From Stercorarius parasiticus (lineage: Eukaryota; Chordata; Aves; Charadriiformes; Stercorariidae), in the NCBI GenBank assembly GCA_013396915.1, contig VWZL01006771.1, forward strand, positions 2,560,653-2,624,652: 64,000 nucleotides of DNA, given 5' to 3'. Of this stretch, positions 1-64,000 are shown in pieces (position 1 is the first letter of the stretch; the number at the start of each line of letters is the position of its first letter). The notes beneath the pieces are model-generated. The model was not told the DNA's origin and searched no databases. It worked only from the letters and a program-made list of their open reading frames with translations. The position numbers and the translations under genes were made by a program.

Positions 1-3000
1 GCCAGATTTATTTCTGCACCCTCCGATGGCTGCTGAGAAGGGACAGGTCTGTGTTGCCAGGCTCCACCGTCCTTCCTTCTGCCCTCTAGTGCCAGACGGA
101 AAAATTAAACGTAAAGAAAGAAGACTGCAATTTGCTTCTCGCAGTGAGCTAGATAAATAGAAGAGGAGGGAGAAAATATTATCTGTAGCTGCGTGCTTTG
201 ATATCCGTTAAGGTAAAACATGCCAGAAAAAGTAATGTCACGGTGCCACTGGAAGGCAGGGTTTGTGGTGCCGTTTGGGAGCCAGCCGTGGGGACGGGGC
301 ACGGTGGCATCGCTCCTGCTGCTGAACGGGGCCTGAGCCTGCCCAAAGCCATGGGTACTCCCAGGGAGGGCCAGGGCTCGCCGCTCTGTGCCGCAGGTCA
401 GGACAGGTGTATATCCATAACCGCCCGAAGACGTGTCTCTCCCAGTCCCGCTGCTTCCTTGAGATTAAAACCCTGACAAAGCTTTGTGCCAAAATATTTA
501 CACTAGGGAAGTGCCTGCTGTTTAACATGTTGAACCTCATTTACTTCACACTTGTTCTTAATCCCTGCCTCTGAGCACCACCTCGTCGGGCTGAGTCAGA
601 CCTGTCACCCTGAGTGCTCTCTTCCAAAAACGCGGTGGGGAAGGCGGCTGCGCCGGGGGAGCCCTCTCAGTGCCGGTGTTCGCTTTTGTGTGCTTCCATA
701 CTTGGCATCTCCCTGCTCACCGAAGGTGCAAGGGAAAAGCCCCGCTGCTATAATTTCGGCAGCTTCTGTAAAACAGGGGAGCTGTCACCTGCACATTCAG
801 CTGCCAAAAGGAGCTGAGAGCTCCAGGACACCCCAGGTGCGAACACCAACAGGAGAAGATGTGAAAGGCAGATAAAGGACTGGCTCAGTCTGACCAACAG
901 GGTTGACTGATACGGCCCCAGGATGATGCTGAGGACCAGGTAAGCCAGTGCATGGGGCTGGGAATCCATTGCTCCAAGGACTGATTGGAGCCGATGCCAA
1001 GCAAGCCTGATGAGGACTAATGTGGCTGAGCCCCCAAATGGACCAGGGGCCTGTGGGAGGACAGGCAGCACTCCCCAAGCCACAGAGCAGTGTTGCACCA
1101 GCCTTGATTCCCACCAGGCTGCAGTTTTGAAGCTCTCTTTTCTTCTATACCCCACTATTTTTCCTCCTGCCTTCCTCTCCTGCCGCTTTGCCTTTCACCT
1201 GGGCCAGCGAGGTGAGACCCTGACCCATCCTGTCCAGCCCAGGGGCCTGGCTGCCACCGATGGCTCCCTCAGAGCTGCCATGGTCACCAACATCATCCCG
1301 AAAGTGCTGTGTCCCCCATGTCTTTTCCCGCCCTCTCCCTTTTCCTTCTCTGTGCACATCTTGCAGTCACAGAGGAAGCAATTAAGAGGAGGGACCAGAA
1401 CCAAGCCTTCCCTCTGTCTTTGTTGCTGACAAAACAAGAGCTTTAAGCCACATCCTCCCTTTGAAAAACCAAGTTGTGATTATGTACGTGTTGCCTAACT
1501 ACTCAATTTCAATTTCAAAATGCTTATTCCTGGTTTTGATCTATTTCTCTTGTGTATCCTGATCAGGATGTTTTGAAACTTGGGCATGAATTTTCCCTTG
1601 TGTTCCCCTCTCGACTCCAAGCCCTGCAAGGTGCCAAGCTGCTCAGTGTCACACAGTGAGAAGTTCAGGTTTAAACTTCTGCTTCTCTCGGGCTGTTTAT
1701 TTGTTCAATTAGTTCCTCACATCCTCCTACAAACAGGACTTCTGCCTGCACAGGGCACGGGCAGTGCAAGGTGCCGGGGAAGCTCTCCAGGGGAGCCGCT
1801 GCCATTTTGAGGTGCCTTTGTCCCCGCCAAAACCAGGCTCCATGGGGGTCTGCAGGTGAGGGGATGCAGGAGAGGACACAGCAGTGCAGCTTCAGCCAGG
1901 ATGCAGGGAGCTGGCCATGACGCTGCTACTGGAGAAAAGATAACAGGACAAACCCTGCTGTTTAGTCAGGGCTCTGCTGAGGTCTTTCCTCCAACATCAA
2001 AATTGGGGTTTCAGGAGGACCCTCATTTTCTCTTCTTTTTCTTCTGCTCCCTACTGTTCTCAGGGACTTACAATCCGACATACACTCTGTGGGAAGAAAC
2101 TACGAAATACGGGAACTTCTCATGGCAGCTGCTTCTGCAGGCTGGTACACGAGGTCACTTCAGGGAAAATAGTGATGCCTTCAAATACCAGCCCCCACAA
2201 GCCATGCTGTAAGCACAGTACATGCTCACCACTCCTTTTTCCAGCTAGTTGTGGGAAGCCCCAGCCTTCTCTTATAGTATCTGGTTCTGGAAATAGTCAC
2301 AATTCCACAGCAAAACGCCAAGACCTGAACTTGCCTGAAAACATGGCACAGGCAAGGTACTGAGGGGTTCTCTGAAGGTTGTGAAACATTGGGAAAAACT
2401 GGAAGAGGACACGGAAAAGCAATCTTGTACAAGCAAGCTTGGATGAAAAAGCTGAGGAAAAGCACTACTGAGGTTCATCTTGGCCCATCAGAGGTTGAAG
2501 CTTACCTTCACTTCAGTTACTGCTGTGCTGCAGGAAAGCGTTACATGCTCTTTGTGAATAAACAGGATAGCATAATCGAAAAGAAGCTTTGTGACATAAC
2601 TTTCTCCTCTTTACGGAAACAGGTCTCAGGTCACATAAAGAATAATACACATACACATGCATGTGTGCTCCTTGTCCTCCTGGGTTCTATTTTCTGCTAT
2701 GTTCTCTTTTGCTTCTCATGTTTGTGTTCACAGAAACTACCCTACAATTGCTGTGTGTAAACAAGTCACCTGTGGAAGCGTTGCCTCTCCAGATAAGCCT
2801 TCCTGTCCCAAGCTGAAGATGCCAGGTGCCCCCAAGCCCCGTGTCATACCCTTTGCTGCTGCACCCTATGGTGAGGTGTTTAAGTGAGCTGCCAGTTAGA
2901 GCTGCAGAGCGGGGACCACACTGCCACAGCCCCTCTTTGCACATGCTGAGAGCACCGAGCGGCCAGTACAGCAGGGACCCGACGTGGCCCGTGGAGGTGG

Positions 3001-6000
3001 CCACCTTCCAGCTCCTCTGGTACCGTCCTTGGTCAGGCCCTGCCTGGGACATCCTCCTCCCTGAGCCTGCCCCAGCTCTGCAGCAAAGATGCTCCCTTCA
3101 TCCATCATGGTTTATGCCAACCTGTGCCAGATGCGTTGAATTAAACCCGCTCTACAGTATGTTGCCGCTGGTGCCGATTTGGGATGAGGCCAAATCTCTG
3201 CTTCCCAGCCTGGCACCCAGAGGAGCTGCCTGCCGCGGGTGCCCTAGTCTCTGAAACTTCGGCAGCGGGGCCTGATGACAGCTCCACGGCTCCTCTGTGT
3301 CCCCTGCCATGCAAAAACATCCCATTCCCCACAGCCTGGTCCCCGGTGACTCAGATGCTTCAGAGGCAGCACAGAGCATCAGCTGGCGCAGAGCAGCACT
3401 GACAGACTCACCGGGGAGAGGAACAGCCGAGGCACAGCCAGAGGCTCCCAATGTGAGACGGCGTTTATTTTTAGAGTGCCGTAGCGCTGAGGATATGGCA
3501 TGAGCTGCTTCCCTCTCGTCACTCTGACGCCATCACCCGCCGCCCACGCGCCCGCTAAGTGGGTTATCGCAGCCCATCAGGCTCCCAGGGAGAGGGGGAG
3601 AAAGCAGAAAGGTCACTTCTCTCTCTGCACCAATAAACAGCGGAGTACATTCAGCGCTGTGGTATTTATTAATGGACTTTGGTTTACAGTCCTGAAGGTG
3701 TCTTGCACAAGACATCGTCTCTCCTGCCCACTCAGAGCTCCGGGACCAGCTATAAGTCACCGTCTTCCCAAATCCATGACAAATCCCAGAGCTACAGCAT
3801 TTACAGAGGGCTTTCCTGTCTCAGCTGATAAGCTACTTTCTGTACCCTTGATTTTTCCCTGACCTGCCAATATCCTTTCCTCTCTGCTAGACATCGCTAA
3901 AATGACTGTGATCCCAGCTACCATCCCTCTTCTCAGCTGCCTTCTCTGTCACTTTAATTTTCCCATCTGACGTCAAAATTCACACTTGCCTGAGGTGTTT
4001 TTGTATCCTTTGTGCCGTGGTATTTAAAGGGACTCCCAACTGATGTTATCCTCATCTAACACAGGGGAGCAGTGCAAACTCCCCACCCTCCATGCCAGCA
4101 AGAGATGAGCAACATGCACAACACAGCAGAGACCACCCCAGCCCTTTGCACCTCAGGGTCACGCTTTCCCCTCCTTTCCTATTTTTCCTTCAGTTATAGT
4201 CAATTTACCGATCCACAGACCTCGCTCCTCCCCAGTCGCCGTCCTGCGCGTCCTCCCAGCGCAGAGCTCCTCGCTGGGAAGTTTCAGCCCGTTCTGTTGC
4301 ACTTTTCTTGCACATTTTCCTTCCTCCAACTCGCTTTTTAAAATTTCTGGCACCAACAAGGCGCTCGCTGAAGTAGCACCTCTCTGCTCTTCATCTGCCT
4401 CACCATCTGCTGGGGAGCGCACGGGGCAGGGGGTGTTTCTGCAGAGATTTGCAGACCAAACGCCAGAAGGAACCAGCGTGGTCTAGATCAGCTGCATAAG
4501 AAATGCCGTAGACAACCAGGCAGCAGATCCCACAGCGAGTCCTTCACCACGCAGTGCGCTATCCCTAACCAACGACGACCCAGCCTTCCCGCCTTTTTTT
4601 TTTTTTATAATGGCATTAATTAAAATTTTTTTTGTACTATGAAAGTACGTAAGTTTGCAGGGAGAGGGCAGCTAAGGTTTGGAAACTTTAATGACTAGAT
4701 TTGGGAACATTGTAAAGTCTCAGGAGAGCAGCAGTTTATTCAGGTACGTGTACACACAGACCTAGCATTTTAAGCTTGCACAGTTTAATTAGAAAATTAT
4801 TCTATCCCATAAAACATGTTGAAATTCCTAAATGTTTTGTTCCAGCGAATAATGATACTCGTCTTCTCAGGGAGAGCTACAACGGCCAGGAGCAGGTGCT
4901 GTGCTGAAGCGAATCCCTTGCATAGACCCAAAGCAGAGTAACGGGAACCTCGTGCCAGCCCAAGCACTGTTGGGAGAAGCCCTACCAATACCCCTTCCAG
5001 CAGGAACGGATGCCACCTTGCCATCCAGCCCATGGCTCACAAGCCCTTCATGCCCCGTGACTCAGGTCACCCCAGAGAGCTCTGGGCAGCTGCGCACCCA
5101 TAAGCGCAGCCCCAGCTTTGCTCCCCGCCACCAAAAAGCTGCTGTGTCAGCTCAGCCAACCTGGAAACATCATCACCCTTCCTTAGCCTCAGGAGGCTGG
5201 AGAACCTAAAAAACCTTAACCTAGATGGAACTCTGCTGTGCTCCATTCCTAGCCAAGGGGGACACGACAACACAGGGGTGTTTGCTCAATCCTAGCTCTG
5301 ATAGATGCCCTACATGTCTCCACTTTAATCCTGCCTTCCAGTAACAGTGCCAGACACAGGGAAGACTAAAGCCCCCTCACCCCACAGCCATAACCTGCAG
5401 ACTCTCATTTGGCCCCGACAATAAGCTAGCTCATACTAGCTCAAGTCAGATGCCCCAGCAAGTCTCCCTGAAAGCCTAATTATAGCCCAGACCACCAAAA
5501 ATAACATCAGCCTGCAGAGGTCTGGAAATTCCCTCTTCGGTGCCAGAAAATATCCAAAGCTGAAGCCCAGCAGCACGGGTCTAACCTCTGCTCCAGAGCC
5601 TGAGGCGGGGCTGGGGGTGGCAGGGATTTAATCAGCCAGTCGTCTCCCTGCATAAAGGGCAAGAGAAGCAAATAGATGCAAACCCATTAAAAACGTGCAT
5701 GAAAGTATTGATTTTCTTTGTATTTGTAAAAACAGTCTTGTAGTGGAAGAATTGATGCTACCTTCTTAATAAATAAATAAATAAATAAATAAAGATCACT
5801 AAATCTATCCCAATAGAGGCAAAGTCTCTTTAACAAAAGACAGTGTGATACATGCTGTTCGGTTAGATATCTACACACGAGAATGTGCTGCAGGCATTGC
5901 TGTGAAGAGCTTCACAAAATGACTTTTTGTATCACTGACGACAAAGGGCTTCAGCACCTCTCTGGGTAGAAGCTGACGTCTCGTGGATAGTTCACTTGGG

Positions 6001-7924
6001 CCTCCCACGGAGAAGGACACGGAGAAGCAACACGTAGAGCTCTACACTGGAAGCCAGTGGGAGAAGGCTGGTGTGCCAGGCTGCCATGCAATTTATGTCC
6101 CAGAATATTTGTGTAATTGGACAATGTCTCCAATACTGTAAAATATAGAAAGGATCCTACAAACCTTTATCTGCAGATTTCTTGCTTAGTAAAAAACACA
6201 TTGTCCATGGTCAAAGAGAATTGACACTGATAATTTAGTATTTAGCGCCACATTTACTAATTTTAAGAATCAATACACTCTAAATAGCATGGCCATTTGC
6301 TAGCTCTGGCAAATCCCTTTTTTTTTTTTTTTTTAAAGGATGGACTTAAGTAAAAGCAGAGTGGTTGAGAGACACTTAGTTGATTTAGCGACATTGGTGG
6401 CTATTTCTTTTGTAAGACGCTCTCCTAAAAGGATGCTCTTTTCTCTCTTTTCTCTCCAGACCTCTGGGCTTAGACTCACAGTTACCACCAGGGAACAGGC
6501 AATGCGCAGTAATGGACCCCACGTGTGCTCTTTGTCTCTATCAAAGACGAGCTTATTTGAGTTAGCTCAGCCTTCTTTCGTACAGTCGCAGACCAGTGCT
6601 ATGAGCAAGAAACAGCAGATGCGTCCAGATGATTTCCTTTGAACAGAGCAGCTGAGCCACATCCAAATGACTAAGTTCAGATAAATTGAGTCATCAGATG
6701 CCCACTTAAGACAAATTAGTTTAGAATGGCCACGCTGCATTTGTCAATGGTTTAATGCACTAGAAGTGTATTTGTAAGACAGGGCTAATTTCCTAGTCCT
6801 TGAAGAAGAACACTTTGAGAAAGCAACTGCTCTGTCTAGCAAAGTTTTCTCAGATGCAGTCAAAAAGGCATTCGGAGCATTGGTTTACTACAATACATCT
6901 TTGGCCAAGAGTCACTCTTAAGATTGAAGAGATATGGTCTTTGGTTTTTATAATACGTAGAGCTGAAATAAGTGCCAAAACACTGAAGACATCATAAATC
7001 CTGTTGTACAAGTTCTCTGCTGCTTCACTTTGACCAGGTTAAATAACAGCTGAGATGCAAATCAGCACTGCTACTACATTATTTTTTATGAACTGGATTT
7101 TAAAATTCCCACAGGGAATGATCCTCTTACTTCAGTGTCAGCAAAGCATCTCACTTGAGCCAGTTCTGTCTGGGAGAAACATTAAAAAAAAAAAGCACTC
7201 TTTTTTGCGCCAGCAGGGACAGGCTGGTGGGGCAGTAGGTCAGCACGACTGGCCGGTGTGTCCAACCTCCCTCCATCGCTGGCCATGGGTGCTGCTCCTG
7301 CTGGCACACAGGGGTGTGCTGTGTATTGAAAACCTCCTCGCAGCACGAGGAGCAAAAAGCCTTATTCTTCAGGACTGTAATTTTCCTCAGTTTTTCCCTG
7401 TCTATCCTTTCCTTTGCCCCTACTTGTGCCTGGTTCAGGCCCTTCCCTGTGTCCCAGAGGAGTGGGGAGAAGAGCCAGGGTGGCTGTCTCAGAGGAGGGG
7501 GCTGGGAGCAGGGTAAAGACAGGACAACACTGGACTAGATTGTTTGGGAAGGTAGTTTCCATTGTAGAAACAAAAGAAACATAAATAATCTGTGTGGCAT
7601 GGAGCGAAGAAAAGCAAGACAACAGACTCATTTCCTGAAGGCCCTTCTAGACTTTTTTTTCCCCTGTTACGCTGAGATGGCAAGCCATACTTTCAAAAAT
7701 TTACTGTCTCATAATAGCAGCCAGTGGGTACAAGAAAAAACCCAGACAAGTACTCATCAGCTCGGAGAAGCGGTGATCAGGGTTATGAGCAGCCATTGTG
7801 ACTCACTTGAGACTTTGTCAAGTGTTACACAACCTCTTAAAAGAAGCGGACTTCAGAAATTCTCTAAGCCTCCAGTTATGCAAAGGCAAAAGATAACTAG
7901 AATTATTCTCCTTGGTGTGGAACA
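1..7924. other. Intergenic region, no gene found
   Basis: GC-rich over the first 5.7 kb, then AT-rich. Open frames are short, overlapping and unrecognisable. Apart from the AAAT repeat and poly-T runs (for example near 6,319) I see nothing supportable. In mammals the next gene on this side is DIP2C, so this may be the DIP2C-LARP4B spacer. Confidence 0.6.
5768..5793. repeat. (AAAT)n microsatellite
   Basis: Perfect 4-base repeat of aataaataaa type, about 6.5 units, in the intergenic region. Confidence 0.95.
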
Positions 7925-8425
7925 GTGCTGGAAGGTAGACTGCAGCTAGAGTATTGGGTCCAGTTTTGGGCCCCTGATAAAAGAAAAACATCAGCAAGCT
8001 GGAGGCGGTTCAAACTGGAGCCAGTTCAGAAGAGATCTCCAAGGTGGTTGGGGCTGGAGTGCTCACCTTGGGCAGAGAGACTTGAGGAAGGTGGGCCTGG
8101 TCAGGCTGGAGATGGGATGCTTTTGGGGAAACTTACCTGCAGCCTCCCCATACCTGTGCAGAGCCATCACGGGAACAGAGCTGGGCTCTGTACAGCAGGG
8201 CAGAGGGAGGATAAGGGAACAGGCACAAGAATTTAAGGAAAAACTCCTTCCCCATAAGGACAGTCAAACATTGGAGCACATTGCCCAGAGAGGTTATGAG
8301 GTCGCCATCCTTGGAGGTTTTCAAGACCCAACTGGATAATGCCCTGAGAAACCTGCTCTGGTCCTCCTTTGAGCAATACATTGGACCAAAGACCTCATGA
8401 GATCCCTCCAGACCAGAATTACTCT
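7925..8425 (+). mobile_element. CR1 LINE 3' fragment
   Basis: The stretch shows diverged CR1 wording in plus orientation: gtattgggtccagttttgggcccc, later gagcacattgcccagagagg and ggttttcaagacccaactgg. It is a 5'-truncated, mutated copy without an intact reverse transcriptase. Confidence 0.85.
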
Positions 8426-10135
8426 GAATCCGCATCTAGGAAAAGATTTAATAGCAAACCCAAAAACATGCTGCGAGTTGGAGCCACTTCCAAACAAAGA
8501 CTACCAATTAACTGTCATTCAGGCCACTAAAAATGTGCTGTCTATTTTTATATTAATAAAGGATTGTATCTCTTGGCTGTTTTCATGTATGAAATTGGGT
8601 TCACAGATCAAGACATCCAGCCACAGGTGTCTATACAAGCTGTGTATATGCGTGTCCTCATATTTCAGTGGAGCCTGAAGAGCTCCTCAAGCTGATCAAG
8701 ATGCAGGGTCAAAATTCAGCCGATCGAGATGCAGACGAACAGCTCTCTGGGCTCCATTGCCTATTGATCCTCCACGGACCAAGCAGACAATTCAATCTGC
8801 AAGCTGAGTCCAAACCACTGCCTAATAGTTTATAACTTAATTTCTGCATATTATATACACATTCTTTGCTCTTTTACGCTGCATTAGCAGACAGCCGCGT
8901 AACACAATGTCCCATTTAACTGCTTACAAGGCAATTCTAGTGTCATTTGCTTGGGAGTTTTTACCATGCTGTGCTGAGCTCAGTCTGACTTGGAAGCTGT
9001 GGGTGAGGGATGGGAAGACATTGTAAGAAGCAGAGGAGACCAACAAAACTTTTTATACATCTCAATGGAGAAGTGTCTTGCAGTCATGGTGCGCATGTCT
9101 CCATAGAGCCTGAGAAGCCTCCACAATCACCTGCCTAAGCCTGCCCTTCTCTCCCCGGTGCAAAGCACATCATTTCCCCCGCACTCTGCTTTGTTTCTGT
9201 TCACTAGACAGTACATTTTATTTATGTTTAAACCATCAGTTCTTACAGAAATGGAATCAAGCCAGAAAACATTTAGATGTCCCTAGAACTACTGCCAACC
9301 ACCTGAAGGTGGTTTTGGAGCACACCGTTTAGTTGCTGAATCACCAGGATTGCCCATGGCCCAAGGACCCACACAAAAATGTGTCCTGACTCAGGACACG
9401 CTCGGAGAACTTGGAAGGCACATGGAGATCCCCATCTGCGTGCAGGCATCACATCACATCACACTAGCAAGACTCTATGACTGCTCGCTATCTATTTGCT
9501 AGTGACAGTGGCAGGTCCCATGTGCTGCCATAAACCACCAGCACCTTGTGTCAGCCCTTGGCCCTACCTACGCAGGGCATTGCTTTATGTTACCTTTGTT
9601 CCTGAAAGGGCAATAATGGCAAACATTGGAAAATGGTCAATTGTCAGAATTTGGACTAGTTACCCAAGTAACTCAGCTTCCATTTCTCACATGCAAGTGG
9701 AACAGCTAGATGGAAATTTTGGGGAAATATTATTGGAAAGTGTTACCATTTCCTATAGAAAATTAAGTTCTTATTTAAATTTAGTCATTCAACTTAGATG
9801 CTTTAAAACAAGCTATTTAATAATACGTTCTTTAGAAGATTTCACCTTTATCATACACCTGTTGGTGGCTTTGAAACACAGTTATTAAAATGCATCAAAT
9901 ATGAACTGTTATTTCACAACATAGCAGGAAAAAACCCACAACCCATGTTGAAAACTTTGCTGATAAGCCAGAGCGAAGGAGCCAAACTCCATCTCTGAAG
10001 GGCTCTGCATGAAGAACTAACAGTGGCTCTCACCGGGGATTAGATTAATCAACGAGCAATATGATCTGAATTTTTCTATCAATAACTAAGTCAGAGTAAG
10101 ACTATTTCCCTTCCCACCTAGCAGCTGGGTCACAA
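8426..10135. other. Intergenic region, nothing recognised
   Basis: No coding frame with family likeness. The 130-codon frame at 9,496-9,888 has no recognisable domain. Confidence 0.6.
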
Positions 10136-10985
10136 AATCCCAGGCCGGTTGAGGTTGGGAGGCACCTCTGGAGATCACCCAGCCTGAACCCCTGCTCAAA
10201 GCACGGGCAGACAGAGCAGGCGGATCAGGGCTGTGACTAGTGAGAATTTGAGTATTTCCGTGGATGGAGACCCTACAACCTCTCTAGACAACCTGCACCA
10301 GTGTTTGATCACCCTTAGAGCAAAAAAGAGGTACTGCCTGAACAGTATACCCTGTTTCAGTTTGTGCGTGCTGTCTCTTGTCCTGTCACTGGGTACCACT
10401 GGGAAGAGTCTGTCTCCGTCGTCTTCACTCCCCCCAACAGGTATTTGTACGCATGGGTAAGATCTCCCTGAGTTGTCTCTTCTCCAGGTTGAACAGTCCC
10501 AGCTCTCGCAGATTCTCCTTCTATGACAGATGCTCCAAATCCCTTAATCATCTTCACAGCCCTTCACTGGACTCACTCCAGTATGTCCATGACATTTTTT
10601 GTACTGGGGAGCCCAACGCAGGACCCAGCACCCCAGGTGTGGCCTCACCAGTGCTGAGCAGAGGGGAAGGATCACCTCCCTCACCCTGTTGGCAACGTTT
10701 CTCTAGTACTGCCCAGGATGCTGTTGGCCTTCTGCACTGTACGGGCACACTGCTGGCTCATGTCCAACGTGTCATCCACCTGGACCCCCCCAGGTCCCTT
10801 TCTGCAAAGCTGCTTTCCAGCTGGGCACCCCCCGGGTGGATGGGGTTATTCCTCACCAGGTGCAGGACTTCACATGTCCCTTTGTTGAACTTTGTAAGAT
10901 TTCTGCTGGCCCATTTCTCCAGCCTGTCAAGATCACCAGGTCTACAACATTCAGGTCACCAAAACGAATCTTTGCTGTGTCATGG
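10136..10985 (-). mobile_element. CR1 LINE fragment, inverted
   Basis: Read on the plus strand it starts with the reverse of the CR1 tail (gaggttgggaggcacctctg) and continues with cttctccaggttgaacagtcccag, actcactccag, ccaggtgtggcctcac and caggtgcaggacttcacatg. This is CR1 in minus orientation. The open frame at 10,378-10,995 on the other strand is an artefact of this element. Confidence 0.92.
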
Positions 10986-13900
10986 CCAGCAATAAAATAG
11001 ATAAACCCCAGCAGTGTCTCCTACACCTTCTCCTACAGTTGAAGAGCAACCCTCAATAGAAACTACAGCTTGAAGTTACAGGAAAAAGGGCTACAACACC
11101 TGCTTTCAGACAAATCTATATCATTTGATGTAGAAACAAATTAGAGCCTTTTCACACCAAAACAGTGCTAAAGTCTGCTGCGTCCTGGGACGTCAGAACC
11201 ACTGAAACAGCAGCACCTGCTACAACTGAATGGTGAAACACATGGTGCGCTGTCTGCGTGATGTGCTAAGCCCAGCTCTGCTGCACTTCCCTACCTTCCC
11301 ATTCTGGAACCACTTGTGGTACCTATATCCCCTTTTCCACGTCAGAACTAAAGAACAGTTCCACAAAGCATCTCCTGGTTTGTTTTTTTTTTTATTTTCA
11401 AGCTCAATGTACATTAAACCTGGCATCTAACTTTCATGTATCCAACCCAGTGCAGCTGCCTTCAGATTTTCTGGTCTGGGATGAAAGCACACATCAGTAC
11501 ACAGGACGGCAGCCAGCACAGCTGAGCTTAGGTCTCCATGGGAAGAGCTAATTCAAACGAGAAGTAAAATACAAAGGTTTATCTGAAACAGGATTTGCTA
11601 CCAAGGAAGCATTTGATTGCCAGTCCAAGCAATCAAATCCCCTGAGAAAATCCCTCTAGTAAATCGGTCACTTCAGGGTCTACTGTCTGAATCAACAGGT
11701 CTCTCCAGCACTTATTTGCCATAGCTTCGAGGCAGGCATCTTCCCCCAGTGCCACCATGAGTCACAGTAGAGAAGATGGAGCTAGTGTTTGCCAGTATGT
11801 AGGAAGGACATAGATTCCAGCAAACATAGAAATGAAGAACTTAGTATCAGACAGACACCATAAACCCAGCAATAGCTATAAATATTCAAAGATAGAGCAT
11901 ACATTTTTGAATGTATTGTTTACATTATAGTTTGGGAATGTGGAGCCTAAGAATTAACACGTATCAAGATAATCCCCCTGTGAGTACCAAATTTGCTTTA
12001 ACAAGCAGGACAAAAAAAATAAAACTCCAGCAAACTGAAACGTTTCAAAATGCTGAGCCTATTTAATTCTGAAAACAGGTGTAATTCTTAGGAGCAGGGA
12101 TCAACAACTGCCATATTCTGCAAGTGATGCAGCTCTCGGGATTGACTGCCCTGAATCGCTAGAAAGGAGAAGGAGAATATACCAGGAGAGGGAAAATCTT
12201 ACACGTTCTATTTCTGTAGGGAAACAAGATAGACATCACATTCCTCCTTGAGGAGGAGCAAGAGACTGCATAGGCAAGGTCAGCCGCGGACACCGTGGAT
12301 CCTAGAGAAGTGCCATTTAGGAAACAGGCCTCTTCCCCTGGAGAACCTATTTAACTGCCCATCTCCAGACCTCTGTTCCCCCCACACAGCGTGTCCGGCT
12401 GCCCTCCCATCCCAGCAAGGCCTGCAGCTCTCTCCCACACTGCTCCACTCTGCTGCATGCTGACATCCTAAGCCCACGCTAAATAAGTTGAAGACGGAGA
12501 CAAAAAAGCAAAGGTTTCTCACGTGTGCTACAGCTTATGACCTGTAGTTCCTGAAAAATGCTCCCAGCCTTGGAGATGAGAGTCAGGTAGGTTAGACCTG
12601 CTGAACCTCACTTGTTCTGCCTGGGCTGGCATCTCAAGCTGCACGGAGAACATACATTCATACAACTTTGGCTCCATTTTTGGAAGCCATTAGAGACATT
12701 TCATTAGCTATCAGTAATTCCATCCATGTAGATTTCGTAGATCTTTCCAGTTCTGGTGTGTTTTACAACTCTAAATTCATCCATTTATTCCTCCTTCCTC
12801 AGAGCATCCTTAGCCATGGTAGATTTACTACTCTGCAGACACCGCCTGCCTACAGTAAATGGGATGTAAAGCTATCAGACTGCAGGAAGGTTTCCGCACC
12901 GTACGTGCGTAACGCAAGCACACAAAGCAATCTGCTCTTCAAACTGATGAGAATTTAAGAGAGATTAGGGAGCGATTTTATCTTAGACACCCTTCCCCCA
13001 GCACAGACACATTTTGCCCTCCATTTGGCAAAACTGAACTGCTCCCAAAACCAGCTGTGACAAGACGATACACAAAGACTTCCGACAGTCTATCACCATG
13101 AGACAGATTTAAGGTTTAGCTCATCTACGTCTCATACATAAGAATAACAAAAAGACTAAAGCAAAACCCAGACCCTTTCTCCTCCCTTCTTCTCCTCATT
13201 GCGAAAATATGGGTCAAACGCGACCGAGCTTGATGGGTTGAGCCATGTTCACCCAAGCAAGCAAGGCTACAATTTAAGCCAAGACCTTCTACCTTCCATT
13301 CGTCATAAGCTAACTGTACAAATACTCAGTTTGCTTCAGCTGATGTAAGACACCAGGACCATTACCACCCCAGTCCCCTCTGGGCACTAACAGTGTATTC
13401 CTGTCCTTTCCTCCATTCTGATGGCAATACAACAGCTTCTGACCTATTGCAAAACCCCCTTTGTCAGTTACTCTTCAGACAGGCCAGCATGGGGATGTGA
13501 GGGAGATGATGGAAATGTCACAGCTCCTGCAGACCAGCCTCTTCACGGCATTTTTGTGCTTATTTGGTATAAGTTTAGTAACAGTATTCCATGCACGACC
13601 TCAATAGGAGCAAACTTCTGCTTGATCAACTTAAGTTGAATATTGAATTATATGAAGGATGTATATCCATGCTGGGAGTGGATGTTGCAAGTAACTGATC
13701 TACTGTAACTGGGTGGCAGCATGGCTCTATACTGCTACACAACTCATTCTCTCAAGTGCAGAGATGAAGTAGGTAACGTTACCTCCACCTGTAATCCAGA
13801 AAAATTTGAAATTCAATCAATTCCCTTAAGCGGTTGCACTCACAAAAGCCCAGCCATGACAATCAACAGAAGGTTTTAACTTCCAGTGGTTTGTGAAGTA

Positions 13901-15184
13901 AAAGCATGTTAGAAAACTTAAAACTTCATAAAAATTATTTTTCTAAAGAAGCCTTAGTATCCAAATACAATGAGTCAGTTTATGGGACGGTTAAATGATC
14001 TCTGGATACTCAACTGTATGTAACCTTCCATATTCTCCGTTTCTCCTTACACCCAAGAGGAAACAAAAAAATCTGTTCAACTTGAATATTGGTGCAGCCA
14101 CCATCAAGCATCACTTTGTATTGGGGAAAACAAGCACAAAGGGGACACTGACGAATTCTGTTGCATGAACAAACAAATCCCCGATTTCTGCCAAAGCTGG
14201 GGTGGTCCTGAAGAGCCACACTAGGATTACGACAAGATTGTTGACAAATTTCCATGCATTTTTACACGTTAAGTAATAGAAAAGAGTTCCAAGGGCAGAA
14301 CAGGATACTCCATGCTGAAGTGAAAATCGGTTGCCTTCAACTACTTGTAGTCCACGTCATCACCAAAGCGTAATGTTTAACTGACTTTTCCAAGATGGAG
14401 AAACTTGCAGTGCCCACTGTACGCTGGTATTCCTGCGTTGCCCTACCCTGTTGAGCAGATGGCAGTGGGGAAGTAAAGCAACAAGCAGCCTAACCTGGCC
14501 AGCAGCTTACAGAAGATCCAGCCTGAAGAATACTACTGCAATACCTCCCAAGGTGCTGATAAAACACAGTAATGGTTAAGACTTCCACGCTTATGTCCAT
14601 TGTTAAATTTGGTCAGATAGAGATGAATGAGAGACAAACCTAAAAAAAGAAAAGAAAAAGGGTTTCAAGTGTTTCCAAAATAGATCTTTTACTTAGAGGG
14701 AGCAGAAGCTCTTCTTTCCTAGACGCACGACCAGGATAACCTCTAAAACCAGCCAAAGCAAAAAATGATCCCAGGACATCTCCAGATTGAAGAGTCATGC
14801 AACAAAAGCACTAACCCAAATGTTAAAATGCACATATAAACCAAGCCAACACTTTATCTAATAATTTGAGAAAACCACTAATGAAGATAATCTCTAGTAA
14901 ACCAAACATCACATCAGCTGTTTTTGTCTTAAAAAAAAAAAAGTTAAGCATAGTTACCTAATAGAGACAGATATTGCTGCCTTCAGAGTTACATTATCGG
15001 TGTTCTTGCTGCTGCTACATAGCCTTAGGTGATGGTTACAACAGCTGTGCTGAACAGTAAAGCAAGCAAAGATTTTTTTTTTCCCCCCAAATTAGAAATC
15101 TACAATTTCCAAAAATGGGAGCAAAAGACAAAAGGTAATGAAAAATACTGCTGAAGAGAGGTTTAATTAAAAAAATCAGGAATT
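10986..15184. other. Region downstream of LARP4B, nothing recognised
   Basis: AT-rich sequence with only short frames and no recognisable repeat. Late LARP4B poly(A) sites could extend into it. Confidence 0.55.
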
Positions 15185-15200
15185 CAACAGTGCCTAAATC

Positions 15201-15206
15201 TTTATT
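15201..15206 (-). terminator. Candidate poly(A) signal AATAAA
   Basis: The minus strand reads gaaaaATAAAG here, followed within about 30-40 nt by a T-rich stretch (gatttttttaatt), as expected downstream of a cleavage site. It is the last AATAAA of the AT-rich block after the stop. Earlier signals may also be used. Confidence 0.5.
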
Positions 15207-16977
15207 TTTCATAACCTACATATTTTTTTTCAAATTAGACAGTTTTACATTTTATGACACAAAAGGAAACTTAAATTACTGATAGTTTACATGTAAGCTT
15301 GATTCCAGTCTTAATGGAAGAAGAACAAAAACAAAAACCCTCAAGAAGGCTCCCATATTACACTTCTATTTCATGAATTGGCAGCTGTTAGGTCTCCTTA
15401 GAAATCTTCGATTGTCTGCTGCTATTAGTGTAATAGGTTACAAAGCACATAAAAATCCCTAATGGTAGGTAGCTGAAGGAGATACAGAGATAGGTATGCA
15501 CCATTACACTCAGCTGTTGCTCGTGATACACTGCACCACACTCAAACAAGGGCCTTTCTCCGCCAACTGCTGAAGACTCTGAAGGATACTGCAGCAACGT
15601 AAAAAAATTCGCCACTGTTCACAGATTTCTAAGTGGCAAATGACAGTGTCACGGTGGGGAACTGATCTGAAACCACATTAAGTTTTAAAAGCAACCTTTG
15701 TTTTCTTTAAATTCCTGCAAGAAGAGTCTCAGATCCCCTTTTGACTTGTTTTCAAAATGAAAAGCATCACCACACAGTCCTACAAGGTAAAATGCCAATT
15801 TTAATTATTGTATCCCTGAACCTTTAACTCAGCTACTGCTTTTGGGAGGTTTTTCATTTTAAAAGCCACATTTTAATCTCTCTCTGTATCGTAGCAACAG
15901 TCTGCATGCAACTTCACAACTCTACTCCGAAAACTCCATTTTGTCACTAAGTGGAAAAAAAAAAGTAAATCTCAAAGTAAAATGCAGTAAGGATAAGTTG
16001 TATATTACACAGCTATTTGGCATGTCACTTTTTTTTTCCTTTTTTAAAAAAAAAAGCTATAAAAACCACATCAGAGGAAGGTTTTAAACTTTCGATGCAA
16101 CAGACTGTTGCTGGGTAAGCAGTAATTACAGTGTATTGACCTAGCACAAATGGCAGCAGAATACATTAGGACAGCACAAGACATCCCCGTTGGTCTCAAG
16201 AGATTACCTTCGGTACCAGTTGAGCATTGCGACTACACAGGCGCTGGAAGGAACCACCTGGGATGGTTTTGCAGGTGGTCAGCCTTTCACTTGCAGCAGA
16301 CAGACAAAACGCATCATACAGCTGGCCTAAACCATACACAACTCTAGCTACCATGTTCACTGCCACCGGGGAAAGGAGAAGTGTATTAAAAAATCCAACG
16401 ACAGAACCAGCTGAGCGGTTTGGGGGATGTTGTCAGAGTCCTATCTCCTCCCACAGCATTCACAAAGTGCGCTTTTTAAACAAGAAAAATCAGATTCCAG
16501 CATGCCCTATTTTGACCAATCCTGCAGCATACAACAGGCTGGATTTAAAAGGTCAACTAGTTACCAATTGATGCTTGTAACAGGAAATTTATCAGGAGTC
16601 AACTTCTCTAGTTACTTTACAGTTCTACGAATCATACGCTAAGGAAAGCACTGATATTCTTGAAAGCAGACAACTAAGCTTCAGTGGATATTTTTGTAGC
16701 AGTCTAATTTTTTTTCCAATTCAATTTGATTTTATTAATGACTTAAAATTACAGTTTGACTGCTGAAATTCACTATTTACATTGCAGAACACTTTTGAAT
16801 TAGTTAGATCGCTTGTTTGTAGAGGGACTTAGGAAAACATTTGAGGGCTTTCAAATAAGACTTTCGTTCCATTTCCCTTTTGCAGTGAAGAGGCAGAGTC
16901 AGTTCAGCACACCAGAATAAAATAAGAAAAAGAAAAAACAACAAATTAAAGTAATATTCAAACCACAACATTTAGTT

Positions 16978-16985
16978 TATCTACA
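16978..16985 (-). promoter_or_regulatory. Pumilio-type motif in the 3' UTR
   Basis: The minus strand reads TGTAGATA, matching the Pumilio consensus TGTANATA. A single 8-base match in 3.6 kb can occur by chance. Confidence 0.25.
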
Positions 16986-18771
16986 TCCAGCTCAACAGCA
17001 ACATTTATAATATCAATAATTTTTATCAGATTTTTTCTTAGGGTACCTTTTTATATGTTCTGATTATTTACAACTGTACAAGCAAAGCACACACTTCCAA
17101 GTGCACATATTTAATACAGTATTGACTATTTGCATTTACAGGTTTTTCAACAATCTGAAAAAGATCAACTGTTTAAGATCTTTAATGTATATTACAAAAA
17201 CTGCTGCTAGTTCCTGTACTACAGTATGTTTACCCAGTAAGACCAGTGACAATAGATACATACTGTAACTGAGTAATTCTGTATTCCACTCATGCTAACC
17301 CTCCACGGGGTCAGACCTCATTAACTCTAAGCTGTCTTGTACAAAAGTTAAGGCAAAGTCATTTTCAAGTTTAAATAAAATTCAAGTCTTTAAATATCGG
17401 ATGGAAATAATTCTTTAAAAAAATCAGTTGTTTAAATAAACATTTTTGTGGAATAAACTGTACTGTCATAGTCAGCAGGAATGAGTTTTGTCTGAAATTC
17501 CTGCAGTTTAAACACTTAAAGCAAAACTTTAGGCATTTTAAAACAAAAATAATTTATATTCAACTTTTATTAGAAACTTGCTAATTTAGTGCATCCTTGT
17601 CCTTCAGAAAGCGCATCACTTCTAAAGTAAATAAGTGTGAGAAACCTCATCCCAGAGGTAAATATCAGGGATCTCTTCCTCCACCACACAAAACAAACAC
17701 CATTATCTCACGTCTTGAAAAATTGAAATCCATATGCCAATGCTTGTAGTTACAGGAAGACGTCAACACAAGGCTGACTAAGATATGAACTCTTTCAAAG
17801 AGCACTTGGGGCAGAGTTTAAAAAAAAAGTCTACACAGAGCACAGGGGTAACCAGAACATACAGCGCTGACTCAGTTAACTCCCTTACAAGCACAGGGAA
17901 GCTAAGGTTATCACAAGAAGGCTACAGTGCTTTCTCCTGATAACATCCACTAACAGGCTTCACCACCATAGAAGCTCACAGACTTAATTCTTTCTATTCA
18001 CAATGTGCTTTGTATTTGCAAATTATAACATCAGTTTTTATTCTGGAGTGAGAAGATGGTTACTTGCTTGCAGTAAGTCAAAAAAAGAAACATTTTTGAA
18101 AGACTGCTATGGTGCTCCGTAGGATTCATTTTGTGTGTGCAAAACATCAAAAAAAGATTAAGTTTTTAAAAACGCTAGAAACAACTACTCATTTAACCTA
18201 AAAGTGCAAGTTCATTTGCTGACACTTAGTACAGCAGCCCAATAAAAAAAAAATCTGGAAGGTCACATACTAATTTGTAAAATATATCTACTTCCTTGCA
18301 CTCTACACACTAGCTGCCGTTATCAGTCTTTTGGACACTTTAGATATGTACTTGCAGACCAGTTTATTAAAAATATTGCATCAGCACATTTCTGCTTAAC
18401 AGTTTAGAAAAAACTCACTATACAGAGCTTGCACTCACACAGCCACAGAGAGGCTTAATAAAAAGTTGATTTTTTTTTTAAAGACAAATATTTTACATCT
18501 TGAAAAAAAATAATCACACTAAGCTTCACCTCCAATTAAGCACCAACCTAAATGTAAGGTTTAGAACAACTATCCAGAAATATCCAGAAAAATAGAATGT
18601 GTGTTCAAGAGGGGGAAAAGTATTTCACAGAAAAATAACTTGCAGGCATTGTTACATGCCCAGTATCACTGCAAGCTCCTAACCAGCAACTCATTCTCAG
18701 GTATCTTAGTGGGAACATGGGTTTAATTTGTGGGAAGCAGACCTCTTTTCAAATCCCTCCCAGGTGTTATT

Positions 18772-19053
18772 TCACTGAGGAGATTTTGGAGGGGTACTCT
18801 GTTCTTTATTTAGGCGTTTGCCAACGGCTGGAGGGGACGATCTGCGTCCTGACTGTCTCCTCTGGTCTTTGGGTTGTCCAGGATGTGACTTTGCAGGAGG
18901 AGGTTCTCTGTTTTTCTCTATTGTTTCTGTGGGCTTTCTTTCTTCTTTCCCACATGCTACAGTGTTTGGCTTCTGTTCTTTCTGGGGTTGCAATGTAGGA
19001 GGATCCTTAGTTGTTCTCTGGCAAATTTCTGCATAACTAGGTTTTCGCAGTTC
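18772..19053 (-). CDS. LARP4B: LARP4B last coding exon (C-terminus and stop)
   Basis: The acceptor gatttcacag precedes 19,053. The exon encodes [37 protein letters not shown] and the end [11 protein letters not shown], then TGA at 18,772-18,774. These blocks are diagnostic for LARP4B rather than LARP4. Confidence 0.97.
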   Translation of the reverse strand, partial: ELRKPSYAEICQRTTKDPPTLQPQKEQKPNTVACGKEERKPTETIEKNREPPPAKSHPGQPKDQRRQSGRRSSPPAVGKRLNKEQSTPPKSPQ

Positions 19054-22000
19054 CTGTGAAATCAAAAGCAAACAAGACAGCAGAGTTAAACAAAGCATCT
19101 TAAGAAAAAACCATTTACTTTTATGAATGAAAAAGGTAAAGTCTTTGTCCCAAAAGACTGCTGCACTAAAACATACAGATGAGGGCTTGAGTATGAAGTT
19201 TACAGAAGCTCTACAGACAATAAGGTTCACAACAAGGTAAAATGCAAAACAGTATGCCAGAAAAATGGGGTACTCTGATAAGGCAAAATACTTCCAATTC
19301 AAGCAAACTCTAAAACAGCTTAAAGATAATTAATAACTCTGGTTTAAATATCAACAGAAGTATTAGTGCTTCTACCTCAAGGATACTACAAGAAGAGAAT
19401 TCAGATAAAGAGCTATCATTTGCCAAGTTATCTTGAACACTTTTGCACTGTTAATTGCATAATTGTATCATGCAAGTAATCATGAGGCTACCAACTGGCA
19501 AATCTGAGGATGATTAAACAACACTGGAAGCAATATTCTGTTAAATGCATCAAACTAGATCATTAAGAGAAGGTGAAATAATAAGGTCACTTACTATGGC
19601 AGCCCCATTGACTTGTACCGATTTACATGCAGTGCTGAGTGTGGAAGAAGAAAGCCTTTCTGTACTCTGTGTCTCTCTCTGCTGTTTATCCACAACCTTG
19701 GAGTCCCTGTAAGGATTCAGCAGGAAGCAAAGCTCATGAAAAGTCAAACTTCAGGACAGATGAATGATCTAATAATAGGTCTAAAACTTTATTTGAGTAT
19801 GACTATAAAAATTTATAGCTATAATTTGCCTGGCTCATTATGACTAGCATTGTGTTTAAAAATGCTATCAAATATGAAAAGAAAAAAAGATATTCCTTTG
19901 TAACTTGACACTACCTGTAATTTGTGACACTGACAGCATTTGGTTATTCAGTTATCTTACTCCTGTTACTCAAACACCTCAATTCGATTTGCAGGTTCCA
20001 AATGAAGTCTTACTGAAAACATTCTTTATTGTATGGACAAGGGTACTGCCCACACGATCGTGGGCATTTACTCTCTATGCTTCAAAGCTATCTAAACACA
20101 AGACAGTAAGGTATTCATTAAACTTTTAAATACTTGCAGAGACTAAACCACAACACTAAACTTCGGTCTGCTGAGTGACTTTTATAACTGAATCACTGTT
20201 ATATTGTTCAGAAATTAAGCTTTATTGCCTTTACTACAAGTACAATATCGAATAAAACATTGTTTCTTTCATTAAGATTTTAATAGCTATTTACACTGTT
20301 CCACCTAGCCTTCGATGAGAGAAAATGCAAATGTGATTCAGAGCAGAATAACTATAGCCATGTAATTAAGTGCTTACTCAGAAGACTGGGAGGGCGAAGG
20401 AGACCTTTCAAACGTCCTGGGCAATGTAGAAGAAACTGGCAACAATGGCTCTCGAGGAATTCCCGATGGAGTAGTGTTTGTACTTGCATCCACATTAATG
20501 TTCTGAAGGAGGAAAAGAGGCACAGAAGGGCAATAATAATATCCAATTAACATGGTTTTCCTGAAAATCAACATGATCAGGAAACAGTTTACAAGTTGAT
20601 TTATAAGGGTAAATTAACTCTAGGAACATACAGAAGCATCCTATATATGTATTATAACAAGTAAGTTTTTCCCTTTACAATTATTTAGAAACAGACAAAT
20701 AAGTCACACACCGTGGCTCTTTCCCAGAAAGTTGGGAGTTTAGTTCCCTTTGGGACACATCTGGATGACAAAATCACTTCTTTCAACCTAGGAATTTTGC
20801 ACCTGCTGGTGACAAAGTAGGCTTGTGCCTGTTCACATAACCAGTTTGCCTATTAAGACAAAAGTCCCATATAGTTTTGCACCAAGAACTGTCTTCAAAG
20901 CTCTAACTCTGCACCACCCCAATAGCTGGTGCTAAAAACCCCTAACCTTAAAAAAATAAAATCAAGTTTTTGCAAACTAGGATATGATCATCATTTAAAA
21001 GTCAGTTTCTTATGCTTTAGTATGATTTGCTACCAAGAAAAAGAGAGGCTTTTTCCATAACCCTCAAAAGATTCTGTTAGCGCCAAGTGATACTGTGCTT
21101 CCAGGTAATGGCCAAATAGGTTCAAAACGCACGCGTGAATTTAAATTGTCACAAAATAAGAAAAGAGAAAGAAGACTTTGTATCTTGAAAGAGGTATTTC
21201 TGACATTTATAATAATTTTGTTTGCTTTAAAAAGTGCTATGTTCTTTGTATTGCTTCTGACCTGTCTGACTCCAGAACCAGAAGAGATTCTGGTGAGCAG
21301 AAGGGAGAGCAATGGGAGAATATAGCACGGAAGGAACAAGGCAGACACCCCTTTCCCCCAGCCCAGCCACCATTCAAAGGTCATAAAACATGAGACTCCT
21401 GTGGTCACTGTTAGAAAGGAAAATGGTATTTCATGACACTGTTTTAAATCAGGCAGCATAGATTATTGCAGCAGATCTACGCCTAGTTTTACTCCACGTA
21501 ACAGCAAAACCATAAAAGGTGGATACTTAAAATGTGGGATGATTAACACCTGCCGTTCCCCAGACTCAGCACTGGCAAGGCCCCACCTCGAGTACTGTGT
21601 CCGGTTTCAGGCCCCTCACCACAAAAAAGACATTGAGGTGCTGAAGCAGGTCCAGAGAAGGGCAATGAAGCTGGTGAGGGGTCTGGAGAATAAGTCTTAC
21701 GAGGAGCAGCTGAGGGAGCTGGGGTTGTTCAGCCTGGAGAAGGAGACTGAGGGGAGACCTTATTGCTCTCTACAGCTACCTGAGAGGAGGTTGTACAGAG
21801 GTGGGGGTTGGTCTCTTCTCCCAAGCAACAGCCAATAGGACAAGAGGAAACAGCCTCAATTTGCGCCAGGGGAGGTTTAGATCAGATATTAGGAAAAATT
21901 TTTACACTGAAAGGGTTATTAAGCATTGGAACAGGCTGCCCAGAGAAGTGGTTGAGGCACCATCCCTGGAGGTATTTAAAAGACAGGTAGACATGGTGCT

Positions 22001-25000
22001 TAGAGATACAGTTTAGTGATGGTTTTTGTCAAGAGTTAGGTTGATGGTTGGACTCAATGATCTGAAAGGTCCCTTCCAACCTAGGCAATTCTATGATTCT
22101 ATCTAGAAGAGCACCACAAAGCAAAGAGCATGATGATGCTTGATAACAACTGTTGGGAATTACACAACCTAAGTTCACTCAGCTTCTGTACTCTGGACTT
22201 GCCCATCTATAAAACAAGAGTAGGACTGTGTAACTCTACTTCAACACTTTGGAACTCTATGTCAGGTGACATGAAAAAATGTTGAGATCAAGGTGAAAAG
22301 CAGCCTGTATCCACTGCCAAGATTCTAACGTTAAACATGTCCGTAGTAGAACACAATTGCTCTTTGGAGCCAGTTGCTGTTATCTTATTCCTTATTAACA
22401 CCAACAAGGAAAGATGGCATGGTAGACACAGTTCTAAGAATGAAATCTATGAACAGCTACTCAACATTAATTTTCAACTGCATCTCTACTACATCTAAAA
22501 AGCAGTGGTTGCCAAGTCATTCTGGTGTATTTTTATCTTTCCAAGCAATATGATAAGAAAACACTGGGATCCAGCTGGTTTTGGTAACAGGTCTTGTTCC
22601 AGCTATGATGCCTGATGTGCTGAGATTATGTAGGCAGCTTCTTTATATTTTGGTGCTTAAAAGTTTGTCTCTGTCACTTTCAAGTGTTTTATATACAACT
22701 CAGAAGTATGACTTTCGAACAGGAAGAAAATTTATCACATTTTTTCACCTGAGTCTAAAAAAGCCTGAGGCAATTATGAACAGCAAAGAGCATATTTTCT
22801 AATCCCTGCTATTAACATCTACTTATACTGGTGCTAATATTCCACACCATGTCAAAGAGAATACCCAACAAATTCTAAGATATAAGTGAAGAAGGCAGAG
22901 GCATGTAATTTGACAGCTGTTTTTTAAAAGCATTTCCTATGACCCCTGTAAAGCCACAACTTTTTTCTATGTGTAAGCCACCAAATCTGAAAACAAGAGG
23001 TATGCAATTCTTTGTTTTCACAACAAAAATGAACACTGGTTACTCACTCTTTCTTTTGACGTTCCTACTACCACACTGGACAGTCTGTTTTCAAAAAGGT
23101 CTTCGGTCTTTAAATTGCCAGCAGCCCCAGGTAATGGAGGAAAGCTAGATAAACCCAACTCAAAGCTAGGAGATGGAGGTTTTGGGGGTGGTGGAGACTG
23201 TGTTTGGCCTCTCTGGAATAGAAATAACATGTTCAGGTTACTGTCCTGGATGACAGAAAAGAACGACATGGGACTCTAAACTGTATTTTGCATTTGATTT
23301 ATATCCGTGAAGCCTTAGAGAGGCCTTCCCCATCCCACCTCCCAAGAAAACCACGCAGTACCAAGGAATAGGAACATTTTCCACTGATGCCCTTGAAATA
23401 TTTAACTATTATTTAAATGGCATGGCATAAACATTCTTAAAAACTTTATATGCATAAGCTTCAGTGATACTGCTATAGTAAGAACAGTCTTCACACTGAC
23501 CCTTCCTTCAGGATGGGCAGTTACACAGAAAGGAAAAGATACTGGTTTAGATATCGAGATATAGTGAAAATACAAAGCCCATTCATGTGCAGTTGGTAAC
23601 ATTCTAAAGGACAGACAGGGGTCAACAAGAATCTTATACCATGTTCAGATATATTAAGAAATGGCAAGACAGCGTGGCTTGTATGTAGTGTAGACAACAG
23701 CAATTTTCATCTAATTAATATGAATTTATATAGTCACTTTGCAAAAATGCAAAGATAAATGTCAAAACTATATTTGCAACAGGGAGAATTTTTCTAATGT
23801 CCCAGGCAAAAAAAAAAAATCAACTATTTTGCACTAGAGACAACAGTTCAGGAGTTAGGAGTACCACAGTTAAAGATCCTTACAGTAAGGATTTGTAAAG
23901 CTAAATTCCATTTACACTGAAAAAACACAATTCCTTTTGTAATACGCTGTAACTGAAGTTAGCCATTAACTTCATCTACATCACGTAAACAAAGAAGTAA
24001 CTGTTACATGACTGTGCTTAGGCCTGTGCTAAGATGATCTCTGCTGCAGAATACCAAGTGCAAAGCAGTTTTTGAGACACTTCCCATCTTGAAAAGGAAA
24101 ATATTTATGGGTATATAGGCAAGATGGTCTGAATGCGAGAACAATGCTTCTGGACAGAAAGGTGTTGCATTACTTACTGTTTTTCCCCCCCTTCCTTCTC
24201 ATGAAGAGCAACAGATACAAAAGTACCCTTGATGTCTTTTCACAAACTGCAGTTTATGTCAAAAGAAGTGTGTATTGAAAGGGAAATAGGGAAAGAATGA
24301 ATACAGTCGCAAGACCAACTGCAACTCCTAGGACTGCTCCTGGCCCAGCATGACCGCCAGAACACAGTTTAAGAGTGCTACAGCAACAGAGGCTGCAAAC
24401 CTCCAAAACCAGAAGTCAGATGACCTGTCAAAGGGTCATGGAGAGAGACTACACTTATCCAGCTCAAACTGAAAGATTGCCAACTGCATCAAATTTCTCA
24501 AGTAAATTTGCTATGACAAATTGAGTAATTGCCTTATGTCTATAGCCTCAAATACAATCTGATCCAAAAGGTTCATGCTCTCTCTCATGCAAGCATGCAT
24601 ACTCTCTCTATTTTTTCCTTAAAAAAAAAAAATTATATATCAAAAGAAGTCATCACTCCATTCAAATACAACTGGTTGCAGTGATGTCCCAGGTATACTA
24701 CCCAATCACTACAGGATCACACAAGAAATCAGATTCTGGATTCAGTTATTTCCACAGTCTAAAAGGGTCAAATTTTAATCTTTCACTTCAGAGTATGTTC
24801 CTTCCCAGTGCCCACAGTTGTGGGTGTGCAGCTGCTCTCACCTCTGTTCAAGCTGCATCACTGGCCAGTACACACTAAAGATTCATGGGCCAGAAGAGAC
24901 CAGAAGGAACCTGGCTACACAGGCTACAATTAAAGCCTGCTGCTGAGAGAAGGGAACAGTGGGTCTCCACAGAACTCACATCTGCTGGTTTTACATTCAA

Positions 25001-28000
25001 AGCTCAAATAACCTTTAAAGTCAGCTGAGCCAGAAGAGCCCCTCTGATTAGTAAGAGTGCCCAAGGTAATGGTTTCACTCCAGCCAATCACTTTACACCT
25101 AACCTGTACCACTTTCTTTTTCTTTCAAAGACAGAAAAACATCAATCTAAAAATTCAAGCAACTTTGAAAGAGTAAAAGAAAGAAGTATTGAGAATCCTA
25201 CATGTAATCCGATTACACTGAGCTTTCAGAAGTTTGACAAGAACTAAAAGCAACCAAAGGGAAGGAATCACTTGTTTTATGCTTTCCAAACCTTGATGCT
25301 CCTTTACCCAAGTCCCCTTAAGGCTACCCAACAGCAGGAACCACAAATGCAATGATTCCAGACCTTTAAAGAAAGTGTTATGGCTCATGCAGTGGGGTTA
25401 CTTTGCAATTGTAATGTGAACAGGGAAATAATCTAGTTCAACTTCATGAGTTGCAGAGAAGTGTCAGGTTTTATCAAATCAAACCTTAAGTCCTACAAAA
25501 AAATGACTTTTTTTTTTCTTCTGTGCAATGTCTAGTCCAGCCTTTTCAAGTATCAAGGGTATTTAGGTATTCACCTTGAATTTAAGTTTACCAAAACTGT
25601 AATACTTCAATAGTCTTAGTATAACCTCACCAAGTGGTACTTGGAGAGGCATTTAAGAAACAGAACTGACAACTTAATAACTAAGATCCTAGCTATACTT
25701 TATGGCACATGGATCTATAAAATGTTCTTCAACATCTACATGAACTATAATCAAGTATCAAGTGTCTTGAACTTTAGCTTACCTATTAAGCTCTCCCTGA
25801 ACATGAACACTGGCATGCTGACAAAGTAACATTAAGATGGAAATTTTTTGCTACTATAAAAAAATTTTAACTTTTTCCTGATTTCTGCGTTAGTAGACAA
25901 TCTTCTCTGATACCCAAATGCAGTAAACTCATGTGACTATAATAAGCTGCTGTCTTTAGTCAACTGTGACATACAATTGCTTGCGCAATAACTTATCTCA
26001 CCTGCTACTCCACATAATATCCGTACTATTGCCTTGTTACCCTACTTTTATTATAGATGAATACGATCATGAACACTCACTGTAAACTTGTCCTCCCTTT
26101 TCTTTCGGTAGCCATATGAGTTTTTCCTAAGGGAAAGAAAGCAGTTATCAGAACCATGCCTATAACTGAATGGAAGGCAGGTGGTGAAAACAGGAGAAAT
26201 GAATTCAAATTGCTATTTCACACATCTTCATTCTAGACAGGTTATTAAAAAATGTTTTAGGGAAAAATTTCTAGCAAGCTCTTATTAAAATAAAGGTACA
26301 GATCTTACACAAGTCAGCATGAGAATACATTGGTTACAAATAATTCCTGCGTTAAAAGCATCTCTGAGTGCTGATCTTAGACAAAACCTTTAAATATACA
26401 AAGTAACAGTTTTAGTCTTTTTTGGTTTTTTTGATACCTATGTAATTTTTGAAATATGGCTAACTATTTTCAGTTCAGGTAAAGCCCCTCCAAAACATTT
26501 TCAGTACTTCTCCCCCAGCCATGCTTCAGGCACAGCCATTCCAAGCAGCAGTTTAAGATTTGCAATGCCTTCTAATTCAGTTTCAATAAATTTTCTAAGT
26601 TTTCTGCTTGACTTTTAGTATTTTAAACGTATTGAATACCAATCTTAGAATACAAATCTCAGTACTGACTACTCCTGTACATTTTTGCAGTCTAGTTTGA
26701 GCAATCTTGTTTCCTATTTCCTTAATCATACTTTCATACACTAGTTAGAACACAATTTGGCAAATTAGATTTAAAGAAGCATTACAATTCTTGCACAAAA
26801 TTCCCACTTAATTTTGCAATGATACAATACAAGTCTAATATAGGATCATCTGCAAAAGACTCAAGTTATCTTCCAATCCAGTATGTCACTCAAAATGTGA
26901 TTTACTTGGAGACACAAACACAGCCATCATTAAACAAAGCTGCACAGTACTTTCATAAAGCACTTAATAGAAGTGTACTGTATTTTAAAAATTCCAAAAT
27001 AAGCCTGCTAAATTCTCACATTAATATTGGTGCCACCAATTTTCAGCTCCCCAGGTGGTTTGTTTTTTTGTTTTTGTTTTGTTGTTTTTTTTTTTTAAAC
27101 TGCATTAACAATAGTTTTAGTTGCACATAATCCTTTTTCCTCTCTCCATGCCAATGCATCATCTTTGCTGTTGTAAATGTCTAATTTGGGCAAAATTCTG
27201 GTCTTTTAACCAACAAAATTAACAATAAGCACTGCTAGTACGGGTTCAGGTGCACAATTTATACCGCTGAACAATGGAATGGGCAGAACTGCTTCATTAG
27301 AATCAAACAAGTAATACGCAAACACTTTCTTACAACAGATGAAGCAAGGATAGAGGATTAGATCTTACAACTGTAAATTGTTCATCAGTTGCCATCAATG
27401 ATTTTAATTTGATAGGAAAGTATGCAAGTCCACTTTGCATTTGTTTTATATTTAACACTTTCCCTGAAGTACTTTCCAAGATTTTAGCTTTGAGGAGAGA
27501 CAGTCTCTGTTTAAAATAGTAATGAGAACAGTACTAGTACCATACCTCTTTCCTAAAAGAGGTAGTTTAGAAGCAGCAATGCCAGGTTGTTCAGAGGACA
27601 ACTACAGAGTACACTCACCTTCCTCTACCTAATCCAGGAGATGAGTCAACGCTGGTCTGTTCCATCCGTCCAGTTCCTACTTCCCTCTTGGTGTAACTCG
27701 TAGTAGCATTCTGCATCCGTGTCCTGTTTTGTCCTGGCTGCCGCGTCTGTGGACTCCTGACGCCATTGATTAAACGATCAGCAGAAAAGTTGAATATTGT
27801 AGGACTGTCTAGAAGCCCAGGTCCCCTTTCTGCACTGGGTATTGTATGTCGTATATGAGACTTGCTAGGATTCCTACAAATTCAAAAGTCATTTCAACAT
27901 ACGCACTATCAGAGATCTTCTGAGGCCTAAGACTATACACAGAATTCAGAAGCAGCAAGATCTTTAGTCCTTTATTGCATATTTCATTTATAAGAATGAT

Positions 28001-31000
28001 AAACATTCATTTTAACAGGTCATATGAATTATCAAAATTAACCTTTTCACTGTATTTTCAATGATGGCTTTACTAAAAACTACTTGAAACTGAAAATACT
28101 TTATGAATAATTCTGCTGATCACATGCCATCATTCAGAATATTTCATCTGAAGACCCTAAATCATGAAACAGACAAGTTCTCAGTTTTCAGACAGTCCAT
28201 TTACATTTAGAAACAGTATATCCACTAACACTAGGAGCACTATCTGCCCTTTGGCCTCACTTAACCTTGCACTAGGTTCAACTGCACAAGTATTTTCAAG
28301 TTAGCTGGTGTTACTAAAATAAGCAGATTAAAACCCCCCTTGGCAGGTAATAAAACAGTATGTATATTGTTAAAAAATGGTTGAACTTGCCTGTTCCTGG
28401 GAGGATACTGTCTGAGTGTAGTCAATGGAGAAGCAGCAGGCTTGAAAGTTGGAGATGTGAACCCATTGATAAACCCAGTATTTGGAAACGGTGTCACCTA
28501 AAGAATATATTGCATGGTCAATTATAAACAAGCTGAGTAGTATTTTTTCTTAACACCGTATTTTATGTCATTCTATGCAGGGCAGTACTTAAATGACTGG
28601 CTCTAACAGCAATAGAGCATTTGTCCAGTGCCTTGCACCCAACTTATAAGAGCTGTTTTTTGAAAAGACAGCTACTACATATATTCAAGTTCTGATAATT
28701 TGTTAAGAGGACTGAAAAACATCGAGCCAAAATTCTTGGCTGTAAGTCAAGTAACACCGCTCCTATTTCACACCATACTATGCATGACTTCTGAGTACAG
28801 AGATACTTCTTTGTCAAAGAGCCTCTAACCTATACACCCTGTAATTGTTTTTCTTATAATTTATATGTAAATCCCTCCTAAAAAGAAAAAAAAATCAGTT
28901 CCTCATTCTACTTATCATCCACATGACACCTAAAAAAACCTAGAGAATAAGACGATGTTAAGTGGACCTCTGATTCTTTTCACATCTTGCCACCTTATTC
29001 TACATGTGAATTACTGTCTTGGTGCCTGAAGAAGCAACATTAGCAAAAGATTTTGGTTTGGGGGTGGGTGCATATCAATGCCTGTCTTATATTAATATGG
29101 TATCTCAAAATTTGAAGCATGTTTACAGTAATTTCTCCAACCTCACTAGCACTCCTTTTTTTAAATATATGAATGAGTTTCATTTAAGAAATGTTATTAT
29201 CAACAGCAAGTATTTGCTTGCCTTCTCCCCCGAAAGTAACTAAAATGCAGAACAGTGTGACTTCTATGTAGCACTCTTTCTACACTTCATTAAATTATGA
29301 GAAACAGCTGGGATTAAGATTGCTTCCTATAAAGGTATCTTTAAGCTTGTCCAACCTTTCTTGCAAAAGTTAAGGCAAACCACTAAGCAATGAAAAATAA
29401 AATTTAACACCAAAGCTGTCATGCCAAAGCACCGTTAGCCTAACCTCACACACATGACAGCAAATGCTACCTCAGACTCCAAAAATAGGCCATTAGGAGT
29501 TTAATAAAGTTATTTTAGGAACAAAGTTTCATCAAACCACTGCTCTGAAGTGCTTTCTGCTTTAATAGTTACAACTGGAACGCTGTAAAATTCAATCAAA
29601 GCTAGGTAAGCAACTATCGAACCTGAATAATGAAAAGACATTGACCATACTAAAGGAAAACAAGTTTAACTCATTGCTTAAAGGGACACCAGCAATGTTA
29701 ACTGCTTCTTTCTTTATAAGGATGGGTGACCTTTTTTTGGAGGGGAAAAAGTTATTTTCATTTTCCAGTAATACCAAAAGTAACAATTTGCTTTCTCCAC
29801 AGAAGTCATCTAGCACATAAAAAGTACACTTTTTCCTTCCTCCCTGCCCCCCCCCCCCTTTTTTGTTTATAAGCAGGACAAACTAGATCTTTCCTCAAAT
29901 ACTATTAAGTACGTGATGAAGAAGTAGGTAGTTTTTAGAATTTTGAAGACGTGTTCCCATATTCTAGTTTCTGAACTAAAACTGTATGCCCATGCTACTG
30001 GGCATATTTAAACCCAAATCACAGATGAGACAAAGCACAGTTAGTGTTTACACCGAAGCAGGAGAGAAAATTTTGTTGTATTTGCACAGAAGTCTCTACA
30101 TGCAAACTGCAACCCTGCCTCATGAAAATTATTCACGTCATTGTTCCTCGTGGTCCCTGTTCTCTTCAAGTAATTTGTACTGAAATACAGCTCTTCCTAT
30201 AAAAGGTTCAAGAAACATCATACTACATTAATGTACACAAAATGCAGCTAATCAATGACAATATACTGCAAAGCAGTGGGAAGCAAAAGCTCTGCCATTT
30301 CATTTTCTGTTCTAATTAAGAAAGGTATGAGATCTTTAATGCTGGCAAACTTGTAATGTCTTCCCCCAAAGGCCAGGACTAGTAAAGCTTTCTGGAATAC
30401 AAGAAGTTCCAGTATGACATAGCGTAGATATGCACTATGCTGTGCTTGAGCCTGTGGTCAATTGATCTACGTCTTTTACACCAGTGCTACCCAACTACTT
30501 CACTACCCCACAGCAAGACTGTGCAATAGTCAGTTTATCTAGAGGAAGAATCACATTCATCGCTGCTTAATAAGGTGTCTTTCTCCTGGAATAAAACATC
30601 ATTCACTATGCTACCTTGTCTCCTCCCCCTTAAAAGCCTTTCCCTGCAAGGGCTCTGGCTACCTTCCCTGTGTGTTTAGCACACCAACTTTTTAATTAGC
30701 TTGCTGTTCGGTACACAGGAAGTTTGCTCAAGTTTGTTCAAGGACACTTTAATCCTCTGCCAAAAAACCTCTAAAAAGCTTCTGATTTTGATCATTGCTA
30801 CCCTAGTTCCTTTTAGCCACAAGTAAAGAGGCATTTGCACAGGGCTGGGGGGGGAAGAGGTTACGTATAGGACAACCTTAGTCTCCCAGCCGTTACAGAA
30901 AACTATATTCTTATTAGCTCTTGTAGTACAACAGAGGCAGACTAGAAGGGACCAAGGTAATCCTGATGGGTCGGTCACAATGGAGGAGAAGATGAAAGCA

Positions 31001-34000
31001 GCATTAGAGGATGCAGCAGATACCCCATTAGAGTGTATAAAGACGTACTGCCACCATCCTAGCTCTAAAGCTTACTGATAAGCCCCCCTTTAAGAAGTTT
31101 TTTTTAAAAGTTAAGCAATTTAAAGTGATTTTTTTTCAATTAGCAAAAGTAATATTATTTTTAATTGCCAAAAAAGATGTTACTTTGGCACTGAAAATAT
31201 TTTGCTGTAAGAACATGCCGAGTAAGGTAATTCAGCTTGTTAACCTAGAACTTATTTTCCTGCTGGAAGATCAAGATACTAAGTTATCCTTATTTACCCG
31301 ATTCCATTAAGTTTATTCAGTACATATCAGAATTGCTTTTTTCTGGTATTCACATACATATTCTGAAGATCTAATTTCTAAAGAGGCTTTTAACCATTAC
31401 TAAAAAGAGGTCTTTGGTAAAGATTTATTTTGGTAATGATTGATTAATAATCTTTAGTAAATAACTGCCTCAAAAACTAAGAGGTTAAGAAGAGAATCCC
31501 ACTGCAGTCTGAGACCAGATGAAATTTTCAAATAATTAATCTTGCACACCATGGGAAGAATTCTGAAGAACTGTTTTTCAAGAAGAATCAGTATCTTAAA
31601 CTTCAGGACACATATGCTTCCTACACCTCAAGGCTTCATAAGAAAATAATAGCAATTTTGAAAAGACTCCAAGTGTTTCTAATCAAGAGACTTACCAATG
31701 AAGGGTCAAGGTAGCTGTGTGTGGCTGACCAGGTCTGTGGGCCAATTAAGCTGTACAACGGAAACTGCTGATGAGGACTGTATACTGGAGGTAAGTAAAA
31801 GGATGTTGTATAACGCTGCTGCGTGTAGAGGTTCATATCCAGAGGTCTATATCCATTCTTTGGCAAAAATGTGTTTATAGCTATTGCCTTTGCTTTTATT
31901 CTCGCCTGCAAAGGAGATTAGGTTATTTATTACACCAGCCTTTCAAATTAAATCAGGATGGTTCAAACTAGCAGCTCTCAAACTTTTACTGGACACTTGT
32001 CAGTCACTGCTTTTTCCTTCAAGGAAGACAGGAACAGCTGAATGCTTCCCTAGTGGCCTGATGCTGGGATGGATATACCGCTGCCAGAAAGGAGGAAAAG
32101 GATAAGTAAAATGCTACATTTCAAAACCCATCTCCAGGTCAAATGGCTGCTGAGATTGGACCACTTAAATTTATATTAGAAAACACCATGAGCCCCACAA
32201 AAACCAGAACATATACACACATATGCCCCGCAAAATCCATAAAGCTCTATTTACCTTAATTGGTTTTCCTTGGAAAGTTTTCACTTCTTCTCTAAGGTAT
32301 CTGTAAGCCTTTAAGAAAGGTAATTATAAAATTTGTCAAATATAATTTAACCAAAGGAAACTTAAATTTTGACAGGCTAAGCCTAACAATAATTCTTGAA
32401 GTGCCTGCTAATGTTAGACTATAGAAAACCCTCATATGTAATCTGCATTCGGCAAGATTTAAGTTATCATTGCAGAAGTACTTCAGTAGCGTTAAGACAA
32501 GATTTTAATTCTTACAATTGAAGCATTCCAATGTGTCATCCAAAATATCAACATTCTTAGTACAAGCAATTACAGCTTTGGCCAGGAAGCCAGGATATGC
32601 AAACAAGATAAAACTTTTACGGTGTGATGTTTAATAGTACTGATAACTGGATATTAACTAAGGGGAGGCATTACTGTTTTTAGAGGTTTGTGTACGTTTC
32701 TTTTTCATAGAATGGTTTCGGTTAGAAGGGACCTTAAAGATCACTTAGTTCTAACCCCCAAATTAAAACGTTACACATTTTAAATTACAAATTTTAAATT
32801 GTTACACATTTCTAATACAGTTTATGACCCGTCAATCCACCCTCAACCCACCCTTGTTTATTGTTATATTCTAAAATGCTTCAAAAAAAAAATAGTGTTA
32901 CCTGCTGTGCATCAGCTTCTGATTCAAATGTGATGAACCAATTGTCATTATAAGCAAACTCACAGTTGATAAACTTAGGCAAATTATCTCCTTTGAAAAG
33001 TGCTTCAACCTCCTAAGGAAAGTGGTTTTGGTAAGAAGGGGGAGGAAAAAGGTGGGAGAAAAAAAGTGGATGGACAGAAGGAAACATCAATTTAAAGTGC
33101 AGAACTCTGGAACTCCAGGTAAGAAAGATAAAAAGCACTTTCAGGCTTACAAAACAGAACTGAGAACTTCAGAACACCTGCAGTAGCCAGAGGATATCAA
33201 CAAGCAACCTGTTGACACCTCTGCCCTCAGCATTATGGAAACATTTGCAAAGCTGTAAGTATTTTAATTTAACAAGCTTCAAGGCACAGCAGTGGCATTT
33301 TCTATTCTAAGACTTACCTTCCCTCATCTCCATTTGCTGTCTATCCAAGTAGTTAAGTGCTAAGTGCATATGGATAAGCAAGCGTCCAAGAAAACTATGG
33401 TATCTCTACCAAGCGCAGCAAGGTCAGTTTTTCATCCCTCTGCAGAGCTACGGGTTTTACCACAGTCTTCCCGTGAGCAACATGCTTCTACCAAATACAT
33501 TTATGTATCCAAACACATGCAATAAACTAAGGCTGAGAAACGTTGTTAGAAGTTAATCTAACAATGTAGTAAGAAATGCGACATGCTTATTGAAATCTGG
33601 AAGAAATCTAACTTCCAAATCCTAAGGGAAAAAGCATTCTTTACTGAACAATTAAACACTTACTTCAATGGGGGTAGATTCAGGTACTTCACGTAAAATC
33701 ACGATACAGCGATTCTGATTTGGCCTAACTTTTTCTCCCTTCTCATCCACTTGGACTAAAGGCAACGCTAAGAGAGAAAAGACAAAAACGTACTTTAGCT
33801 GTCAGCAATCAGACTAGCTTTGCACACTGAAAAGATGCTGTGGATACAATTTTACAATGCAAAGCTTTTCGTGCTAAACTTAAAATATTTTTGAACATTA
33901 AGAAACAAGCAGAAAATGACTGAGGATACTTTCAGTATGAAACTGAGTAGCCATGTTACTTGAACTCTCCACACTCTTACTACTCTTGCAGCCTAGAAAA

Positions 34001-37000
34001 TCCCAAGTCATTAGCTTTTTCTTCTAAGGCACACATTGAGTCATGTTCTTTTTTGATTCTTACCTTAGTGGTAATGACCAGTAGCCTTTTCTGAGAATTT
34101 AATTCACATTATTCTTATTTAACACAGATCATTACTCAATATCTCAACTGTGAAGTAGCTTTTATAAAACTGCAGTCCTATAATTGTGATGGTCTAAACT
34201 GGAAGCTGCTTGCTCTAATGCTTTACGGAAAAAGGATGGCATTTTATTGCGATACGTAACAAAAAAAGGAAGAGACTGAAAATCTAGATTAATACTCCTA
34301 TGGCAATAACCAAAATGCTTTCTAGCACTGAGGGATTTTTACTTACATCTCAGCACTTCAACAATCAAATCCATATCAGTACTGAGTTTCTTGACATGAT
34401 CAAGATTTGCTACTGTCATTATTGGCACATACTGATCACTGTCCATCTGTGATATAAGGTACATGTCACTGGCAAGATTTTCTCTGTTGGGAGAGAAAAA
34501 AAAAGGGGGAGAATGTCACTTTTGACAATCAAGTCTTGAGACAACTCATCACATTAGAAGGCAGATTCTTACACTAAATTTTGTTTCCATCATTTTCACC
34601 AACTCCCCAGTCCATTCACCTATTTCACTTCCTATAAAATGTTTTGGGTTTTTCTTCCCCACTTCACGCAACAGTATTGGCATCTTCCTGTTCAGGCAGC
34701 ACATTACCCTCACAAACACGTGATATTGTTAGGAGTCTATTACTTCAAATGAGCACTGAATAACTGGTTATGCAAGAGTATACGGATTAGGAATTGTTCT
34801 AGGTTATTAAGGCGTGTTTAGGATGTTTTTATCTAGACACAAGCACTGAGAATAATTAAGTATAAGTAAGCTGCTTTGATAATCTTCCATCAGCCTTTAC
34901 TGGAATGCGTATGATTCAGCGCCCTTAATTTATTTTTTTCTTTTTAAAATTGATCCTTAACTTAAAATATAAAGGCATCTACGGATGCACACACAAGAAT
35001 CCCAGTTTGTATCAATGCAAATTTTAAAATTATTAGCTTAAAGAAAGTTTACCAAATGGCTTAAGCTACTCAAGCAACTCAGTTTTAACTTGCAAAAAAC
35101 CAGAAACGGTCATAAAAAAATCACCTGATCTGTAATTTCTCGTAACTACTCCATTTCAAAATGTATTTGCTAGTTTATGTTTTAGGCACAGAAGTTTCAT
35201 GTAAACTTTAAGAGGTACATCAATACAATACTCTGGATTTGTGCATTATTTCCCCCACATTCTCATCCTTTGCACTCACTTTTAAGTGACAGCTATGAAA
35301 TATATTAACTTACATCCCAAGGTAGGCACTGGGTCTTTTTAGTTATCCTCTAGTTTGCTAGGTTTAGGTATATACATACCTAGATAAGCAGAATTCCAGT
35401 GTTTTTTTCAGTAATTCTCGTAAATCTTCCTGACCTTCTGGTTGCAACTGTTCGTTTCCACCTATTAATTAAAATACTGAAGTTTAAATTCAGTTCTGCT
35501 ATATCTTAATCAAGTCATCGTGTCTATTGCTGGCTGTATAACTAGTAACAAATTTCCAAATTCAATAAACGTTCATTGTGTATTAGTTCACCACCCACCA
35601 AAATTGCACAGGACCACTGAAGACATTCAGGACTATTTAAGAGAAAAAAGAAAAATCATATCTGACTTCACTTGTTAACCTCTGTTCTCCGAGTATACAA
35701 AAACTTGAAGCAGTTTTAGAAAAGCAGCTACAAGCACATCTCAAAGTAAATACAGAACTGATTTAGCTCATGTATGTTCCAACCTTAGGATCCTAACTAA
35801 CCAATTTCTAGTTGACTAAAACCTAACTAATGCAGCTGACTAATACAGCAAGCGAGCAATGTAATGGAGGCACTTCATACTTCTGACCTCACTCTAAATT
35901 TCCAACACACTAATTCAGAAAAGAGAGTTTCAAAACTGTAGTTATGAAATATCAGCAGATATCCAATCAATTAACAAGAAATGTGTGATTAACTAACAAT
36001 CTCTTGTTAAGGAGAAATTAATTTTTTTTTCTTATACTTGGATGTTTCAACATTATCACACGGAAAACACTAATTTCATGTTTATTTCAGTTTAGACCCA
36101 ATATACTACAGTCAGTTGAGGGTAAACTAATTGTGTCAGTGGGAGAACTGTTTAAAGATCAGAAGTTTAGTGTGACTTTTAGAGATTTACAAAACATTTA
36201 GTAGCATGTTATGTAAATGTAAATTAGTTTTTTAAAAAGTATTTCACACCAACTATTACCCTCTATACCCTTCCCTTCTTCAGTAACTTTCATCCTTTTC
36301 TTCAGCTCTCCTTAACCTTTCTTCTTCCTAAAGCAACTTCTAATTTCCTCCCACCGTTTTGTCCTTCACGTGTTCTATTCTGATGCAGATAATGCAACAC
36401 CTGGAAATACACACATCATGTACTAACCACTACTTCCCTTCCCCATCTCATCTTTCCTTCTTGCCCAAAACCTAACAAAGACCAAAACTATATGTGTTTT
36501 TAAAAATAATGATTAAAAAAATAAAAATCAGATTTCAGAGTTGGGACCACCTCTGTTACTATTCATCAAGTGAAATAGATCCGACCTGCTGTTCAGCTGC
36601 TTTGCCACACTATTTGACTCATGTTAAAACTTAACTATTTTGGGCACGTAAAGGACATGCTGACAAGTTCTAACACTAAGCTGAGGAACACTGTTCCCTT
36701 CTATATTAATGATGCCTAGCACTCTAATTTCCTACTTGCCAGTTAGTTATTACTTAATATTTGCCAATAGTACCCTTAAGTAGAAGGGTCATAGAGAACT
36801 TTCAGTTTTCAACACAAGCAAGGATGATGCCACAGCTGTGATTTCAGTTGTCTTGATTTCCAACTATCATGTATGCTATACTGGTCATTTTTAATACACA
36901 TTATAAAGTCAGCTAAGCACAATGAATAAGGAGCAGACCTCTCATGAATCTCAAAAAACACCCAGCACATTTTCCTCTTTCCCATCCCTCATCTCAGTTC

Positions 37001-40000
37001 AAGTAGTAATCCTACATGCATCTTGCAGACCTTCTGCCCCTTTCAGTGAAATGTAAGCATGGCTGAATCTCTATGCTAGTTTCTAGCAGTTTCTTAAAAC
37101 ATGCCATCTGGTATAGACTACAGCTACTAAGAGTCGAACTGAAAAAAAATAGTGAGAGTTCCTTAAAAAAGAATGCGAAGAAGTCAGACTAAACTGGTTC
37201 TTATTTTAGCATTTTAAGTACAAGACTTATCTTTCAACACATTGAGATTACTACTTGAGACACAAATGGTATGTGAATTTCACCTCAGTACCTGACCCAA
37301 CCAGAAACAAGCAGTTTAGACGGGTAGATATCTAAATGTAGATGTCTACGCTAGGGACTCGCATTAAGAATAACATTTCAGAAAACAATACTCAGTTGTA
37401 TCCAGAACTTAGGATCAGCTCCGTGCAGTACCTCATAAGGCCTATACTCAAAACAGGAGGGGACTGGTTTCCAAATATGCTTAAGCCTGACAGCAAGACA
37501 CAGGATTTTCTGGAGTCTATTTCCAGAATGCATATATTGAACAAAAGTGGTGTAGTGGTTTTGTGTTTTTGTTTTGTTGTTGTTTTGCCTTTTTTTTTTT
37601 TTAAATGGATGCTCACTGTTCAACTCAAAATATGCTTTCTTTTTTTAAACCAAGCCCAAGCAAATATCAACTTTCTCTTACCTGTCTGGGTGGTTTCATG
37701 CATAGACTCATACTCAGAATGATCGAGAGCCAAAGGGTTCATATCTGTCTGGCCTGACACTGAAACAGCTGGTGACGGCTCCTGCAGCTCTGTCAGCACT
37801 GCGTTCTGATGCTTTTTGTCGCCATCACCATTGGCATCCAGTCCTGCAGCAGAGATGACGAACACATTCAAAAAGCATTCTTTCTAATCATGGTAACATC
37901 ATAGTTAAAACTAAATGTGAAGTAAAGCTGCCTACATATTTGCACTCATTTTTTAACAGGAAATTAAAATTGGGAAAGTTCTCTACTGAATTTTACCTTT
38001 TGCTTGAGCAACAGCTAGCAATTCTTATTCATACCTTCTTTACAAGAGTCTGGAGGTTGGTCAGGTATTTCTTCCCACGTTTTGCTCACGCTACCATCAG
38101 TGGCGCCACTTGCTTCCAAGTGTAACATATGATTTCCCCATACCTTTGCATTAGGATTTAACTCGGAAACCTTGGTGGACTCCTACAAAAAGAAATTTCT
38201 TTGATTACGCGCTTTGTGGATGCACAGCACACATCTGTGTGTATATATGTACAGTTTCAAGCAACAATATCAGACGTACAACTCAAGATTGTCAAATTTT
38301 TTTTCCCACTTCTGAATACATTAACTGAATAGCCATCCCATAATTGATTCAGTTACAAAAATGACTGAATTGTGCAGCACAGAATCCATTTCCCTGATTA
38401 AGAATCACCAGAAAAGGCTAGCCAAGCAGAGCAAACTACAACAAACACTTCATTCTTCACCTTTGACAGAGTAACTCAACCTGTACTTGCCCTAGACTTC
38501 AGGCAGTTCTTTAATACACGTTAACTCAATGTTGATTATATTGTTATTGTATCTGTTTCTGTGAAATAACATAAAAAAATTAAGAAGATACAAAAGCATG
38601 GGGGGGTTGGGTTGGTTTTTTTTGGACTTGCATAAAAATGTAAATGGTTTTAAGGAAGCATTATGGAAGATTTAAAGCAATGAGATGTGCATGACAACTT
38701 CTGTCATTACTTCAAGAGAAAAAACCAGAGCATTAACAAAAATTTAGGTTAGTTTTCCCCTAAAAGGAGAAAAAGAATGAATTAACAGATCCAGTCAAAT
38801 CATCTTAGGCCAATGTCCTTCAACCTGGACTGGAAATGGACACATTTAATGATCATATATGGTTATATATAACCGTTATATAAATTGTTCTATTTGTGCT
38901 TCAGAGAGATCACTCTCTGCAGTGCCAACATCTACAATACTTTTTTGGTAGTAACATGAGACAGTTTTCTCTTGTTTTGCTAATGTTTGAGCAAAATGTA
39001 TTAAGTTATTCCATACCAAGAATATCTTTGGTGTGTTTTAATATGATGATTATACTGGGAAAGAGTATTGCTCATGATAACACATACTAAAAAGCTTATT
39101 AAAATTTGTTTTGTGAATTTAAGGACGCTAGGAACATTATAGAGTTTAAGACAGGCACTTCAAAGCTCCATGAAGCTTTAATTACTCTGAAACATGCGCA
39201 CTCAGATAGTGATCATCATAGAAAAACACATCCAGAATGTAAAAAGATCTAAGGTATCTCAGCTTAAACACGCCTACTGACTGACAGAGAAAAGACTTAT
39301 TTATAATGGACATGTTTGACATAACTACTTGAATAGTAAGGATTCAAAGATGACAGCAAGTTCCACCAGCTTCCATTTTTAATACAACAGGTTTCCCTAG
39401 GGGCTAATGAACTCAGCCTCTAAGACAATCCACTGCTGGCATTGCAAGTGCTGGGCAAGGTCAGAGCAGCTACTGTAGTGCAGTCAGTGCGGAGAACAAC
39501 GCTAAGTGCTGGCTCTGCTCGGCAGGGAAGGAAGAGGAGCAAGAGCTGCCGCAGGTCGGCTTTGTCTCTTTCTTACCCCAGCTAGCCAAGATCCAGTCTA
39601 GCTCATTCCCCACACTTCTCCTGCAGCCACTTCTTTCTACAGCACTTCAGAAGATCATCTCCAGAAGTGAGCAAAAGGTTTCCTAATTGCTACCAAGCAA
39701 GAACTGTAAGAATTTCAGGAAATCCACAAACATTTCTTCCCATACGAAGGTAAAGAGCACTATTAACAGTCTGTAGAAAGTTACCTTTCCACATACTGAA
39801 GTGTTCATCTCAAGTTCACCTAGAATTGAGAATCTACAATCAAGATACTTTGCCCAATGTTTAAGTTTTCACACAAGGTAAACAGAACCAGAAAGAAAAA
39901 AAAAAAAACAATGTTCAGCAACATTTTGAACTACTACATTCTCTATAGCATTCGGATTTGCTAAAGAAAGAGAACGGTCAGTTCAGGCCAAAAAAACATA

Positions 40001-43000
40001 TGAGATGTTTAACTGTCTAATGAAACCACAGTTTGACTTGGCTTATTCCAATTCCTAGCTTCAGCATTAAGCTTTAACATCAAATCACGTCCGCAGAATA
40101 CTTACAAATTCGTCTTTATCTTGCCATCCCCAAGTACCAACATTTTCTGCTGCCAGCAGCTGATATGGGTATCTTTCCACTGCATATGAAGCACCTGTTA
40201 CATCTTCAGGTTCATTTCGCAAGTTTTCACTAACTACACATAGTCTGTCGTTCTTCATGGTATTGTTAGAAATTGTATTATTCCATAAAAAGCCCATCAG
40301 ATATTCACCATTACCAGCAGGAACGGTGTCAGAAAATTGCTGATTTGTCCAATCAGCATTGCCACTCTGAAGACTGATGAAGTGTGACCATATTTCAACT
40401 TGGGGGTTTTGTCTGTCCAGTTCATAAGAGTGCTCTGGGTCACTGGATACGTCTTCCATCAGATCTAACGCACACCGCTCACTGCCTCGCCGAAATCCTG
40501 CGGCACCAGGAGAGGCACTCTGTATTTCGTAGGAAGGAGTAGCTGCGTATTTGTCTACCTGCTTTGGGTCAACAAAAACTCCAAGCTCTTTGTTTGAGAA
40601 AATCTTGTGATCTGACTGCATCTGTTCCCAACTTGTGGTCAAGTCATTCATTTGAGTATTTAATATGTAACTGGTGTTTTTCAGTTCAGTACTCTCGGCT
40701 TCTAACTGCTTTAAATTCCCCGTGGTAAAAGCTTCTAGATTCCCAGTTGACATACTAAAACCAGTGAGGTTCTCCTCCTTTGAGTGGACACTGAAACACT
40801 GTTTTACTTCACCATCCTGAAGATTACATTCATTTACATCACACACACTTTTTTCACGAGTTTCTGCTTCTACTTCAGTAAAACGCCCAACAGAAACTTG
40901 GGTGTTCCCGACCTCTGGCTCTGGACTGGTACAGTGACATAACTTAGGCTCTTCCACTGGTTTATCACGCACATGAGAATATGAATTTTGACACAATGAA
41001 GGTAAACAATTATGGGCTTTATGTAAGAGATTACTGGCATCTTCCAGATTTTTAGCGTCAGTTATCAATTTAACGCTCTTGTGCATACCACTGTCCAAAG
41101 CTACAGGTACAGGGGAGTTAGAGTAAGTATTCTGATCGTGAGTCAAGCCTTTATTGAAATTTAAAATGTTTTTATCACAATCAACAATGTTTGCATCCAA
41201 ATTCTCTTTTACTTTTTCTGCCTTTTTATCAATTGTTTCATTTAGGTGAACTTCAAATTTTGTCTGTTTTACAGATTCTGCAACATCCCCAGCTGTTTTA
41301 GCTGAGTCTGCCCCTGCATTCCATTGATCTTCCACTGTGTGGAAGGAACATACTTCCTGTTGCTCATCTTGTCTACAGTTCACATCCATTTTATTCATAT
41401 CCTCATGTTCCACAGACACAGAAGAGACACTGTTTTTGTTATCTGAATTTGAATATTTGCACACTTTATTTTCTGGTGACTCTTGTGAAATATGAGATTC
41501 TAGGCTGCTTTCCTTTAGGAACATTTCATCTGCGCTTGTGTTATGTAGTTCATGAGATGTCAAAGTGCCATCACTTACCCATGATCGAGTTCTGCTCAAG
41601 CTATCAGCTTCCTCAAGCATGTTGTCTTTTAGCTCAATGCTACTCACAGAGACATCTTCCTCCATGCCACTATGGTTTGCAACTTCAGTCGACATCTTGT
41701 TTTCAGTGCAACCCTTAATTTGAGTTGGAAAATCAGAACCTTCTTCCCACTTTTCGCACATTTCAGTTATATTCAAAGCTTCACAGCTACGCAAAACTGT
41801 ACCTGTGCATTTCTCTTTATCTTTCAAGAACTCTTCCGTAACACTGTGATGTTCACTAGGGTCAGGTGCAATTGTTTGTCTATCATCATACGTTCTTTGA
41901 AATGTTCTCTTTTCCACCCTTGAGTTTACTTCACTTTCTGGCTTTAGGAAGCAGCCTTCTTCAGCAGGTTTTTCTACATGTTGACTCTTCAAAAAAGAAT
42001 CACGTAACTCTAATGATAATTTAAAGTTACCACTCACATTCTCTTCCCCCTGTTTAGTATTTAATTCCCTTACACTTGAGGGATGCCTACTTGAACCAAA
42101 TGGTACAATCTCAGAATCATGACTTCCTTCAATTTGTCCTGAATTACATACTCCAGTGTTTAACAATACACTGGAAACACAATCACTGTGTTTCATGTTT
42201 TCTGAATTAGGGCTGCATCGGTCCTCTTCAGCAGCATCCGCAAATTTGACAGAATCACAAGGTCTATGGAGTGATTCATTCCAACTGACAGCATTACCTA
42301 TGGTATATACCTCCTCCTGTTGATTCTCAGGGACAACTTCATTGTTTACTTTCGCTCTTAAGCCATTTGTTACTGTATTGTCAGCATTTAACCTATGCAC
42401 CTCACACCTGTTAGCCAGTAAGTTATCATAAGAAGATTGTCTGTCTATGCTACAATATTCCTTTGTTTCCTTTTTCTGCATGTTTGATCTATCCTCTTTT
42501 TTATGCTCAAACAGTTCTTCCTGTGAATTAAACTTAGCTTGTGCCGATTGCTGCATTGGAAATTCCTCCCCTGTGTCTAGAGGTCGTGCCATGCTGCACA
42601 TTCCTTCATCAGTAACAGCTGAGTTATCTACGTCTGCCGCAGTCTCTTCACACACAGTAGCTGGCACCTCTTCATCCCCTTTCAGATCTTCAGCATCTAC
42701 AACACAAATACTGTAAAACTCCCTATCCTTTGTATTTTGTCTGTTGTCTACATCAAGATAGGAAAATGTTGGAGACATCTCTCTATGTGAACTTGAAACT
42801 TTTTGTAGGCTGTCACTCTTGCCATCTTCAGCGCTTACTGTTGTTTCATTCTGCCTTGAATGGTCACATGTAACTGCATAATCCTCCAGAAAATTTCTAT
42901 TTAAGGAAATTTCACCCTGTAAGCCTTTGTCTAGGATGTCTGGTACTTGTGAAGTAGAAATACAATCAAACAAGCAGTGCTCTTCTGCAGCTACATTTTC

Positions 43001-46000
43001 ATTATTAATATTACTATTTTCTGTATTGTTCATGTGCTGACCATTACTATCAGATTTTTTAGGTGCTCTTTTTTTAATAACCCTATCTTTCTTTTCTTCA
43101 CTTTTCTGCAGATTTCCATACGTACCAGAGACCTTTAGGAGGTGACTAAAGGAATTAAAGAAGCTAAAAGGTCTGTCATACGTTCTCCTAGAGCTCTCAC
43201 AGGGAGTATTCTCCATGCTTTTGTATGACGGATATTTTGCTTTTTTAGCCCAGAACCCAGATTCAGAATTTGATGGTGCGCAATCATTGCTGTGAACATG
43301 TTCAACGCCGACTATCACAGCTGCCCCATTAACCGTCCTTCCCACTGTATGCTGATCCTGGCTTTTCACGGTTCCTAAAATTGAAGATAAAGTTTTACTT
43401 ATCCTTGACGCTGGTGCTTCCTCTTCCACAGATTTTTGTAACAAGCTGGTTTTCTCCTCATTCGTGCTGTTACTCAATTCTTTACTGAAGCAGCAGCCCA
43501 TGTTTAGTAGCGTCAGAGGAGTCTTCTCACGGCAAATCACCTTCCTCTATACACCAAACTAATTTTCTACTGCTACTGAGGAGACAAGCCAACACCCAGC
43601 TGCCAAAAATAGCACACTTAAAAACCATGCAGGGGTTCATATGTCATTGCCACTCAAAGTCCAAATCCCAGTTGCTGAGCAATGTTTCAGTATTTCATCA
43701 TATGCACTGTAATATTCAAGCCAAATAATTCTCCTAATGAGATTACAGTCTGTTTACAAGTATTACCAAGTCTTATGAACTTCCATTGTTTAATTTCCTG
43801 AAGAGTTTCCTTCATCCAAATCATTAAAATATTTAAATGACATCTTTCACAACGTCCATGTGTGCCAAAAAACTGCCTGCCTTCAGATTTAATACAACTC
43901 TGGCTTTCTATACAAGGATAAACGCGGTCTGGCTTCACACGTTTAAATCTGATTCGAAAAACTAAACCAGTGGAAGCTATCAGGATCAAACTTTTTGGAC
44001 TGTTTTCTCCTCCTCCTCCCTTCCCCCAGAGCTGAACCTACACCAAGATTACTTCTTTAGGAAAAACAGGCTAAAGATAGATAAGACCTCATGTATTCCA
44101 TTGAACAGTCACTGTACGTTATCAGAAGCTAATTCTGTTCCAAGCCTTTTTTTATTCGCTATCTGCATGAAAAAAAAAAATACATAATACCTCAGTGACT
44201 TACAAGCACTGCAACGGGCCTCACGATCATCTAGCCATCTCATGGTAGTGTGGCAGGATTAATTATAATTAACCGCTCAAAAATGTATGTATTCTTTAAC
44301 AAAAAAAAAAACTCAAATGGATTTAACAGGTAGTTTGACTAAATGCTACTTCTTCCATGAGTCTGTCTCCAGAATAAGCTTTCTTTGTTGTAGGTAAACA
44401 GATTTATTTCAGACCTTATAGTAGCTAGAGCATCTTTATACACATGTATTTACATATTGGAAGACTTCTACTACTGTAAGTCCCTTTACTTGCTAAAAAA
44501 AGTGCTTGTTTCTTCAAAAATAAAAAACCAATAAAAGAGCCAAAAGTATCCAGCAACCTTTTCTGCTCTAAACAGAGTTGTTCTTATTTGCCTTTACACA
44601 ACCTTACATCACTCAGACCTCCTCTCAAATCCATTGCTGTTATTTCAAATCTGGACCCCATCCTTCAGAGAGCTCACAGACTGTACCACTACAGCACCAC
44701 CACTCTGTTACTGAAAAGATGCTGAAAACACAGAAGAAAGTAAGAAGAGACAGACCCTTAAACTGTATTTCAAATGCTCTTTCAGCTGTACATTGAACTG
44801 AATGCTATTTTTCAATTGGTTGTGCACCTAATGTCCAGTTTTATCACGATGTACTTGACAGTTTTAAGTTAGCCTGGCAACTTGCCTTCATTGTATTCAT
44901 ATAGCAGTATAGAGGGGTACTAAGGCTAATTAAAGCAGTTGCCTTTCAACTAACTAGTAAGAGATCTATTTTAATTTCTACTGTAAACCATGCTTGCAGG
45001 GTAAAGGCTGCTTAACATACAGAGATCCATGCTCTGATATTCCACTATCGTTATTTTTTTTTTGCATGATTATCATTGTGACTTATTTTAAAGCTGCTTT
45101 CATGGCAAGTCACATAGTCTACATAAGGCTTAATATATGATTCAGACTTATCTATGTTGTCTATATGGTCCCTGTCACTGCCACACTGCAAAACTTCTGC
45201 TTGATTTCCAAAATTCTAAGAAAAAAATTCAGTCTTTACCAGAGAAGCCCACAGTCACCTATTCCTTTCAATCTCCTTCACTTACTTCACTTGTGACAGA
45301 AAATTTACTACTGTCAACATAGAAATAAATTAAGCATCAGTTCCTCTTTTACTTATTCATATCTAGTTGGTAAATTAAGTTAACATCTGTTTAGACTCAT
45401 GAACCAAAGAAGAAGCAAACATTTTTTTGTTTTCTGTTGTCACCTGAAGATTGAGTAAAAAAACAATGCTGCACTGAACCACAGGAAGCAGAACAAGGCT
45501 GGATTAAAATCAGGTAGAAGAGAATGTGAAAAAAAGCTCGTGCTATCCCAAACTGTCCACAATCTTATGATAATAACTTGCAAGTACAAGGTAGTACTGA
45601 ACAAGTGCAGAAGCACTCTAGAAATTCAGGTATTTCAACTTCAGTCTGCACTGCAGTCACTATGAAGCGGTCCTGCAGTAGTAACAGTAGAGTTCACATT
45701 TGACAGCATAAAACAGACTAGAAGTGAATGTCTCCTCCTTATACAGTGTGAAATGCTTCTATTCTCTTCTCTGAAGCTTTTGCAAGGTACTCGAATATTT
45801 ACTTTGAGTCATTTCTTATCCTACTACTTTTTATAAATACGCTATGTAACACAAAAAAAAGAGCAACGCTGTAATATAGTTGCCAATGTAGCTTTTTCAC
45901 CCCAGACAAGTATTCTGCTCATAAGACAAATAAATCACAAAAAAAATAATGCGCTTTAGACTCTTAAACACAGGTTATCATATACTGAAATGTCATATAA

Positions 46001-49000
46001 ATTCAAGTGCCATAGGCAGACTCAGATTTGTATACACGAAAGAACCTTATTGGCTAACTTTCAGGAGAAGCCTCCTATTCACCACCAATCCTCTGACCAT
46101 AAAAAAAAAAGATAGCTGAACTGACAAGGGAATGCATTCCCTCCTCGGCAAGTCTGCTTTGAAACTGCCAAGTAAGAAAAGAGGAAGACTACCCTGCCTT
46201 TCCCCCAGCTTATCCAAGATGTGAAGCCTCAAAGTGCCTGCAGATATATTGTTCTTAAGGATAGGAAGCCTGATGCATCATTGCTGCCATCTGCTGCATT
46301 TTTTTTAATTCTCCCATGAGACGAAGTTATTCAACATGCTTGGATCCAGACTTAAAACTATGCCAAGTCACTCCTCTCTTTAGCATTCCCTGGAACCAAG
46401 AACACGGAAAGGGGGAGGGGGTTACTGATAATAGGTTTTTTTTGAAGGCCACAGGCAAACAATTCAGCTGTTTTTAATGTCAGCATAAAGTCACAGTACT
46501 ACTTGCAAACCTACAACTATTCAGAGAACTCCCTCATCAGGTAAACAAATCACAAGATTTTTCCTTCTGTGATTTAACCATTACTAACTACGTGCCTTCT
46601 AGAGAGGAACTAAGTGCCTTTAAGAGACAGACCAGGGCAAAGTCCACTTTTCCAGTGCCTTAACAAGCACTTCTGCTATCACCTAATGGGGAGAAAATGG
46701 GTGAAGCAGTTCAGGCAAGTAGAAACTTCTTCCAGTTTTCCCATGCCCTTGTCCTTAGTGCAAAGGCACATTTTGTACTTGTTCCTTTGGTTTTATCTAA
46801 GAGTTCCAGGGATAACTTCTATTTTTAAGCACCTATAGTGCACATTCATTAAGTCACATTTCTCAATACCATTTATTGTGGGATCACCATTAAAAAACCA
46901 ACAGTAACACAAATTTAAGCAGAAAACACCACACTGTTGTTATGCTACATCACCTGAGGTTGGCCGTTTAACTTTCAAGACTCAGTAAGTCTTAAAAACC
47001 TCCTGGCTAAGCTAAACACCACCACCTGACTTGAAAAGCACTTCAACAAAATTTGTGCTCTGTTACTTCAGAGCCCAGCTCAGCTGGGGGGTGGCTTTTA
47101 TTTATTTTGTTTTTTTTCCTTTATATATTTTGGCTGTGCTCTAGTACTCATCTACTCAATAGGTTTTCCCTCTCCATGAAACAAAACTGCTCTGAAGCAG
47201 CACTTTCATAACCTGAACAATTTTTTTTTTTAGTAAGTATTTTAGTCCTATGTCCTGTGCACACCTACGCAGAAGGCAAGAAGTCAACATGCTTATTAAG
47301 AGGAGTATCCCTCCCCATCTACTTTCATTTCTACATGTACCTATTCCTTGTCAAGGAATAAGGGTTTATCTTATAGACCTAAGTTTGAAAATATAGTCTA
47401 GCTTTAAAGTTACAATAGCACAAGTTGAAACAGTCCTTAAAATCTTCTGACATCTAACTTCATTTATCCTTTTCCTGTGATGAAGCCATGCAATCATAAC
47501 TAGTCCTGAAGAAACAGTGATTATCCTGCACTCCCAGGCCATACCTGATGCTATGCCCACTGCTAGGTAACATTAAAGAAAAGAGCAGCATCATTCCTGC
47601 AGGTTTTTGGAAACAGCTGATCAGATTGCTTAACTTTCCCTCCAATATATACAGGTTAAATGGACTGTTAAGAGTTTAAATACACATTTTACATATTAAA
47701 GCAATGAAATATTAGCATTAGAAATCAACTGCAGGTGCAGAACTATTCAGCACTTTTCTTACAGTCTAAATGTACAATAATGTCACAGAAAGAGCCAACA
47801 CCAAGCAGTACTGATCCTTCATGATGCTGATACCGTGCATGTTCAGTTTAAGGACTAATCCTCCCATCTCTCATTTAAAGCTATTCACGATCTCTTGAAT
47901 TATTAAATATCACCTACATGTTACACAAACTGCTACTTCACTCTTAATTAGCACATACTGCGTGTAATACCGCGTATTGTCAAATGATCTGAGGATTATA
48001 TGCTATACTGAATTTTCACTAAACTGTTACACAGGGTCCCATATTAAACTAGTAAATCTGATTTCCTCAGTCCCTTTTTATTCTATGAGACTTATTCTTG
48101 AATGGGTTGCAAAAGATTTTTGAACAACATAAGCTAGCAACTCTAAGCCCGAGACATTCTTCCATATTACTTTCTATGAAAAACATTTTAGGAAGTACAA
48201 TTAAATCCCATGTTAAATTTTCAGACTTGCTAGCTATTTTTCTTGTGCTTAGAATCGACAATATGATTGAACTTGTATTTACAGTACCTATAAGCACTGA
48301 CAAAAACCAGCATACCACATCGGTTTGAATGGCCATTAACAGAAGCCCATGGCAGCACCTGATAATTATTCAACCAGAGAGAGAATGGGGGATGCTCCTA
48401 TTGCCATCAGTCAGCAAGTTCAAACAGCCCCATGGTAATATCCTCCACCACAACACACCAACTTTCACAGAACCTGTTGCTGCTTGATGGCAAGAATCCC
48501 TTATGAAGGCAATTTCAAATTTCTAGATCAAGTCTTGGATTCAGCCAATCAAGGAAAAATTCTTTGGTCCTTGGAAAGCGCTCTGAGACGCCACATATTC
48601 AAATGTGGGTCCTTGGAAAGCGCTCTGAGACGCCACATATTCAAATGTGGGCATGTCAGGGGAAGAGTTTAGGAAGAGCAAGGAGAAAGACTGTGCCTTT
48701 AGCACTAAAGGTTAGTTAAGTCCTGTCTGGCAGACACAGGTCACATAAGCTACCTCCACCATGGGATTTGGGTCTTGGTCTCTTCCCTTGGAGAATAATC
48801 TTGAATTTCTAGCAGCACAGTGTTACTGATTGAAAAGGAAACACAAGTGAGTCAAAGGGAGTGAAACATTTCTTACGCACTGACTTTCCTGGGTCCAGTC
48901 TGACAAGGGCTTTCTCAGAAACAGTAATTGTCATCAGAATGCAAAAAGAAAAATAATCCAATGATAGATGTCACCTGAAGTGACAAAGCCCACCTCTAAA

Positions 49001-52000
49001 TTAAAGAAAAAGCTGGAAATACTATTTAACTCCTAAATTTATCAAAGCTAAGAATTTGCTAGACTCCTCTAAATAATCTACCTCCGATTTGTAAGTGTAA
49101 GTAAGCTACTATTAACAAGAAATTTATGAGGATCCTCAAGTTGCCAATTTCCTTCAATTGACTTGCCTGCAAAACTACTGAAATTCTGCTGTTAAATACT
49201 ACTGAAATCAGCCAAATTCACGAGGAGCTGTTGTTGGAAGTGAACCGTACTGGGCTTGCAATCAATCTACATTAGGGATTAAACAGCATATAGTTTTATA
49301 GCTACTTCAAGGCAAAAGAAATGACTTTGACTCCCTCACCATGAGGTTAAGCCTTTGCAAACTGTTAGTAAACAAGTGACCTCTCTATCACGAACATAAG
49401 CAACTCTGGAAAATGATTTCTGAAGTGTTCCATCACAACATCAAAACTTCTGCTTTGATTCAGTCACTACTGACTATCTGTTCAACATTACAACATGTGT
49501 TAAGTTTTGTTCCTGCTGAAGAAAACTGACTGACTAAAGTCATAATTAGGGAAATGTATTTATTGTTAATATTTAAAGATATAACAAAAAATACTTTATA
49601 TAATCACTTCAGAATTAAGACTACCATGCTGGGAGTTATTTTTCCAGGATCTACAGAGGTGTATCAAGATTTACAGTAGAAATTCTACAACTTTCCTCCT
49701 GAACTGCCACAAAAGCACTCTGACTAGCTATCACCAGATTCTAGAACCGCATAGCCAGAATAGCTAGGGAATGTAATTCAGCAAATTTCTTTCAGGTCTA
49801 TAAAAAAAGGCTCCTAGAAATCTCACTAGATACCGTAGCAGTATGGTCCCTTATCAAACACCCACTGAAGGGATCATCACAGACATGGATCTATACCTTT
49901 ACGCAGTCTAACCCTCTGATCTCAAAATAATTAAGACACACAAGAAACAGCAGGTGATTTTCAGTTAACCTGAAGCATGTACTTGCTAAATGCAATCAAA
50001 TCAGGACTTCAGAAGTTTTTCTCCTTCCTATCGTGTTTTTGGAAAGATGAAAGTGATCTTAGTTTAGATGAAACTATTTTAGTTTGCTAACTTCTTCCTG
50101 TACTCCATGAAGCCAGGACAAGAGGTAATGGGCACAAACTTGAGCATAGGAAGCTCCACCTAAACATGAGGAGGACCTTCTTTACTTTGAGGGTGGTAGA
50201 GCACTGGAACAGGCTGCCCAGAGAGGCAGCGGAGTCTCCGTCTCTGGAGACATTCAAAACCCGCCTGGATGCGTTCCTGTGCAACATGCTCTAGGTGACC
50301 CTGCTCTGGCAGGGGGGTTGGACCAAATGATCTCCAGAGGTCCCTTCCAACCCTATGATTCTAGGAAGTTCTTCTTGAACTATAGCCTTGTTCCCAAAAC
50401 TTGCAATTGAGGTCCTGAAGCACTGGCAAAATATGTTCATGCAAGCATGCCATTATGGAAGGGACGATCTTGAAAATAACACTTTTAAGAGCATGTATTG
50501 GCCATGATTCTCGTACAACAAAACGACCTCCTGATGCTGTGCATATAAGAGTATGATACTGATTTAACTTAAAAAAGCTTAATAACCTACAGGTCTCATC
50601 TTTTTGGAATAAAATATTCAGCAAAGGGAAAGCTTTAATCTCAAAATAATTACTTATTTGAAACGCACCATTATAACACTATGGATACATTCCAAGATAC
50701 TAAAATTGACATTAGCTCCTCTACTAAGGAAGGGAGCAGACAGATTTTCTGATCTTGAAAGAAATAGTTACTCTCTTTCTCCAAGTAAGTACAAAAGAAC
50801 AGAAATTAGGATTTAGATCCAAGTTTACATGTAGTTTTATAAAAAAAAATCTAGTATGACAAATTAAAAGAACTATCATCAATGTGAAGACTAATCAAAC
50901 CACCTTTAATACTACTGCACCTGTTGAAAGTACATTGCCAATTCCAAGCTTTTGAAGCAAATCTGCAAGAGTCTTTCTTACTCAGGCTTACACACTGGTT
51001 TCTTGGAATTAATGCCTCGAGTACAGGAAAAAAAAATTTTAAAAACCACGACAGCTTAACTTTCAAAAGTATGGCACAAAAGTGGGTTCAACTTTTTCCT
51101 CTACTGTCAAATAGACAAAATTCACATCTGAGAAAAGTAGAACAGAGCAGAAAAGAACACAGAAGAAAAAAAAAGGGGGGGGGTAACGACAAACAAAAAC
51201 CCCACCAGCTTGCTTAGCAAAGAAAAGCACAAGTTCAGAGCGTTTTTCAAAATGTTCCTTAGTGCTTGGTGCAAGGTAAGTCAAAGCAGCAAGCATCTGC
51301 TGCTTAGCATAGCACAGGTCAAGTGCCCAGCTGAACATGCACTGAAACCAAACCCTTCAAGATGTCCCAAGCAGAAACATTCATCCCAATATACAGTTAA
51401 TGATCAAAGATGAAAATATAATGTTATGAGTAGAGTTTACACACAAATCAAGTATTCAGTCTTCTCAAAGACAGATGTAACATTTACTGCAACAGATATA
51501 CACACAGTACTATCTGCTGTATGATCTGCCAAAAGCATTCCATAAAGCAACTTACTGGATCCTGCACAGTAGCACAGAAGCAGCAGCACGTGCCATTTGG
51601 CAGAACTGACTGAGCAAAATTCCTGTTACAGAAAGCAATTTCCTATTTGTATGGGTTTGTACGTTTTTCAATTACAGATACACGCCAAGTGCATTTCCTG
51701 CGTTTTCCTCACATGCTAACATGTGAGCTAGAACCTAACTCAAGACTGGTAATACAATTCCTGCATAGCCTAAAAAGCCCTGTACCTTAAATCAGTGCAA
51801 ACTGTTGTAACTTGCAGTTTATTTAAATCCCCTGTAGGGCTGACGAAAAGCTAAGTTGAGGGTCCCACTGGGTATGGAGAATTAGCCACCTTTGACAGCT
51901 CTGTTCTAGCACTTTATGTTGCAATGCTATCAACTGTCTTCTGAAGTGTTCTGAGATACAATTTTGATTAAGACATAGTAAAAAACAAAATAAATCACTG

Positions 52001-52124
52001 TTTCATGCAACACAACAGGGGAATATGTAATCATAGTACTTACTAGATGAGAACCGTCTTTAACTTCTTGTACTTGCTGCACCTGCGGTTCAGCCACAAC
52101 TTTAGTGTCCTGATCAGAAGTCAT
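18772..52124 (-). CDS. LARP4B: LARP4B, La-related protein 4B (whole coding span, 16 exons, canonical isoform)
   Basis: The gene encodes a cytoplasmic mRNA-binding protein of the La-related family. Family members bind poly(A)-binding protein and 3' UTR sequences and support mRNA stability and translation. Joining the 16 coding exons listed below (total 2,181 nt with stop) gives 726 residues, close to the human length of about 738. Domains in order: PAM2w motif at residues 35-42 (LNPNAKVW), La motif at about 141-220 (includes [19 protein letters not shown]), RRM at about 224-298 (starts RCIVILRE), then a low-complexity tail ending STPPKSPQ. The tail block [12 protein letters not shown] separates LARP4B from LARP4, which has KLSYAEVCQ there. 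All exon phases agree and all junctions are GT-AG except one GC-AG. The ATG at 52,122-52,124 gives MTSDQD, matching the known start, although its Kozak context is weak (C at -3, A at +4). The identification is very secure; exon edges are inferred from consensus and phase. Confidence 0.97.
19054..19594 (-). other. LARP4B: LARP4B intron between coding exons 15 and 16
   Basis: GTAAGT donor and ttcacag acceptor; no other feature seen. Confidence 0.93.
19595..19706 (-). CDS. LARP4B: LARP4B coding exon 15
   Basis: This 112-nt exon has the acceptor gaatccttacag and donor GCCATA then GTAAGTGA, phase 2 to phase 0. It encodes [20 protein letters not shown] and [11 protein letters not shown], the latter identical to human. 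Confidence 0.95.
19707..20377 (-). other. LARP4B: LARP4B intron between coding exons 14 and 15
   Basis: GTAAGC donor and cttacag acceptor; no other feature seen. Confidence 0.92.
20378..20502 (-). CDS. LARP4B: LARP4B coding exon 14
   Basis: This 125-nt exon has the acceptor tttcctccttcag and donor TCTGA then GTAAGCAC, phase 0 to phase 2. It encodes [20 protein letters not shown] through [11 protein letters not shown]. It is the least conserved exon relative to human but keeps DAS, REP and ERSPSP in order. Confidence 0.9.
20503..23047 (-). other. LARP4B: LARP4B intron between coding exons 13 and 14
   Basis: GTGAGT donor and ccttcag acceptor. Contains the CR1 copy at 21,560-22,103. Confidence 0.92.
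21560..22103 (+). mobile_element. CR1 LINE 3' end with intact tail
   Basis: The copy runs from caaggccccacctcgagtac to the terminal attctatgattctat in plus orientation, opposite to LARP4B, in the intron between coding exons 14 and 13. It still codes in part for the CR1 ORF2 C-terminus (for example [29 protein letters not shown]). It is less eroded than the other copies, so probably younger. Confidence 0.95.
23048..23212 (-). CDS. LARP4B: LARP4B coding exon 13
   Basis: This 165-nt exon (55 codons) has the acceptor ctattccag and donor AAAGA then GTGAGTAA. It encodes a proline-rich run ([20 protein letters not shown]) then [20 protein letters not shown]. It begins RGQ where human has SSQ, so the acceptor could be a few bases off, but only this choice keeps the frame. 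Confidence 0.95.
23213..26080 (-). other. LARP4B: LARP4B intron between coding exons 12 and 13
   Basis: GTGAGT donor and attccag acceptor. AT-rich, with short A and T runs and nothing else recognised. Confidence 0.92.
26081..26126 (-). CDS. LARP4B: LARP4B coding exon 12
   Basis: This 46-nt exon has the acceptor tttcccttag and donor TTTACA then GTGAGTGT, phase 2 to phase 0. It encodes [15 protein letters not shown], matching human KNSFGYRKKREEKFT. Confidence 0.95.
26127..27618 (-). other. LARP4B: LARP4B intron between coding exons 11 and 12
   Basis: GTGAGT donor and cccttag acceptor. A T-rich low-complexity tract lies near 27,060-27,100. Confidence 0.92.
27619..27873 (-). CDS. LARP4B: LARP4B coding exon 11
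   Basis: This 255-nt exon has the acceptor tttgtag and donor GAGGAAG then GTGAGTGT, phase 2 to phase 2. It encodes [39 protein letters not shown] and a basic stretch ending GLGRGR. It is a low-complexity Arg/Ser-rich region of the C-terminal half. Confidence 0.96.
27874..28390 (-). other. LARP4B: LARP4B GC-AG intron between coding exons 10 and 11
   Basis: The intron starts GCAAGT instead of GTAAGT and ends tttgtag. It is 517 nt long with no other feature. Confidence 0.92.
28391..28497 (-). CDS. LARP4B: LARP4B coding exon 10, ending at a GC donor
   Basis: This 107-nt exon encodes [20 protein letters not shown] through LRQYPPRN. The donor reads AACAG then GCAAGT, a GC-AG type splice site: joining at this point gives AG+G (Arg) and continues NPSKSH exactly as in human LARP4B. 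No GT donor nearby keeps the frame and the conserved residues. Phase 0 to phase 2. Confidence 0.94.
28498..31695 (-). other. LARP4B: LARP4B intron between coding exons 9 and 10
   Basis: GTAAGT donor and ttctttag acceptor. Contains a C/T homopolymer junction near 29,850 and no recognised repeat or gene. Confidence 0.92.
31696..31905 (-). CDS. LARP4B: LARP4B coding exon 9
   Basis: This 210-nt exon (70 codons) has the acceptor ctcctttgcag and donor CATTG then GTAAGTCT. It encodes [20 protein letters not shown], then a Tyr/Pro/Gln-rich segment ([17 protein letters not shown]) ending SYLDPSL. It follows the RRM and is conserved with human. Confidence 0.97.
32255..32308 (-). CDS. LARP4B: LARP4B coding exon 8 (RRM end)
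   Basis: This 54-nt exon (18 codons) has the acceptor ctttcttaaag and donor ATTAAG then GTAAATAG. It encodes [18 protein letters not shown], the last RRM helix and strand. Human has AYKYLREEV, a conservative K to R change. Confidence 0.96.
32309..32901 (-). other. LARP4B: LARP4B intron between coding exons 7 and 8
   Basis: GTAACA donor and cttaaag acceptor. Contains the CR1 tail remnant. The neighbouring intron 31,906-32,254 is 349 nt and featureless. Confidence 0.92.
32705..32760 (-). mobile_element. Short CR1 3' tail remnant
   Basis: tcatagaatggtttcggtta followed by gaagggaccttaaagatcac is the inverted 3' terminus of a CR1 element, cut short at about 56 bp. It lies in the intron between coding exons 8 and 7. 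Confidence 0.8.
32902..33012 (-). CDS. LARP4B: LARP4B coding exon 7 (RRM core)
   Basis: This 111-nt exon (37 codons) has the acceptor ccttag and donor CAGCAG then GTAACACT. It encodes [20 protein letters not shown], then [14 protein letters not shown], the central RRM strands and helix. It is nearly identical to the human segment. Confidence 0.97.
33013..33663 (-). other. LARP4B: LARP4B intron between coding exons 6 and 7
   Basis: GTAAGTG donor and ccttag acceptor; nothing else seen. The next intron (33,768-34,346) is similar. Confidence 0.92.
33664..33767 (-). CDS. LARP4B: LARP4B coding exon 6 (La motif to RRM junction)
   Basis: This 104-nt exon has the acceptor ttctctcttag and donor ATTGAA then GTAAGTG, phase 1 to phase 0. 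It encodes [15 protein letters not shown], the end of the La motif, then [16 protein letters not shown], the first RRM strand and helix. Confidence 0.96.
34347..34483 (-). CDS. LARP4B: LARP4B coding exon 5 (La motif core)
   Basis: This 137-nt exon has the acceptor tctcccaacag and donor TGAGAT then GTAAGTAA, phase 2 to phase 1. It encodes [20 protein letters not shown] and continues through [11 protein letters not shown] to DLIVEVLR. These are the hallmark winged-helix residues of the La motif. Confidence 0.97.
34484..35379 (-). other. LARP4B: LARP4B intron between coding exons 4 and 5
   Basis: GTATGT donor and cccaacag acceptor; nothing else seen. Confidence 0.92.
35380..35461 (-). CDS. LARP4B: LARP4B coding exon 4 (start of La motif)
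   Basis: This 82-nt exon has the acceptor aattaatag and donor TCTAG then GTATGTAT, phase 1 to phase 2. It encodes [17 protein letters not shown] followed by KKTLEFCLS, the first helix of the La motif. Confidence 0.95.
35462..37681 (-). other. LARP4B: LARP4B intron between coding exons 3 and 4
   Basis: GTAAGA donor and attaatag acceptor. The short open frames near 37,342-37,722 are antisense or intronic and unconvincing. The intron at 37,844-38,034 is only 191 nt. Confidence 0.9.
37682..37843 (-). CDS. LARP4B: LARP4B coding exon 3
   Basis: This 162-nt exon has the acceptor ctgctgcag and donor ACAG then GTAAGAGA, phase 1 to phase 1. It encodes the acidic linker [16 protein letters not shown] through [13 protein letters not shown], aligned with the human segment beginning SDANGDGDQ. 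The linker lies between PAM2w and the La motif and has no recognisable fold. Confidence 0.95.
38035..38182 (-). CDS. LARP4B: LARP4B coding exon 2 (PAM2w exon)
   Basis: The acceptor is tttttgtag before 38,182 (phase 0) and the donor is GAAG then GTATGAAT (phase 1). It reads [16 protein letters not shown] and onward. LNPNAKVW is the PAM2w form of the PABP-binding motif, with Trp in place of the usual Phe, as known in LARP4-type proteins. Both the canonical exon 1 and the giant exon join it in frame. Confidence 0.95.
38183..40105 (-). other. LARP4B: Intron between the giant exon and the PAM2w exon
   Basis: GTAAGTATT donor at the end of the giant exon and tttttgtag acceptor at 38,183, both phase 0. 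A slightly GC-richer patch lies at about 39,420-39,610; no coding segment was identified in it. Confidence 0.75.
40106..43501 (-). CDS. Giant 1,132-codon open exon beginning MGCC, probable alternative N-terminus of LARP4B
   Basis: This is one uninterrupted reading frame of 3,396 nt in AT-rich DNA where chance frames close within tens of codons, so it is certainly coding or very recently coding. The start is the first ATG after a good splice acceptor, in a good context (AAACATGG), with an in-frame TAG at 43,547-43,549. Residues 1-4 are MGCC, fitting N-myristoylation at Gly2 and palmitoylation at Cys3 and Cys4. Residues 16-21 (EKTSLL) form an acidic dileucine signal, and 137-149 are a basic cluster. 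The body is rich in Ser, Glu and Asn, without membrane segments, and probably disordered. The last 120 residues are richer in Trp (1038, 1051, 1073, 1124, 1126). It ends DKDEF at a consensus donor (TTT then GTAAGTATT) in phase 0, matching the acceptor of the PAM2w exon at 38,182. I do not recognise the protein family. It could instead be a nested gene, but the splice-compatible end favours a LARP4B isoform of about 1,831 residues. Confidence 0.9.
43502..43575 (-). other. Candidate 5' UTR and splice acceptor of the giant exon
   Basis: On the minus strand a pyrimidine-rich stretch ending in ctcctcag precedes position 43,575, which would be the first base of the exon. The 74 nt to the MGCC start contain several stops and no upstream ATG. 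If coding exon 1 (phase-0 end at 52,044) were spliced here, the first codon read would be TAG. An alternative is that a transcript starts in this region, but no TATA box or CpG island is evident. Confidence 0.55.
48566..48651. repeat. Perfect 42-bp tandem duplication
   Basis: A unit beginning ggtccttggaaagcgctctg and ending caaatgtgg is repeated twice with no mismatch. Each unit contains a short inverted repeat (CCACAT, attcaa, ATGTGG). It lies in the intron between coding exon 1 and the giant exon. Confidence 0.95.
50105..50364 (+). mobile_element. CR1 LINE 3' fragment
   Basis: Plus-oriented CR1 3' end, including gagcactggaacaggctgcc, caaatgatctccagaggtcc and the tail ccctatgattcta. It sits in the intron upstream of the giant exon, opposite to LARP4B. 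Confidence 0.92.
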
Positions 52125-52178
52125 GAGCTGTCTGCTTTTTGGCTGCTCAGAGAGAACTTTACTGGTCACCTTTGTAAG
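52044..52178 (-). CDS. LARP4B: LARP4B coding exon 1 (start codon exon)
   Basis: The acceptor is cctgtttccgcag before 52,178 and the donor is CTA followed by GTAAGT. The coding part is 52,044-52,124, 27 codons from MTSDQD to GSHL, closely matching the human N-terminus. The 54 nt of 5' UTR in this exon (52,125-52,178) are in frame and free of stops, so an upstream in-frame extension cannot be excluded from the sequence alone. It ends in phase 0, the same phase as the giant exon. Confidence 0.93.
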
Positions 52179-55100
52179 CTGCGGAAACAGGAAGACAAAA
52201 GATTCTGTAAGTGGTTGTTGAAATTCCTGAGAACTCACAGCCATTCCAGACATGCCATGCTGATTCAGACCAAAGGTCCAAAGAACTTCCACACAACAGG
52301 CTCGGGATTACCATCCAGAGAAAGCGCTATGGCAGAAGGCGAGGATAAAGCAACCTTGCAGACACGCTCAGGTCCCAGCCGCCGCCGGCTGCCTGGGGAG
52401 TGCAGACAAACACTTGCCACAGCACCGGGCAGGGAAATTCCACTGGGAAAGTTTCACTTGATTCTCACCTTAATTATTCAGATTGGTTTTCAAACCATGA
52501 CTTCTTCATACCACCTGGTAGACTTACTTAACTTATTAAGAAGCATTTAGTCACAAACCAACCTTTGTCTTCTACAACTACTCTGACAGTCAATCTTTGC
52601 AAATTTTAAGCAGCATGTTACAACAGTTCTGCTAGATTAGTAACGCTCAACAAGTTGCTCTGCTCCATCATCCTAAAATGTTATTTTATTTGATTAGACA
52701 AGGAGAAAACTGAGTAGAGTTGAAAGTCTGACAGCAACTTTGCTTTGAAATTTGAGGCTATTATTTAATACTGTTATAAAAAACACCTGGTCTTTAAAAA
52801 ACAAGAAAAGCTCATTTAAAGCATAAAGTCTCAGAAAGTAAATATTGGTATGTAAAACCAGGGTAATTTTTTAAATTTTTCTTTTCAAAAGAACTATGAG
52901 CAAGTTGTAATATGCTTTGAGTTACTTATTCACCCAGAAATTCCAGTACTCCGTCTATAACAGTGTGTGAGAGAAATTTATTGATTTCAAGTTGGTGACA
53001 CTGAACTTCAGGCTGAAATTCTCTATGATCTCCTTAAAAAAAAAAGTAAAGATTTGCAGCACATGGAAGGTACCAGTATGATTCCTTTCTTTAGCATCAC
53101 CTCCTTTTAGGGTATTTTGGACTCCAAAAGACTGGAGTTAAAATATTTCTTTCCGTCAATGGCATTATAGCCTTCCATGGAATCTCCTCTACGCTGTATT
53201 TTGAAATAGGCAAAGCAAAAACCTTTCATACAACTGACAGAATACATTCCAAAATTTTCAAATAAAATTATGACATTCACCTGATTCAAGCATCTCTATT
53301 ATGGGATTTTTCAGAAGATAACATTTTGCACACACAGTTGAAGAAACAAATACACTGACATCCTTGACAGGACAAAATATTCAGCTTAGATGAACAGTTG
53401 CTTATGACTTTGTGCTACTGATGTAAAGTCAGCATGAAAAACATGTTTTTGAAAGAAACACATGCACTGTGTCACTGTTATATTCCCAGAAGTTTTTTTT
53501 TCCCCCCTAACACCCTGCCTCTCATCTTGGAATAGAAACTATTTAAGTAACAGAGAAATGACATAGACAAAAAAACACATTAAAAAAAGAAATAAAAAAA
53601 TATATACTGCCCCTCACATACAGTGTTACACACACATGAACGTACACAGAGTCTACAAGACAGAAAGTCTGGAATTCAATCAAGATGTTTGTATTTTATA
53701 AAAAAACCCCAAAATCATCCTCAGTATGAAAGCAATTTTTCAAAAGGCAGCATTAAATAGCTACACTCTGTGTTGCTCAAACCCACGCATGGGAAGCTAT
53801 ATGCACATTAACAGTCCTGAAGGTGTCTAAGCTTCTCAGAGAATGCTTCTGTTAATATTCTTCAAAGAAATTGGTTTTAGCCTTTTAAAATTTTGGATTA
53901 ATATTTTTCTTAAAAGAGCACAAGACTTCTTACATAGTTCATGCTCACTGTACATAATCTCCACTGCTGTTCATACTAACCTTGAGCATGCACATTAGTC
54001 CAGATTCACAAGCTAAAGTCTACTTAACAGAAAGACAAATGCACTTCAGTCAGAAACGATGCTATCTATTCAGCATTTTGATCTCCAAATCAATGTCAAG
54101 GTACTTCTTTGCATCCTTCTATGTCCCATTCCCTTCTAGGATCAGCCTGTTCCCAGTCATCCTGCAATCTCTTCCATCCTCCGGTATGTCGTCTTAGCAC
54201 CAGTACTTCGTATATCTATGGATTGTGGAAGGAAAACAGCTAAGATCATGCGAGTCTAACAAACAAGAGTAAAGTTCCACTACACATGTCCTTTAAAGCA
54301 TTTGCTGACTGGCCATCAAGCACAAAATATTCAGCTAAATCATTAATTTTAGCTGAGGGTGGACAAGTTGTTAGCCAACTTGATAGATAACACATGACTG
54401 CAATGTGCACATTGCAACTTTAAATTTCTTGGGCAAGCCACCAGCAATTAGAGCAGCACATCACTCTACTGCTTTTCAGAAGTCCTTTAGATGAGATTAC
54501 ACAAGATGCTTATCACAGGCCAGGTTTGGATTGAAGCTCTAGGTAAGTGTTTGCATTGCTCAGACTAATAATCTATTCTCATTAGTTACTCAGATTTTTC
54601 ATGATACACACCGCACTAAATCCACTCACCCCGTGAACAAATTATTTTTAATAACTACAATGTACAACCCATACATTTAATTTGCATTTTGAACATTAAG
54701 GAACAAGATGGCTCTCGAAAGAAGTGATATACTACTACACTCTGTTTAAAGAGCATAGTCAACCTGCCTTCTAAGTCCCATGCTTTTAACATTAATTAGC
54801 TATTGCCTTTCTGCAATACTGAAAGACCCCGAATGCAGGAGTTTCCTCTGCAATTTTCTTCACTTAGTATGTCACACTGCTACAAGTCCCCTGGACGTCA
54901 AGTGCTCTGCTGCATGATCCCATCTGTTGTGATCTACTTCAAAATGACTTCACATCCAGGGCCACTCTGGAAAGCTAGTGCCATCAACTTTTCCACCACA
55001 GAGCTGCCACTTACCAGTCTCTTAAAACACAAAACCTGTATGACAGCAGGCTCCCATGACTGTCATGTCAGATAATGCAACATTTGTGGAAAAAGCAGTG

Positions 55101-58100
55101 TTATTTCAGGGAGAGAAAATAAAGACCACAAAATGTTTAAGGCTCTTCACAGGATATGTTTTAGCATGTTTTTCATTAGTATTGATACATATCTCCATAC
55201 ACAAGCTTGTTTAAAAGAACCACAATCAATACCTGGTAGTGCTAGAAACTACAGATAAGGAGTCATAGTGTGAAGACAGTTTATCCTCTTTTGATGCTAG
55301 TTCAATGGTCAAATTAGCAAGTAAGTTAAATGTGGCATTTTAATGCAGCAGTAAAAATTATCATCCCATTGAAGAGTTAACTTGCTCACCGCTTTAAAAG
55401 ATACACTGAATTGCTGATTGGTAAACCGTATCTTTGCATAAATACACGCTGCTGCAATAAGTAGGAGACATCCAAGAGAAAAATGCAAGTTGGCAGCCCT
55501 GTTTGAGACAGAGATAGCAATACCTGTGGCAGAACACTGAGCTGTCAGGTATAGATTGCAATTTTTTTCATCTGAATTATTAAAAAAGAAAAACCACACA
55601 ACAAAAACCTTCAGAGGCACACAATCTCTTAAATAAGTTTTTAAATAATATTTTTGGTCTATAGCAAGCACACTCACCCAAAAAACATCTGCCTTCCACA
55701 AATTATGCCCAGTCACATAGTCTACAGAATGGCCTGCATTTTTGAGTTGATTTAGAAGCACATAATTATAAAATTGTAATATTATATATAGTTTCAGTTT
55801 TGCAAACGCATATAGTAAATCTTTTTTTCCTTCTCGCTTGTCATTTGGTCATCATAGAGTAATTTAGTCTAGTTCAACAACTTCAGATATATGATATCAA
55901 GAGCAAAGTTACTCTCAAGACACACAAATATTTATTTCTAGAACTACCTAATCCAAGAGAAACTCCATGGACTTTACTGAAGCTTATCAAAAGCAGCGTG
56001 AACTTGGTTTTTAAGTAGGCAAGACGCTTATCCCCCGGAAGTTTAAAATACGGGTAAAAACATGTTTCTTTAGAAACCACACAACATTCAACCCTGAAGT
56101 CCTTACTGTCCCCAAAACTATAACGCACTGCTCAGTCTGCTAAATTAGTAGTTGCAAGAGGAAGGGGACAAGCACCTTAATACAGTTGTTTGCTCATGAG
56201 AGTGAGGACAATGGCAGCAGTAACTCTTTACTCATACAGATCTGTCCCTGCAGGCACTTGGTCAGCAGTGGTTAATCTGAGGAGTTACAAGAATGTTCTC
56301 AGGATGGACTGAGACCACCTGGCCAAGCGACACAGGTAGCACATGTTCCAGCCTACTGGTTTCCCTCTGAAACATCCACAACCACCTTCACAAAGAAGAA
56401 GTCATGGGGGTTTTTTTGGTCTGTGGGTTTTTTGTTTGGGGTTTTGTGGCATTTGGGTTGGTTTTTTTTTTGTTTAGTTGGGGTTTTGGGTTTTTTGTTT
56501 TTTTTTTTTTTTTAAGTTGACAACACAGTTGTTTACTGGCAAATATTTTCAGATGCATCTTACTATAAGAATTCCACCATTTCAGAAGATACCAGATACA
56601 AACCAGCAGTGGTCCACGAGATGATTACAGGGATAAGTGCACAGAGCCACATGACCACACTTGTCTGGGTGCCAAGCCAAGCAGAGCTGGGACCGCTCTC
56701 ACCCAGAAGCCACAGTGTGCGCTACTGTGATGTCAGTATCAGGCTAACCTTTACACTGCGTTTTAGTTCAGGTTTAGGTATCTTATAGTACTGGCAGAGT
56801 TAATGTTCAACTGTCTGAAGATATTTATATACACACTGCATCCACATACACCACAACCTTGCAAACAGCTTGGAAGAGACATCTACTCCACTGTTACATA
56901 GCCAACAAAACCACTACTGCCGCCGCCAACCCCCCCAAAACCTCTCTCGAGTGTAGCCCCCGATCCTCCCACCTCTGCTTCCATTAGAAGTAGAATTTAA
57001 TTTTTCTAATTCATATTCAAAGCCTGCTTTTATGCAGTCTGTTTTGCTGTCTAGTTACACGAGTATGAGTAGCAGCATGCGTTCTCTCAATCAAACCCAT
57101 CAGATAGATCTGTTATTTAAAAACATGCAAAACCCCAAACAATGCTCTAGGGCTGAGATCTTGCCTGCCAACTTTCAGCCCAGAGTAATCAGCCCTTAAA
57201 AAGAGATTTACAAATGCAAGTGCTGACAACTAACTTTCACACTGCAAACAGCAATACCATAAAACAAAAAAGCTCACTAGAATAAAAGATCTTTTCATTT
57301 CTCTTCCAGCAAGCACAAACAAAAATAGATTTTAGTTTGGCTTTGTGCAGAACTCTTCCTAGCAAATATTTTAGAAACTTTAAACACAGATTAAGATAAA
57401 CTTTACACAAGGCTAATACAGAAATACACTGCCAGTAACATGAAAAAGTCTAGAAAGTTTTCAAAACAGAAGTGCACTGCCTAACTGCAGCCTCACAGTA
57501 AACTTCCAGTTGCAGTCCAGAAACCCTCTTTCTACTGTCAGAGATAATACAATTTCTCACCACCTTTCAGGCCCTTCAGTATCCACCAGGATCACAACAG
57601 CACAGCAGAAGTAATCAGAGCTACCACTGACTTGCGCTTAGAAAAGAATTGTAGCAACTGCTCAATACATCACATAGTATGAGAAATTACAGATGCCTCT
57701 TCCAAAAGTATGCTATTAATTTTAATACATTAACTCCTGTTTAAACAAAGTTTACCTTTCTTCATTACTTTCACAAGTGTTTTGAATACCCAAGGCATAT
57801 GTAATATGTCAAGAGTTAATCATGTCCTCAGTGCAGGTAAAGCCACTAACTCAGATATAGGATAGTTAAGCTTGTAGAGCTTTGTCATGAAAAACTGACA
57901 AATCCAAATCCCCAAAGGCTGCAAGTTTCCCCTCCATCTTGGCATTGTGAGCAGTGATACAAACTGGAGCTTGCAATTTTAATCAGATGGCCATTTTAGA
58001 AGACTTTCAAAGAACAATTTCAGCTGTTAATGTAAGAGTTGAACCATTATCCTGATGCATGAGCCACATGTTACCATTCTGTATCATTCCAATACAGAAA

Positions 58101-61100
58101 GCCTGTGACAGAACTCAGGGGTTTCCATCTTTCCTTTCAAAGCAGGAAATCATCCTCTCTACAGGGCAGATGTGACAAGCAATCTATCATTCAAAGGATG
58201 GCATTACTTAAAAGAAAATATACTGTTACCACAGTGGACAAAATAGCTGCAAACAAAAAAAAAATCTAACAACCCCCAAAAGCACATTTGTTGGTGGCCA
58301 TCTCTGCATTCATCTTTGTGCCAACGTCAGTTGTAAACTCTGTATTACACAACAGCAATTAAAAAGCTGACATGACAAATATTTAATCACAGCATGTGTC
58401 CACAGAAGTTAAATACTGAATACACTACTGTTTTTAAAAATCATCGCAAGGCTCTGAACTTGTTTAACTGCTAATTAGCTAAACAGTCAGAAGAAAAGTT
58501 GAAAGTTTCACCTCTGGAGCTTACTTAGCCTGGCCCAGACATTTATCAAAGTCTGCCAGACGGAGGTTTCAAAATGTAGATGCATCCAGTGTATGTGCCA
58601 GCAGGGAGGCTAGAAAGTTAGATTTCAAAAAAACCCAGAAAAGTACTGTTTGATTTGTTTCAGTTTTCCTTCCTGCCACGAAAATTTCTTATGCCCGGGC
58701 ACCACCCAGGCAGCACCCAGAACACCACAACTTTTTGGTTCTTGAAGAGGAACATGGACATTGCATGGGCATTTTAAAACCCACATGGCAACCATGTGTT
58801 AGTAGGAAACGCACCGTGTCAGCAGGCCACCTAAACCTTAAAGCTATATGTTTTTAACGTTCTGCAATAGAAAACACCAGCTCAAATGGTTTAGAGCTGT
58901 TGCATCTACTTCACAAGTTTTTTTTAAAAAAACAAAACTTCCATTCGTTATAAGGTTGATAGCCTCCAAAACTGTTCTGCAGTTCCATTAATTATCTCTC
59001 CAAACTTACTCTCTCCTCTAAGTATGGCTGAGATTTCAAGAGAAACGGCAAACTTTGCTATTTGAAGGGAACACTGCATTTCCTTATTTAAAGATCTATG
59101 AAACATTTCTGCGCTAGGCGTCACAAGCAATTTGCAACTCCATCATTTACTGAGCTTTCCAACTCGCACACAAACTGCACACCAAAACTGATTAGTCCGC
59201 AAGTCTACAAATTCAGATCGTTAGAGTAATTAGCTATCCAAGGGATACCAAGCACTAAGTTATGAAACAAAGGTGATAAAATACCAAAAGAAACCTGATA
59301 GTGGTAAATGATAAGTACTCTATATATATGAAAGGCTTTCAGTCAAGAGCAAGAAAAATAGGAAGGGCATAAAGTTACAGCCTTATTCATTCACCTAATC
59401 TCAAACAACAGGAAGAAAGATCTTCATAGTACACAGAAGATAACAGGATGACTCCTACCAACAAATAATCATGATTATCTTTTTTATCTCTAGCCTTTTA
59501 CATACAGTATTTTAAGCATATATGCTTAAAGTAAAAGAAAATATTTTCACTACATTGAAAGGTCTCGCACAGAATTTCTGCAGTCTTCTGCACACCAAGA
59601 AGATAACTTTGACATGCAGGTACTATCTCATGCACGCTCAAACATCACTCAAGAAATGGACTAATAAGCCTGTGGATCACATCCTCTTCAGTAATGCAAT
59701 GCAGGAGATGTTTAATAGTATATAATCTAAAAATACCTTACCATTTAAGAATGCTAGGAGTGCCTACCAAAACAGGAATAAACGACTAGGAAGAAATTTT
59801 TGTGCCTGATAAGAGTATCATGTGCCTCAAAGACAAGTGTGATTGTGTCATGAGCAGTTTTCAGTTTGCTTACGGCTTGTTCTCAGTTTTCAAATCTGAA
59901 GCAGCACTCTCCTGACTGCAGGCTGAAGCACATAACATTAAGAAACCCAATTCATTAATTAACAGGGGTTGCTTCCTGTAGCACATCCATCACAAAGACA
60001 CAAGCTTGTTTTCCTCACTATAAGTGGACTAACAGCACACACCCTGCAGGTTATCCATAAAGATGCATATTTAATTTCTATTATAACTATCATGTCAGAT
60101 AAGATATTCTTTTACCAGATGATGATTTCAAAAAGTACCAAACTGTTAATTAAAATAAAGCCTTCACTCTTCCACTTGTGCACTGAGCAACCTCTCAAAT
60201 GGCAGAATTAAAGTTAACAGCTCAGCCAAACCATGCCAATTGTGAAATTAAAGGTGGGATGCTACCTTAATATAAAGCATCTATGATCATAATCCTCCAC
60301 AACCCCATCCTCTCTTGAGAAGTTGTTTGATCTAGTTGAATGTAGAATCATAAATTCTATGTTCATCACCAAGGCCTACAAAAAGCAGAAAACAATCTCA
60401 CACTGAAGGAAAAAGGTCTTTCATCTTTCTCAGGAAAGAGATCAGGAATTTGCCACTCAAGCACATTAGGCAAGTGTCTCAAAGTATAATGACTTTCTGA
60501 TAAAATACTCCCTCAGTTAGGTTCATGAGCATTTGACCTCCTCCTTACCTCCCAGACCTGGTGTCTCTTCTTATTTTTCCAGGAAAGAAAACATCACCAT
60601 CAGGAACTGAATTGGAATAAATTTCAACAATCCCCCTTTTCTACAAAGAGTTAAACAGAGAATTACACAGTAGTTGCTTGCACACACACTTTACTTCTGT
60701 GACCACCAGCAGAGGAGAGAGGACCCAAACTGAACCAATGCCATTAATCCTTCCTTCCTGTTCTCTAGGAAATCATCAGCAAAGTATTACAAATCAAGTC
60801 CTGCAGTTCTGAGTGAAACTTAAGAAGTCAAGGGCATGTTATTCTGCTGCTGCTGTTATTACTCTTGCCTACAAAGCATCACAGGTAGTTCCTATGCAAG
60901 AGAAAAAGGCAACAGTAACGTACCTGCAGGACTTTCACAAGAGAAATCCCAGCAGAATGCCTGTACTGAATTAAAGAGTGAAAGAACAGGTCAATGCAAA
61001 CCACTGCTCTTTTGCATTGAAAAAAAAACAAAACAAAACAGAAAACCAATTAAGCCTGAACACAGTGCAACGATGCTTCAAAGTACCTACAGAAGGACAA

Positions 61101-64000
61101 GCTTGGAGTTCCGGACTGCACAGCATTTCACATCTGCCTCTGCTTCCAAGCTGTATAATAGAGAATACATTTATTAAATGAGACTAACTGTAGAGGGAGA
61201 CTAACTTTTCATATAATCTTCTAAAAAAAAGACAGCCTAAAAAACGACTTAAGTATAAAACCCCCAAATTTATGCCTAACATGAGTTAACAGAAACTGTA
61301 GAATGTGACTTAAGCTCCCTTCTTCCACAAGATTTTTTTAAAAATAAATATATTTTAAAAACTGATGAGGTATTAATCAGAGCACAGACATCATAGATTA
61401 TACTAGCCCACTGCTCATATTAATTTCTTGTAACGCTACCATCCACCTGCATTTACCTGTTATGCTTGACTAAGCTACAACGCAACAGTCTGCGCTCGCA
61501 CAGTGTCCAGTGCAGTGGGATTCTGATCTGCAAATAAAAGTCACAGCTGAGGTACTGCAAATTAAAGTGTTGGTATTTTTACTAATGTACATCATTTTAA
61601 CTGCTAAAAGTGTTTACCTACCACACAAATATTAACTCTAGACCCTTTGGTGTGATCTTCGATAGGTTAATTGCATTTTTCTCTAAAAATCAAAGCTTTT
61701 CAATAACTTCAGATATCTTTATGCCTACCAAATTAGCTGGGAGACTATTCCAAGCTTTTAGTGTAATACCAATATTTAATGTCAAATACTGTTCACTGAT
61801 GCGGAAATTAATTTGCACTTAATGCAAACATTAGGAAAGCATGAAAAAAAACCTGTTTCTGAAGTTTAGCACCACCACATGCAAAACTTCATCTAATTTG
61901 TCAACTATCATCATCCATGATGCTTGTCTGCACTGAGGTCACATGAGCTAATAATTACACAACACCTCGGTACACACAGAAAGCAGAAGACCAAGACACA
62001 ATTGACTAGGAACAGTAAATTGAATTAGAAAGAAAATTAAAGCTTGCCCTGGAATGAATAGGGCAGGAGCTGATACCTATTAGTACTAATGACTATGGCT
62101 TTCACAAAATATTGTTCATTTCTGTACTATTTTTAAATAGGCATTTTCAGAAAGCTAGATGGTAACTTAAACTCTTAAAGTGATTTATTTAAAATGAAAA
62201 TAAAAAAATAAGGGAAACTTTTCAAAAACTTCCATATATCTTTAGCCTATATTACTCGTTCCTATAGCCAACCAAGACACCACATGAAGAGATTAACATC
62301 ACTATCGGAAAAAGCCACGTGAAAGACTTCTCATCTTTTTTTCCTATGAACTATATAGTTCTTCATTTTGACACACACCTTATTTCCTGCAAGTGAGTTT
62401 ACTTTGGCAGTCTGGATACCGTCTTTCTCATTATATGGTATCTTCTCTGAACTCATGCACACATGAGGAATTATTATGCAATGATGGTATCTTGCATAAT
62501 AATTTATTTTCCTTGTTTCCCTTCCCTCCCCACATAGCTGGCTCGCTCTCACTTAACCAGGGGGTTTTTTGGGCTTGCTTTTCTCTAAAGTATCTATTGA
62601 GGGAAAGTCAGAGAGATTAATCTTCCTATTCCACTGCTGAAGGAAGCAACAATTAGGTATGCTAAGAGCTCACACAGAGCAGTAAAGTTTCAGGAACTGT
62701 TGTACTTTCATCTTGAGAGGCATTTTTCATTCTAAGACTAAAACTGATTCCTGATTTTGCTGGCTAATGGACTGGCCAGCATCTCAGTAAGTGGACCTGT
62801 CATTTTATGAATTATGTTTATTTCACAGAACAACTGCTACAATATTTTACTAGCTGCTTCAAATTTTTTAAGCTAAGATGCAGCAATTTATCATCTATTT
62901 GGCCTTTCCTAATTCTTCAAAGAAACACTAAGTCTTCAAAAGATACGACACAAGACAGAGTACCAGCAACTTCAGCACTTGCTTAGAGGGAACAAGTTAA
63001 ATGTTGTGCATGAAGTGTCAGTGTAGCAATGCCGGGAACAACGAACTTCCTTGTTTCAATTACTGAAGGTTCCTCCTCTCGATTTACCAATATGGTCTTT
63101 AAGTTTTCCGCATACTTCACTACCCTGCTAGCCAGAAAGTGCCCAACATGCAATTCTGGATGCTGTCTGTGACTCTAGACAGTACAGTTTGCAAATGTAA
63201 AAGAAATAACCAACCCAGCTCTGCTGGGCGGGATTTTATGGACAGCACCTTCTCTGGAAAAAATCAGAAGCTGGCAAAAGAGGATGCAGTGTTTTATGAT
63301 GAAAGACAAGACTACAAACATCACTTGAAGCTCTGAGGTTAATGTTTAGGGCAGTACCAAAGCTGAGGTTAGAAGTCTGATGTTCTTTAACAGGTCTTAA
63401 TAGGCTTATCATCTTAGAATATTGCTATTATTTGGATTCCATGTTTCAAGACTGCAATCAGTGCTGTGCTTAAGCAAGAGGTCAAAAACTGGAACTTCTA
63501 GGACACTTAATATTTTTAGTGCTTTGAATTATTCTTTAAGACACACATACAGCTTCAAAGCCGACTGCTAAGTTCTTTATCATCACATTCTCAGACCACA
63601 CAATAAACACCTGATTAGGGGAAGCAGAAATCTTACACTAAGGATCTCAAATTCAAATGCATGCAGAACTCGAATTATGGAAAATATTTGATGCAGACTG
63701 ATGGGACAGCTGTTATGGTGCTCCTAGAATACATCCGCAATCAGAACAGTTCTGAGAAAAGTGAGACAGAAAAGGGTCTACACCCAAGTCCAGGTGGGAG
63801 GCCTACACAGAACCAAATAAGATGTTGATAATTACAGTGATAAACGAAAAGGTACAATGCCAAGTCTTCTTCCAACAGGAACTTATACAATAATCCTGAC
63901 TATGCAAAGATTATTTTCATAAACACCTGTTCTGCAAAACATACAGCCTGGGATAAACTCCCCTCAAGCTCTGGGGTTTGGTGTTTTTGTTTTTTGTTGG
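52179..64000 (-). other. LARP4B: Probable 5' intron of LARP4B
   Basis: The acceptor cctgtttccgcag at 52,179 shows that transcription begins further upstream, probably beyond the window. The span is AT-rich with the G/T tract and an isolated CpG-rich patch at 52,310-52,440. No promoter-like CpG island or coding exon was found. Confidence 0.7.
56406..56514. repeat. G/T-rich low-complexity tract
   Basis: About 110 bp of almost only G and T on the plus strand, with six runs of three or more G (56,406, 56,425, 56,438, 56,455, 56,480 and 56,488) and long T runs. Loops are mostly too long for a standard G-quadruplex. The LARP4B sense strand is A/C-rich here. Confidence 0.85.

Follow-up and report, generated by a model that had tools for sequence, protein, structure and literature searches.

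A 1,132-codon exon of LARP4B, probably an alternative first coding exon, with a conserved start predicted to anchor the protein to membranes

The window, a 64,000-nucleotide stretch of Stercorarius parasiticus DNA, carries the coding exons of LARP4B as follows:

52044..52178, minus strand: canonical first coding exon with a phase-0 donor; borders by sequence, site 52124
40106..43501, minus strand: alternative first coding exon of LARP4B (giant exon), 1,132 codons from the ATG to a phase-0 donor
38035..38182, minus strand: PAM2w exon, from its match to gull protein P0001 and in-frame assembly
18772..37843, minus strand: the other 14 LARP4B coding exons (La motif, RRM region and C-terminus), with the stop at 18772

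Assembled from sequence, the long form joins 16 exons with GT/GC-AG borders into exactly 1,831 residues, with the PAM2w and La-motif exons in frame; a sequence-only reading had put the product at about this size. The LARP4B exons of the window are 88–100% identical to P0001, and 94–97% identical and in frame at the La domain. The domain scan was made on this gull homologue, in which the La motif (PF05383) was found with E 7.3e-17; at E 0.1 Pfam gave the La domain only, and the RRM-region exons are present and collinear. Match tables bear a precomputed PF26088 tag. The PAM2w motif of the LARP4/4B family, described in PMC7356810, is present with its Trp (LNPNAKVW) in exon 38182-38035. Canonical LARP4B, of 738 residues in human, shares with the long form the gene, the 15 downstream exons, PAM2w, the La motif and the C-terminus, but begins MTSDQ with a head of 27 residues here, against 1,132, and lacks a lipid-type start. 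Its first exon resembles the beginning of bat model P0124, with E 3.9e-10, and no counterpart of the middle exon of that model was found in the window.

The open frame of the giant exon is bounded by two further features:

43547..43549, minus strand: upstream in-frame stop TAG; the stop-to-stop frame begins at 43546
40100..40105, minus strand: giant-exon donor GTAAGT, exon end TTT/GTAAGT, phase 0

From 43501 to 40106 the minus strand reads through 3,396 nt without a stop, as the sequence-only reading had claimed for its 1,132 codons, while each of the remaining five frames holds 33–149 stops. Random 64-kb sequences (n=20), built from the dinucleotide frequencies of the window, had longest runs of 121–201 codons, against a stop-to-stop run of 1,153 codons around the giant exon, and a chance open frame is thus ruled out. 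The claimed phase-0 consensus donor is also there, and so is the in-frame join to the PAM2w exon, which follows both from the exon assembly and from the sequence itself: TTTTTGTAG directly precedes the exon at 38182, and reading continues in frame from the giant exon. The start codon lies in the context AACATGG, and no CpG island was found at this ATG (−500 to +100; G+C 0.39, CpG o/e 0.41). That the giant exon is coding is close to certain.

Protein searches returned 180, 78 and 131 matches in overlapping lists, from which 202 different proteins were retrieved. Models in the protein databases show the giant exon open in birds, turtles, crocodilians, squamates and mammals, and LARP4B isoforms with the giant head are predicted (NCBI, UniRef and others) for many birds, turtles, monotremes, marsupials and placentals. 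The NCBI and UniRef long isoforms, which exist as annotation only and bear no functional interpretation in the match lists, are orthologues of the window form, with no difference in kind. Larus michahellis P0001 (1,797 aa), platypus P0114 (1,741 aa) and donkey P0134 (1,715 aa), for example, have the same exon and join. The earlier statement that no form of this size was described thus holds in part: the large form is already on record in many species, and only a printed description appears to be missing, none having been found in the literature searched, mostly at the level of listings. The exact join at the end of the giant exon was found in 109 of the 128 retrieved proteins containing the PAM2w segment, which are predicted models, non-independent and several per species. 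Among the 74 models without this segment, 65 continue from the giant exon with V-S, consistent with read-through of a donor GTnAGy. Amphibian or fish relatives were absent from the best 120 of the 131 profile-search matches. The matches are clusters whose further members go unnamed; none of the names given is that of a human protein.

The giant exon diverges fast, with 19–22% identity to placental-type sequences and the frame still open. Only 11 of its 1,132 positions are invariant across 64 aligned sequences (the window and 63 of the 202 retrieved proteins), and nine of these are M1, G2, C3, C4, F5, S6, E16, L20 and L21. Conservation in this alignment is concentrated as follows:

43376..43501, minus strand: codons 1-42, the most conserved segment of the giant exon, with 10-residue blocks at 4.10, 3.72 and 3.62 bits
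42692..42721, minus strand: internal conserved block, codons 261-270, tying with the third block of codons 1-42 (3.62 bits)
40106..40306, minus strand: conserved C-terminal blocks, codons 1066-1132, by block conservation

In the internal block, D269 is invariant and F262, Y263, S264, I265 and C266 are conserved in at least 90% of the 64 sequences.

The most telling feature of the giant exon, overlooked by the sequence-only reading, is its conserved MGCC...ExxxLL start:

43484..43501, minus strand: MGCCFS, codons 1-6, predicted N-myristoylation (G2) and palmitoylation (C3, C4); MGCC start in 185 of 202 proteins
43439..43456, minus strand: EKTSLL, codons 16-21, acidic di-leucine [DE]xxxLL; in 184 of the 185 proteins that start MGCC

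Gly2 and Cys3/Cys4 thus come right after the initiator Met; in the 17 other proteins, which begin elsewhere, the stretch is absent and never replaced in place. The only further di-leucine in the giant exon is at 821. Residue 6 is Arg, which the PROSITE PS00008 myristoylation pattern disfavours at this position, in three of the 185 models. Di-leucine motifs act mostly in transmembrane proteins. LARP4 does not occur in the main text of the human N-myristoylome paper PMC4200515, and a literature search for the string GCCFSKE found no paper. As judged from these residues, the N-terminus encoded by the giant exon is likely to be lipidated.

A similar arrangement is described for LAMTOR1 (p18/Pdro), the lysosomal Ragulator anchor, which according to PMC2882324 and PMC6454084 combines acylation at Gly2/Cys3/Cys4 with D/EXXXLL at residues 17-22, compared with 16-21 in the giant exon. 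Unlike long LARP4B, LAMTOR1 is 161 residues long, carries another di-leucine at 49-54 (PMC2882324) and lacks an RNA-binding part. With MGCC held fixed, 10 of 1,000 shuffles of the window sequence and 157 of 1,000 of turtle P0098 reached the LAMTOR1 score; without residues 1-6 the numbers were 71 and 410 of 1,000. Common descent is therefore not supported by the shuffle test, and hhalign gave a probability of 45%. LAMTOR1 was not returned when the PDB was searched with residues 1-50 of the giant exon. On these comparisons the resemblance is a likeness of signals only.

Taken together, the open frame, the exon structure, the homologues with the same join, the invariant start, the V-S signature, the lack of a confident structure, the stops met on joins from canonical exon 1 and the LAMTOR1 precedent argue for an alternative first exon that probably produces a lipid-anchored, membrane-tethered LARP4B, most likely at the late endosome or lysosome, an organelle that we put forward as a hypothesis. 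Counting against it are the lack of a CpG island at the ATG, the Arg at residue 6 in three models, the usual action of di-leucine motifs in transmembrane proteins, the absence of LARP4 from the main myristoylome text and the LAMTOR1 shuffle scores. Transcription would begin upstream of 43,501 but still within the intron, and translation at MGCC; G2 would be myristoylated and C3/C4 palmitoylated, and the E16-L20-L21 di-leucine would sort the protein to endomembranes, most likely late endosomes or lysosomes. A membrane anchor would be followed by a tether of about 1,090 residues and then by normal LARP4B, in which PAM2w would bind PABPC1 and the La module A/U-rich mRNA. The long form would keep poly(A) mRNPs at the membrane, and the short canonical form would work in the cytosol.

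The same anchor might instead serve the plasma membrane, the Golgi or a synaptic or ciliary membrane, with E16, L20 and L21 having a different purpose, for example in a short helix. Dual acylation by itself often directs proteins to the plasma membrane and Golgi, the block after the di-leucine is nearly as conserved as the di-leucine block (3.62 against 3.72 bits), and descent from LAMTOR1 is unsupported. We consider this destination unlikely, though the strongest of the competing readings, since the exact [DE]xxxLL spacing, as in LAMTOR1, is kept in all but one of the MGCC-starting proteins.

It is improbable that MGCCFS is kept mainly as a 3′ splice site, which would make the giant exon internal and its product unlipidated. 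The candidate site is:

43485..43486, minus strand: possible in-exon acceptor TGCTGCTTCAG/T, use of which would drop MGCCFS; two bat models

Bat models P0122 and P0124 read as though joined at this AG, P0124 by way of an extra exon, and a branch-like CTACTAAAC lies immediately upstream of the giant-exon ATG. A splice site would not fix M1, G2, C3 and C4, however, and would leave E16, L20 and L21 unexplained; moreover, by codon logic four of the 185 models no longer have the AG (Gly in three, Cys in one). In the window, canonical exon 1 joined directly to the in-exon acceptor runs straight into a stop. Direct joins from it to 17 acceptor candidates, each a YAG with 14 or more pyrimidines among 18 positions, all meet a stop before MGCC. 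Part of the MGCCFS conservation could stem from the possible in-exon acceptor.

Slighter still is the chance that the long transcript is made rarely or only in certain tissues, such as the germ line, and is regulatory, diverting the output of the canonical promoter and yielding little protein. The silence of the literature searched would suit such a transcript, as would an orangutan model without the segment corresponding to gelada residues 504-809, which suggests that the long form may be decaying in apes. Against this, birds, reptiles and mammals all keep a frame of about 900–1,150 codons that starts in the same way, which points to translation into protein.

A separate gene within the LARP4B intron, closed by the stop TGA 40085-40087 and a poly(A) site of its own, is very improbable. 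UniRef and some NCBI models do stop within the intron under the name 'uncharacterized protein', birds share a read-through tail and stop (16 proteins end VSI[LF]xx-stop) and the intron bears six weaker poly(A)-like hexamers. But what follows V-S, stop included, varies between birds, turtles, squamates and mammals, AATAAA is absent from the intron, and most models containing PAM2w join at the exon end.

Under the membrane-tethered reading, amniotes may possess a second LARP4B that acts as a one-piece mRNP tether to late endosomes or lysosomes, with promoter choice switching between the cytosolic and the membrane form, a wider proposal that we advance tentatively. Translation or protection of A/U-rich mRNAs would then be placed at a membrane site of nutrient signalling. 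Coupling of mRNA to membranes is known from the Upa1/Rrm4 system of Ustilago maydis. There, as PMC9249222 describes it, a PAM2-bearing protein connects Pab1-bound mRNA to endosomes, a likeness for which no homology is claimed. Whereas Upa1 has a FYVE domain and relies on Rrm4 as RNA binder, long LARP4B would unite anchor, PAM2w and RNA binding, and such a lipid-anchored PABP- and mRNA-binding protein would offer a concrete, testable route for holding vertebrate mRNPs on a membrane. Work on LARP4B has dealt with a cytoplasmic translation factor of 738 residues (PMC7356810), with CLIP targets that correlate with cytosolic mRNAs (PMC11146010). Should amniotes also have an anchored form of more than double this length, short-form constructs and localisation data cover only one of two proteins.

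The bulk of the head, about 1,090 residues, is probably disordered. AlphaFold2 on the 64 sequences gave a mean pLDDT of 36.9 with no elements listed, which speaks against a folded domain by suggesting disorder, without proof. No Pfam domain was above cut-off in the window exon, in P0097, P0118, P0137 and P0178, or in the exon parts of P0001 and P0116, and the PDB gave no sequence match to the giant exon at E 1. All seven matches of the PDB search with residues 1-50 were to the glycoprotein hormone alpha chain, over residues 1-36 and with a best E of 0.015, and were taken as chance. The head also contains a splice site of its own:

41577..41578, minus strand: phase-0 in-exon donor TCATGG/GTAAGTG, placed after codon 641 and leaving a head of 641 residues

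Use of this donor would adjust tether length, and use of the possible in-exon acceptor would set the presence of the anchor. The join at codon 641 was seen in 15 of the 128 models containing PAM2w, among them P0077 of Larus michahellis.

LARP4B lies on the minus strand of the window, where 16 coding exons, from 43501-40106 through 19053-18772, assemble into a single frame of 1,831 residues. The exons concerned are the following.

43501-40106, minus strand: first exon of the long form of LARP4B, with its ATG at 43501, 1,132 codons, last base 40106 and donor GTAAGT
38182 (beginning), minus strand: second exon of the long form, containing PAM2w (16 starting residues not shown)
52178-52044, minus strand: canonical first coding exon, further upstream than the ATG at 43501 and ending in phase 0 (27 residues not shown)

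As the canonical first exon ends in phase 0, it can also be joined in frame to the PAM2w exon. From stop to stop the long frame spans 1,153 codons, compared with 121-201 in 20 simulated 64-kb sequences, and its length is far beyond chance. The open frame of 1,132 codons proposed in the sequence-only reading is thus borne out, as is, by the 16-exon assembly, its in-frame join to the PAM2w exon to give a product of 1,831 residues. The segment is almost certainly a coding alternative exon.

Three protein searches gave 180, 78 and 131 matches, with 202 different proteins among the matches listed (the best 120 at most per search). These included predicted LARP4B isoforms from many birds, turtles, platypus, echidna, marsupials and placentals; crocodile and lizard matches were exon-only models, and records labelled 'lgn' were also found. 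Identity to the window's exon was 92% for Larus and Alca, 43-45% for turtles and crocodilians, 26-29% for squamates, 25-27% for monotremes and one marsupial, and 19-22% for placental-type sequences, establishing that the frame is kept open at low identity. No amphibian or fish protein was among the best 120 of the 131 profile-search matches. Databases thus already contain the large form, as a prediction; the earlier statement that no form of this size had been described stands for papers, within the openly licensed literature searched, and fails for databases.

The join in predicted models is likewise established, the counts resting on predicted protein models, several per species. PAM2w was present in 128 of the 202 proteins, of which 109 joined at the exon end, four elsewhere (P0104, P0112, P0168, P0186), and 15 at a donor within the exon, skipping its second half.

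41577-41579, minus strand: in-exon donor, cut 41579/41578, TCATGG/GTAAGTG after codon 641

The chicken X5 model P0078 has a donor at the codon-641 position (LW/) and a downstream in-exon acceptor, and loses residues 649-847 of the retrieved protein P0065. Among the 74 proteins without PAM2w, 65 read through the exon end into V-S, which fits a donor GTnAGy and establishes the donor signature; the remaining nine (P0002, P0091, P0111, P0119, P0136, P0164, P0193, P0198, P0199) were sorted out by eye. Sequence and stop beyond V-S differ among birds, turtles, squamates and mammals. In our reading, the splice donor is conserved and the intron sequence behind it is under no constraint. Within birds the tail is mostly common (VSI[LF]xx-stop ends 16 proteins), which may simply be recent common descent.

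The start motif is also established. MGCC (codons 1-4) starts within the first 40 residues of 185 of the 202 proteins. In the other 17 the start lies elsewhere: P0007 starts at residue 14, two bat models (P0122, P0124) carry other sequence ahead of residue 7, and 14 have no MGCC stretch; in none of these is MGCC replaced in place. An acidic di-leucine, E-x-x-x-L-L starting at residue 13-16, is present in 184 of the 185; the exception, P0081, is missing about residues 10-42. When the window was aligned with 63 of the 202 proteins, chosen as exon-only or monotreme/marsupial forms, a choice that excluded sequences varying at residue 6, 11 of 1,132 positions were invariant (M1, G2, C3, C4, F5, S6, E16, L20, L21, S35, D269). 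Over all 185 MGCC proteins residue 6 is Ser in 178, Gly in three, Arg in three and Cys in one. When canonical exon 1 was joined to any of 17 candidate acceptors upstream of the ATG, the frame reached a stop before MGCC; joining it to the acceptor inside codon 6 gave a stop at once. Beginning at MGCC would therefore be the simplest route to the long protein here.

This start resembles that of LAMTOR1 (Pdro), the membrane anchor of Ragulator, which has Gly2 myristoylation, Cys3/Cys4 palmitoylation and D/EXXXLL at 17-22, and is located on late endosomes and lysosomes (PMC2882324, PMC6454084); its N-myristoylation is also given in PMC4200515. We confirmed the LAMTOR1 start against PDB chains. LAMTOR1 differs in having a second di-leucine at 49-54 (PMC2882324), where the exon has none. 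In a test of common descent with MGCC fixed, the score against LAMTOR1 was reached by 10 of 1,000 shuffles for the window start and 157 of 1,000 for turtle; without residues 1-6, by 71 and 410 of 1,000. Profile comparison gave 45% probability. The exon start may work like the LAMTOR1 signal, but these comparisons do not support common descent with LAMTOR1. A PDB match of the first 36 residues (within 43376-43501) to glycoprotein hormone alpha chain (MGCCFSRAY..., E 0.015) was taken as chance.

The long form would be transcribed from a promoter within the intron upstream of 43,501; around the ATG, G+C is 0.39 and CpG o/e 0.41, and no promoter was identified. The protein would be lipidated, and we consider a lipid anchor probable. 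The di-leucine would sort it, and PABP- and mRNA-bound LARP4B would be tethered at late endosomes or lysosomes, a location we predict only tentatively. AlphaFold2 on 64 exon sequences gave no confident structure (mean pLDDT 36.9), which would fit a long flexible tether. In PMC11146010 the targets of canonical LARP4B correlate with cytosolic mRNAs, and in PMC9249222 a PAM2-bearing adaptor of a fungus holds mRNPs on endosomes; an anchored LARP4B would therefore be a sensible counterpart.

Several observations count against this mechanism: one human N-myristoylome study (PMC4200515) does not mention LARP4 in its main text, three models have Arg6, and the MGCCFS codons overlap with a possible acceptor inside the exon, at which the two bat models read as if spliced. 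In the orangutan model P0191 (Pongo pygmaeus) the stretch corresponding to gelada residues 504-809 is missing, raising the possibility that apes have a damaged exon; we count this against the mechanism too, alongside the lack of any human protein named among the matches listed.

Elsewhere in the gene, a GC-AG intron (CAG/GCAAGT) at 28391 precedes exon 27873-27619, for which there seem to be two 3' splice sites: the assembled form has 27873, the Larus michahellis isoform P0001 about 27757, and the two differ by about 39 residues. A perfect two-copy 42-bp tandem repeat lies at 48566-48651 inside a LARP4B intron. Downstream of the LARP4B end, G+C climbs to 0.48-0.55 in 1-5000, where a neighbouring gene may begin.
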